A program made the translations under genes and the position numbers. Shown piece after piece: positions 1 to 40,659 of a stretch of 40,659 nt of DNA. The DNA lies in IMG/VR virus record IMGVR_UViG_3300015360_000086, positions 1 through 40,659 of that record, one strand, 5' to 3'. The DNA comes from a virus. Under the pieces are notes generated by a model. The model was not told the DNA's origin and made no database searches. It worked only from the letters and a program-made list of their open reading frames with translations. The first letter of the stretch is position 1. Every line of letters begins with the position of its first letter.

Positions 1-2
1 GA

Positions 3-95
3 GTCCCGAATAAAGCCATGGATCTCGTTATGAAGTATTCTCAAATGGAAGACCTGGATCCAATGATCAAGATGGCTGAGTTGGGTCAAACCTAA
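3..95 (+). CDS. C-terminal end of a truncated ORF (partial)
   Basis: This frame is open from the window edge and ends at TAA 93-95, giving a 30-residue tail that finishes in MIKMAELGQT. The stop lies 15 bases before the next start, whose ribosome binding site (GGAGAG) directly follows it, which suggests one operon. The tail is too short to recognise. It could be a chance open frame, but the tight spacing to the next gene supports it. Confidence 0.5.
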   Translation, partial: VPNKAMDLVMKYSQMEDLDPMIKMAELGQT

Positions 96-109
96 GGAGA
101 GAGGTTTGT

Positions 110-607
110 ATGAAAAAAAATCCACACGCAGTCGCGCTCGGAAGAAAAGGGGGCAGCATGACTTCAGAAAGCAAAGCAGAAGCCGCCAGGAAGAACGGTA
201 AGCTGGGCGGAAGGCCACGGGCTTTATCAGAAAATGTTGATCCTTTTGGAATTCCTGAACCCATCTCAGAAATGGCGAACTTGGGTCCAAAGCTAACTGG
301 CGGACTTCCGAAAGTCATCCATATCTGGCATGAAGGCGAAGACGCTAAAGGTCCACATGGAGCTAGAGTAAAGGCGTCTTTCTATTCTGATCGGTTCGAT
401 AAAAAAAAGAACGTGTCGATTTCTGTTTCGGATGATCCGCAAGTAGTAGCACCCAAAGGATTCAAGTTCGGTCCGCAACTTACAAAGAAAGACTTTGCGG
501 CGATTCGCGCCTGGATTTTGAAACGAAAAGATAAATTGTTGAGATATTGGATTGATTCTTCAATTACAGTTGATGAAATCATCTCAGACGAGCCTGCCGA
601 ATCTTAA
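110..607 (+). CDS. KGG-type N-terminus with DUF4160-like C-terminal domain
   Basis: The 165-residue product starts after a good ribosome binding site (GGAGAG, 8 bases upstream). Residues 3-38 form a basic, Gly/Ala-rich segment (NPHAVALGRKGG, then KNGKLGGRPRA) of the kind common at the N-terminus of small phage and bacterial proteins. From about residue 65 there is a compact domain: HIWHEGEDAKGPHGARVK, then a C-terminal helix AAIRAWILKRKDKLLRYW followed by an acidic tail. The GPH-containing strand and the RAW...KLLRYW helix resemble DUF4160, a small domain often paired with toxin-antitoxin or regulatory partners. That family match is from memory of the pattern and is moderate. No catalytic residues are evident. 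The next gene lies 108 bases downstream. Confidence 0.6.
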   Translation: MKKNPHAVALGRKGGSMTSESKAEAARKNGKLGGRPRALSENVDPFGIPEPISEMANLGPKLTGGLPKVIHIWHEGEDAKGPHGARVKASFYSDRFDKKKNVSISVSDDPQVVAPKGFKFGPQLTKKDFAAIRAWILKRKDKLLRYWIDSSITVDEIISDEPAES

Positions 608-627
608 GTCTACTTATCAATCACGAC

Positions 628-645
628 ATAATACCGAGCGGCTAC
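628..645. repeat. Third, short copy of the inverted-repeat core
   Basis: The 18 bases ATAATACCGAGCGGCTAC are identical to 2102-2119 and to the reverse complement of 5990-6007, which lie inside the 59-bp repeats. On the minus strand it reads GTAGCCGCTCGGTATTAT, whose TATTAT end resembles a -10 box. Its function is unknown. It lies in the 108-base gap between two + strand genes. Confidence 0.7.
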
Positions 646-715
646 TAACCCCAGATGCTTTTCGGGATCTCCTGATCTCGATCGCATCACATGAGCGAAT
701 GGAAGGTTTGAAATA

Positions 716-1087
716 ATGACTGACGAACAGAAGGACGACTACCGGAAGCGGTTCCAAGAAGGTCAAACCGACCTGATCATGAGTTTTAAAGAGGCCATGA
801 CCTTGGTAGCGGGCAAGGCGATCAGCGACCTCTACCAAAACATTGGGAACTTCGCCGTCGATGACGCGCACATCAACTTTTACAATCTACTCCGAGAGGA
901 GGCTCGCGAAGAATTCCGCGCGGAGATCGCCGGCAAGTATGGCGTCTACTCTTGGGCGCATGGGATTCGGATGGACTTACTCAAGAATCACAAAGATGAG
1001 TTGAGCAATAAGATCGTCGAAGACTTACAGGAGAAGGTCGCGCAGCTAACGGACCGTTTACGTCAACTGGAAGAGCGCCGGTATTGA
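716..1087 (+). CDS. Hypothetical protein with C-terminal coiled coil
   Basis: The product is 123 residues, highly charged, with no signal peptide. Residues 50-70 (AVDDAHINFYNLLREEAREEFRAEIAGKYG) look helical. Residues 93-121 (KDELSNKIVEDLQEKVAQLTDRLRQLEERR) have leucine and valine spacing typical of a short coiled coil, so it may oligomerise. The start follows GGAAGG. The bases just upstream (ATGAGCGAATGGAA, 691-704) recur at 1097-1110 before the next small gene, so the two genes share a duplicated leader. I do not recognise the family. Confidence 0.65.
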   Translation: MTDEQKDDYRKRFQEGQTDLIMSFKEAMTLVAGKAISDLYQNIGNFAVDDAHINFYNLLREEAREEFRAEIAGKYGVYSWAHGIRMDLLKNHKDELSNKIVEDLQEKVAQLTDRLRQLEERRY

Positions 1088-1120
1088 ATACTCCTAATGA
1101 GCGAATGGAAAGGAAAGCAG

Positions 1121-1204
1121 ATGACTAGCGGCTGGGTGTTCGACATGGTTCGTACTCTGAAAAAGTTCTTTAGAGAGTATCGCGATAGTGTCGCGGGGTG
1201 TTAG
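1121..1204 (+). CDS. Small basic peptide at the head of the + strand Gly-X array
   Basis: This is a 27-residue ORF (MTSGWVFDMVRTLKKFFREY...). The start is supported by GGAAAGGAAAGCAG just upstream. An in-frame ATG at 1097 would add eight residues. It ends at TAG 1202-1204, one base before the GTG start of the Gly-X ORF at 1206. The centre is an amphipathic basic helix (RTLKKFFREYR). Its 3' end contains the same GGGGTGTTAGCGTGA junction that joins the Gly-X ORFs of the minus-strand array, so the junction is a module shared by unrelated upstream genes. Expression is not proven. Confidence 0.4.
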   Translation: MTSGWVFDMVRTLKKFFREYRDSVAGC

Positions 1205-1205
1205 C

Positions 1206-1322
1206 GTGACTATTTACGGTTGTGGTGAGGCTTGGGGCTCGGGCACGGGCGAGGGCATGGGTTGGGGCAGGGGTTGGGGCTCGGGCGAGGGCGAGGGCGA
1301 GGGCTGCGGGGTGTTAACGTGA
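1206..1322 (+). CDS. Gly-X repeat mini-protein, + strand copy
   Basis: This 38-residue ORF starts at GTG and reads (V/M)TIYGCGEAWGSGTG at its N-terminus, then alternating Gly-X, and ends in GCGVLT with TGA. The same N-terminus and nearly the same C-terminus occur in the 110-residue minus-strand ORF at 3799-4131, so this is a contracted copy of that gene on the other strand. It overlaps the next tiny ORF (GTG at 1319) through GTGA. The body consists of GGGCNN hexamers. The opposite strand is also open here (a Pro-X reading), so the Gly-X frame is chosen because of the conserved GTGA junctions, not because expression is known. Confidence 0.45.
   Translation: MTIYGCGEAWGSGTGEGMGWGRGWGSGEGEGEGCGVLT
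1206..1322 (+). repeat. GGGCNN hexamer array, + strand
   Basis: About 13 degenerate hexamers with GGG every six bases lie between two junction modules (GGGGTGTTAGCGTGACTATT at 1195-1214 and GGGGTGTTAACGTGATTATT at 1308-1327). The variable positions are mostly the first two bases of an NNG codon. It is the same repeat type as 3799-4507 but on the opposite strand. Confidence 0.85.
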
Positions 1323-1434
1323 TTATTACTGAAAAAATACCTAGCTTTGAAGATTGACCTGGGTGAGCGAGTACGAGAAGGGTCCGGACGATGCGCCACT
1401 CGTGAAAAAGACAAGATACGTTGATGAGTCATAA
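1319..1434 (+). CDS. Two tiny ORFs trailing the + strand Gly-X ORF
   Basis: The interval holds GTG 1319 to TGA 1357 (12 residues, VIITEKIPSFED) and GTG 1363 to TAA 1434 (23 residues, VSEYEKGPDDAPLVKKTRYVDES). The first begins in the GTGA junction of the preceding ORF. The second starts 5 bases after the first stop. The VSEY start recalls the MSEW peptides at 691 and 1097. They run up to the terminator of the opposing gene. Either could be chance. Confidence 0.25.
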
Positions 1435-1464
1435 AAAAATGGGCCAGACTCTTGCCTGGCCCAT
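1433..1464 (-). terminator. Intrinsic terminator of the 1470-1664 gene
   Basis: Read on the minus strand, the perfect 9-bp stem ATGGGCCAG/CTGGCCCAT (1464-1456 with 1447-1439) has an 8-base loop and is followed by seven T. It lies five bases after the stop of the minus-strand gene. Confidence 0.9.
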
Positions 1465-1469
1465 GTGAC

Positions 1470-1664
1470 TTACTTGGCAGCAGGAGCTGGGGAAGCGACT
1501 GGCGCTGGAGCAGCTTTCTTTGCCTTCTTCGCTTTTTTATGGTGATGGCTTTTCTTGGCCTTGTGTTCAACCTTTGCAGGCTGAGCGACCGGAACAACCT
1601 TCACTTCTTCAGCGAAAGCAGACATTGCGAAACAAAGAGCGATAACAGTAATGATCATTTTCAT
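1470..1664 (-). CDS. Small exported Lys/His/Ala/Pro-rich protein
   Basis: The product is 64 residues. Residues 1-18 (MKMIITVIALCFAMSAFA) are a clear Sec signal peptide with an AFA-EE cleavage site. The mature part is low-complexity: a His/Lys cluster near residues 38-50 (KKSHHHKKAKKAKK), then an Ala/Pro tail (APAPVASPAPAAK). It should be exported to the periplasm, where the basic and His-rich stretch could bind metal, nucleic acid or the envelope; that is inference. The start follows a strong ribosome binding site (AAGGAGATCTCTT). A perfect intrinsic terminator follows, so it is a complete monocistronic unit, typical of an acquired accessory gene. Confidence 0.75.
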   Translation of the reverse strand: MKMIITVIALCFAMSAFAEEVKVVPVAQPAKVEHKAKKSHHHKKAKKAKKAAPAPVASPAPAAK

Positions 1665-1732
1665 AAGAGATCTCCTTGCTATCGTCTTCTCACTTTTCTA
1701 GCCGAATACAAGCAATGCGACAGTGTCGCAAA

Positions 1733-2086
1733 TCACCACAGCTTGAATTCCATCGAGGTGTGAACGTCTGGGCTCATGCTCCCTGGAGCATAAGAGCAAT
1801 CAGCGCCAACGCCGATCCCCAAGGTGAACTGTTCATGGAGTTGCTTTTTGAGGTCGAGCTTGCCGCGTGCCCAGTTGTCGAGCACGGCTTGCTGATTGGC
1901 TGACCTGCCAGTGGCGATCCAAGTATCAAGTGCCACCCCAGCAAGCAATGGCTGATAGATCCCCAGCGAGATGATCCCACCCACCTGACGTTGGTCAAGA
2001 TAGTAGCGTGGCTCAACCGTGATCTTCCCACCGGCCACGGCGTTCAATGAAAATAGAAATGCGAAAGCGATCAGAATGTTTTTCAT
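1733..2086 (-). CDS. Exported, probably beta-rich envelope protein
   Basis: The product is 117 residues. Residues 1-18 (MKNILIAFAFLFSLNAVA) are a Sec signal peptide with cleavage before GGK. The mature part alternates hydrophobic and polar residues (KITVEPRYYLDQRQVGGIISLGIYQPLL; FTLGIGVGADCSYAPG) and ends in the aromatic MEFKLW, as outer-membrane beta proteins often do. An outer-membrane or periplasmic location in a Gram-negative host is therefore likely. The ribosome binding site is AAAGGGG. Its leader and first codons lie inside the 59-bp repeat copied at 5970-6028. The family is not recognised. Confidence 0.65.
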   Translation of the reverse strand: MKNILIAFAFLFSLNAVAGGKITVEPRYYLDQRQVGGIISLGIYQPLLAGVALDTWIATGRSANQQAVLDNWARGKLDLKKQLHEQFTLGIGVGADCSYAPGSMSPDVHTSMEFKLW

Positions 2087-2139
2087 AGAGTCCCCTTTGC
2101 AATAATACCGAGCGGCTACATCCGGAGGATGCCGTTGTA
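2081..2139. repeat. 59-bp inverted repeat, left copy
   Basis: This is identical to the reverse complement of 5970-6028 at 58 of 59 positions (one T/C difference at 2091). The copy runs from the second codon of the exported-protein gene (start 2086), through its leader, into the last eight codons of the gene at 2116-2337. It therefore looks like the source copy, with the other one transplanted into neuB. Confidence 0.9.
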
Positions 2140-2337
2140 CAAGAGAAACGAGATGGCCTCTCGGGACTGAACCCGGAACTCATCCTTACGGGTTTCAGGA
2201 ATTGATTCCCAAGACGGTTGCTGAACTCCGGTCGCCCGATGGTACTCTACAGGGTAAACTCCATTCTCATGGTAATAAATAATCATCGCTACCTTCTCGA
2301 TCACTTCGTGCCTATCCACTGGTGATTCTTTCTCCAT
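2116..2337 (-). CDS. Small hypothetical phage protein
   Basis: The product is 73 residues from ATG 2337, which has the ribosome binding site AAGGAGAG and overlaps the oxygenase gene upstream by 26 bases. A longer frame begins at 2385 but lacks a better site. The pattern EVIEKVAMIIYYHENG...W-ESIPETRKDEFRVQSREAISFLL recalls a widespread class of short phage helical proteins with a central Trp and a K/R-x-x-F/Y-R-x-x-A-x-x-A/I helix. The function is unknown. Its 3' end is inside the 59-bp repeat. Confidence 0.6.
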   Translation of the reverse strand: MEKESPVDRHEVIEKVAMIIYYHENGVYPVEYHRATGVQQPSWESIPETRKDEFRVQSREAISFLLYNGILRM

Positions 2338-3088
2338 TGGCTCTCCTTTGCCGTTGGTCCTCGATCTCGATACTCGTCTCTTCACCTGGACGCTTCTGAT
2401 AGAGGGTGGAGTGAGGGCCGGTCAGCTCCTCCTCGGGTCGTTCTGCGGTGTAATAATACAGAGCGAGTGACTTACGGGTACGGTCCACCGGACAAGTCAA
2501 TGGATGCGGATGCCCGTGGTAACTCCAGCTCGTGGTATTGAAGCAGACCATTCGATTGAAAAGCGGGGGGATCTCGCCCTGGCACCGGGCCATGTCCTTA
2601 TCCCAAAGCTCTAAATTACCGCCGTAAGAGGGCTCCCAATCCTTATTGAGATAAAGGATCACGTTGATCCTGCGGTGAACGTCCAGGTCTTTGTTCCAGT
2701 TAAAGTCCGCGTGAAGATCAAGCTTTCCACCGGGTACGATCTGATGAAGACCCCCGCCTCTGTAGTGCGGATCCGCCAAGAGCTTTGGAATCCCGGTGAG
2801 TTTTTCCAGAAATTTAATGAATCGTGAGGAGTTCATCTCGCACAGGATCAGCTTGATCGACGTAGGCAGGTCATGCACGCGATCAAATGCCAGCTTCTTT
2901 TCGAAATGATTATTGTAACTCCACCAGTCCGCGCTCGGCTCCGGAAAGTCATTGAGAACTTTATGGAGCTTTCTGTCGTCAGCAAATTCTTCCATTACAA
3001 TATGTGGGAAGGGCTTGGCCTCCTTGTAGAGAGGTGAGCTTACTTCAGCCCGAGCATTCAGTTTGTCGTAATCGAAGTATCCGAACAT
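2312..3088 (-). CDS. 2OG-Fe(II) oxygenase, prolyl-hydroxylase type
   Basis: The product is 258 residues. The iron ligands of the double-stranded beta-helix are visible: H126 and D128 in DLHADFNW and the distal His in YHGHPHPL (H191 or H193). The 2-oxoglutarate-binding Arg is probably R203 or R205 in DRTRKSLALYYYT. The strand RRINVILYLNKDWEPSYGGNLELWD (140-163) is characteristic of the P4H-like 2OG-Fe(II) family, which uses O2 and 2-oxoglutarate to hydroxylate protein side chains or small molecules. The substrate is unknown; phage members could act on host or virion proteins or on nucleic acid. The start has a strong site (AAGGAGAACTAC). It is followed by, and overlaps, the small gene at 2116-2337. 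Confidence 0.85.
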   Translation of the reverse strand: MFGYFDYDKLNARAEVSSPLYKEAKPFPHIVMEEFADDRKLHKVLNDFPEPSADWWSYNNHFEKKLAFDRVHDLPTSIKLILCEMNSSRFIKFLEKLTGIPKLLADPHYRGGGLHQIVPGGKLDLHADFNWNKDLDVHRRINVILYLNKDWEPSYGGNLELWDKDMARCQGEIPPLFNRMVCFNTTSWSYHGHPHPLTCPVDRTRKSLALYYYTAERPEEELTGPHSTLYQKRPGEETSIEIEDQRQRRANGERITSG

Positions 3089-3149
3089 GTAGTTCTCCTT
3101 GACTACGAATTGTAATATTGGTTGAATCTATATCCAAGCAAAGATTGAA

Positions 3150-3362
3150 GTGTCACACTATATTATGGCACTACGGGTTTGCCCAAGCTGTCACGTCGCA
3201 GTCCTCATGGATCGGTGTTCCTATGAGCGAGACTTGCGACCTGAGTGGCTTGGCTGGAAAAAATGTTGCTGTTGCGGATACTGCGAAAAATATGATCTTC
3301 CGATTCAAGATTCCACTCAAGCCAAAGCAGAAGAAGAACTCGCGCCCGATCTTTGTAAATAA
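3150..3362 (+). CDS. Small zinc-ribbon-like protein
   Basis: The product is 70 residues from GTG 3150; an ATG at 3165 gives 65. The cysteine layout CPSCH (11-15), then C23, then KKCCCCGYCEKY (37-48) is that of a small treble-clef or zinc ribbon, probably binding one zinc. The last 71 bases overlap the likely start of the rusA-like gene in another frame. I take it as real because the Cys spacing and the W-x-GWKKC run look like true protein sequence, while the competing frame over the same bases does not. No function can be assigned. The ribosome binding site is weak. Confidence 0.5.
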   Translation: MSHYIMALRVCPSCHVAVLMDRCSYERDLRPEWLGWKKCCCCGYCEKYDLPIQDSTQAKAEEELAPDLCK

Positions 3363-3729
3363 AAAGACCGGAAAACCTTTTATAGGAAAAGACTCTTCTC
3401 TTCGAAAATACGAGGAAGATTGCCTTCTTATTCTGACTGCTCAGAAAAATGTTCTGGGCCTCAGGGATCCCATCACAGTACCCGTGCGGATGAAGTACAT
3501 TTTTGAATTCATCGCCGAATGTCCCGCTGACGGAGACAATTTAGAAACCGGTACGAACGATGTAATCCAGTCGGCGAAGATCTTAAAGAACGACAAACAG
3601 ATCAAAGAAGCTCACTGGATCATCCAAGAGCATACCGGTCGAGAGCAAACTCTCATTGAGATCGAAGTCCCAGAAAAAGAATCTCCTACTGACGCGATGG
3701 GGTTTCTTCGGTCTATACTCAAGATTTGA
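3292..3729 (+). CDS. rusA: RusA-like Holliday junction endonuclease
   Basis: From ATG 3292 the product is 145 residues, close to the RusA length of about 120-145. The N-terminus MIFRFKIPLKPKQKKNSRPI matches the family opening (a short beta strand, then a basic K/R-rich loop). The C-terminal half holds the acidic pattern of the active site: DGDNLETGTNDVIQSAKILKNDKQI (about 83-107), with Asp residues in the usual D-x-DN...D...D-D/K order. RusA dimers cut four-way junctions symmetrically during phage recombination and genome processing. The frame extends to TTG 3118, but the added part is unlike RusA and overlaps the zinc-ribbon ORF. The 3' end overlaps the last Gly-X ORF on the other strand. 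Confidence 0.75.
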   Translation: MIFRFKIPLKPKQKKNSRPIFVNKKTGKPFIGKDSSLRKYEEDCLLILTAQKNVLGLRDPITVPVRMKYIFEFIAECPADGDNLETGTNDVIQSAKILKNDKQIKEAHWIIQEHTGREQTLIEIEVPEKESPTDAMGFLRSILKI

Positions 3730-3802
3730 ACCCCGAATAGGCCCAACCCATGCCATCGCCCGTGCCATCGCCATCGCCCGCGCCATAGCCGTGAACAGTC
3801 AC
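3719..3802 (-). CDS. Terminal Gly-X mini-protein of the minus-strand chain
   Basis: The product is 27 residues from GTG 3802: (V/M)TVHGYGAGDGDGTGDGMG, then a non-repetitive tail WAYSGFKS. Its start overlaps the stop of the 3799-4131 ORF by GTGA. It is the shortest member of the family and the only minus-strand one that lacks the GVLA/GVLT ending. Its 3' end runs convergently into the rusA-like gene. Expression is unproven. Confidence 0.35.
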   Translation of the reverse strand: MTVHGYGAGDGDGTGDGMGWAYSGFKS

Positions 3803-4131
3803 GTTAACACCCCGCAGCCATCGCCCGAGCCCGAGCCCGTGCCCCTGCCCCTGCCCCAACCGTATCCCGAGCCATCGCCCTTGCCATCGCCCGAGCCCTC
3901 GCCCGAGCCCGTGCCCGCGCCCATGCCCGAGCCCTTGCCATCGCCCGCGCCCGAGCCCCAACCCGATCCCGTGCCCGTGCCATAGCCCGAGCCCGAGCCC
4001 CAACTCGTGCCCCAACCCGAGCCCTCGCCATCGCCCTCGCCCGAGCCCGAGCCCCAACCCGAGCCCGTGCCCATGCCCATGCCATCGCCCGTGCCCGAGC
4101 CCCAAGCCTCACCACAACCGTAAATAGTCAC
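3799..4131 (-). CDS. Gly-X repeat protein, longest member
   Basis: The product is 110 residues from GTG 4131. It begins (V/M)TIYGCGEAWGSGTG and ends GDGCGVLT. Nearly every second residue is Gly; the others are mainly S, T, D, E, W, M, K, Y, A and R. Its stop overlaps the next GTG start (GTGA), and its own start overlaps the previous stop in the same way, so translational coupling is possible. It shares both ends with the 38-residue + strand ORF at 1206-1322. Such a Gly-X chain would be flexible or silk-like and is not a known enzyme fold. Pro-X and Ala-Arg frames are also open here, so the coding frame is inferred from the conserved junctions. Confidence 0.45.
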   Translation of the reverse strand: MTIYGCGEAWGSGTGDGMGMGTGSGWGSGSGEGDGEGSGWGTSWGSGSGYGTGTGSGWGSGAGDGKGSGMGAGTGSGEGSGDGKGDGSGYGWGRGRGTGSGSGDGCGVLT

Positions 4132-4352
4132 GCTAACACCCCGTGGCCATCGCCGTATCCCGATCCCTCGCCATAGCCGTAGCCATAGCCCCAACCGTAT
4201 CCCGAGCCCGTGCCCTTGCCCGTGTCATCGCCATCGCCCTTGCCATCGCCCATGCCCTCGCCCGAGCCCGTGCCCGCGCCCGTGCCCCAACCCATGCCCT
4301 CGCCCGTGCCATCGCCCTTGCCATAGCCCGTGCCCTGGCCTTGAATAGTCAC
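4128..4352 (-). CDS. Gly-X repeat protein, second member
   Basis: The product is 74 residues from GTG 4352. It starts (V/M)TIQGQGTGYGKGDG and ends GDGHGVLA. It carries the GSGYGWG block near the C-terminus that is also found in both neighbours, so the ORFs are tandem duplicates that differ in the number of hexamers. One DD pair (near residue 44) interrupts the Gly alternation. GTGA overlaps occur at both ends. Confidence 0.45.
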   Translation of the reverse strand: MTIQGQGTGYGKGDGTGEGMGWGTGAGTGSGEGMGDGKGDGDDTGKGTGSGYGWGYGYGYGEGSGYGDGHGVLA

Positions 4353-4507
4353 GCTAACACCCCGTGGCCATCGCCCGAGCCCGAGCCCGTGCCCTCGCCC
4401 GAGCCCTTGCCCCAACCGTATCCCGAGCCCTTGCCCTCGCCCGAGCCCTTGCCCGTGCCCGAGCCGTAGCCCGTGCCATCGCCCGTGCCCTCGCCTTGAA
4501 TAGTCAC
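4349..4507 (-). CDS. Gly-X repeat protein, first member of the minus-strand chain
   Basis: The product is 52 residues from GTG 4507. It starts (V/M)TIQGEGTGDGTGYG, contains GSGYGWG, and ends GDGHGVLA. Its GTG overlaps the TGA of the non-repetitive gene at 4504-4935, whose own last residues are SVLT. The junction sequence is therefore shared between a normal gene and the repeat ORFs, which suggests the array grew by duplicating the 3' end of that gene together with the repeat. Confidence 0.45.
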   Translation of the reverse strand: MTIQGEGTGDGTGYGSGTGKGSGEGKGSGYGWGKGSGEGTGSGSGDGHGVLA

Positions 4508-4935
4508 GTTAACACCGACCGCAACTTCTGCGCCCAATCCCCGCCGATAGGTAGAAACTCTGCCAAAGTCATTGTAGTGGACCGATCTAGTTTGTGTAGC
4601 GCTAAGAACGTATCACATCCGCTGGAACACGCGCCCGTTAACAGGCGGAATTCCTGCACGGTGATTTTACGTGTTTCAACGACAGGACGAATTTCAGCCG
4701 CAAGTGCCTCCATTTTAGGCCGTTTTATGGGGTCCTTCCAGATGGCGTCACCGATCGCCTCCGCTTCTGAATTACCGTGGGCACAGAAAACGCTATCCGC
4801 AAGATTCGCAAAAAAAATCGTCTTCCCCTGCGACAACCACGACTCGATCGTGTGACCGTCGGGGGTTATCCGCGTTTTAATCGTCGCTCCGGCGTCAATA
4901 ATGTGCGTTATCCCGTCTCTAAATACTTCGGCCAT
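4504..4935 (-). CDS. Hypothetical phage protein upstream of the Gly-X chain
   Basis: The product is 143 residues. The N-terminal part is soluble and mixed alpha/beta. The C-terminal part RKITVQEFRLLTGACSSGCDTFLAL...MTLAEFLPIGGDWAQKLRSVLT has the pattern GAC-x2-G-x3-FL ... sL-x-E-x-LP ... W-x-x-KL, which I have seen in phage proteins of unknown function that may be substrate-sensing helical caps. No catalytic motif is clear. The stop TGA overlaps the GTG of the first Gly-X ORF. The ribosome binding site is GGAGATGA. It probably shares an operon with the DUF6948-like gene 29 bases upstream. Confidence 0.7.
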   Translation of the reverse strand: MAEVFRDGITHIIDAGATIKTRITPDGHTIESWLSQGKTIFFANLADSVFCAHGNSEAEAIGDAIWKDPIKRPKMEALAAEIRPVVETRKITVQEFRLLTGACSSGCDTFLALHKLDRSTTMTLAEFLPIGGDWAQKLRSVLT

Positions 4936-4964
4936 TTAATCATCTCCTCTAAAAGGTCTAGACG

Positions 4965-5276
4965 TTATTTAACCGGATAGGCCATAACCGACGCGTACGC
5001 GTGCGGGGTCATTTCGTCGATCTCTAAACCGGGTGGATTGATGATACAGACACGCGGGACCTCTGCCCCAATGTTATGGATGGCGTCTTCTTTAAGGCCG
5101 TTTGCGGCTACGTCGCTGATCGAGCCGGTCACATCGCGAGTATAAACACGCCAAAGTCTCCGCACGCGCGTGATGATAACCATGCAACCGTCAATCGACT
5201 CAACGGTGCCCACATGGAGGCCAGCTACATTTGCTCTTACAATTACATTTTTCCCAACCATTGGATGCGTCGTCAT
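4965..5276 (-). CDS. DUF6948-like phage protein
   Basis: The product is 103 residues. The pattern GKNVIVRANVAGLHVGTVESIDGCMVIITRVRRLWRVYTRD, followed by an A/G-rich helix and a conserved E-VPRVCIINPPGLEI strand, matches the small phage proteins grouped as DUF6948 (VIVR...AGVH-G...ARRLWRW...). The role of the family is unknown. The assignment is from recalled pattern only. It faces the divergent ribbon-helix-helix gene across a palindrome-rich, AT-rich promoter region, so it is likely under that regulator. Confidence 0.65.
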   Translation of the reverse strand: MTTHPMVGKNVIVRANVAGLHVGTVESIDGCMVIITRVRRLWRVYTRDVTGSISDVAANGLKEDAIHNIGAEVPRVCIINPPGLEIDEMTPHAYASVMAYPVK

Positions 5277-5294
5277 AAAATTTCCTCTTTCTTT

Positions 5295-5342
5295 GGTATT
5301 TATAGAATACCCTAAACCAATATAAAATACAAGTACTTTATA
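5295..5342. promoter_or_regulatory. Palindromes in a divergent AT-rich promoter region
   Basis: GGTATT-N5-AATACC (5295-5311) is a perfect 6-bp inverted repeat. TATAAAATACAAGTACTTTATA (5321-5342) is an imperfect palindrome. Both lie between a minus-strand gene (start 5276) and the divergent ribbon-helix-helix gene (start 5399), the expected place for autoregulatory operators. Confidence 0.5.
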
Positions 5343-5398
5343 TTAATATTTTTAATTATGTTTTAAGTATCCGCAAATACTAGTAAGATCACGTTCAT

Positions 5399-5596
5399 AT
5401 GATGATGAACGCACGTAAGATCGATGACCGTCTTAAAAAGTTAAAGAGCGAACTCAAGAAGCAAAAAATTATGGTGTACCTATCCAATGATATGTACGCG
5501 GACTTTAAGTCTCTCTGTGCGCGCAAGGACTTCTCGATGAATGAGGTCATCACCGCGCTGATCCGCGAGTACACGGACGACTCGTCAAAAAAATGA
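5399..5596 (+). CDS. Ribbon-helix-helix DNA-binding protein
   Basis: The product is 65 residues. A basic N-terminal helix (residues 5-24) is followed by the beta strand KIMVYLSNDMYADFKSLC and helices FSMNEVITALIREY, the layout of CopG/Arc/ParG-type regulators. The strand would enter the major groove as an intertwined dimer. It probably represses its own promoter and the divergent operon through the palindromes at 5295-5342; that is inference. Its TGA overlaps the ATG of the broken neuB (ATGA), which suggests it was once cotranscribed with sugar-synthesis genes. Three consecutive ATG codons leave the exact start open. Confidence 0.75.
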   Translation: MMMNARKIDDRLKKLKSELKKQKIMVYLSNDMYADFKSLCARKDFSMNEVITALIREYTDDSSKK

Positions 5597-6122
5597 TGCG
5601 ACATCTTATTAGCAAGTATCAAATTGGTGACGGATGCAAGCCATTCATCATCGCAGAAGTGGGATCTAACTGGACAACCCTCGATGACTGCATTCAGTCG
5701 ATCTCAAGTGCCAAGCTGTGCGGTGCGGATGCAGTGAAGTTTCAGGCATTCAACTATGACGCGCTTTACGGCCCTGGACTTATGCCTCTCGTTAAGGGCC
5801 ACAATCCGAGTCTCCCACTTGCCTGGCTACCTAAGCTGAAAGATTGGGCAGACACATGTGATATCGAATTTATGTGCTCTGCATTCAGCCCTGAATTAGT
5901 TGAGGCCGTGAATCCTTACGTGAATGTGCATAAGGTCGCATCCGCTGATTTGTCGCATGTGCGGATCTTTACAACGGCATCCTCCGGATGTAGCCGCTCG
6001 GTATTATTGCAAAGGGGGCTCTATGAAACCTCAGTCCCTTTGCAATTAATCAGGTGACGGGGAAAACGGCTATGCGTGCGGTCAAGGCAGGTGATACAAT
6101 CAAGCCGGGGCAGTGCATTTGA
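5593..6122 (+). pseudogene. neuB: Disrupted sialic-acid/legionaminic-acid synthase (neuB)
   Basis: The first about 125 residues (ISKYQIGDGCKPFIIAEVGSNW..., CGADAVKFQAF, FMCSAFSPELVEAV, VHKVASADL) are the N-terminal half of a NeuB-type TIM barrel, which condenses phosphoenolpyruvate with an N-acetyl-sugar. At 5970 the sequence switches to a 59-bp piece copied from 2081-2139. The remaining frame stops at 6055. Just after it, in another frame, TGKTAMRAVKAGDTIKPGQCI and a stop (about 6054-6122) is the start of the C-terminal SAF (antifreeze-like) domain. About 150 central residues are missing, so the enzyme cannot work. The start overlaps the previous stop (ATGA). Confidence 0.8.
5970..6028. repeat. 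59-bp inverted repeat, right copy inside neuB
   Basis: This matches the reverse complement of 2081-2139 at 58 of 59 positions. It marks the exact point at which the neuB reading frame is lost. It carries a ribosome binding site and start codon (AAAGGGGGCTCTATG) belonging to the exported-protein gene, here out of context. The 3.9-kb segment between the copies could invert by homologous recombination. Confidence 0.9.
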
Positions 6123-6290
6123 CGGCCTTCGTTCAGTAGGGCTACACGAACCCGTCAGAGCACAGCAGTAAGCTTTGACCAACTTACAGCCTCACAACTA
6201 ATGTCCGGCTTCGACTAGCTCGGATCTGATCGATTTCATTGATCAGGCCTCCCGAGGATTCTTTGCCGCGACTGTTACAGGAGCATTGGG

Positions 6291-8126
6291 ATGTCTTCGA
6301 CTAATAAGAATCTTAGATTAATTAATCAACTTTTTTGCAACCCGTCATTCCATGTCGGCAAGGAAAGCCTTGCATACATCGTCCGGGACATCATCAACAT
6401 GAATTGGTGGAATACGTCCGGCGTATTGCTCGGGTATAAAAACAACAAACGGATCTGCGCCGACTTTACTGAAACTCAAAAACGAATCGCCGTGCAGCTT
6501 AAAGAATTCTACCGGGCCAGGCGCATCGGGATTAAGCGGGAAGATACGTTTAGGCGCGAGATACGCGGAGTGATTGACGGGTCTATGTCGGTGTCCCAAC
6601 AGCTCTCTGCTTACTCTATGCGGTCGCGGGCTAACCCGTCTCAATATTTTTTTGATGCATCCGGGGATATGACCTGGGTCGATTGCACGTCGCGTGCGAC
6701 GTATGCGGCTAAGTACGTATATCAAAACGGATACGCCGATTTCGACGGCAAGTGCCGATTACTCGGTTGCACCGCGATTGTTGAGGCCATCCAATTGGGG
6801 ACTTGCTGTGATCTCGGTGTCACCTCCTATTTTATTGAGGGTAGTAATAGCGTCAAGGCGGAGATTTTCTCGCAACGCACCGAACAGTTCACGGTCGCCG
6901 AATGGGCTAAAAAGCTCGGTATCATCGTGCTGCCAGAACGGCATTGGCTTTTTGAGGAAATCAAAAACGTTAGGACCGATCCCTTTAAAAACTACGAAAA
7001 ACAACGAGTGTTACTCGGGGACGCACAGGGTGTTAACGAGGTGCTCTATGGATTTCGAACTTCCGCAAGCGCCGCAAGCGCCGCAAGCGCCGCAAGCGCC
7101 GCAAGCCACGCAAGCAACGCAAACGCCGCAAGCAACGCAAGCCGAGCAAGCGACGCAAGCCAAGCAAGCGACGCAAGCAACGCAAGCAACGCAAGCAACG
7201 CAAGCCACGCAAGCGCCGCAAGCTACGCAAGCCGAGCAAGCGCCGCAAGCGACGCAAGCAACGCAAGCCACGCAAGCGCCGCAAGCCGAGCAAGCCGAGC
7301 AAGCGACGCAAGCTACGTAAGCCGAGCAAGCGACGCAAGCCGAGCAAGCGGCGCAAGCCACGCAAGCTCCGCAAGCCGAGCAAGCAACGTAAGCGCCGCA
7401 AGCGATGCGGGATCTACTGGTTTTTTAGGGTTGAGCTGGGACGGGTGCAAAACGGCGATACAACAACCTGATGGGTTATTCTACCCGGCAGAATTCAGAA
7501 AAAACATTTTTGCAATTGCCGGGAATTGGAAAATAAACTCAGGCGTGGCTGGGCTCGCTCGCGTCGGATGGTTTGACCCATTCTCAGGCCATGGTACGAG
7601 TCCCCTGTACGCTAAACGCCACGGGATCAATTATCTAGGTTTCGACACTAACAAACGCGCGTTTGCCGAGTACCTAGACATAGTCAACGAGGAGTGCAGA
7701 GCGACGCCTGGCGCGGAGGTTGAAATTCGATGTAGCGATTCAACTCAGTTCGACGCGTCGCTCGTGGGAAAATTCGACCTCTGCTACACTAGTCCACCCT
7801 ATTTCAACTTTGAGGAGTACGGCGGGAATACTGCGCATTTCTCGGGCTGTAACTCTTACGACGATTTTCACAGCCAAGTGACGGTTCCGGTTTTTAATAA
7901 CGTCTATCAGTATCTCCTACCCGGCGGTACCCTGGCATTACAGGTAGAAAAGAATGATAGCGCCGTAAATAACTGGGTTCGCGTCGTAGCGGCCCTGGGA
8001 TTTGAGCTGGTAAGCCAATCACTGACAGGCGGGGAGAGTAATAAATATTCCATGTTATCTAAACGTGACCAAAACCTGCTTATTTTTACACGACCTGGCG
8101 ACTGCACACTCTTTAAATCCGGGTGA
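6291..8126 (+). CDS. DNA methyltransferase with internal Ala-Ser-X repeat
   Basis: The product is 611 residues, starting after AGGAG. Residues 1-257 form a non-repetitive N-terminal region of unknown fold, possibly target recognition. Residues 259-372 are the Ala-Ser-X repeat. Residues 373-611 are a class I methyltransferase: motif I FDPFSGHGTSP (about 428-438), the acidic residue after motif I in YLGFDTN, then the catalytic motif IV DLCYTSPPYFNFEEYG (about 496-511), and a C-terminal LPGGTLALQVEKN strand. TSPPY marks an N4-cytosine or N6-adenine amino-methyltransferase, with motif I before motif IV. It probably protects the genome from host restriction. No cognate restriction gene is adjacent. 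The 168 bases upstream hold no convincing gene. Confidence 0.8.
   Translation: MSSTNKNLRLINQLFCNPSFHVGKESLAYIVRDIINMNWWNTSGVLLGYKNNKRICADFTETQKRIAVQLKEFYRARRIGIKREDTFRREIRGVIDGSMSVSQQLSAYSMRSRANPSQYFFDASGDMTWVDCTSRATYAAKYVYQNGYADFDGKCRLLGCTAIVEAIQLGTCCDLGVTSYFIEGSNSVKAEIFSQRTEQFTVAEWAKKLGIIVLPERHWLFEEIKNVRTDPFKNYEKQRVLLGDAQGVNEVLYGFRTSASAASAASAASAASHASNANAASNASRASDASQASDASNASNASNASHASAASYASRASAASDASNASHASAASRASRASDASYVSRASDASRASGASHASSASRASNVSAASDAGSTGFLGLSWDGCKTAIQQPDGLFYPAEFRKNIFAIAGNWKINSGVAGLARVGWFDPFSGHGTSPLYAKRHGINYLGFDTNKRAFAEYLDIVNEECRATPGAEVEIRCSDSTQFDASLVGKFDLCYTSPPYFNFEEYGGNTAHFSGCNSYDDFHSQVTVPVFNNVYQYLLPGGTLALQVEKNDSAVNNWVRVVAALGFELVSQSLTGGESNKYSMLSKRDQNLLIFTRPGDCTLFKSG
7065..7406 (+). 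repeat. 38 tandem GCAAGCNNN nonamers encoding Ala-Ser-X
   Basis: There are thirty-eight 9-base units, all in frame with the methyltransferase. Only four depart from GCAAGC (GCAAAC in unit 7, GTAAGC in units 29 and 37, and a final GAT codon). The third codon varies: GCC, AAC, GAC, CAC, TAC, GGC, TCC, CGA, CAA. Most end in C. The other + frame (Gln-Ala-X) and two minus frames are also open through the repeat because of its composition. Confidence 0.95.
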
Positions 8127-8161
8127 GTTTAAAGCGATGATCCTAAAGATTCAGGGGAAGA

Positions 8162-8356
8162 ATGAATGAACCGGATCCGGACAAAAGGACATGCTCCCGT
8201 TGCCAATACGGAGAGCCGTCATTCAATTTGCTGTGGTGTGTTATCCACGAGATCACCGTTCGCTCCGATGAGACCTGCCATTCTTTCGAAAAAAAGTACG
8301 ATTACAAATACGCGATGGATGCCGATGGCTCTTTAGTGGTGGTTAAAAAACCCTAG
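8162..8356 (+). CDS. Small Cys-containing protein
   Basis: The product is 64 residues with a good ribosome binding site (GGGGAAG). The pattern CSRCQYGEP (11-19), CVIHE (26-30) and DETCHSFE (36-43) has four Cys and two His spaced as in small phage zinc-binding proteins of unknown role. It ends 10 bases before the right end of the TnpB element. It follows the methyltransferase closely (35 bases) and is probably cotranscribed with it. Confidence 0.6.
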   Translation: MNEPDPDKRTCSRCQYGEPSFNLLWCVIHEITVRSDETCHSFEKKYDYKYAMDADGSLVVVKKP

Positions 8357-8366
8357 CGCGGCTACA

Positions 8367-8440
8367 TTGACGTCCTCCCCGGCCTGAAGGCCTTTAAGGC
8401 CGCTTACGCGGCGGGGATTCCCTTAAGCGGCTTTCGCCGC
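8367..8440 (-). ncRNA. IS605-type right end and probable guide-RNA hairpins
   Basis: On the minus strand, GAATCCCCGCCGC...GGCCGGGGAGGACGTCAA is the characteristic 3' end of IS200/IS605-family elements, with nested hairpins (GGCC-TGAA-GGCC and GCCGC...GCGGC inside CCCCG/CGGGG). In active elements this region forms the 3' part of the TnpB omega RNA, with the guide read from the flanking bases beyond GTCAA. Family identity rests on the remembered consensus; RNA function here is inferred, and the linked tnpB is broken. Confidence 0.6.
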
Positions 8441-9290
8441 TCTTAGCGAGTCACGCCCGAATCGAAGAATATTCAAAGCAGCGTTGACGTCCCTGTCGTG
8501 ATGACTGTGACATTCGCTGCAAATCCATTCTCTTACCCCAAGACCACTTAGTCCGCTCGGCCCTGTCTTTTTGCGACAAGATGAGCAAGTGATCGTGGAG
8601 GAATTCTCATTCACTTCGTGGTAGTAGCCTGAATACCTAATGGCTTTATACTTCAGAAAACCTCGGATGACTCCGATCGAAGCGTCTGTTGAACTTTTTC
8701 CATTTCCTGACTGAACAAACTTTCCATTCACATCACCCATGAAAATAGTATGGAATTTTCTGGATGCCTTCGTAGTCTCCTTATGGATGTGATCCCTCCG
8801 TTTGTTTTTTATTTTTGCATGAATTTTTTTAACTTGTTTCGTTTTACGCGCTAGTTGCGCCTTAGCAAGCTTGTCTTCTAACTTCCTAAATTCCAAAGTA
8901 TTCTCGATGACTGTACCATCACTAAATACCACCGATGTTTTTAAACCAGGGTCAGCCCCTGCCTCTTCAACCGTATGCTTGTGATCGATTTTTGAAACTT
9001 CACAAACAATATTTACATACCAATGACCTTGAGCATCTTGAGAAAATGACCCTGACAAAACTCGACCATCAATAGGACGAGATAGCCATAGTTTATAGCC
9101 ATGACCTGAATAGGTGACATTTTTGCTTAAACGGTATCCAGCCTAGAGAACGTTTAGATCCCCGAGAACTCCTCCAGCGAAGTTTTCTTTTTTTGAACTG
9201 AATTCTCCTCAGTACATATTCCTCGCAAATTGCCTGAACCGTCACACTACTGATTCCGAGTAACCGTCCGAGTCTATGGGCAGCAGACAC
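8423..9290 (-). pseudogene. tnpB: Frameshifted TnpB (IS605 OrfB family)
   Basis: Two adjacent minus-strand frames together make one TnpB. The first (9290-9093) holds the N-terminal part (SVTVQAICEEYVLRR..., KKRKLRWRSSRGSKRSLGWIPFKQK). The second continues VTYSGHGYKLW..SRPIDGRVLSGSF, then RuvC-I GADPGLKTSVV, RuvC-II region IFMGDVNG, the zinc motif CSSC...CSEC and RuvC-III HHDRDVNAALNIL. The break is at a run of five A (minus strand, about 9118-9122), where one missing base explains the shift. TnpB is an RNA-guided DNA nuclease. This subfamily has Gly-Asp where canonical TnpB has Glu-Asp in RuvC-II, so activity would be doubtful even without the shift. A sequencing error in the A run is possible. 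Confidence 0.8.
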
Positions 9291-9334
9291 AAGTTAAGTG
9301 GACTAGGGTTGTTGATTTTATTTAGAGGCACATG

Positions 9335-9349
9335 ATAACACTTTGTAAT
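9335..9349 (+). promoter_or_regulatory. Palindromic ATAACA-N3-TGTAAT element at a gene start
   Basis: This is related to the ATTACA-N3-TGTTAT motifs at 12239, 30755, 35709, 40189 and 40294. Here the start codon of the methyltransferase overlaps the element itself, unlike the four cases with an 8-base gap, so it may be an operator rather than a start signal. Confidence 0.45.
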
Positions 9350-9923
9350 GGCAAAAATACTCACACCGTTACAGTTCCCCATCAAGCTTGAGGTGGGTAC
9401 TGGTCAGAATCCAAATCCAGGATATGTACATCTGGATATCGATCCTGGCTTCCCTCACCTCGAAATCGTCTGCGATATGTCAAAGGAGCCGATCCCGGTG
9501 CCGGACAATTCGTGTTCCGATCTGCTCGCTAATCATGTGATTGAGCACATTCCGTGGAGGCAACTCCCCTTCATCATCAAGGAATGGTTCCGGGTTCTTC
9601 AGCCAGGTGGGAAGCTGTTCTTCCGTACTCCTGACTTGGAATTCATTTGCAGAACCTATCTCGAAGGTAAGACTACGAAGGAATGGCCTGGAGATGAAGC
9701 AGGAATGGTAGAAGTGTTTGGAGACTGCGGACCCTCGCAATGGGCTATAATCAAGCTCTTCTCGGGGCAAGACTACCCATCGAACTTTCATTTTCATAAC
9801 CTCGATCTTCAGAGTGCTACAGATCTTCTTACACGTTACGGGTTTATTAATGTGAACCGAGTCTCTGTACTTCCTGTCTATTCTCCGGGTGAATTGCAGG
9901 TCGAGGCATTCAAGCCTTCATAA
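9348..9923 (+). CDS. Class I SAM-dependent methyltransferase
   Basis: The product is 191 residues. KLEVGTGQNPNPGYVHLDIDPG (13-34) is the glycine-rich SAM-binding loop and following acidic residue. CDMSKEPIPVPDNSCSDLLANHVIEHIPW (42-70) and LQPGGKLFFRTPDLE (84-98) are the later Methyltransf_11 strands. Phages carry this type next to glycosyltransferases, where it probably modifies sugars or small substrates rather than DNA; that is inference. The start codon lies inside an ATAACACTTTGTAAT palindrome (9335-9349) and has no ribosome binding site. A strong terminator follows, so this is a one-gene unit. Confidence 0.75.
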   Translation: MAKILTPLQFPIKLEVGTGQNPNPGYVHLDIDPGFPHLEIVCDMSKEPIPVPDNSCSDLLANHVIEHIPWRQLPFIIKEWFRVLQPGGKLFFRTPDLEFICRTYLEGKTTKEWPGDEAGMVEVFGDCGPSQWAIIKLFSGQDYPSNFHFHNLDLQSATDLLTRYGFINVNRVSVLPVYSPGELQVEAFKPS

Positions 9924-9953
9924 GATTACTCTTCAATCACTGCATTTCATTTC

Positions 9954-9990
9954 ATGCCCAGTACACCCTGTGTATTGGGCATTTTCTTTT
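9954..9990 (+). terminator. Intrinsic terminator after the SAM methyltransferase
   Basis: The stem ATGCCCA/TGGGCAT is extended by a G-T pair and TACAC/GTGTA, with a three-base loop, and is followed by TTTCTTTT. It lies 30 bases after the stop. Confidence 0.85.
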
Positions 9991-10082
9991 GACTTAGTTT
10001 CTAATTCATTCACAATTAATTCAATGCGCCATTCCTTACGTTCGGTCTCCCTCTTAAAACATAGGTGCAAAGGTGGATGCGA

Positions 10083-11228
10083 ATGAAAGAAATTAAGCTG
10101 ACTCATGCGGAAAAAGCCCTTCTTTCTGAGAAAGATAAAAAGTACGACGAACGAGCTACCGCTGAAGATTGCATCAACGATTTGCGCAAGCTTCAGGGTA
10201 AATTCCCACTCAAGCACATCACGAGAAACTTCTACCGGATCAACGGGAAGTTTTCAGACTCTACCTGGAACAGACATTTCGGGACCTTTTTAGAATTCAG
10301 ACGGCAAGCCGCTCTTGAACTTTCTCGTAATCAACACGCCCTGGAGCGGAAGATCGCAAAGCACGCATCGCTCGATGTTTACCGCAAATTTTACCATGAA
10401 GAAGTTCTCCCTTATCACCAGAAATACAACTGGTCTGTGAAGCAAAAGGGAAGATTCAAGACGATCCTCGTGGGTTCTGACTTCCACGATATCGAAGTGG
10501 ACGAGTTTGTCCTCTCTGTTTTCATCGATACAGCACGCAGAGTTCAGCCAGACGTGATTGTTTTGAACGGGGATATCTTTGACTTGTACGAATTCAGCCG
10601 ATTCTCGATTGATCCTCGCCACGTTAAGATCAAAGAACGCTTTGACTACGTGAAGGACCATATTTTCGGAGCACTGAGAAAAGCTTGTCCCAAGGCTCAG
10701 ATTGACTTGATCTGCGGGAACCACGAAGCGCGTCTACTTAAGTTACTCGCTGACAAGACTCCAGCCGTAAAAGTACTTCTGTCTGACGTGATGGGGCTTG
10801 GCTTGGCAGACATCTTCGGGCTCGATGACTACGGCATCAACATGGTTTCCAAGTTCGATCTCGCTGCCTGGAGCAATCCAGATATCAACGAAGAGATCAA
10901 ACAGAACTACCAAGTCTATTACGACACCTTCATTGCCAGCCACTTCAAGGATCTTCAGTTTGGTCTTTCCGGAACCTCAGGCCACACCCATCGGCCAGAG
11001 CAGGTGACCTTCAGAAACATCCCCATGGGACGGCTTGCTTGGACTAATACGGGTTGCATTCATAAAGTGGACGCCGAGTATGTGGACGGATTCTGTGGTT
11101 GGCAGAACTCATTCATGATGGCAGTCGTGGACCGTGAAAAGAAAGTGGCTAACCATTCTCACATCATCATTCCTGGTGACTTCGTTATCGTAGAAGGGAA
11201 GCTTTACACGCGCAAAGAAACTGAATAA
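10083..11228 (+). CDS. Metallophosphoesterase with DNA-binding-like N-terminal domain
   Basis: From ATG 10083 (ribosome binding site AAAGGTGG, 6 bases spacing) the product is 381 residues. Residues about 15-85 (AEDCINDLRKLQGKFP...FYRINGKFSDSTWNRHFGTFLEF) resemble the small helical repeat seen next to homing endonucleases, suggesting DNA contact. From about residue 125 the calcineurin-like fold shows its metal ligands in order: SDFHD, NGDIFDLYEF, GNHEARL and SGHTHR. It would hydrolyse phosphodiesters or phosphomonoesters with two metal ions. SDFHD replaces the usual GDxH. Upstream in-frame starts (GTG 10065, ATG 10077) are less well placed. Substrate is unknown; a role in DNA processing is a guess from the N-terminal domain. 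Confidence 0.8.
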   Translation: MKEIKLTHAEKALLSEKDKKYDERATAEDCINDLRKLQGKFPLKHITRNFYRINGKFSDSTWNRHFGTFLEFRRQAALELSRNQHALERKIAKHASLDVYRKFYHEEVLPYHQKYNWSVKQKGRFKTILVGSDFHDIEVDEFVLSVFIDTARRVQPDVIVLNGDIFDLYEFSRFSIDPRHVKIKERFDYVKDHIFGALRKACPKAQIDLICGNHEARLLKLLADKTPAVKVLLSDVMGLGLADIFGLDDYGINMVSKFDLAAWSNPDINEEIKQNYQVYYDTFIASHFKDLQFGLSGTSGHTHRPEQVTFRNIPMGRLAWTNTGCIHKVDAEYVDGFCGWQNSFMMAVVDREKKVANHSHIIIPGDFVIVEGKLYTRKETE

Positions 11229-11250
11229 CCGCAACAGAGGGGAGTGATCC

Positions 11251-11862
11251 ATGGCAAAGAAGATTAATCGCGATGAAATTGATCGCCTCCACGACTACGG
11301 GATCTACATTCCTACGCGCACAATTTTCATGGGCTCAGAAAGCTACGACATCGAGCAAGGTGAATCTGGATGCGACGGCTTCATGGCTGAAAGAATTATC
11401 AAGAACCTACACGTTCTTGAATCGATCAGCATAGATCCAATCACCATTCTGATGAACAACATCGGTGGGGACGAGTACCACGGGTTTGCGATCTACGATG
11501 CGATCCAGGCTTGTAAAAGTCATGTCACAATCCGAGTGTTCGGGCACGCCATGTCCATGGGTTCTATCATCCTTCAAGCGGCGGACGACAGGATCATGGC
11601 CCCTACCTCTCGACAGATGATTCATTATGGAACATGGGGCATTCACGATCACGCAAAGACCACCCAGCAATGGGCAAAAGAAGGACAGAAGATCGACTGT
11701 TGGATGGAGCAAATGTACCTGGATAAAATGAAAGAGAAGAATCCCAAAGCAAGCCTGGGTCATCTCAAGAAGATGCTCGATCACGACACTTTCCTCACCG
11801 CTCAAGAATCTTGCGTGCTCGGACTGTGCGATTCTGTGAGCATTAAACAGGGTAAAGGCTGA
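11251..11862 (+). CDS. clpP: ClpP-like serine protease
   Basis: The product is 203 residues, the usual ClpP size, after the ribosome binding site GGGGAG. The catalytic triad is visible: Ser102 in GHAMSMGSII, His125 in RQMIHYGTWG, and an Asp at 177 or 179 in MLDHDTFLTAQE. ITILMNNIGGDEYHGFAIYDAI (65-86) matches the ClpP/crotonase core. ClpP forms a tetradecameric chamber fed by a Clp ATPase. Phage copies are used as prohead proteases or possibly to redirect host proteolysis. No capsid gene is near, so an early, host-directed role is as likely as head maturation. No ATPase partner is visible. Confidence 0.85.
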   Translation: MAKKINRDEIDRLHDYGIYIPTRTIFMGSESYDIEQGESGCDGFMAERIIKNLHVLESISIDPITILMNNIGGDEYHGFAIYDAIQACKSHVTIRVFGHAMSMGSIILQAADDRIMAPTSRQMIHYGTWGIHDHAKTTQQWAKEGQKIDCWMEQMYLDKMKEKNPKASLGHLKKMLDHDTFLTAQESCVLGLCDSVSIKQGKG

Positions 11863-11886
11863 GCCGAATTATTACATAAATTGAAT

Positions 11887-11915
11887 TTGACACGACACAA
11901 TGTAAAGGCTAATAG
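11887..11915 (+). promoter_or_regulatory. Sigma70-type promoter for the AT-hook gene
   Basis: TTGACA (11887-11892), a 17-base spacer and TAATAG (11910-11915) form a good host-type promoter 37 bases before the AT-hook gene start. The spacer contains ACACAATGTAA, related to the palindrome at 12239. Confidence 0.6.
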
Positions 11916-11952
11916 GGGCTCGGTAACTAAACGCATTACCGAGGAGTACCCA

Positions 11953-12153
11953 ATGGATTTTAAATCAATGATCGAGCAGATGGTTAAAACTGAAGTTCAA
12001 AAAACCCTGACTCAGATCTTCTCAGGCACCGTGACTGAAGCCCCAAAGACCCGCAAGCCCTGGACCCGCCGCGCTAAGGTTGTCAAAACTAAGCGCATGG
12101 GTCGTCCTCCTGGGACCAAGAACAAGACTGACAAAGCTTCAAAACAGGCTTAA
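11953..12153 (+). CDS. Small basic AT-hook protein
   Basis: The product is 66 residues from ATG 11953 (GAGGAG 8 bases upstream); the frame runs further up but without a site. The N-terminal half is a helix (MDFKSMIEQMVKTEVQKTLTQIF) that may dimerise. The C-terminal half is strongly basic, with an AT-hook-like core KRMGRPPGTKNK (GRP flanked by Lys/Arg) that binds the minor groove of AT-rich DNA. It is framed by its own promoter and terminator, as expected for an abundantly expressed nucleoid-like or regulatory phage protein. Confidence 0.65.
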   Translation: MDFKSMIEQMVKTEVQKTLTQIFSGTVTEAPKTRKPWTRRAKVVKTKRMGRPPGTKNKTDKASKQA

Positions 12154-12173
12154 TTTAAGCCTTATTCAAATTC

Positions 12174-12218
12174 AAAGCCCCCTGTAAATCCATGATTTGC
12201 AAGGGGCTTTTTTTATTT
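12174..12218 (+). terminator. Intrinsic terminator after the AT-hook gene
   Basis: AAAGCCCC pairs with GGGGCTTT, and the stem continues into TAAATC/GATTTG around a CAT loop. Eight or more T follow. It separates the AT-hook gene from the helicase gene. Confidence 0.9.
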
Positions 12219-12238
12219 CTATAGGTCAATCTAGACAC

Positions 12239-12273
12239 ATTACAATATGTAATTCGTCTGGTATGATTTAAGT
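12239..12273 (+). promoter_or_regulatory. Palindromic operator and extended -10, leaderless start
   Basis: ATTACA-ATA-TGTAAT (12239-12253) is a perfect palindrome. TGG-TATGAT (12259-12267) is an extended -10 whose end lies 6 bases before ATG 12274, so the transcript would start at or next to the start codon. There is no ribosome binding site. A TTACAA at 16 bases upstream of the -10 could serve as a -35. Confidence 0.6.
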
Positions 12274-14406
12274 ATGAGTATCGAACTACTTGTCCGGATG
12301 GGCGACCACCTCTACGCAATCGACCAAGTCACTGAGACCAACAATGTTGGTTTCAATAAGGGCGATCACAGCGGCTGGCCCATGGTGCGCGGCAACGGCC
12401 TGCGGATGACCAAGACTCTTAAGAAGTACCTCAAGACCCAGCTCATCCCTGTGTTCGGCGAAGAGGCCAAGGAAGCCGTCTCCCAGGTCTATACCGAAGA
12501 GGCTCAGGTCGAAGTGGCCCTGACCGGGCTCCCGGAGATTACTCCGACTTTCAACCCCGTCTTTGGATCCATCACGATGGAATACACCGGAGAAATTCCC
12601 AAGATCGTCCGCACCAAGTTCATCAATGTGCAGAAAAAATACGGACTGTGGTGGGACTCAAAGACAAATCGTAACTACATTCCACAACAAAATGTTTCTT
12701 CTTTCAATGTTTCTGGTTATCTTGAGGCCATGCAAAAACTTGGGTTCGCAGTCGCGAGCTTCCCGAAGCTGGACGAAAAGCCTGGTGCGCTCACTCTGGA
12801 TCAGGCGCTGTCCGCTTTGGATTACAAACGGGCACGCAACCTGTTCGTCTGCCGAAAAATCGACGGGCATTACGAGTTCCGGTTCTCCTTCTCCCAGACA
12901 TTGAACGATCTCTTCTCTAATAAGACTGGTAAGCTTACCGGGATCATGGAAGCCCGTCCGACTGACTGGGCTCGGATCACCAACTCTTTGGATCTCGCGA
13001 TTGAAGCAATCGACAAAGCCAAGGCCCTGCTCCCGAGCTGGACCTTTTTCATCGACGGGATCGACCAGGCGAAAGCTGCTCACGAGGAGCGTCAAGCCCT
13101 TCTCACCGCTCCGATCCAAGGCGTGGTGGATCTCCTTAATCCTGACTTCACTCTCTTTCCGTTTCAGAACGAGTTCATTCGGTTCGTTGAGATGTCGGGC
13201 GGCAACTGCTTGATCGGCGCTGAGATGGGTCTGGGTAAGACGGTGATCTCTCTTTCATGGTCGGCTCTGAGAGATCGCCGCGTACTCGTGGTTTGCCCTA
13301 AGGTCGTTCGCCGCACCTGGATCAAAGAAGCTCAGAAGTTTTTTCCATCCGTCTTCACCGATTTCAACACGATCGAACTCAGCCCGAAGCTAATCAAAAA
13401 GGGTGGCCTCCCCGATCTTTCCAATATGAAAATCGCTTCAGTGAACTTCGCTTCATTGATCAAGTTCCTGCCTGCCATTCAAGCGGCTGGATTCGACACT
13501 CTCATTATCGATGAGAGCCACACGATCAAGTCGGAAAAGGCCCAGATCACCCAGACCCTTCACTCGATCTCAAGCTGGTTTAAGTTCAAGATCCTTCTCT
13601 CTGGAACCGCGATCAAGAACAAGAAGGACGAACTCTTCACCCAGATTGAATTGATTCGCCCTGGTTTCTTTGAGAGCAAGCAAGCCCTCAAGATGTCCAC
13701 GATCGGTGGGACGTGGCACGCAATCCAAGAATTCTATAAAACCAAATCCAAACATGAGGTCTTGAAAGACCTTCCTCCAAAACTCAGTTCGATCATTGAG
13801 TTGGACGTGAAGAACTGCCCGGACTTCGTTGGGTCCATTTCTTTTGATGAGATCGCTGCGATGAAGGCCGATGTTTCGATGGCGAAAGCCGACGCGACGA
13901 TTGAATTTATTGAAGAGCTTTTGGACTCCTCTGATTCCAATATCCTTGTTTTCTCGGACTCTGTTGAAGTGGCAAAGAAGATTCATGAAGCACTAGGTAA
14001 GCAATCTTTGCTCCATCACGGTCAGATGTCAGACGATGCTCGCGAAGCTGTGAAAACTTTGTTCCAGAGCCCCGATTGTCAGCAGAGAGTTTTTGTTTCG
14101 ACTCGTCAGTCGCTCGCTGTAGGCGCTACTCTCACCCGCGCTGACAAAGTTGTCTTCAATGATTTGCCCTGGACTCCTGCTGACATTCGCCAAGCCGAAG
14201 ACAGAACTCACCGTATCGGTCAGATCAATCCTGTCAACGTTTACTGGATCAAAGCAACGGGCAACAACTGGGACGAAAAAATCATCAGCATTCTGAAACG
14301 CAAGTACGACATCTCCAAAAAGATTTTGGAGGGTAAGCAAGTTTCCGCTGAAGAGCGCCAGTGGCTTGACACCCCACTGTCTGCAAAGAAGTTTGCCGCA
14401 AAGTAG
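12274..14406 (+). CDS. SNF2-family DNA helicase/translocase
   Basis: The product is 710 residues. The N-terminal about 300 residues lack clear motifs, apart from SITMEYTGEIPKIVRTKF, reminiscent of the N-terminal part of SMARCAL1/phage SNF2 proteins. The motor follows: GAEMGLGKTVISL (Walker A, about 315-327), VVCPKVVRRTWIKEA (Ia), LIIDESHTIKS (Walker B DESH, about 411), LLSGTAIKNKKDEL (III), VFSDSVEVAKKIHEAL (IV), and QAEDRTHRIGQ (VI, about 652). SNF2 enzymes move along duplex DNA using ATP and remodel forks or protein-DNA complexes. It stands alone after a terminator, with its own promoter and a leaderless start. A minus-strand terminator lies just after it. Confidence 0.9.
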   Translation: MSIELLVRMGDHLYAIDQVTETNNVGFNKGDHSGWPMVRGNGLRMTKTLKKYLKTQLIPVFGEEAKEAVSQVYTEEAQVEVALTGLPEITPTFNPVFGSITMEYTGEIPKIVRTKFINVQKKYGLWWDSKTNRNYIPQQNVSSFNVSGYLEAMQKLGFAVASFPKLDEKPGALTLDQALSALDYKRARNLFVCRKIDGHYEFRFSFSQTLNDLFSNKTGKLTGIMEARPTDWARITNSLDLAIEAIDKAKALLPSWTFFIDGIDQAKAAHEERQALLTAPIQGVVDLLNPDFTLFPFQNEFIRFVEMSGGNCLIGAEMGLGKTVISLSWSALRDRRVLVVCPKVVRRTWIKEAQKFFPSVFTDFNTIELSPKLIKKGGLPDLSNMKIASVNFASLIKFLPAIQAAGFDTLIIDESHTIKSEKAQITQTLHSISSWFKFKILLSGTAIKNKKDELFTQIELIRPGFFESKQALKMSTIGGTWHAIQEFYKTKSKHEVLKDLPPKLSSIIELDVKNCPDFVGSISFDEIAAMKADVSMAKADATIEFIEELLDSSDSNILVFSDSVEVAKKIHEALGKQSLLHHGQMSDDAREAVKTLFQSPDCQQRVFVSTRQSLAVGATLTRADKVVFNDLPWTPADIRQAEDRTHRIGQINPVNVYWIKATGNNWDEKIISILKRKYDISKKILEGKQVSAEERQWLDTPLSAKKFAAK

Positions 14407-14492
14407 AACGCAGCGTTAGATTATTTCTGTTGCTACAAATCGTAGTCTACTTTAGCTTCTTAAGATCAAAACATTTCTCGATGGGTGGAAAT

Positions 14493-14522
14493 AAAAAAGG
14501 GACACAACGCAAATTGTGCCCC
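14493..14522 (-). terminator. Intrinsic terminator pointing against the flanking genes
   Basis: On the minus strand, GGGGCACAA-N6-TTGTGTCCC is followed by TTTTTTATTT. Both neighbouring genes are on the + strand, so it would stop antisense transcription. As a + strand hairpin it has only a weak T tract. It sits in the 165-base gap before the initiator gene. Confidence 0.65.
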
Positions 14523-14571
14523 TTCAGATATTTTATTCCAACCCCGAGTATCTTACTTAAGGATCTACTCG

Positions 14572-15813
14572 ATGCAAAACAGTTTACACGAATCAAACGT
14601 TACAGTCAAAGACTTCGCGCTCAAAAGGTTCACAAAAAGACCTGTGGGCTGCGATGGCAGGCAGCGATTCGACGGCATGAGCCGGACGACTATCGCAGTC
14701 TTTCTGACGCTCATGGATCACGTTGACGAGTACCATGCTGAGGGTTTGTTTTTCTCGCACGAGACCTTGGCGAAGCGATCAGATTGCAGTCGTCGAAGCG
14801 TGCAGCGTGCAGTGAAGGAATTGCAAGCTGCCGGGTACATCGACTGGCGATCTCGTGGTCGGACGTTCGATCCGAAAACTAACAAACCGCGAAATCTAAC
14901 GAACAGCTATTTCTTCACAGCGAAGTTTCTTCATGCACTGCCTTACGATGTTCTCACGGGAGCGGAGAGAGATGTCGAGGCCGAGGAAAAAATGAAGAAG
15001 GTCCGCAACACGCCCATGACGCATGAGAGCTACACTGCGCCAAAATGTCCCAGGAACCCTAGAAGCTTATTACTTCGTAATAAGACACTGGCATCCGCTG
15101 ACGCGGATTGCCAAAATCTTGGGGATTCAGAAGGGGTCGCCGGGGAAAATCTGAACGGGGATCCAACAGAAAATAAAATTTTAGAAAACACATCAACCTC
15201 GAAGACGGGGAAGGGGAACCCCCCCAGCGCCGCGAGACCCCCCCGAGAAAAGCAAAAACCGATCCACCCGGAGCTGAGAGACCAAAGCATGATGATTATC
15301 ACTGCCATGAGGCGCAGGATGAGTCTGAAGGGCTATGTGGACAAGAGGTTCGATGACTATCAGTACCCAGACATGGCCAAGCTGATCGAGATCACTGGGA
15401 GCTACACGAATGCGATTCGATACGTCGAGTACGTCGTGGACAACTGGAAGATCCTGAGCCAGGGCTCAACCGGAGTGAAAGACTCCGCAAGACTTCTCTC
15501 GGCACCAACTCTGAATCAGATGCTCGCTTCATTCCGAATTCAAATCTGGTGGGCACGCTGCAACGGGATCCAGTCAAAAAAATCCATCGCTAGGCTTTCA
15601 AAAAATAAACTGGCCGAAGAAAGACTCAAGCGAGACCAGGAAAGAATCAACTCGGCTATTCATGAGTTTCAGCGGATGGCGGAAGGTAGCATGACCATGG
15701 ATGTCAGCAGACTGAAGTCTTTAATTGCCGGGGAAAAGATCGTGACGCCTGTGATGACTCCGTCAGGCAATCATACTGCGTTATGGGCCGGTATGAAAAC
15801 CATCCGCATTTAA
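14572..15813 (+). CDS. Winged-helix replication initiator-like protein
   Basis: From ATG 14572 (AAGGAT upstream) the product is 413 residues. Residues about 35-90 (MSRTTIAVFLTLMDHVDEYHAEGLFFSHETLAKRSDCSRRSVQRAVKELQAAGYIDW) are a clear HTH_36-type winged helix, as in phage and plasmid replication proteins. The middle (about 145-240) is low-complexity and polar. A C-terminal helical domain follows (IEITGSYTNAIRYVEYVVDNWKI...). The gene lies directly before loader, helicase and primase genes, like the O/DnaA-position genes of many phages, so origin recognition is the likely role. The linker-coding DNA contains two strong tandem hairpins (15066-15112) and an AT-rich stretch, a possible origin. 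Confidence 0.7.
   Translation: MQNSLHESNVTVKDFALKRFTKRPVGCDGRQRFDGMSRTTIAVFLTLMDHVDEYHAEGLFFSHETLAKRSDCSRRSVQRAVKELQAAGYIDWRSRGRTFDPKTNKPRNLTNSYFFTAKFLHALPYDVLTGAERDVEAEEKMKKVRNTPMTHESYTAPKCPRNPRSLLLRNKTLASADADCQNLGDSEGVAGENLNGDPTENKILENTSTSKTGKGNPPSAARPPREKQKPIHPELRDQSMMIITAMRRRMSLKGYVDKRFDDYQYPDMAKLIEITGSYTNAIRYVEYVVDNWKILSQGSTGVKDSARLLSAPTLNQMLASFRIQIWWARCNGIQSKKSIARLSKNKLAEERLKRDQERINSAIHEFQRMAEGSMTMDVSRLKSLIAGEKIVTPVMTPSGNHTALWAGMKTIRI
15066..15112. other. Two tandem hairpins inside the initiator gene, possible origin
   Basis: CTTATTAC-TTC-GTAATAAG (15066-15084) is a perfect 8-bp stem. Six bases later GGC-ATCCGC-TGAC-GCGGAT-T-GCC (15090-15112) is a 9-bp stem with one bulge. An AT-rich segment follows at about 15165-15190. 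The position inside the initiator gene is like the origin in the lambda O gene. Function is inferred. Confidence 0.4.
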
Positions 15814-15829
15814 TCCTGAAACCCGTAAT
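15812..15829 (+). repeat. 18-base repeat AATCCTGAAACCCGTAAT, copy 1
   Basis: This is identical to 24472-24489, with a 14-base core also at 35744-35757. This copy overlaps the stop codon of the initiator gene and begins the control region of the replication operon. Confidence 0.85.
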
Positions 15830-15840
15830 GCAAAATAAAA

Positions 15841-15897
15841 CGTGTTGTACACGACAAAACGTATTGACTTAAAACACGCGTCACCCCTACAGTTCGT
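15841..15897 (+). promoter_or_regulatory. Promoter and operator of the replication operon
   Basis: CGTGT-TGT-ACACG (15841-15853) is a perfect inverted repeat. TTGACT (15864-15869) with an 18-base gap to TACAGT (15888-15893) is a plausible sigma70-type promoter. A transcript would begin near 15900, at the structured leader. Confidence 0.5.
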
Positions 15898-15899
15898 GT

Positions 15900-16030
15900 A
15901 TGGGCGAAGACATACAGAAAAACATTAGCGGCGTAAGCCGCGTCTGGGCACACCAGTTTATCATCACCAATTTGCAGATTGTCTTCGCCGACGCTGAAAT
16001 TGAAATGAGAAGACCGGTGTGCCCTTTTTT
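15900..16030 (+). ncRNA. Candidate structured leader or small RNA with competing stems
   Basis: Four stems are visible. Stem A is GGCGAAGAC (15903-15911) with GTCTTCGCC (15981-15989). Stem B is GCGGC-GTAA-GCCGC (15928-15941), with a GNRA loop. Stem C is GGGCACACC (15946-15954) with GGTGTGCCC (16016-16024), followed by TTTTTT, a terminator. Stem D is GTCTTC (15981-15986) with GAAGAC (16009-16014), nested in C. A and D compete for the same bases and A interleaves with C. This fits an attenuator or riboswitch-like switch for the gene at 16048, or a terminated small RNA. No known family is recognised. Confidence 0.6.
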
Positions 16031-16047
16031 ATTTGGACGAGGTGTCC

Positions 16048-16494
16048 ATGGATAACATCGGTGAAAAGTGGAAGCGAATGACCCTTGAGTTGTTCAAATT
16101 CTTTTCGAAAACCATGGAAGAGCACGGCTATCCGGTGAAGGAAGTTCCTCACCCGATCTACCAGCCAAAGGATCTCCAAGAGATGTTCAAGATGCAGGGC
16201 GCGACCTCTCGTTCCCAAGTCGAAGAGATGATCGCATTCTCGATCGTCAACTGGGATAAGATTCGACAGCTCCCTAATATGAAGGGGCTTTCGCAGGAGC
16301 CTTCGTTCAAGCACATGTTGAATCACTTCCGTTACCCGACGCTCATGGAATGCATGAGGCGCGGAATGGCTGACATGATTCCCGCAAAGAACACAGCGCC
16401 AGCATCAACCGGGCACGCAACAGTGACCGCTGAACTTTCAGATGAAGACAAGAGGAGGCTCGAAGCATGGAAAAAGAACAGTATCGTTCTTTAA
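16048..16494 (+). CDS. Hypothetical protein at the head of the replication operon
   Basis: From ATG 16048 (GACGAGG upstream) the product is 148 residues, mainly helical: MDNIGEKWKRMTLELFKFFSKTMEEHG at the N-terminus and SEDEKRRL-like SDEDKRRLEAWKKN at the C-terminus. It contains a repeated Met-rich helix (FKHMLNHFRYPTLMECMRRGMADMI). No motif is known to me. It starts 18 bases after the terminator hairpin of the leader RNA and overlaps the next gene by 28 bases, so it is the first target of any attenuation. A small replication-accessory protein is possible from position alone. Confidence 0.65.
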   Translation: MDNIGEKWKRMTLELFKFFSKTMEEHGYPVKEVPHPIYQPKDLQEMFKMQGATSRSQVEEMIAFSIVNWDKIRQLPNMKGLSQEPSFKHMLNHFRYPTLMECMRRGMADMIPAKNTAPASTGHATVTAELSDEDKRRLEAWKKNSIVL

Positions 16495-17141
16495 CTCCAG
16501 AAGCTTTAGAGCTGGAGAGGATTGAAGAAGCTAAGAGGCGAGAGAAGGAAATTTACCTGGAGTGTAACTTCAGAAGCTCGATGACTGAGTACGATTGCAA
16601 AGAGGCGGGGCTCCCCAAGATCCATTGGGCAGTGAGCAAGCAAGACATCCACCCTGACCACATTAGCTTCATCAAAGAATACGTCAAGCTTTGGACCGTC
16701 GTTGACGAGGGTAGGAAGAGTGCGGACCACGGATTGATTTTGCACGGCACTGAAGATGTCTGTCTCAAATACATGTCGTTCATACTGCAAAGGGTATACC
16801 TGCGGAAACGGGATGTGTATTGCGGTCAAGTTTTTAATCTGGAAGAGGACTGTAAGAATCAGGAGAAGTACCAATACCTTTCTGAAAAGGCGGACCTCTT
16901 GGGAGTCTACGGCTTCCCGTTCTTCCTTCATGGAGCCCCCGCAGGCAGAGACGATCTTTGCGTCACGATGTTTCATCGGATGATCTTGAATCGTCGGAGC
17001 AACATGCTCCCTACTATTTTTGTTTCCAGTAAAAACCTGGAAGACCTCACGAAGCTCTACAGTAACTTTCCGTCGTACATGGTGGATGCGCTGACGAAAT
17101 ATAATAATAGCGTTGGGATCGTAGAAAAGAGTTCGTCATGA
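16467..17141 (+). CDS. Putative degenerate DnaC-type helicase loader
   Basis: The product is 224 residues. The order of features resembles AAA+ loaders of the DnaC/DnaI group: DHGLILHGTEDVCLKYMSFIL (about 88-108) where GLYLYGPPGTGKT would be expected, then ADLLGVYGFPFFLHGA (137-152) in the Walker B position, then RMILNRRSNMLPTIFVSSKNLEDLTKLY (171-198) matching the R-Y-x-x-x-x-PTIxTSN sensor region. The Walker A lysine/threonine motif is absent, so ATP binding is doubtful. Its stop overlaps the DnaB-type helicase start (ATGA), which is where a loader belongs. The assignment is inference; a structural helicase partner without ATPase activity is equally possible. Confidence 0.45.
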   Translation: MEKEQYRSLTPEALELERIEEAKRREKEIYLECNFRSSMTEYDCKEAGLPKIHWAVSKQDIHPDHISFIKEYVKLWTVVDEGRKSADHGLILHGTEDVCLKYMSFILQRVYLRKRDVYCGQVFNLEEDCKNQEKYQYLSEKADLLGVYGFPFFLHGAPAGRDDLCVTMFHRMILNRRSNMLPTIFVSSKNLEDLTKLYSNFPSYMVDALTKYNNSVGIVEKSSS

Positions 17142-18415
17142 GTTTAGATCTAAACCTTCTCTCAGCGATTGTTCATGAGAAAGATTTCCTTAGAGTTCAA
17201 GACAAGGGTGTTCGCGGTGAGCACATTGAAGGTGCGGCTGAGAATGAGATCTGGAAGTTCATTCACGACTACTACCAGGAGTACCGCTCCACCCCTGCTC
17301 CGGGGATCATCCGGGAAAAGTACGATATTCAACTTCCAGAGGTGGATGAGAGTTTAAATTTTTGGATCGATGAGATCAAACGCAGAACCCTGTTCAATGA
17401 CATGAACGAAATGTTTGTGGGGATCTCTGAGAAGATCGGGAAGGACGATCCGACTGGAGCTTACTCGGCACTCAGGACTTTCGTAAAAGAGAAAGAGCTT
17501 GAGCTTTCCACTGAGCTTCAGATCAAGTCGGTTGTCGATTTGAAAGATACCTTCATCCAAAGGTACGATGATGCCAAGGCCGGGAAGCGCGGGATCGTCA
17601 CGCCTTGGAAGATCATGGATGAGTGGACCAACGGCTGGTGGCCTAAGGATCTGAGTTTCATTATCGCTCGGTCGGGCGTGGGTAAGACTTGGTTCATGCT
17701 CTGTACGGCGATTGCGGCGATCAAGTCGGGCAAAAAAGTTTTGTTCATCTCATGTGAAATGAGCACCGATGACATCAGCGGTCGCTTCTACGCGATGGAA
17801 CTTAAGAAGCAGTACTCGGCGGTTCGTAAGGGTCGGCTCAGTTTTTTCGAAGAAGAAGAGATGCGAAGGCTCATCAAGGAGTACGAAGCCACGGCAAAGC
17901 TTGAGATCATGGATGGTGAGCGAGGACTCGATATCATCCGTATCGAGCGAGCCATTGAGAGATCTCAGGCCGACATGATCCTGATCGACTCGGCCTACCG
18001 GATCAAGCCCAGACAGAAGGCTCGCGACCGGTTCGAAGCTATGTCTTATGTGGTGGATGATTTGAAATCGTTTGCTCAAATTTACCAGAAGCCAATCCTT
18101 GCCTCCACTCAAGTGAATCGAGAGGGCGGAAAAAAGAAGGCTTCAAACGGCATGGGTCAAGAAGACGTGGCCATGTCTGACGTGATCAATTGGAACTCGA
18201 CCAACATTTTTGGTTTGGCCAAGTCGGGCGATGAAGAGAAGTCCGAGAAGCTTGCGATTTATCCGATTAAGATTCGCGAGGCCGAGAACGAAAAGAAGCC
18301 TTTGATTGTTCACTGGGATTTCGTCCGCATGAATTTTGATGAGATCGGCGTATCCGACACAATGGCCCCTTCAGCTCGCTCTGAACAAGAGGACGAAGAC
18401 GGGAGTCACTGGTGA
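17138..18415 (+). CDS. dnaB: DnaB-type replicative helicase
   Basis: The product is 425 residues. The N-terminal about 110 residues are a helical domain like the DnaB N-terminal collar. The RecA-like motor shows Walker A ARSGVGKT (177-184), the ISCEMS segment (204-209), Walker B MILIDSAYRI (280-289) and ASTQVNREG (about 328-336), the DnaB H3/H4 region. The ring helicase unwinds the fork using ATP and carries the primase. It is shorter than bacterial DnaB (about 470), typical for phage. It overlaps both neighbours by stop/start sharing and is surely translated with them. Confidence 0.9.
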   Translation: MSLDLNLLSAIVHEKDFLRVQDKGVRGEHIEGAAENEIWKFIHDYYQEYRSTPAPGIIREKYDIQLPEVDESLNFWIDEIKRRTLFNDMNEMFVGISEKIGKDDPTGAYSALRTFVKEKELELSTELQIKSVVDLKDTFIQRYDDAKAGKRGIVTPWKIMDEWTNGWWPKDLSFIIARSGVGKTWFMLCTAIAAIKSGKKVLFISCEMSTDDISGRFYAMELKKQYSAVRKGRLSFFEEEEMRRLIKEYEATAKLEIMDGERGLDIIRIERAIERSQADMILIDSAYRIKPRQKARDRFEAMSYVVDDLKSFAQIYQKPILASTQVNREGGKKKASNGMGQEDVAMSDVINWNSTNIFGLAKSGDEEKSEKLAIYPIKIREAENEKKPLIVHWDFVRMNFDEIGVSDTMAPSARSEQEDEDGSHW

Positions 18416-19554
18416 ACGATCAGGAACTCGAAATGATCTTCGACATGATGGGGACCAAGCTATCACGACTTGGGCTGAACAAGTCGGCAAAGTGCCCACT
18501 GGCTCCCTGGACCCATCGAAAGGGCGTGGACAAAAGCCCGAGCTGCACGGCGAAGGCGGGAGAGCCTGCTCTTTTTAAATGCTGGTCTTGCCAGGAGCAA
18601 GGGTCGGTGCGGAAGCTTGCCCGACTCTATGGGGTTCACTCAGGGGATCAGAGACCGTATCAGTTTGTTTGTGAGGTTGAAGGTGAGCGTCCACAGTTTC
18701 TGGACATGCCCATCAACGCGGCCAAACGGGGTTATGGATCCTCTTCCAAGCGGTATGGAACGAAGATCAAAGAAGAGCTTGCGAAAGAGATTACTGAAGA
18801 GACCATCCAGAAGTTCTGCGAGGAGATCCCTCAGTACGCCTATGATCGGGGGATGAGCCGAGCCCAGATTGATCGGTGGGAGATCGGATTTGACCCACAG
18901 GAGAAGCGGATGACGTTTCCCATCCGGGATCACATCGGAAAGCTCTTTGGAGTCTCGGGCCGCGACCTGACGAATCTCGTGAAGAACAAGTACAAACATT
19001 ATTACGGGTTGAAGAAAGAGAAACTCTTCTACGGGGAGAGGCACGTCGATCGCTCCCATAAGACGGTACATATTGTTGAGGGGTTCTTTGACGTGTTCGG
19101 CTTGGAGCGGCATGGATTTAAGAACGTGTTTGCTTCGATGGGGACATCCCTCTCGATGATTCAGATGAAAAAGATCAAGGACTGGTTTGATGAAGTGATC
19201 TTCTTTCCGGACGGCGATCAGCCGGGTCTTAAGTTTGCCGAGGAGCAGGCACTCAGTATCTTTATTCAGCAGGGAAAAAGAGTGGGTATTGCTGGTGTAA
19301 AGTTGAATCCACATTACATTAAAAGAGACAAATTGTCAGGTCGATGGCAAGATTCTGACCATAGGTTTCAGTTGCTGGAGCAGCTAGTTGGAAAGGATCC
19401 ATCAGATTGGACGAAGAGTGAGATCAAGCTTGCTCTCTCGAATCTTGGGTACTTTGAGTTGGGTCATGGAGGAGTCCGTTGTGATGTTGAGGATTGGACA
19501 AAGCAAAGATTTAACAATGAGTCGAGTATGCAAAGCATCATCGGTGGGTGGTAG
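18412..19554 (+). CDS. dnaG: DnaG-type primase
   Basis: The product is 380 residues from GTG 18412 (overlapping the helicase stop). The zinc site is C28, C45, C57 and C60 (SPSC..., FKCWSCQEQG), with H35 as an alternative ligand, as in CHC2-type primases. The TOPRIM domain follows: KTVHIVEGFFDVFGLERHG (about 218-236, with the conserved Glu), ASMGTSLS (242-249), and IFFPDGDQPGLKFAEE (262-277, with the DxD-type acidic pair). RPIRDHIGKLFGVSGRDL-like FPIRDHIGKLFGVSGRDL (about 170) is the RNA polymerase subdomain. It lays RNA primers at the fork. It is shorter than host DnaG and lacks the long C-terminal helicase-binding domain. Confidence 0.9.
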   Translation: MNDQELEMIFDMMGTKLSRLGLNKSAKCPLAPWTHRKGVDKSPSCTAKAGEPALFKCWSCQEQGSVRKLARLYGVHSGDQRPYQFVCEVEGERPQFLDMPINAAKRGYGSSSKRYGTKIKEELAKEITEETIQKFCEEIPQYAYDRGMSRAQIDRWEIGFDPQEKRMTFPIRDHIGKLFGVSGRDLTNLVKNKYKHYYGLKKEKLFYGERHVDRSHKTVHIVEGFFDVFGLERHGFKNVFASMGTSLSMIQMKKIKDWFDEVIFFPDGDQPGLKFAEEQALSIFIQQGKRVGIAGVKLNPHYIKRDKLSGRWQDSDHRFQLLEQLVGKDPSDWTKSEIKLALSNLGYFELGHGGVRCDVEDWTKQRFNNESSMQSIIGGW

Positions 19555-19557
19555 TCC

Positions 19558-20751
19558 ATGTTGAAGATTGGATTTCTCACGAAGAGACGAGACGCTTGCT
19601 GGTCGATTCGGATTCTGGCTCCCATGTCTCAGTTGAATTTCCTGGGGCATGAGTGCTCGGATGAGGTTTTTGAGCGCCAGGTTTATTGTGAGGCGTGCAT
19701 GGCTAAGAACTTGCCGTGTGGTCCTTATGAGTTTCAATGGGATCAAGAGCAGGAGATTGCGTGCTCGGCCTGCCAGGCTGTTTTATTTCCCGAGAGCGAT
19801 CTAGTTAAGTGGAAAGATTCGATTCAGAAGATTCTGGACGAGAAGGATATCATTGTTTTCCAGCGGCCCACTGACCTGGCTCATCTGAAGTTGATGAAGA
19901 AGGCCAAAAAGATGGGCAAGAAAATTGTCCAGACTGCGGATGATGATTACATTAACGTCCCCCTTTGGAACACGGGGCATAAGTATTACACCGAGCGACG
20001 AGGGATCATTGAAGAGACGTTTAGGATTTGTGACGCCATGGATGTCACGACTCCCTACCTTCAGAATCTTTATTCGAGCTATTGCAAGAAGGTTGATATT
20101 CTTGTCAATAGTCAGGACATCGACTTAATTGACGTGACTCCAGGGCTCAGGGAGTTCCCGGCTTTCAGCAAGAGCGGCGAGCGGCTCACGATGGATAGGT
20201 TCAATGAGATGCGACAGGGCAGGAAGTTCATCCTTTGGGGTGGATCGCCCACGCATGAAAAAGATTTAGAAGTCATTGTTGGAGCAGCCCGAAGGATCAC
20301 GAGAAGTGAGAAGGTAGTGTTTGGGTTTGTGGGTTACATTCATCGGCAATTGATGGAGCTGATCCCAGCAGACAGCCTGTGCTTATTTAGTCTCGTGCCC
20401 TGTATGCAGTACTTCATGCTCTACAAAGGGATCAAGGCTGACATCGGCCTGGCTCCGGTCTGCGATGTCCCCTTCAATCACGGCAAGAGTTCGAACAAAG
20501 CTGTAGAGTATCAGATCATGAAGATCCTTCCCATGATGAGTGATCTGGTGACCTACCAGGGGTGTTCTCCTCGTGGGATTTATTGTGGCAATCTTGAGTA
20601 CGAATGGTTCAGAGGATTGCGTGAGGCAGTCCACATGTCTGACGACGAGAGGTTGATCCGCGTTGAAGAGAACCGGAAGTACGTCGAGGACAACTACGAT
20701 ATTAAAAAGAACGTCACCCTATGGGAACGGCTTTACGGAGAGCTTCTATGA
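19558..20751 (+). CDS. GT4-like glycosyltransferase with Cys-rich insert
   Basis: The product is 397 residues. The N-terminus LKIGFLTKRRDACWSIRILAPMSQLNFLGH and the C-terminal half (FILWGGSPTHEKDLEVIVGAARRI; DIGLAPVCDVPFNHGKSSNKAVEYQIMKI; then a helix ending NVTLWERLYGELL) fit a two-Rossmann GT-B fold. SSNKAVEYQIMKIL is the nucleotide-sugar-binding E-x7-like region. An insert near residues 43-73 has four Cys pairs (CEACMAKNLPC..., CSACQ), a probable zinc site not usual in GT4 enzymes. It may glycosylate DNA, virion or host surface. It follows the primase by 3 bases and overlaps the next glycosyltransferase, so it is part of the replication operon. Confidence 0.75.
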   Translation: MLKIGFLTKRRDACWSIRILAPMSQLNFLGHECSDEVFERQVYCEACMAKNLPCGPYEFQWDQEQEIACSACQAVLFPESDLVKWKDSIQKILDEKDIIVFQRPTDLAHLKLMKKAKKMGKKIVQTADDDYINVPLWNTGHKYYTERRGIIEETFRICDAMDVTTPYLQNLYSSYCKKVDILVNSQDIDLIDVTPGLREFPAFSKSGERLTMDRFNEMRQGRKFILWGGSPTHEKDLEVIVGAARRITRSEKVVFGFVGYIHRQLMELIPADSLCLFSLVPCMQYFMLYKGIKADIGLAPVCDVPFNHGKSSNKAVEYQIMKILPMMSDLVTYQGCSPRGIYCGNLEYEWFRGLREAVHMSDDERLIRVEENRKYVEDNYDIKKNVTLWERLYGELL

Positions 20752-22511
20752 AGATGTCATTTGTTATTCCAGCGTACACCCGAGAGCAAAGACATTTTAA
20801 GATGCTCTTCAATGATTGCATCGACTCGTTCGTAAAGTTTCACGGTAAGGATCACGAGATCATCGTGGTCGAAGACGGCGGATCCATGAAGGCTGAAGTA
20901 AAGGCCGAATGCGAACGTCGCGGCATCACTTGTGTCGTGAGTGAGAAGAACTGTGGCTTTCCCATCTCGGTGAATAAGGGGATCCGGGAAGCCAGCGGCG
21001 AGATCATCATCTTGGTGAACAACGACATTGTCTTTACTCAGCCGGTGATTGAGCCTTTCAAGAAGGCGTTTGAGGTCAACGGTCGAATCGGAATCGTTGG
21101 GAGCTTGCTTTTGTATCCCCACGGCACGATTCAGCACGGGGGGATTGTTTTGGTGGGTCGCGGGTTCACTCACCGTGGATGGCACAAGACGCTCAACACG
21201 GCTCCAGAGGTTCACCATGCAGGTTACTTGATCGGTGTGACCGGCGCACTCTTCGGGATCCGCAAGGAGATGGTCGAAGAGATTGGGATGTTCAACGAGA
21301 ACTACTTCCTCGCTTGTGACGACACTGAGTATTGTTTGCGTGCCTGGTCTCGTGATTGGAGAATCTATTACTCTCCAGCAATCAGAGCGATCCATGCTGA
21401 GGGCGCTACGAGGGGTCGAACTGATATCGAAAAGATTCAGCACCACCGCGAGTGGTATCTCAAAGAGATGCAGACCTGGAATAAGTTCCAGACGGACTTG
21501 GTGAATTATGATTTGTCGCACACTCAGGAGAAAGTGGCCCAGGCGAACGCCGAGATTTTAGGGATCAAGATCATGACCACTCAGCAGGGAGCCGATCGAA
21601 TTGTATTTGAAGGAGCGACTGTGACGGAAAGTACCTCGAAAGCAGTAGGGAATCATAAGATTCTTGTCCGCAGAACGGGAGCATTAGGGGATGTTCTTTT
21701 GGCTACTGGAGTGATCCGGAAGCTAAAGAAAGACAATCCTAATAGCCAGATCATTATTTCAACGGTGTGTGGCGATATTTTTAAGAACAACCCGCACGTC
21801 TCTCAGGTGGTTAGGACCACTGAGGGTGTTGAGGCCGATAAATTTTACGATCTGGATCTCGTGTACGAGATGAATCCAAAGATGCCGATCTGGGAGGCTT
21901 ACTCCAGAGCTGTCTATGGTGAGGCTCAGTTCGACGCGACCCCGGAGATGTTCTCAACGGAGAGTGATTACTCAACGCTTAGAGCGAAGATGGGATCGAT
22001 TGATCCGGTGAGGGATCGCGTGGTGGTTCTTCATATGGCTGTGAGCTGGTCCAACCGGACGTGGCCAAGGCATCACTGGTCTGAGGTCTCAAGGCGTTTG
22101 GCTGGTGCAGGGTACAAAGTAGTTGTCGTGGGCCGAGGGGGTGACTACCGTTCCGATCTCTTGAATAACACGCTCAATCTCGTGGATTACTTAAACATCC
22201 ATGAGGTGCGTGAGCTTTGTAAGCGAGCGGTTGCATTTGTTGGCGTGGACAGTGGAATGCTCCATGTTGCGCAAACGACCGACGTTCCGATCGTAGGGAT
22301 CTTTACGGTGGCGAATCCCAAGCTCAGAGTCGTTGGCCGGTCGTCCAGGACAATTGCACTGGTGCCTCGGAGTGAGTGCCGGTTCTGTTTACACGAGAAG
22401 AGTCCGCCTGTGACTTTTGTGGAGTGTAAATTCGGAACGAACCACTGTTTGAGCGAGATTACACCGGACGACGTGATCCGCGAAGTGCAGGCTTCAGCGA
22501 GGCAGAAATGA
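20748..22511 (+). CDS. Fused GT2 and GT9 glycosyltransferase
   Basis: From ATG 20748 the product is 587 residues. Residues 1-260 are a GT2 (GT-A) enzyme: MSFVIPAYTREQ, EIIVVEDGGS, NCGFPISVNKGIREASGEIIILVNNDIVFT (the NND metal site), and the ED-x-x-x-like CDDTEYCLRAW. Residues about 300-587 are GT9 (heptosyltransferase-like, GT-B): KILVRRTGALGDVLLATGVIRKL, VVLHMAVSWSNRTWPRHHWSEV, and AFVGVDSGMLHVAQTTDVPIVGIF. GT9 enzymes usually add heptose to LPS core, so the fusion may build a two-step glycan on virion protein, DNA or host LPS. The start shares ATGA with the previous gene. The fusion of the two folds is unusual. Confidence 0.85.
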   Translation: MKMSFVIPAYTREQRHFKMLFNDCIDSFVKFHGKDHEIIVVEDGGSMKAEVKAECERRGITCVVSEKNCGFPISVNKGIREASGEIIILVNNDIVFTQPVIEPFKKAFEVNGRIGIVGSLLLYPHGTIQHGGIVLVGRGFTHRGWHKTLNTAPEVHHAGYLIGVTGALFGIRKEMVEEIGMFNENYFLACDDTEYCLRAWSRDWRIYYSPAIRAIHAEGATRGRTDIEKIQHHREWYLKEMQTWNKFQTDLVNYDLSHTQEKVAQANAEILGIKIMTTQQGADRIVFEGATVTESTSKAVGNHKILVRRTGALGDVLLATGVIRKLKKDNPNSQIIISTVCGDIFKNNPHVSQVVRTTEGVEADKFYDLDLVYEMNPKMPIWEAYSRAVYGEAQFDATPEMFSTESDYSTLRAKMGSIDPVRDRVVVLHMAVSWSNRTWPRHHWSEVSRRLAGAGYKVVVVGRGGDYRSDLLNNTLNLVDYLNIHEVRELCKRAVAFVGVDSGMLHVAQTTDVPIVGIFTVANPKLRVVGRSSRTIALVPRSECRFCLHEKSPPVTFVECKFGTNHCLSEITPDDVIREVQASARQK

Positions 22512-22762
22512 TTGGTTGGATTGCAATCTGCGGAGTCGTCTGTTTCATTTTGGGATACGTTGTTGCGGTGCTTCTTGTTTCTCGTGATCAAGATCTCATC
22601 CGCCTCAAACAAGATGAAGTGATTGTACAGCGACCGGCAGTAGGTCTTGTTTTGATTTCAGTTCCCCCGCATGTAATGCGGCGGCTCATAATGCAACCCG
22701 GTGAGTCAAGCGGCCACGAAGCTCGAACTCTGTATCCACGCGAGGGGTCAAAACAAAAATGA
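22508..22762 (+). CDS. Small single-span membrane protein
   Basis: The product is 84 residues. Residues 2-25 (IGWIAICGVVCFILGYVVAVLLVS) form one membrane helix, followed by a cytoplasmic or periplasmic charged tail. The start overlaps the preceding stop (ATGA). Topology and size would fit an inner-membrane spanin or a regulatory membrane peptide, but no lysis genes are adjacent, so no function is claimed. Confidence 0.6.
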   Translation: MIGWIAICGVVCFILGYVVAVLLVSRDQDLIRLKQDEVIVQRPAVGLVLISVPPHVMRRLIMQPGESSGHEARTLYPREGSKQK

Positions 22763-22781
22763 AAATTCGTGCAAATTGCTA

Positions 22782-22796
22782 TTTACATTTTGTTAA
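22782..22796 (+). promoter_or_regulatory. TTTACA-N3-TGTTAA motif copy without a start codon
   Basis: This matches the promoter motif seen at 30755, 35709, 40189 and 40294, but the position 9 bases downstream is ATA, not ATG. It may drive the SSB-like gene 121 bases further on, or be an operator only. Confidence 0.45.
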
Positions 22797-22861
22797 GTGT
22801 CCCTCATAGTTTTTTCAACAGTACAAAAAGTAGTTTTAAATAACTCAAAAAGTAGAAAAGT

Positions 22862-22894
22862 AAATCGACTGAAAATCGACTGAAAATCGACTGA
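22862..22894 (+). repeat. Three 11-bp direct repeats before the SSB-like gene
   Basis: AAATCGACTGA occurs three times without spacers. The repeats lie in the AT-rich 155-base gap, 24 bases before the SSB-like gene start. They look like iterons or a multi-site operator. Confidence 0.8.
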
Positions 22895-22917
22895 ACAACA
22901 TGGATAGGGGAAGTGAT

Positions 22918-23580
22918 ATGTCTTGGTTTACAAAGCCTGGTGATGCGAACAATGACAAGTTCAAGGAATCAAATGCAGCGGGAACTCAGCTCTGGAGATT
23001 CTGGTTGAAGCCTGGTGAGAAGAAAAAGATTCTTTTCTTGGGTGATGAGAAAATTGGTGTGCATGAGCACATGACGAAAGTCGGAACAAACTGGGAGAAG
23101 TTTACTTGCTCCAGAAGTGCTGACTGTTATTTCTGCGGAACTGGATCGAGATCTCAGTACACTGAGTATTCTACGATCTTGGATCTCACTCCTTATACTT
23201 CGAGAGATGGCGTTGCGAAGAAGTTCGCCCGTCGTGCTTTCGCAGCGTCTGGTGCAGCAATCGAGATCTTGAACCGCCGTCGTCAAGACAAGAACGGTAG
23301 CCTTGCAGGATATGGCGTAGAAGCCTTCCGCGATGGTGACAAGAGTCCGAACGTGGGCAATGACTTCACGGTGAGTGCTGAGAAGTACGATCCCCGTAAG
23401 TTGTTTCCGGAAGCCAAAGAGTTTGACTTCCAATTGATTGATTTCGAAAAGTTCCTTACACCGCTGCCCCCTCATATTATCGAGGCGAAGATGCGGTTTG
23501 GTAATGCGAACATTCCGACTCACAAGCGCACTGAGAGCACTGCGACTGCGGCGGAAGACAATTCAGATATCCCGTTTTGA
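22918..23580 (+). CDS. Phage single-stranded DNA-binding protein
   Basis: From ATG 22918 (AGGGGAAG upstream) the product is 220 residues. The core QLWRFWLKPGEKKKILFLGDEKIGVHEHM..., then FTCSRSADCYFCGTG is the pattern of phage SSBs (R/K-FWL-KPGE...I-FLD...HEH, with a CxxC zinc or turn motif). The C-terminus ends EDNSDIPF, like the acidic DIPF tip by which SSBs recruit partner proteins. It should coat single strands in replication and recombination and call in the helicase and nuclease encoded downstream. It begins the second early operon, after iteron-like repeats. Confidence 0.75.
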   Translation: MSWFTKPGDANNDKFKESNAAGTQLWRFWLKPGEKKKILFLGDEKIGVHEHMTKVGTNWEKFTCSRSADCYFCGTGSRSQYTEYSTILDLTPYTSRDGVAKKFARRAFAASGAAIEILNRRRQDKNGSLAGYGVEAFRDGDKSPNVGNDFTVSAEKYDPRKLFPEAKEFDFQLIDFEKFLTPLPPHIIEAKMRFGNANIPTHKRTESTATAAEDNSDIPF

Positions 23581-23620
23581 GGGTATGTAGTCTGATTGTT
23601 TAAAGGGATTAAATAAGGAC

Positions 23621-23672
23621 TTCCCAGGTCAGCCTGATGTTGACCCCACTATTCGTCGGGTTGGCCTGGGGA
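23621..23672 (+). other. Strong hairpin in the leader of the SF2 helicase gene
   Basis: TTCCCAGGTCAGCC (23621-23634) pairs with GGTTGGCCTGGGGA (23659-23672), 14 bp including three G-U pairs, with a 24-base loop. It ends 11 bases before the start at 23684, so it could occlude ribosome access or protect the messenger. No T tract follows, so it is not an intrinsic terminator. Confidence 0.6.
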
Positions 23673-23683
23673 AACTATTGCCT

Positions 23684-25051
23684 ATGAAACCACCACGCGG
23701 CCTCATTAAGATCTATAAAGGCGAGCTAGGACTTGCAGCCAGGGATTTCGTAAAGAACTCTTTGACGGTAGTTCCTGAATCGAAGTCATCATTTACTCCG
23801 ATGCCTGATCCGATCCGGCTTTGGCATGATGATGGTGACTTCATTTACGTTCCTCGCGGTTACTACAATAGTGTGATCAAGAAAAGATTTGATCCAAAGA
23901 TTGATTTTAAGTTTAGCTCTGGAGTTTCTGAGCTGAGGCCGAACACTCCCATCACGCTTCGTGAGGGGCAGGAAGAAACCATCTCCGCTGCGATCGATGC
24001 GATGAGAGCCCATGAGTTTGGTGGAGCAATCGTTGAGGCTCCTACGGGATCCGGCAAAACAGTTCTTGGGATGGAGACGGCTCGTCGCCTGGGGATGAAG
24101 ACTCTGATCGTCGTTCATACCTCGGTGCTGATGGAGCAATGGATTAAAGAGATCAGAAAGTTCATGCCGAATTGGTCAGTGGGCGTGATTCAGGGCGCAA
24201 CATGCGACACCCAGAACAATGATGTGTGCGTGGCAATGCTCCAGAGTTTGGCGCTTGGCGAAGATTATCCTGAGTACCTCTACGATGAGTTCGGGCTTTT
24301 GATCTTTGATGAGATCCACGTTGCGGCTGCGGCTGAGTTTAAGAAGGCGCTCTACAAGTTTCGCCCGAAATACCTCATGGGTCTTTCAGGAACGCTCAAG
24401 AGAAAAGACAAAGCAGAGAATGTATTCAAATACGGTGTAGGGGAAGTGATCCCAGCGATGAACGCAATCGCAATCCTGAAACCCGTAATCTACTTCATTG
24501 ATACGAAGTACGTTTGGACGGGTGGGGCCAGTGCGACCGAGATTCCTTTGGATCGTCAGAAGGTGGGCTTTCTAAAGTCGATCATCTCAGATGCCGGTAG
24601 AAACGAAGTCATCATGCAGAACGTCGTGAAGGCAGCGACTTCTGGTAGGCATGTTTTGGTTTTGTCTGAGCGTGTAGGTCACGTCGAGTCCCTTCACCGT
24701 GAAGTTCAGAAGCGGCTCATGGGATCCAACATCAAGATCGGAATGATGGTGGGGGCTTCTTCTAAGGAGCAACGGGATTACTCGGAAGACGCACAGGTGC
24801 TGTTCGCAACAGTGCAGCTCCTGGCGGTAGGCTTCAACAATCCACGGCTTGATACCCTTGTGATGGCGACTCCGATTCAGAGCATGACCCAGGCGGTGGG
24901 AAGAATTTTAAGGCACCACCCGGATAAAAAGGCACCGTTCGTGATCGACCTCGTGGACGGAAGTGAGATCGGCAGAATCTTTGGGCGATCCAGATTTAGG
25001 CAGTACAGAGAAAAGAAATGGGAAATCAAAGGAGAGCAATGCTTACGGTGA
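23684..25051 (+). CDS. SF2 DNA helicase, UvsW/XPB-like
   Basis: From ATG 23684 (a TTG two codons earlier is possible) the product is 455 residues. After an about 95-residue N-terminal domain the motor shows Q-like LREGQEETI (about 94-102), Walker A EAPTGSGKTVLGME (about 117-130), VVHTSVLMEQWIKE (Ia), LLIFDEIHVAAAAEF (DEIH box, about 205-219), LMGLSGTLKRKD (III), FATVQLLAVGFNNPRLDTLVM (V) and QAVGRILRHHPDK (VI, about 405-417). Phage UvsW-like enzymes resolve branched DNA and R-loops and drive recombination-dependent replication. It is in the operon with the SSB-like and nuclease genes. Confidence 0.85.
   Translation: MKPPRGLIKIYKGELGLAARDFVKNSLTVVPESKSSFTPMPDPIRLWHDDGDFIYVPRGYYNSVIKKRFDPKIDFKFSSGVSELRPNTPITLREGQEETISAAIDAMRAHEFGGAIVEAPTGSGKTVLGMETARRLGMKTLIVVHTSVLMEQWIKEIRKFMPNWSVGVIQGATCDTQNNDVCVAMLQSLALGEDYPEYLYDEFGLLIFDEIHVAAAAEFKKALYKFRPKYLMGLSGTLKRKDKAENVFKYGVGEVIPAMNAIAILKPVIYFIDTKYVWTGGASATEIPLDRQKVGFLKSIISDAGRNEVIMQNVVKAATSGRHVLVLSERVGHVESLHREVQKRLMGSNIKIGMMVGASSKEQRDYSEDAQVLFATVQLLAVGFNNPRLDTLVMATPIQSMTQAVGRILRHHPDKKAPFVIDLVDGSEIGRIFGRSRFRQYREKKWEIKGEQCLR
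24472..24489 (+). repeat. 18-base repeat AATCCTGAAACCCGTAAT, copy 2
   Basis: This copy lies inside the SF2 helicase gene, encoding ILKPVI, and is identical to 15812-15829. A shared 18-mer within coding and intergenic DNA is unlikely by chance. Confidence 0.85.
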
Positions 25052-25055
25052 AACT

Positions 25056-25754
25056 ATGATGAATAAAGAAATGACTCTGCTGGAGTTAGTGGATTACAAA
25101 ACGAAATTAGAAAAGGAACTGCCCGAAGGAGAGCTGGTTCCAGATGAAGTGACCGAGATGGCTGAAGTCGCTTCTCAGTTACTGGAAGGTAAGATTGATC
25201 AGGCTGGACGCTTCCACTCTGGGTTGGTCGGTCACATCGCAGCACTTAAGGCTCAGCTCGCCAACATGCAAGAGATGCTGGAGATGACTGAAGGCTTGAT
25301 GAAGAAGGCCGTGGTTCAGTCCGGAGCTGGCAGACTTGATGGGATGGCGTACTCGATTCGCGTTCAAACGAACGGAGGGGCACCTAGCACCATCATCGAC
25401 GACGAAGCCAAGCTCCCGATGACGTATAAGAAAGTCGTCATCACCAATACCTTTCCTTATACCGATGAGCAGTTCGTTTATTGGGCACGGGCCACCTTGG
25501 GTCGCTTGGTTGAGTGGAAGAAAGATTTAGCCGAAGCCGAGAAGGATGCGAGTCCATTTTACCGACTCGACATTGCGGACAACGAGCGCAGTCGTCTTGA
25601 GAAGTTGTTCACGATTGAGGTGAGCAAGTCTGCCGTTGCGGAAGCCATCAAGAAGGATCCAGTCGCCCTGACCGGCATCGCCCATCAAGAGCGCGGCACG
25701 CACCTTCGCGTTGTGCCGGGCAAGGCAAAGACAAAGGATGTGGCCAATGTCTGA
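25056..25754 (+). CDS. Gp157-like phage protein
   Basis: From ATG 25056 the product is 232 residues. The N-terminal 100 residues are helical (KTKLEKELPEGELVPDEVTEMAEVASQLLEGKIDQAG...QLANMQEMLEMTEGLMKKAV). RLDGMAYSIRVQTNGGAPSTIIDDEAKLPMTYKKV (about 98-132) then closely follows the Siphovirus Gp157 pattern (beta hairpin, NGG/S..., a DE-x-LP-x-x-Y segment). Gp157 proteins are found with phage recombination genes, and resistance to phage infection has been linked to the family; the molecular role is unknown. The product is longer than typical Gp157 (about 160). It overlaps the next gene by 8 bases. Confidence 0.7.
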   Translation: MMNKEMTLLELVDYKTKLEKELPEGELVPDEVTEMAEVASQLLEGKIDQAGRFHSGLVGHIAALKAQLANMQEMLEMTEGLMKKAVVQSGAGRLDGMAYSIRVQTNGGAPSTIIDDEAKLPMTYKKVVITNTFPYTDEQFVYWARATLGRLVEWKKDLAEAEKDASPFYRLDIADNERSRLEKLFTIEVSKSAVAEAIKKDPVALTGIAHQERGTHLRVVPGKAKTKDVANV

Positions 25755-26151
25755 TTTCATGGCTGACTTAATTAAGTCGATCAAAGAAGACCCATCCAAG
25801 GTTCAGGCGAAAGCCGTCAAGAGCAGTGTTGAGACGACGGTTGAGTCCACGAAGTTTGTCGATGGCGAGAAAGTAAAAGAAGTACAACCCGTCACCGAAG
25901 AGAAGAAAGAGGTCGAGACCAAGTTTGTCCGGGAGAAGACTCTTTACTTGTCGGTCGATATGGGCGCGACGATCAATTTGGGCAACTTCAACATGGGTAA
26001 AGTGAACGTGAGTTTATCGATGCCGGTGGGCACTGAGATTACTCCGGAGCTTTTAGCGAAGATTGATTCCAGTTATTCATTTGCCAAGAAGTTTTGTGAG
26101 ACTCGCATGGAGCAAGAAGTTAAAGAGCTGATGAGGCTGAGGTCAGTTTGA
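25747..26151 (+). CDS. Hypothetical protein with beta-rich core
   Basis: From ATG 25747 (AAAGGAT upstream) the product is 134 residues. An acidic/basic disordered N-terminal segment with repeated ETTVE/KEVE motifs is followed by KTLYLSVDMGATINLGNFNMGKVNVSLSMPVGTEITPE, strands seen in small phage proteins where a NLGNYE-like phrase precedes a VslsxP strand. Helical ends follow. No function is known. It is coupled to both neighbours (overlaps of 8 and 4 bases). Confidence 0.65.
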   Translation: MSDFMADLIKSIKEDPSKVQAKAVKSSVETTVESTKFVDGEKVKEVQPVTEEKKEVETKFVREKTLYLSVDMGATINLGNFNMGKVNVSLSMPVGTEITPELLAKIDSSYSFAKKFCETRMEQEVKELMRLRSV

Positions 26152-26753
26152 ACGATTTGAATGAGTCTGCCCTCATCTCTGAAAGCACTGTCGAGATCAG
26201 GACCAAAGAGCTGAACTTGAGAAAGAAGTACGCCTTCGATCTCAAGTTCACTTATTGGGATGCAGATGATTTGAATTTTCAAATGAAGAAGGAAGGCACT
26301 AGCGCGATCACGATTCATCGGGCAGAAGGTGACATTGTCGTCACGAGTGATCCCAAGTTTAAAGATCCAGAGAAGTTTACGATCCGAACAGATCAGTTAA
26401 TTGAGATGTTCGTGATGGACGTGAACGCAGTCAATAAGATGCTCTTGATTCAAAAAGAGTTTGCCGATGTGGGTGGCGTCCGAACGATGGGACTCACGGC
26501 TCCGGGCATCGATGCGATGGAGAAATGGTGCAAGGGCGTAGACGCTGAGATTGTCCGCATTGCTAAGGAACTCCTAAAGAAAGACGTGAAAGAGATTTTC
26601 AGAAAGATCTGGGTTGAGATGGGTGGATCCATGACCAAAGATCACGACCGAGTCGCCAAGCGGATCGATTACTTTCGAAAGATCGGGGAAGCTTTTCGGG
26701 CGGACCAAGAGAAGTGGTCGCCTGAATTGAGAAGGGTGGGCTTGAAAAAATGA
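26148..26753 (+). CDS. Hypothetical protein in the recombination operon
   Basis: The product is 201 residues from TTG 26148, which overlaps the previous stop (TTGA). A beta-rich N-terminal part (RKKYAFDLKFTYWDADDLNFQMKKEGTSAITIHRAEGDIVV) precedes helices with many Lys and Glu (AKELLKKDVKEIFRKIWVEM, KRIDYFRKIGEAFRADQEKW). No motif is recognised. It sits directly before the nuclease gene (ATGA overlap) and may be its partner; that is position only. Confidence 0.6.
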   Translation: MNDLNESALISESTVEIRTKELNLRKKYAFDLKFTYWDADDLNFQMKKEGTSAITIHRAEGDIVVTSDPKFKDPEKFTIRTDQLIEMFVMDVNAVNKMLLIQKEFADVGGVRTMGLTAPGIDAMEKWCKGVDAEIVRIAKELLKKDVKEIFRKIWVEMGGSMTKDHDRVAKRIDYFRKIGEAFRADQEKWSPELRRVGLKK

Positions 26754-27574
26754 GTCTCGCAGATGCATTTAGGGCGGCAATGAGACCAGAGCAGGCGGCG
26801 TTACCGTCAGGATCCCCTTTTGATTTGGTTCAGTTGATGAATAAAAAGCTTCCTATCGAGGAGCTGAGAGGCCCTCCGAGCCCTGAACAAACGTATCGGG
26901 TCTCTCATGTGATCAAGCTTTGCCCGAGGGAAGAGGTTTTGAAGTACATTCATCAGGTCTCTCGCGTGGACAAGGTGGATGCCAAGCTGAGGCGGACCTT
27001 CGATATGGGGAAGTCGTTTCACACCTTGGTGCAGAACGAATGGTTCGGCAAGTGGGGTTGGCTCCTGGGTAAGTGGGAGTGTTTGAACTGCCATGACATG
27101 TATCTGGATCAGCTTATTCCCAGGATTTGTAAGAAGTGTTTTCAAGATAAGTTCTTTTACCACGAGTTAGAACCGGAGAGTAAAGAGCACGGCATCACGG
27201 CTCACGTTGACGGCATCCTATTGAACGACGGCGTGAAGCGGATCGTTGAACTCAAGACGGCAAACTCCATGGCGTTCAATCTAGTGGCCAACATCAAGAG
27301 AAGGCCGCAAGACGCTCACGTCAAACAGATTCAAATGTACATGTATCTCACTGGGATTCACGAGGGAGTGATTCTTTATTTCGATAAGAACGAGTCGCTC
27401 ATCCACCAGTTTGACGAAAAGTTTAGGCCAGATTTAGTTGATTCAATGTTGAGTCAGCTTCAACTAGCGAGAGTAGGCATGAGGACAAAGGCGGTGCCCA
27501 CTCAGAAGGTGTGCGACACAAAGTCATGTGCCAGGGCGAAGTCCTGTCCAGTGAGGGATATATGTTTCAAGTGA
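26750..27574 (+). CDS. PD-(D/E)XK nuclease, Cas4/RecB-like, with Cys cluster
   Basis: The product is 274 residues. The nuclease core shows an H in MGKSFHTLVQ (about 86), GITAHVDGILLNDGVKRIVELKTANS (about 145-170, with Asp and E-x-K), and KQIQMYMYLTGIHEGVILYFDKN (about 190-212, the Q-x-x-x-Y motif). These are the RecB/Cas4 family signatures. Four Cys at the C-terminus (CDTKSCARAKSCPVRDICF, about 252-272) match the iron-sulfur site of Cas4 and AddB. A CxxC...CxxC pair (about 104 and 125) adds a probable zinc site. It likely resects DNA ends during recombination. ATGA overlap with the previous gene. Confidence 0.85.
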   Translation: MSLADAFRAAMRPEQAALPSGSPFDLVQLMNKKLPIEELRGPPSPEQTYRVSHVIKLCPREEVLKYIHQVSRVDKVDAKLRRTFDMGKSFHTLVQNEWFGKWGWLLGKWECLNCHDMYLDQLIPRICKKCFQDKFFYHELEPESKEHGITAHVDGILLNDGVKRIVELKTANSMAFNLVANIKRRPQDAHVKQIQMYMYLTGIHEGVILYFDKNESLIHQFDEKFRPDLVDSMLSQLQLARVGMRTKAVPTQKVCDTKSCARAKSCPVRDICFK

Positions 27575-27588
27575 ATCAAGGAGAAGAA

Positions 27589-28434
27589 ATGGCTAAGAAA
27601 AAAGTAGAAGCGTTGGATGCAGAAGTGACGACGGATGATTTCATTCCAGAGACCCAGCCGATCATGGTGGTGAATGAGTCCATCCGAAGGACTGGTCTTA
27701 GCTCGGATGAATTGCGTAAGCGCATCTTGGAGCTGGTTGGAAACATTCGCGAGAACTACCTGGAGCTGGCTCAGTGCCTGTGGGAAACTTTTGAGCAACA
27801 GAAGAATACCTCATGGGGATATTCCTCTTTCAAAGAGTATGCCCAAAAAGAACTGGGTGTGAAGTACGGCAAGGCCAACTACCTCAAGAACATCTGGATG
27901 CATTTCGGTAAAGACGAGGAGCTTCTGGATCAAGTGAAGTCAGTTGGCTGGGATAAGATGAAAGAGCTGACCAAGATCGTCACGCAAGAGAACGTGAAGG
28001 AGTGGGTTGATAAAGCCAACCTGCTTTCTTGCGACGACTTGAAGAAGGAAGTTAAGAGTCATCTCAAGAACCTAGTGCCGAATGATTCGCAAGGCATGAT
28101 GGATATGGAAGGCGAAGTTCGTGGGACTCCGGTCGAGACCCAGCTTCACTCCCAGACGTTTCAGTTTAGTTATGATTCCAAGGGCACGGTGCTTTCTGCT
28201 CTTGAGAAAGTTCAAAAGGAAACTGGTTCGTCTGCTTCAGAGGCTCTTGCTTTGATCTGCGCCGATTACATTGGGTCAGCAGATGAAGGTACTGGCACCG
28301 ATGCTGTTTTGACTATGGTCCGAAAGTACGAGAGTCTTCTTGGGCTACGGTTTGTTGTCTTGGATCCAGCGTCCAATCAGTTGCTCCACGGCAAGGATAC
28401 GCTTGAGACTTTGGTCAGGACTGCACTAGCTTAA
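27589..28434 (+). CDS. Hypothetical helical protein next to ParB-like gene
   Basis: From ATG 27589 (AAGGAGAAG upstream) the product is 281 residues. Residues about 45-100 (LRKRILELVGNIRENYLELAQCLWETFEQQKNTSWGYSSFKEYAQKELGVKYGKANYLKNIW) resemble DUF3102-like proteins that sit beside ParB and bind DNA or other regulators. A C-terminal half (GTVLSALEKVQKETGSSASEALALICADYIG) has helices with ribbon-helix-helix flavour. It is followed after 10 bases by the ParB-like gene, so a joint role in DNA partition or transcription control is plausible. No firm family. Confidence 0.6.
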   Translation: MAKKKVEALDAEVTTDDFIPETQPIMVVNESIRRTGLSSDELRKRILELVGNIRENYLELAQCLWETFEQQKNTSWGYSSFKEYAQKELGVKYGKANYLKNIWMHFGKDEELLDQVKSVGWDKMKELTKIVTQENVKEWVDKANLLSCDDLKKEVKSHLKNLVPNDSQGMMDMEGEVRGTPVETQLHSQTFQFSYDSKGTVLSALEKVQKETGSSASEALALICADYIGSADEGTGTDAVLTMVRKYESLLGLRFVVLDPASNQLLHGKDTLETLVRTALA

Positions 28435-28444
28435 GGAGATCGTC

Positions 28445-29206
28445 ATGGAAGATTCAGTCAAGGAATGTAGTCAGACCACAAAAGATATTCACGTTGATTC
28501 ACTGATTCCGAATCCAGATAACGTGAATGAAATGGATGAAGACTCGCTTAAGATTCTTTGCGATAACATCTCGGAGGCCGGGTTCAATACGATGATCACG
28601 GTCGTCCCAGGTGCTGATGGAAAGTATCTGATCATGGATGGCCATCAAAGGTGGCGTGCTGCCAAGCGATTGGGCATGAGCTATATTCCGGCGATCGTCC
28701 AGACGGATGTGAAGTGGCAGGACAGTGACCTCTTTGATCTTCAGTCCTTCCGGTTGAACAACATCAAGGGCACCTCTAACACGAGCCAGTACGTTAAGTT
28801 TCATGATCGGATGGCCAAGAAGTACGGCGCTGAGAGTGTGATGCAGGTCTTGGCGATCACCGATAAGTCCAACGCAAAGAAGCTTGCTCGGATGGTGAAG
28901 TCGAGTCTGAAGGATTCCGGCGTCTCTGAAGAGGTTCTTAAGCAAGTGGATGAGGCAGGTAAGAAGTCAAAAGACCTCAACCAGTTCACGAAATACATGA
29001 ACAAGGTCTTTGCTGACCAGGCCAACAACTCAATGGCGGGTTGTATTTTGTTTTCAAGTGGGAGCCAGGAGCACATGGTTGTCCATGCGAATGATGGATT
29101 GTTCAACGCGATGAAAGCAATCTCGTCGTTTGCTACAAGTCAGAACAAAAATGTGAATGAGTATTTGGAGCCGGTGCTCATTGAGTTGCTTGCGAAAATA
29201 AAGTGA
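28445..29206 (+). CDS. ParB/Srx-fold protein
   Basis: The product is 253 residues with the ribosome binding site AAGGAG. Residues about 15-80 form a ParB N-terminal domain: IHVDSLIPNPDNVNEMDEDSLKILCDNISEAGF, PGADGKYLIMDGHQRWRAAKRLG (the DGHQRWRA signature that binds nucleotide). In bacterial ParB this domain is a CTP switch. In phage relatives it can be a nuclease or a transcriptional regulator. No clear HTH follows, so canonical centromere binding is uncertain. It closes the recombination operon and is followed by a stem-loop. Confidence 0.75.
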   Translation: MEDSVKECSQTTKDIHVDSLIPNPDNVNEMDEDSLKILCDNISEAGFNTMITVVPGADGKYLIMDGHQRWRAAKRLGMSYIPAIVQTDVKWQDSDLFDLQSFRLNNIKGTSNTSQYVKFHDRMAKKYGAESVMQVLAITDKSNAKKLARMVKSSLKDSGVSEEVLKQVDEAGKKSKDLNQFTKYMNKVFADQANNSMAGCILFSSGSQEHMVVHANDGLFNAMKAISSFATSQNKNVNEYLEPVLIELLAKIK

Positions 29207-29235
29207 CGGATCTCACTTCCGTGTTCGATCCGTCA
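29204..29235 (+). other. Perfect 9-bp stem-loop at the end of the ParB-like gene
   Basis: TGACGGATC (29204-29212) pairs with GATCCGTCA (29227-29235), with a 14-base loop. The stop codon of the gene is in the 5' arm. No T tract follows, so it is more likely an RNA-stability element or operator than an intrinsic terminator. Confidence 0.65.
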
Positions 29236-29298
29236 GGACTTCGAATCCTTTCGTTGTCCATACGTTTCAGTATAAGCCCAAGGGTATAGGGGAGCAAT

Positions 29299-30234
29299 AT
29301 GTGGAAGTGGATCTGTAGCCTTTTCAGTCAGCCAGCACAAAACGTACACGAAGAGATGAAGACAGAGATTTTCGTTCAAGAGGAAAAATCTGTAGAGGAA
29401 ATTCATTTTGAGGATGCGATCAAGATCGCTCTGGATATTTCGAGCGACTTTGAAGGTGATGGCGGATTTGGGAACATCGTGGGCGACTTCGACGGTCAGT
29501 GTCTCACTTGTGGGGCATTAGGTTGGACGTGGAAGTTTGGTGAGCAGCAGAAGATGGTGCTCTACTGCGAGAAGCTTTATCCAGGATGTATTCAGAAATA
29601 CATGCCAACTCAGGGCGGTCAGTATCTGTTTCTTTGTACGAAGCCAGTGGCGGGGACATCAGAAGAGATCTCCTCGTGGAGCAGTGGCGCGACGGTGAAG
29701 TCGCCGCATTACTCTGAGCTGAAGGCGTTCTGGGGCTCTTCGGAGATGACTGGGGTTCAGGTTTATTACGCGAAGTCTATTGCGAACAAAGCCATGGGGT
29801 ATGCAACGGCATGGACGAAAGCAAGGAATGGATCGGTCATGGCTCCGACACTCCAGGAGTTTTGTTTCTTCTTTGACGTTGTCGTGAACAACGGATCTCT
29901 TCTGGGCCTGTCGTTCTCTGACGTGAGTGAGCGACTTCATCACAGCGGAGAGGCTGGCGTGATGGAAGAGATTACTCAATGGTGCGGGAAGCAGCAGAAC
30001 AAAGACTGTCGAAAGAACGGGATCTACTGGAAGACATTGAGCGTCTCACAGTTGGAGGTCGAGCTTCTTGTGATGGGTTGGTTGAGATCCATGAAGTCGA
30101 AGTCTCAGTGGCAGGCATCGGTGATGAATCGTCGTGGACTTATTTCGGTAGGATCAGGTTACAACGAAGGGGTCAAGAAAGATTTTTATACTAAGTACCC
30201 TTTGTTGAAAAATGTAACGGTGGTGGCTCCGTAA
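29299..30234 (+). CDS. Probable cell-wall hydrolase (endolysin-like)
   Basis: The product is 311 residues after AGGGGAGC. The segment ALDISSDFEGDGGFGNIVGDFDGQCLTCGALGWTWKFGEQQKMV (about 46-89) matches the phrase S-x-E-G...Y/F-x-x-I-x-G-x-FDGQ-x-x-x-x-GALQWN found in putative peptidoglycan hydrolases, where the Glu after F is the likely acid catalyst. The Q-W-N of that phrase is GWT here. The N-terminal MWKWICSLFSQ is hydrophobic but short; no clear signal peptide. It may be the lysis enzyme, although no holin is adjacent. Later segments are rich in Trp and aromatic residues. Confidence 0.6.
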   Translation: MWKWICSLFSQPAQNVHEEMKTEIFVQEEKSVEEIHFEDAIKIALDISSDFEGDGGFGNIVGDFDGQCLTCGALGWTWKFGEQQKMVLYCEKLYPGCIQKYMPTQGGQYLFLCTKPVAGTSEEISSWSSGATVKSPHYSELKAFWGSSEMTGVQVYYAKSIANKAMGYATAWTKARNGSVMAPTLQEFCFFFDVVVNNGSLLGLSFSDVSERLHHSGEAGVMEEITQWCGKQQNKDCRKNGIYWKTLSVSQLEVELLVMGWLRSMKSKSQWQASVMNRRGLISVGSGYNEGVKKDFYTKYPLLKNVTVVAP

Positions 30235-30311
30235 TAAAAAACGACTGATAGACAGACGTATCCCCAAAATTCTGTAACAATAAAAGGAGAACAGAAGCGG
30301 GGGTAAAGCCT

Positions 30312-30581
30312 TTGGAAGCTAAGAAATTCTGTGCGGTAATTGTGATTGGTGCGACGGTCTGGTTTCATGTGAAGGACAAACGTGTCGGCTTTGTTGACAC
30401 TGAGCGTCTAATTCATTGGATGGACTTTGAAGCTGACAAGCAATTTTCCAGGATGAAGTTCAATGAAGGCCAAGTTGTTTGGCTTTATTGGGCGAAGGAT
30501 GCAAATAAATTGGTGAGTGTGATGTATAGCAATAACGAGAAGACGGAAGACCTGCCTGCGATGGAGCCTATTGAAGTATGA
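30312..30581 (+). CDS. Hypothetical small protein
   Basis: The product is 89 residues from TTG 30312, with GGGGGTAAAG upstream; the next Met is not better placed. It is soluble, with aromatic-rich strands (ATVWFHVKDKRVGFVD; EGQVVWLYWAKDANKLVSVMY), perhaps a small beta barrel. The stop overlaps the ATG of the next tiny gene (ATGA). The family is not recognised. Confidence 0.55.
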   Translation: MEAKKFCAVIVIGATVWFHVKDKRVGFVDTERLIHWMDFEADKQFSRMKFNEGQVVWLYWAKDANKLVSVMYSNNEKTEDLPAMEPIEV

Positions 30582-30748
30582 TGACGAACGTCCTGCTCGT
30601 GGCCATTGGTTTGGGAATCGTTTTTCTGATCTGCAAGCGACAGGTTCGAGATGCCTATCAGCGCGGGTTCAGAAACGGTCTCGCCTTCGGCATCAAGCAT
30701 AAAAATAAAAAGGTTCCACCACAGAAGAAACCGCAACATCCAGGTTGA
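30578..30748 (+). CDS. Short membrane-anchored basic protein
   Basis: The product is 56 residues. MMTNVLLVAIGLGIVFLICK is one membrane span. The rest is strongly basic with a Lys/Pro tail (KHKNKKVPPQKKPQHPG). It overlaps the previous stop (ATGA) and is a plausible spanin, holin or membrane regulator close to the hydrolase gene at 29299; that is a guess from position. Confidence 0.6.
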   Translation: MMTNVLLVAIGLGIVFLICKRQVRDAYQRGFRNGLAFGIKHKNKKVPPQKKPQHPG

Positions 30749-30754
30749 TTCCTT

Positions 30755-30770
30755 AATACACTTTGTTATG
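30755..30770 (+). promoter_or_regulatory. Motif AATACA-CTT-TGTTATG, 8 bases before ATG
   Basis: This copy ends at 30770 and ATG 30779 follows exactly 8 bases later (TTCGTTGG). There is no ribosome binding site in those 8 bases. The spacing is the same as at 35699, 40179 and 40318. It likely acts as a promoter with a start at or near the ATG. Confidence 0.65.
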
Positions 30771-30778
30771 TTCGTTGG

Positions 30779-31369
30779 ATGGAACAAAATCAGCCTGCGT
30801 CTTCTGTTGATACCTCTGAATCTATTCCTCAGGACGCGACTCAGCCTGAGGTGACGCTTCCTCCTGAGAGGAAGGAGAACGATTACCTGGGCCATACTCT
30901 CACGCCAGTGGGATGGATGGAGCTTCGGTGGCGCGATGGTAAAGAAGTTGAGATCGATCCACTCGACGCAGATGATGCTCCTATCAAGCCTCTCCATAAA
31001 AAATTCAGAGACAAGCACCGCCAGGCTCTGATGGCGTTCATGGAAGCCGTCATTCAAGTGAGGACTATTGACCGGAAGATCCCGATTCTCCGTGAGGAGT
31101 TGATGGACAAGATGAAATTTGAAAAGCAGATCATTAAGGACTTGGTCCAGTTTGGTTTGCTGCACCAACAAGTAATTCCAATCAGTAAAGGCAGTCAGAA
31201 GATGGGCGGTCGGTTGGTGATCACACCAACGATCGAGGCCCGAAAGCTTCAGCGAGCCATTGAAGAGGCAATGAAAGATGTCATCAATCAGCAAGAATCC
31301 ATCCAGCAAGAGACTGGAAACGATGGAGTTGAAGAGTCTCCAGAACGAAGTGTCGAACCTGAAGTTTGA
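30779..31369 (+). CDS. Hypothetical protein with leaderless start
   Basis: The product is 196 residues. The N-terminal 30 residues are acidic and disordered. The centre (HKKFRDKHRQALMAFMEAVIQVRTIDRKIPILREELMDKMKFEKQIIKDLVQFGLLHQQ) is a long helical segment, followed by a beta phrase KMGGRLVITPTIEARKLQRAIEEAMKDVINQQ and a Glu-rich tail. The start ATG 30779 lies 8 bases after the motif and has no ribosome binding site. The 3' end overlaps the next gene. I do not recognise it. Confidence 0.6.
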   Translation: MEQNQPASSVDTSESIPQDATQPEVTLPPERKENDYLGHTLTPVGWMELRWRDGKEVEIDPLDADDAPIKPLHKKFRDKHRQALMAFMEAVIQVRTIDRKIPILREELMDKMKFEKQIIKDLVQFGLLHQQVIPISKGSQKMGGRLVITPTIEARKLQRAIEEAMKDVINQQESIQQETGNDGVEESPERSVEPEV

Positions 31370-31526
31370 GCGGAGCCAACTGAGGGGCAGAATTAAAGAT
31401 TACCAGGATGCATTCAAGATCCTGGAAGAAGGCGTTGTCAGAAAGATTGAACTTAGGGGCGAGACCCGAGTTTACATTAACTGTGAGTGGTCTGTGTTCC
31501 AGAGACTGAAGGAAGATTTGAAATGA
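31323..31526 (+). CDS. Small coiled-coil protein
   Basis: From ATG 31323 the product is 67 residues. MELKSLQNEVSNLKFERSQLRGRIKDYQDAFKILEEG is a coiled-coil stretch, followed by a strand (VVRKIELRGETRVYINCEW). It overlaps the previous gene by 47 bases in another frame, and its stop overlaps the dUTPase start (ATGA). That tight coupling supports it as real. Confidence 0.55.
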   Translation: MELKSLQNEVSNLKFERSQLRGRIKDYQDAFKILEEGVVRKIELRGETRVYINCEWSVFQRLKEDLK

Positions 31527-31942
31527 ATGTCGGTGTGGTCCTTACAAAAGAAGAGGCAGTGGTTCCAACGAAGGCGCACGAAGATGATGCGGGTTGGGAT
31601 CTGTACACTCCGGAATATGTCAGGCTGATCCCAGGAGAGTCTTACTTGCTCGGGATTGGAGTCTGCTTTGAGATCCCGTTGGGGTGGTTTGGAAAGATCG
31701 AGGGAAGATCTTCTGTCGCAAAAAAGGGCGGAAGCACCGCAGGTGGAGTGATTGACGCGGGATACCGGGGTGAAGTTTCAGTCTTGATTTATAATTTTGG
31801 CAAAAACTTGCTTGAGTTTAATGTGGGCGACCGTATTGCTCAGCTCCTAATTCTTCCGGTGCCACAAGTGAAGATGGTTTTAAATCAGTCACTCAGTGAT
31901 ACCATCAGAGGCGCAAAGGGCTTTGGCTCAAGCGGGAAGTGA
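31523..31942 (+). CDS. dut: dUTP diphosphatase
   Basis: From ATG 31523 the product is 139 residues, the usual trimeric dUTPase size. All five motifs are present in order: DDAGWDLY (21-28), EGRSSVAKKG (60-69), GVIDAGYRGEVSVLIYN (75-91, with the catalytic Asp78), GDRIAQLL (102-109) and RGAKGFGSSG (129-138). It hydrolyses dUTP to dUMP and pyrophosphate, keeping uracil out of phage DNA and feeding thymidylate synthesis. It is coupled to the upstream ORF and is followed within 6 bases by the tRNA gene. Confidence 0.95.
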   Translation: MNVGVVLTKEEAVVPTKAHEDDAGWDLYTPEYVRLIPGESYLLGIGVCFEIPLGWFGKIEGRSSVAKKGGSTAGGVIDAGYRGEVSVLIYNFGKNLLEFNVGDRIAQLLILPVPQVKMVLNQSLSDTIRGAKGFGSSGK

Positions 31943-31948
31943 TGATGT

Positions 31949-32024
31949 TGGGAAGTAGCTCAGGTGGTAGAGCGCCGCACTGTTAATGCGGAGCGCGTAG
32001 GTTCGAGACCTACCTTCCCAGCCA
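31949..32024 (+). tRNA. tRNA-Asn (GTT) with encoded CCA
   Basis: The cloverleaf can be drawn: acceptor TGGGAAG/CTTCCCA (7 bp), D arm GCTC/GAGC, anticodon stem CCGCA/TGCGG with the loop CTGTTAA (anticodon GTT), variable loop, T arm GTAGG-TTCGAGA-CCTAC, discriminator G and an encoded CCA. It sits between the dUTPase gene and the end of the opposing glycosyltransferase gene. It reads Asn codons AAC/AAU. The first acceptor pair is T-A. Confidence 0.95.
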
Positions 32025-32960
32025 TTACTCAGGGTCATTTGAATCTTCATTCCTTTGTCGGAAATATTGTCTGATCTCGTCCCTGAGTCGAAGCTGCCTT
32101 GGGGTGTCCGTGCAAAGCTGCCACAGGCCCTGAGAGTCTCGTGTGATGTCGGTATGGACATCGAATTGATTCTTGCTGAGGATCGACCAACGCTCCACAT
32201 ACTTCCGGTCTTTTTTCTTCCCATGAAAATAATGAAGGATGGGTCCGTCAACGTGACCGATGTCTCTCTTCAGATGCTTTGAGGCGCGGAACTCCCACTG
32301 CTTGAGTGCGTTCACATAGCTGGGGTGGAGGCCACCAGGGAGAGATCGGTTGCCGAGTCCGAGCAAAGACATCGCCATGTGGTGGTCACCGGCTCCGAGG
32401 ATCGCCCAGTCCATGAGTCCACCCACGGCATCAATCGCTTCTCGTCTTGCAGCCCATGCATAACCCGTGTGCCAGAAGCCGTGTTGCCCGTAGCCGTGTC
32501 GCTTGGGGTCGCAGTGTCCAGCCTTCTGAAAGGACCATCCAAATCCATTATGGAGTTGCATGGTTTCGTAGTTGGGTCCGAGGTCAATGCATTGAGAGAA
32601 CATCTGAACGAAGTGATAGTGTTGAAGCTGTTGAACTGTTTCTTCGATCCAATCCTTGCGGACGAATTCAATGTCGGCATCGATCCACGCTACGTACTCC
32701 CAGGTAGAGGGGAGTCTGGAGATGCCGATGTTGATCATGTTTTCTTTGTGCCACAGCTCATCCCAGGTACGGAGTTGGACGTGAAAGGGATTGCAGGGCT
32801 CAGTGACTTCAAAGGGTCTGTCACCGAAGGCAACTTCTACGGTCATGAGCTTCGCACCGGCCTGCTTGATATGGTGAGCGAACTTTTTATAAAGTTCGTA
32901 CCTCTTCCGATATCGGACGGGATTACTGATAACTGCAACAACGTAGAAGTTTTTGTCCAT
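32025..32960 (-). CDS. GT-A-fold glycosyltransferase-like protein
   Basis: The product is 311 residues. The N-terminus MDKNFYVVAVISNPVRYRKRYELYKKFAHHIKQAGAKLMTVEVAFGDRPFEV and the phrase STWEYVAWIDADIEFVRKDWIEETVQQLQHY (about 85-115) contain the metal-binding DAD (a DxD variant). WAARREAIDAVGGLMDWAILGAGDHHMAMSLLG (about 170-202) is the acceptor-side GDxxM region. This pattern is common in large phages and probably glycosylates DNA or virion protein; substrate is unknown. It ends one base from the CCA of the tRNA-Asn and is convergent with the dUTPase block. Confidence 0.7.
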   Translation of the reverse strand: MDKNFYVVAVISNPVRYRKRYELYKKFAHHIKQAGAKLMTVEVAFGDRPFEVTEPCNPFHVQLRTWDELWHKENMINIGISRLPSTWEYVAWIDADIEFVRKDWIEETVQQLQHYHFVQMFSQCIDLGPNYETMQLHNGFGWSFQKAGHCDPKRHGYGQHGFWHTGYAWAARREAIDAVGGLMDWAILGAGDHHMAMSLLGLGNRSLPGGLHPSYVNALKQWEFRASKHLKRDIGHVDGPILHYFHGKKKDRKYVERWSILSKNQFDVHTDITRDSQGLWQLCTDTPRQLRLRDEIRQYFRQRNEDSNDPE

Positions 32961-33122
32961 TTCTCACTCTCGGGGAAGGATGTTTGCCCTGATGATATAA
33001 TATACATTGTATTGCATCAGACTAATTATTTTGTTTTTTTGTCATGTGAGGCCTTTCCAATGAGTGGCCGAACCGCAGCCAGCCGGTTGTGCAACAGAGG
33101 CTTGCGTGTTTAGGCGACCTGG
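32961..33122. promoter_or_regulatory. Divergent control region, glycosyltransferase and TnpB element
   Basis: The 160-base gap holds GATATAATATACATTGTATTGCATC (about 32994-33018), with ATACA-ATG-like palindromes and -10-like TATAAT on both strands, near the left boundary of the TnpB element. No transposon end can be placed with certainty. AT-rich DNA follows at 33022-33050. Confidence 0.35.
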
Positions 33123-33185
33123 ATGGTCGCCGGGGATAAGACGTTTTTCTATAGATTTCATTTAAACACCAAGATAAGACACGGT

Positions 33186-34256
33186 GTGCTAATTAGAGAG
33201 TTTAAACTTAAACCCACCAAGAAACAGGTGCGGGCAATAGATACAGCCCTGTGGCAAATGGTGGCCGTATATAATACGGCGATGACTAAGTGCTTTATTG
33301 GCCTACGCACAGGCCAGCTCCCACATAAGTTTGAATTGATATCCGAGTTTTCTGGGCACGGTAAAAAGGCTGGACTGAATCAGGACGCTATTGCTGAAAC
33401 GTGCGCCACGGTTCGTAAGGCTTTTGAGAGATGGCTTACGAAAGACGCCGCCGGAAAGCGATCCGGTAAACCACGAAAAAAGTCGAAGCGAAATAAAGTT
33501 ACTCAAATCACCTACGGGCAAGCGTCGCGGGTACTCGCCCCGAAATTTAGACAAATCAACGTGCCCGGTTTTGGTAAGATTCGATGCTCGAAACAGGACT
33601 TGCCAGATGGGAAGATTAAGGGTGGCCGACTTGTTCGGCGTGCAAGCGGGTATTTCTTCCAGTACGTAATCGACGCTCAGCACGCTCAAGATACCATCTG
33701 CCCCGCCCCAGCGGTGGGCATCGATCCAGGGTTTAAAACTCTTCTCACTCTTTCGGATGGGAGAAAGTTTAATAACCCGCGCGAGCTTCGGAAGACGGAA
33801 GTACGCCTTGCTCAAGCTCAAAGAGGGAATAATAAAAAACTTTCGGCCAAGATATCGGAACGTCTTTCGCGGCAACGAAAGGATAGGAACCATAAGACTA
33901 GCCATGAGATTGTAAAGAACTACTCTGAGATTTATGTTTCGGATGACTCGTACCTGGGAATGCAAAAGACCTTTGGAAAGAGTATCGCCGAAGCCGGTCT
34001 TGGGAACCTTCTGAATATGATCGCCTATAAATCGCAGAACTGCGGTAGGCGATTCGTTCGGGTTGGTTCGAGGAACACCACACGAACCTGCGGAACTTGC
34101 TTGGCCCTCACGGGCCCAACGGGATTTTCTGGTTTGGGGGTAAGAACGTGGACGTGCCCGTGTGGTGCGGAACATGACCGTGATATCAACGCGGCTCAAG
34201 TCGTCCTCCGTTCGGGCCAGGGTATGGCCCCCGTCGAGAAAGTTTGCTTTGTCTGA
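33186..34256 (+). CDS. tnpB: TnpB-like RNA-guided nuclease, intact length
   Basis: From GTG 33186 (VLIREFKLKPTKKQ, the usual TnpB N-terminus) the product is 356 residues; the frame extends to 33123. RuvC-I is VGIDPGFKTLLTLSDGRKF (about 178-196). The RuvC-II site reads YVSDDSYLGM where canonical TnpB has E-D-L, so the catalytic Glu is replaced by Asp. The zinc ribbon is CGTC...WTCPCG, and RuvC-III is EHDRDINAAQVVLRSGQ with Asp intact. TnpB uses an RNA from the element 3' end to guide cutting. The hairpin GGGCCA-GGGTA-TGGCCC (34214-34230) near the stop may belong to that RNA. No TnpA is present, so the element is non-autonomous or used for a regulatory role. Confidence 0.8.
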   Translation: MLIREFKLKPTKKQVRAIDTALWQMVAVYNTAMTKCFIGLRTGQLPHKFELISEFSGHGKKAGLNQDAIAETCATVRKAFERWLTKDAAGKRSGKPRKKSKRNKVTQITYGQASRVLAPKFRQINVPGFGKIRCSKQDLPDGKIKGGRLVRRASGYFFQYVIDAQHAQDTICPAPAVGIDPGFKTLLTLSDGRKFNNPRELRKTEVRLAQAQRGNNKKLSAKISERLSRQRKDRNHKTSHEIVKNYSEIYVSDDSYLGMQKTFGKSIAEAGLGNLLNMIAYKSQNCGRRFVRVGSRNTTRTCGTCLALTGPTGFSGLGVRTWTCPCGAEHDRDINAAQVVLRSGQGMAPVEKVCFV

Positions 34257-34322
34257 GCGTGATGCGATGACACGGCTTATGTACCACCTCGTCCAGTTAC
34301 ATTTCGTAAGTCGAAGGGGAGT

Positions 34323-35126
34323 GTGGCTGTGTGTAGATTTCCTGAGTGCAAGATTATTAAACTTCAGAGATGGGGTTTATGTAACAAACATCGTAAGTGG
34401 ATCGAGCGTGGTTTCTATGATGTCGATCTGAACTTGCTCAAGCCACTTCCGGTTGTGAAGCGGTACTCGGGCTGCAAGATGGAAGACTGCCTAGAGAAGC
34501 ACCGGAGAAACGGCTTCTGTAGTCGCCACGACTCGATGTACAAACGAGGGTCGATTGATCTGAAGGGTCACCGGGTCAGGCCGCTCGTTAGGTACTCAAA
34601 GGATTTCGAGTGCATTAAGTGCGGAGCCAGGGGGAAGATCACCAAGGGCTTTTGCAAGCTCCACTATTCTCAATTTCAAAAGGGTCAGATTGGTTTTGAC
34701 GGAAGTCCGGGGAAGCGGCCTGGTAGGGTCGCTCGCTATGGTCGGGACGCCGTCTGTAAGATCGCTACCTGTTCCCGTCGCCCACGCATTCGTGGGCATT
34801 GCGCTCTTTGTTGGTATAAGATGAAGAGGGGCTCAATCGATGCGACCGGAAGGCGTCTGGAGCCTCCCCTTTGGAAGAATCAAGGGAAGACTTGCAGGAA
34901 GCCTGGATGCGTGGAACCGGCTCACTGTAGGGGGTTTTGTGCGCTTCACTACTCAAGATCGAGGTTCCCGGAGCGGGAGCTGCTGAACAAGGGAAAGAAG
35001 TGCAAGGCTGTTGGATGTTCTGACGAGTCTTATTGTCGGAGCTATTGCATACGGCATTATGCTCGGTGGAAAAGGAGGCGGGATTTGAACCCCGTTGTAA
35101 GCCATGAATCAGCCGGAACGACATGA
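34323..35126 (+). CDS. Protein with six tandem Cys/His (zinc-binding) repeats
   Basis: The product is 267 residues from GTG 34323 (AAGGGGAG upstream). Six units of about 40 residues carry C-x4-C (C-x2-C in the third), a basic loop, then G-F/Y/H-C-x2-H: CRFPEC...GLCNKH, CKMEDC...GFCSRH, CIKC...GFCKLH, CKIATC...GHCALC, CRKPGC...GFCALH, and CKAVGC...SYCIRH. The fourth has Cys in place of His, and the sixth lacks the Gly. Most units continue x-x-Y-x-R-G-S/Q-I-D. Such repeats should each bind a zinc and contact nucleic acid. Similar motifs occur in phage proteins near HNH endonucleases, but no catalytic HNH is visible. The 3' end overlaps the next gene and holds a tRNA-T-arm-like stretch. Confidence 0.75.
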   Translation: MAVCRFPECKIIKLQRWGLCNKHRKWIERGFYDVDLNLLKPLPVVKRYSGCKMEDCLEKHRRNGFCSRHDSMYKRGSIDLKGHRVRPLVRYSKDFECIKCGARGKITKGFCKLHYSQFQKGQIGFDGSPGKRPGRVARYGRDAVCKIATCSRRPRIRGHCALCWYKMKRGSIDATGRRLEPPLWKNQGKTCRKPGCVEPAHCRGFCALHYSRSRFPERELLNKGKKCKAVGCSDESYCRSYCIRHYARWKRRRDLNPVVSHESAGTT

Positions 35127-35343
35127 CTGCGGTAATCTTGAGTGCTCAGAGTATCAGAAGCAAATGGTGCTGGACTCGATCGGCTTCGTCGTGACCGAGG
35201 CTTTTGCTCTGATTGACGAGCAAACCTGTGCGGATCCCGTGGAGGCTATTGAGTATGGTGTTAGTCTCTTGCGTGGATACATGAACGAGAGAGACGAGAT
35301 CCGGCAGGCCCAGAGCGAGAGAGCCGGTCAGCCACTTCACTAA
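35104..35343 (+). CDS. Hypothetical small acidic protein
   Basis: The product is 79 residues from ATG 35104, overlapping the upstream gene by 23 bases. It has two helical stretches (QKQMVLDSIGFVVTEAFALIDEQT; PVEAIEYGVSLLRGYMNERDEIRQAQSERAG). C9 and C14 are a weak metal site. It ends 3 bases into the convergent gene at 35340. No family recognised. Confidence 0.55.
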   Translation: MNQPERHDCGNLECSEYQKQMVLDSIGFVVTEAFALIDEQTCADPVEAIEYGVSLLRGYMNERDEIRQAQSERAGQPLH

Positions 35344-35699
35344 ATAGAAGCGGGAACAGCGGCCTGCTCTTCGGCGACGAGTTGGTCAAACGGCGCGACT
35401 GTGTTTGCGTCGTCCTTGTAGAACTTCAGACTCTCTTCAGTCTCTTGCTCTTTGAATTCGTTGAATTCAGCCTGGGTCTCCATGCTTTCTTTGTAAGCGT
35501 GGAAGAGGAATGTGAGGAGACGTGCGGTCTGGAAGTCCACGTTCTTGTCGGGATGGACTGGGTTCGTGAGGTTCGCGGCTTCTACGCGCTCCATCAGTCT
35601 TCCAATCAGGATTCCAAATTCAATATCACGAACTCCTGCTATGTCGGTGAAGTCGAGTTCGAGATGTTCTGCCAGTTTTTTTACGTCTTGACTGTTCAT
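35340..35699 (-). CDS. Hypothetical protein with motif-driven start
   Basis: The start is placed at ATG 35699 (119 residues: MNSQDVKKLAEHLELDFTDIAG...) because the recurrent motif ends exactly 8 bases upstream (35707-35724). The longer reading from 35735 would put that motif inside the gene. The product is acidic and helical, with LMERVEAANLTNPVHPDKNVDFQTARLLTFLFHAYKESMETQ in the middle. The family is unknown. It lies divergent to the polyvalent protein gene, sharing a 94-base spacer. Confidence 0.6.
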   Translation of the reverse strand: MNSQDVKKLAEHLELDFTDIAGVRDIEFGILIGRLMERVEAANLTNPVHPDKNVDFQTARLLTFLFHAYKESMETQAEFNEFKEQETEESLKFYKDDANTVAPFDQLVAEEQAAVPASI

Positions 35700-35706
35700 C
35701 ACGTCC

Positions 35707-35724
35707 GCATAACATAACGTAATG
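35707..35724 (-). promoter_or_regulatory. Motif ATTACG-TTA-TGTTATG, 8 bases before ATG
   Basis: On the minus strand the motif CATTACGTTATGTTATGC ends, then 7 more bases lead to ATG 35699; measured from TTATG the gap is 8 bases (CGGACGTG), the same as at three other genes. No ribosome binding site is present. Confidence 0.6.
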
Positions 35725-35743
35725 AGACGTGCCATGTTATTTT

Positions 35744-35757
35744 TCCTGAAACCCGTA
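35744..35757 (+). repeat. Third copy of the TCCTGAAACCCGTA repeat
   Basis: This shares 14 bases with copies at 15812 and 24472. It lies in the spacer before the polyvalent protein gene, 73 bases from its start. Confidence 0.75.
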
Positions 35758-35829
35758 GCAGGATAACGCTATCAGTCACAAGCTCTTCCCCGTTTGAATA
35801 CGCCCGGCCTTCATATAGACTGAAAGGCT

Positions 35830-38800
35830 ATGAGCCTATTCGAATCTGTTGATCAATTCGGTATCCCTGTCATCGAGAAGATGGTCCTCAAGGATTGGTC
35901 AGGCTACCAGAAACGGGTGGCGGACGCTTACTTGGCACGGCCCGAATTTGAGAGCGAGTATATCCCGAGCTGGAACTCTTTGATGCAGCACGTTGAAAAG
36001 ATGTTCAAGCAGATGCAGTCGAAGATCAGCATCGAGTTTGTGGATGAGGATCCCTACAAGGATCAAAAAGAGATCAGCCAGGACATTGAAAAGAACAAGC
36101 GGCTCAAGATCTTCAAGGGTGGCACGACTCATCCGGTGTGGACGAATGAGCAGAATCTGATGTTCCGCGCCTACCATGATTACCTTTCTCACGTTGCTGG
36201 TGACCACTCGTTTGGCGCAAAGGGTGAGATCGCGTCTTACAATCAGCACGTCAAGATGGCTCCGACTGATGCGAGGCTCGCCCTTTTCACGGAGATCGCA
36301 GGCCAGGCCATGACTGCGACTCAGACCGGCAGCTTCCCGGCGCAGAAGATCTGCAAGCTCTGGGGGTTCGATTACGTCAACCTCGGGAAGATTGATGAGG
36401 AAGAATACAAAAAGAATTTAGAGCAGGTCAAAGAGTCTGTCGATGAGTCGGCACCATCAGGATATGAATTCCAGATTGGAAAGTTTGATGGGGATGATGA
36501 CTTCGATCCAGACCCATCGTTTCAGGATTTCAAGATAGTAGCGATGGATTCAAAAGGCAGGCGAGTTGGATACGCGCTCATTGTTCACGTCGGCAATAAA
36601 ATCCAAGCGTATGAAGTCGAGGTCAGTAAGCGGCATCAACGTAAAGGCATCGCCACCGCGATGTATGATCACGCACAAGAGCTAACAGGAAAGAAGATTG
36701 AGCCCTACCGCGACGGCGATGGTGAGCACATGCAGACTAAATCTGCCAAGGCACTCTGGAAACATCGTGGTGTCGAGCTAGAAGCCAAGGGTGATTGGGA
36801 GTTAGAAGGCTACACGTTCGAGACCGAGGTGGATGGCAATACTCTTTTCATCAAAGCAATAAAGGACGGGAAGAAAGTTGCTGTGATGGACGTGGCCCCG
36901 TCAGAAGCGGAGAAGGGAAAGCTCTATCCATTAGGAGTGAAGGTCGATCCAGAACATCGCCGCAAAGGATTGGCGACCGAGATGTACAAGATTGCCGAGA
37001 AACATTTCGGAATGAAGTTCACCGATGGTCATTACCAATCGCCAGAAGGAAAGAAGTTCCGCAAGAGTCACGACAAGAATGAAGACGTGTCGGCTTCAGA
37101 CGGTACTCTCGCCCAAGAGTTCGCTGATAAGTTAAAGCTTGTTCGTTCTCGGCATGGTTGGGTGACAGACTCCAAGTTGCACAAGGGCAAGGGTTACTAT
37201 TCGGTGGATGTCCACGCGGTGATCGGTCCAGAGCGCGAGTCTACTGTTTGGACGGTTGACATTGAGAACGGAAAGTTCACATGGGTAGACTTCTCGCACT
37301 CAACTCCGATTGGAGATTCCGTAGATGACGCCATTGATTCGATCGGCATCATGATCCAAGATGAGGCTCCTGCACAGGTTCTTAGAAAGAAGGTTGAGTC
37401 GGTCGGAGATGCGAAGCAGATTGGTGAGGTGAAGATCGATCCTGAAGCATGGATCTCTGATCCTATTGAAGAAGTCACCAGAGTTTTTTCTGACAAGGGA
37501 GATGGCATTTGGGACGACGGTAAGCGATGGCTGGCTAAAAAAGTTGATGGCAAGGTAGCTGGGGCCATTCGATTTTCGGAGTACAAGTCTGAAAATGATT
37601 TCAAGCAAGTTCCGTCAAAGACCCTGAGTAGAATTGATTCTATTTTTATTGCTCCAGAGTTTCGTCGCAAAGGGATTGGTAAGGAATTACTTCTTCAAGC
37701 GATCAGAACTCATGGAGCAGTCGAGAGCAATATGTCTGCGACTCCAGACGGTGACGCTCTTTGGAAATCAATCAAAGGTACTCCAGGTATAGAAGTGAAA
37801 TACGATGATAGCTCTGAAGACTATGGCCACGTTGCGTGGAGTCTGAAGGGTGAGTCAACTGATCCCAAGTACGACGCCAGCGTGAAAGGTGCATTCGATA
37901 TGCTGACTAAGCAGAAGGCTTGGATCCCGGAAGAAAAGGTATCCTGGGTAACTAAAGATGATTTGGTTTTCGATAAGAAGAGAAACTTATTGTCTGGATA
38001 CAAATACGTTAAGCATGAACAGTTCAATGATGGTTGGGTAGTTAGGTACAATCGAAGGTCATATCGTCCGTTCAGTGTGTCGTGGATGTCTAATGAATTC
38101 CTTCCGGCTCCAAATAGTGGAGGAGCTAGGATGCACGCCAACACGCAGGACTTTAAAAAAGAAGAAGATGCAGAAGCGTACTACCAGTTCAGGAAGCATC
38201 AGTTGGAAGGTCTCGACAAATCTGATGTAAAGGAAGTGAGCGAGATGCGAACCAAAGACCTGAAAGTTGGTGGCAAGACGGTTGAGGCGGTTCTGTTGGC
38301 CGGTGGGCCAGGCTTCAAGATCTACCATGCATCCGGAGTAGACGGAGTCATCCTTGCTCTGGGTAGAAAACAATTCGTGGTGGCTGAGTCTGATCCAGAT
38401 TTCAAAACAGTCATGCAATATGTAAATCTAAAGTATCAGAAGTTGTCTGATCAAGAAGCCATCAAACAGGAGTTTAAGAAATTGATCGCCCCAAAGGCCC
38501 CGGTAAAAGAGGTCCACGAGATGGATCCGCCTTGGGACGGGCTTGCGGAAGGCCAGAAGACTTACACGAGTGATGAGGTCGCAAGCCATCTCGATTCCAT
38601 TGCAGAGCCAGGTGAGTACCTGGAGAACCAGCACGCAGACATCAGTCAGCACGATCGCTGGATCCTAAAAGAGATTGCGATCAGTGATCTGGACTTCAGT
38701 CAGGACAGGGTGGCGAGTGATGACTCTCAAGAGATCATCGACCGGTACAAGGGCCTGAAGTCGGAGGCTCCTCCCATCATCGTCGTCCCACAAGAGGAAG

Positions 38801-39807
38801 GTCTGCTTCGGATCGTAGACGGCTTTCATCGTGTGGCGATTGCCGACATGAAGGGTCATGCTCGGATCATGGCGTACATGCCTGCGGCCAGTGATGACGG
38901 CGAAGACCCAGAGTTGCCTGTTGATGAGTCAGATATTGTTGAGGCTGCGATTGATTCAGAAAGAGTGAACATCGACATCGGCGATACGAGGGGGATTATC
39001 TTTGTTGACTCCGATGATGATGCCGGAGAGTTTGAGTTCCATAAAACTAACGGACTCTTTGAAATTGATTTCATCACCGTGAGTCCAAAGTATCGAGGCC
39101 AGGGTGTTGCTGAGGTTGCGATCAAAAAGATTGCAAAAGAAGTAAGAGCTGACGGCTTTACTGGAATTTATGCCGATGTGATCTGGGGTGGATCGCTCAA
39201 AGCATTCGTGAATGCACTCGGGAAGCCGGACCATATGTCAGACGACATACGGGAGCTTTCCATGGAGAAGGCGCTGGCCAGGCTCCCAAAGACTCAGCCA
39301 GAAAAAGAAGACGGGATGTACTCCGCTGGGGATCATATCTCGGTTCGCTGGGACTTCCATGGCTCCGCAAGCGAAGGTCGCGATCTGGCCGAGAAGTATA
39401 TGGATACGGTTGATGCCAGGAATGGCCCGACAGAAGTTTTTGTGAATCCATCCAGAAAAGAGATCCGGGAAATTTCCCAGGACTTCGATAGCGTCCGAGC
39501 ATTCATTGATGGTGATCAGCTTTATGTTTGGAACCCGACCATTGCCCTTCACCAAGAGATCCGGGATCACTTCAAGCTGGGTAAGGACGCGCTGTCTTTG
39601 ATTCTTTATTTGCACAAGGGCAAGGTGACCGACGCTCAGGTAACTGACAATTCAAAACAATCTATCTGGCACCACAATCCAGAGGTGGCCGATTTTATTT
39701 TCAACAGCCCTGCGTTGGTTGGTATCAAGGATTCGTCGATGACTGTTAGCTATTATGATGAATCGATCGTTGGGGATTGGTTAGAGCTAGAGGCTGAAGA
39801 GGCTTAG
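35830..39807 (+). CDS. Giant polyvalent protein with four GNAT and one ParB-like domain
   Basis: The product is 1325 residues. Residues about 95-190 hold FRAYHDYLSHVAGDHSFGAKGEIASYNQH...ALFTEIAGQAM, a domain known from phage polyvalent proteins. Four acetyltransferase-like units show the acetyl-CoA loop R/Q-x-x-G-x-G/A: RHQRKGIATAM (about 270), EHRRKGLATEM (about 374), EFRRKGIGKEL (about 612) and KYRGQGVAEVA (about 1086). Residues about 950-1015 (ISDLDFSQDRVA..., PPIIVVPQEEGLLRIVDGFHRVA) form a ParB/Srx-like domain. Polyvalent proteins are typically delivered with phage DNA and act early on host proteins or defences; delivery here is inferred. Residues 425-540, 690-900 and 1140-1325 match nothing I know. 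No signal peptide. Confidence 0.8.
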   Translation: MSLFESVDQFGIPVIEKMVLKDWSGYQKRVADAYLARPEFESEYIPSWNSLMQHVEKMFKQMQSKISIEFVDEDPYKDQKEISQDIEKNKRLKIFKGGTTHPVWTNEQNLMFRAYHDYLSHVAGDHSFGAKGEIASYNQHVKMAPTDARLALFTEIAGQAMTATQTGSFPAQKICKLWGFDYVNLGKIDEEEYKKNLEQVKESVDESAPSGYEFQIGKFDGDDDFDPDPSFQDFKIVAMDSKGRRVGYALIVHVGNKIQAYEVEVSKRHQRKGIATAMYDHAQELTGKKIEPYRDGDGEHMQTKSAKALWKHRGVELEAKGDWELEGYTFETEVDGNTLFIKAIKDGKKVAVMDVAPSEAEKGKLYPLGVKVDPEHRRKGLATEMYKIAEKHFGMKFTDGHYQSPEGKKFRKSHDKNEDVSASDGTLAQEFADKLKLVRSRHGWVTDSKLHKGKGYYSVDVHAVIGPERESTVWTVDIENGKFTWVDFSHSTPIGDSVDDAIDSIGIMIQDEAPAQVLRKKVESVGDAKQIGEVKIDPEAWISDPIEEVTRVFSDKGDGIWDDGKRWLAKKVDGKVAGAIRFSEYKSENDFKQVPSKTLSRIDSIFIAPEFRRKGIGKELLLQAIRTHGAVESNMSATPDGDALWKSIKGTPGIEVKYDDSSEDYGHVAWSLKGESTDPKYDASVKGAFDMLTKQKAWIPEEKVSWVTKDDLVFDKKRNLLSGYKYVKHEQFNDGWVVRYNRRSYRPFSVSWMSNEFLPAPNSGGARMHANTQDFKKEEDAEAYYQFRKHQLEGLDKSDVKEVSEMRTKDLKVGGKTVEAVLLAGGPGFKIYHASGVDGVILALGRKQFVVAESDPDFKTVMQYVNLKYQKLSDQEAIKQEFKKLIAPKAPVKEVHEMDPPWDGLAEGQKTYTSDEVASHLDSIAEPGEYLENQHADISQHDRWILKEIAISDLDFSQDRVASDDSQEIIDRYKGLKSEAPPIIVVPQEEGLLRIVDGFHRVAIADMKGHARIMAYMPAASDDGEDPELPVDESDIVEAAIDSERVNIDIGDTRGIIFVDSDDDAGEFEFHKTNGLFEIDFITVSPKYRGQGVAEVAIKKIAKEVRADGFTGIYADVIWGGSLKAFVNALGKPDHMSDDIRELSMEKALARLPKTQPEKEDGMYSAGDHISVRWDFHGSASEGRDLAEKYMDTVDARNGPTEVFVNPSRKEIREISQDFDSVRAFIDGDQLYVWNPTIALHQEIRDHFKLGKDALSLILYLHKGKVTDAQVTDNSKQSIWHHNPEVADFIFNSPALVGIKDSSMTVSYYDESIVGDWLELEAEEA

Positions 39808-39861
39808 TAGATTTCCGACCACTTGATCTTTTTTGTCTTCAGGGTGTTGTCGATATAATCA

Positions 39862-40179
39862 TCATCGGCAGAGTTCCTCGGTGTATCTTCCTTGAAGGTT
39901 TTCATCGTGCCCGAGCTGAGCGTTGAGAAAGTCAGCCAGGTTTTCGGCATCCCCTTGGTGAAGATTGAGTTTCGTCATGGCGTAGTTCCAGTGAACAAAG
40001 CCACCAAATTCATAGGCTCCCCGTCCCTCGACGCCGATGAAGAGGCCGGTCTTGAGAGGGAGAATTCCCACGGTGAGCTGACTGACATTCGCAAGCGCGA
40101 TCTTTCCATGGAACGGAAGTTCGAGCTTGGTCCATCTGGCTAGGGTGGTGCGGCCTTTGGGCTTAGGTCTGATGGGCAT
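39862..40179 (-). CDS. Hypothetical protein with motif-driven start
   Basis: The product is 105 residues from ATG 40179, which lies 8 bases after the TGTTATG motif on the minus strand. Basic N-terminus (MPIRPKPKGRTTLARWTKLEL), then beta-rich segments (GKIALANVSQLTVGILPLKTGLFIGVEGRGAYEFGGFVHWNY) and a C-terminal helix. It may be a small virion- or DNA-associated protein. The 54-base gap to the polyvalent gene contains no gene. Confidence 0.65.
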   Translation of the reverse strand: MPIRPKPKGRTTLARWTKLELPFHGKIALANVSQLTVGILPLKTGLFIGVEGRGAYEFGGFVHWNYAMTKLNLHQGDAENLADFLNAQLGHDENLQGRYTEELCR

Positions 40180-40186
40180 TTATGAT

Positions 40187-40204
40187 GCATAACAAAATGT
40201 ATTA
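40187..40204 (-). promoter_or_regulatory. Motif AATACA-TTT-TGTTATG, 8 bases before ATG
   Basis: On the minus strand TAATACATTTTGTTATGC ends 7 bases before the ATG; from TTATG to ATG 40179 the gap is 8 bases (CATCATAA). TATAAT overlaps its 5' end (TTATAATACATT). No ribosome binding site is visible. Confidence 0.7.
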
Positions 40205-40265
40205 TAACCAGCAACAAGGAATAAACTGAAGCGAAACAAGTGGGTTAGTCTGTGTCCTAGATGAC

Positions 40266-40293
40266 GCATTGCGTATTGCGTATTGCATATTGC
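40266..40293 (+). repeat. Four tandem 7-bp repeats, RTATTGC type
   Basis: GCATTGC-GTATTGC-GTATTGC-ATATTGC (40266-40293) abuts the promoter motif at 40294. Heptamers with near-identical phase suggest a multi-copy binding site or iteron. The surrounding 40,205-40,317 stretch has no gene. Confidence 0.75.
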
Positions 40294-40309
40294 ATTACAT
40301 TTTGTTAGG
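40294..40309 (+). promoter_or_regulatory. Motif ATTACA-TTT-TGTTAGG, 8 bases before ATG
   Basis: The motif ends at 40309 and ATG 40318 follows after exactly 8 bases (ATTTAAAT), without a ribosome binding site. It is preceded directly by the heptamer repeats. Confidence 0.7.
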
Positions 40310-40317
40310 ATTTAAAT

Positions 40318-40377
40318 ATGAGCAACACCAAACAGTTCAAATATGCCCGTGAACTTTTCAAGCGTGGAGTTTGGTGA
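40318..40377 (+). CDS. Leader peptide-sized ORF
   Basis: This is a 19-residue ORF (MSNTKQFKYARELFKRGVW) from ATG 40318, 8 bases after the motif, ending at TGA that overlaps the next ATG (ATGA). It is basic and amphipathic. Coupling with its neighbour and the conserved spacing support it as translated, at least as a leader. Confidence 0.5.
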   Translation: MSNTKQFKYARELFKRGVW

Positions 40378-40451
40378 TGAGCAAGAAACAAGTTGAGCTG
40401 ATCAAAGTAGAGACCCGGCAGGCACTCGCTGCCGAAGGACGGACGGAATGA
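40377..40451 (+). CDS. Second short ORF in the chain
   Basis: This is a 24-residue ORF (MSKKQVELIKVETRQALAAE...) with ATG overlapping the previous stop and TGA overlapping the next start. It is a charged helix. A chain of three such overlaps (40377, 40448) argues for translation. Confidence 0.45.
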   Translation: MSKKQVELIKVETRQALAAEGRTE

Positions 40452-40659
40452 GTACCTACCCACGTTACGATAACAAGGAAACCTGCGAGCGCTGCCACAA
40501 GCCGGTGGACCCAAAGAAAGCGGTTTGGTTCGAATTAAATAATCACACGGGAATTTTTGAGGAATCGGGCACTGTCCCTGAAGAAGAATCTCAGGGCTGT
40601 TTTGTCTTTGGTGCGGATTGCGCCATGGTGGTCCGGGCGAACCGCGAGGGCTGGAAACA
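40448..40659 (+). CDS. Small zinc-binding protein (partial at the 3' edge)
   Basis: The frame is open from ATG 40448 to the window end (70 residues visible). It starts MSTYPRYDNKETCERCHKPVDPKKAVWFELNN and continues to CFVFGADCAMVV. CERC with a later C-x6-C pair suggests one zinc site, as in phage and bacterial DUF-type small proteins with a Cys pair, a variable middle and a second pair. The end is missing. Confidence 0.6.
   Translation, partial: MSTYPRYDNKETCERCHKPVDPKKAVWFELNNHTGIFEESGTVPEEESQGCFVFGADCAMVVRANREGWK

Follow-up and report, generated by a model that had tools for sequence, protein, structure and literature searches.

Does the short motif TACR-N3-TGTTAKG, which recurs just upstream of start codons in the genome of an uncultured phage, mark promoters whose transcripts begin at the start codon itself, and which polymerase would read it? 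We examined this in a 40,659-base IMG/VR virus record (GC 0.495), analyzed over its whole length and called the window below, which carries replication, recombination, and nucleotide genes of a tailed phage. An earlier note on this DNA had described four copies of the motif, each separated from an ATG by exactly 8 bases, and a pattern scan of the window recovered all four at the places claimed as exact matches to WWTACRNNNTGTTAKG, i.e., 30755-30770 (+), 35708-35723 (-), 40188-40203 (-), and 40294-40309 (+), with an open frame beginning at each of the ATGs (30779, 35699, 40179, and 40318). A copy with one mismatch at 22782-22797 (+) was found, as the note had also stated, to have no start codon at the expected place; the 22900 gene begins some 100 bases beyond it, and no reading makes this copy leaderless.

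With up to two mismatches allowed, WWTACRNNNTGTTAKG matched the window 13 times against 5.2 expected, and as many matches were obtained in 0 of 100 shuffles. TGTTA[TG]G was followed by N8 and ATG four times, and by ATG at any other gap within 0 to 20 bases only once in total. First-order Markov simulation of the same geometry gave a mean of 0.12 and a maximum of 2. Given the exact placements and this simulated mean, the four-copy motif and its 8-base geometry are real and unlikely to be due to chance. That a reader scanning upstream regions picked out a chance resemblance would fit with a pattern chosen after the fact and with two doubtful starts among the four, but the simulated means of 0.12 for the geometry and 0.04 for the dyad described below stand against 4 and 6 observed, independent support came later from relatives, and a conserved orthologous promoter disfavors it further, leaving this explanation hardly credible. 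In a scan of IMG/VR for TACANNNTGTTATG-N8-ATG, at least 119 stretches were returned, mostly single copies within coding regions, and these were rejected as chance matches.

The motif is best read as two overlapping signals, a predicted extended -10 promoter and an operator-like near-dyad. In the E. coli numbering of the extended -10 class (PMC7403470), TGTTATGNN corresponds to an extended -10 element with TG at -15/-14 and TANNNN at -12 to -7 when +1 is placed on the A of the ATG; at 30779, TGTTATGTT thus has TG at -15/-14 and TATGTT at -12 to -7. The same register is found at 40179 (TATGCA), 40318 (TAGGAT), and 35699 (TATGCG). A search by geometry only, TG-N-TAN4-N6-ATG, added a further site in the window, TGGTATGAT at 12274, the start of a gene for an SNF2-like helicase, at which the motif of the earlier note is absent. 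The sequences and distances of these sites, read directly, are as follows.

30745..30779, + strand: predicted leaderless promoter of the 30779 gene (sequence and an orthologue in relative G10, below); -35 TTGATT at 30745-30750, 16-bp spacer, TG at 30764-30765, -10 TATGTT at 30767-30772, N6, ATG at 30779
40179..40214, - strand: probable leaderless promoter of the 40179 gene (sequence); -35 TTGCTG at 40214-40209, 17-bp spacer, TG at 40194-40193, -10 TATGCA at 40191-40186, N6, ATG at 40179
40283..40318, + strand: probable leaderless promoter of the first frame of a string of small frames (sequence; ambiguous owing to AGGA); -35 TTGCAT at 40283-40288, 17-bp spacer, TG at 40303-40304, -10 TAGGAT at 40306-40311, N6, ATG at 40318
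35699..35723, - strand: fourth motif copy, TG and TATGCG before the ATG at 35699, doubtful as a gene start
12239..12274, + strand: further candidate leaderless promoter; ATTACA, 17-bp spacer, TATGAT, with TG at 12259-12260, N6, ATG at 12274

The -10 hexamer begins at -12, with T-12 and A-11 present, in all four copies and at 12274, while the T-7 of TANNNT is present at 30779, 40318, and 12274 and absent at 40179 and 35699. The earlier statement that no -35 box is consistent fails, because -35-like hexamers stand at the right distance upstream of the -10 in three of the four copies (TTGATT at 16 bp, and TTGCTG and TTGCAT at 17 bp each). For promoters of this class, a -35 box resembling TTGACA at 16-18 bp is an optional feature. 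A plain promoter consensus scan detected no excess in this region, and we therefore relied on geometry and on orthologues. We infer that TGTTATG/TGTTAGG would serve as an extended -10 element for the host's main sigma70-type RNA polymerase, and that the predicted start at the A of the start codon would yield a leaderless message, translated without a Shine-Dalgarno sequence.

Shine-Dalgarno matches were detected at 22 of the 29 other starts in the window and were absent from 12 of the 15 leaderless candidates. The claim that the four ATGs have no Shine-Dalgarno sequence held for 30779, 40179, and 35699, and likewise applies to 12274, but not for 40318, where the motif itself reads TTAGGA, so that AGGA stands 7 bases ahead of the ATG. 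The frame at 40318 has only 19 codons, but the frames at 40377 and 40448 come next, each with its start overlapping the stop of the frame before it, an arrangement that favors a translated, coupled string. The 35699 copy may be intragenic, since an ATG at 35735 in the same frame has AGGA 8 bases before it, a good Shine-Dalgarno distance. This AGGA comes from one copy of an exact 14-base repeat, TACGGGTTTCAGGA, found at 2187-2200 (+), 15814-15827 (-), 24474-24487 (-), and 35744-35757 (-), four copies against 0.3 expected, the last directly before ATG 35735. At 40179, a separate TATAAT within the spacer forms a better -10 further upstream, which could give a short-leader message. The weak cases for a leaderless promoter are thus 35699, 40318, and 22782.

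The second signal was defined by a dyad scan. TACA-N3-TGTWA occurs at six distinct sites in the window against a simulated mean of 0.04, and TACA/TGTWA pairs are found there at spacing 3 only, with none at 0 to 2 or 4 to 10, an excess that can be read directly. All six are intergenic (intergenic DNA is 10% of the sequence). In the copies of the earlier note, the arms are imperfect (TACA/TGTT). The six sites and one relaxed match are the following.

30757..30768, + strand: operator-like near-dyad TACACTTTGTTA (dyad scan, simulation)
40190..40201, - strand: operator-like near-dyad TACATTTTGTTA (dyad scan, simulation)
40296..40307, + strand: operator-like near-dyad TACATTTTGTTA (dyad scan, simulation)
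22784..22795, + strand: operator-like near-dyad TACATTTTGTTA ahead of the 22900/22918 gene, outside the leaderless distance (dyad scan, simulation)
12241..12252, + strand: operator-like dyad lying across the -35 of the 12274 promoter (dyad scan); with its flanks, a perfect palindrome, ATTACATATTGTAAT (- strand)
9336..9347, - strand: operator-like near-dyad TACAAAGTGTTA, immediately before the 9348 gene and abutting its start, in reversed orientation to the gene (dyad scan, simulation)
11894..11905, + strand: one-mismatch dyad GACACAATGTAA, in the spacer of TTGACA-17-TAATAG, a sigma70-like promoter before the 11953 gene

Other one-mismatch dyads lie at 3104 and 34298, both intergenic. TACA-N3-TGTWA may be the binding site of a regulator, perhaps phage-encoded, whose existence we infer from the sites; such a regulator would cover the -10 element and spacer at three promoters and the -35 region or start codon elsewhere, and its binding would control these promoters. 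The simplest reading of the sequence is that a putative operator overlaps several leaderless promoters in the window. A ribbon-helix-helix-like protein encoded at 5402, a weak match below the Pfam cut-off, is a weak candidate for the dyad-binding protein; the HTH_3 profile matched nothing in the window, three proteins in relative G1, and one in G10. The dyad appears to be an undescribed element of an ordinary kind, and its reading as a regulator site is a lead.

Could the sites be operators only, with transcripts that truly start upstream and an 8-base distance from ATG that is incidental? The dyad excess, its intergenic placement, and its fixed spacing of 3 would all agree with this, as would the upstream TATAAT at 40179 and the alternative initiation signals at 35699 and 40318. 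It does not account for the exact gap of 8 in four of the five TGTTAKG-ATG pairs within 20 bases, for a relative that keeps promoter and distance without the dyad, or for a positional peak in relatives, and we regard it as unlikely.

The relatives were found by alignment. Alignment of the phosphoesterase led to G1 (IMGVR_UViG_3300050139_000095, 160 kb), whose gene order is common to window positions 10065-29206 at 26-66% identity, and alignment of the primases of the window and G1 led to G10 (IMGVR_UViG_3300045919_000302, 149 kb), with gene order as in the window and 25-67% protein identity (46% for the 30779 gene). Single-protein searches with the 40179 gene, the DnaB-like helicase, the DEAD helicase, and TnpB gave nothing close, and two further records found via the phosphoesterase, L005 and L006, showed no synteny with the window. 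By phmmer, no orthologue of the 40179, 35699, or 40318 gene was detected in G1 or G10, and among the four promoters only that at 30779 has an orthologue for comparison.

This orthologue (G10 80819, -) encodes a protein starting MEQP, compared with MEQN in the window, and is preceded by TTGACA-N16-TATGGT with the TG in place, then N6 and ATG. An ungapped alignment with the window shows the same TTGA in the -35 and the same TTTGTTATG in both, but in G10 unrelated sequence stands where the window has TACAC. Read directly, therefore, conservation covers the -35 box, the extended -10, and their spacing from the ATG, and the TACR part is lost. The -10 of the G10 orthologue is enclosed by another inverted repeat, AGGACCAT-TTGTT-ATGGTCCT, which is perfect and present in a single copy. 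The 12274 promoter is not kept in G10, where the orthologue has a Shine-Dalgarno sequence. No TACA-N3-TGTWA dyad was found in G10, whereas G1 has four distinct dyad sites against 0.74 in shuffles, none at the 8-base distance. With the promoter but no dyad in G10, and the dyad but not the distance in G1, the two are separable, and the TACR half behaves as a separate operator-like element outside the promoter proper.

A positional test was applied to G1 and G10 pooled, with promoters defined by TANNNT and a -35 matching at least 4 of 6 positions (or TG and TTG) and frames of at least 50 codons. Sigma70-like promoters ending 6 bases before ATG numbered 11, compared to a mean of 2.9 at other distances. 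This directly read peak has a Poisson p of 2e-4, a modest p of about 0.01 after allowing for 61 distances, and no peak was seen in the reversed genomes. Candidates in the peak with genuine-looking N-termini include a ribbon-helix-helix protein at G1 8613, G1 128788, and G10 37550. Otherwise different proteins at window 35830-35900, G1 128788, and G10 37550 and 79557 have in common an N-terminal motif, D-x-FG-x-P-x-(V/I)-E-K, perhaps a signal for targeting or packaging. In both of the orthologous ribbon-helix-helix genes, at G1 8613 and at about 1950-2010 (-) in G10, the promoter spacer contains an inverted repeat (TACGCAAAGCTTGCGTA and CTACGT-N7-ACGTAG, respectively), which suggests self-regulation. 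The palindrome TCCAATYRATTGGA occurs in about 21 copies in G1 (L217-L224; e.g., record positions 35445, 57600, and 108639), both genic and intergenic, and is absent from the window.

In the window, GCCCGAGCCC-like hexamer repeat arrays at 1193-1327 and 3740-4510, on opposite strands, are interrupted by copies of a TAGTCACGCTAACACCCCG-like sequence, and a 59-base inverted repeat (2081-2139 / 5970-6028) is 98% complementary over a separation of 3.8 kb. A 611-codon protein (6291-8126) combines a DNA-methyltransferase-like C-terminal part with an ASxASxAS run, a 9-base DNA repeat of more than 30 units. Two TnpB-like genes (IS605 OrfB type by sequence), at 8423-9058 (-) and 33123-34256 (+), both match one and the same stretch of L005.

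The note had proposed that the motif may be read by a phage-specific factor or polymerase and had suggested looking for one. Profiles of sigma70 region 2 (PF04542) and RpoB (PF00562) matched their positive controls but nothing in the window, G1, or G10; that of T7-type RNA polymerase (PF00940), searched without a positive control, gave no match there either; and sigma region 4 (PF04545) gave matches only below the cut-off, in relatives. These searches cover the window, which is a fragment, and relatives whose records are perhaps incomplete too. No candidate passed the threshold, and together with the -35 boxes and the perfect TTGACA of the G10 orthologue this speaks against the proposal; nothing here appears to call for a phage polymerase.

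It is quite unlikely, in our estimate, that the TACA half-site and the extended -10 form one composite element, TACA-N3-TGTTAKG, read by a transcription factor that the phage encodes; if true, this factor would switch leaderless phage genes on or off together, start and site forming a single recognition unit. That the whole TACR-N3-TGTTAKG is one promoter element of a phage sigma factor, a sigma-appropriating protein, or a phage RNA polymerase seems very unlikely. The spacer TACA is more conserved than sigma70 promoters need, and T-7 is absent in two of four copies, which speaks for it; but the -35 boxes exist, the G10 orthologue retains -35, -10, and TG while losing TACA, the dyad also stands reversed or away from a fitting -10 (9336, 12241, and 22784), and the profile searches of the window and both relatives returned sigma region 4 below the cut-off only, with no sigma region 2, T7-type, or RpoB match. 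We consider it probable that these sites are leaderless promoters of the host sigma70 polymerase, some overlapped by the near-palindromic operator of a regulator. The leaderless promoter proposed earlier is thus upheld by geometry, the mostly absent Shine-Dalgarno sequences, the G10 orthologue, and the peak in relatives, but not at 22782, with 35699 doubtful and 40318 ambiguous.

The promoter arrangement itself is of a known kind. The cI gene of phage lambda, transcribed from PRM, is the textbook case of a leaderless phage mRNA, and the Bacteroidetes-type promoter box is TAnnTTTG; the latter was rejected here, as it is one base too long and this phage uses Shine-Dalgarno sequences. The lambda cI message is leaderless (PMC9031893); as there, the start codon is the predicted 5' end of the message, host polymerase would be used, and the putative operators lie over the promoter, whereas here several genes are involved, the sequence is unrelated, and no repressor is assigned. 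Leaderless genes in many bacteria carry a TANNNT box some 12 bp ahead of their start codon (PMC3160421), and our sites resemble these in the first -10 T at 12 bases before ATG, the sigma70-like box, and a mostly Shine-Dalgarno genome, but differ in the extended TG, the -35 boxes, the phage setting, and the overlapping repeated near-dyad. Leaderless mRNAs in Thermus phage phiYS40 (PMC3594737) and extended -10 middle and late promoters in Thermus phage P23-45 (PMC7403470) similarly represent a phage strategy using host polymerase, a likeness of kind; unlike those phages, the window has -35 boxes too and no assigned sigma-remodelling protein. The late promoters of phiKZ share the word TATG, with its G as the start (PMC4666361), whereas here TATG lies at -12 to -9 and no multisubunit phage polymerase was found in the window or relatives; a phiKZ-type promoter was rejected for its wrong register.

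Altogether, the results suggest that an uncultured phage lineage whose genes are mostly Shine-Dalgarno-led also keeps host-type promoters placed exactly on start codons, one of which is conserved in an orthologue across distant relatives. This is relevant to the question of when phages resort to leaderless translation and offers a sequence-only route to such genes, and the dyad marks a candidate regulon in this phage.
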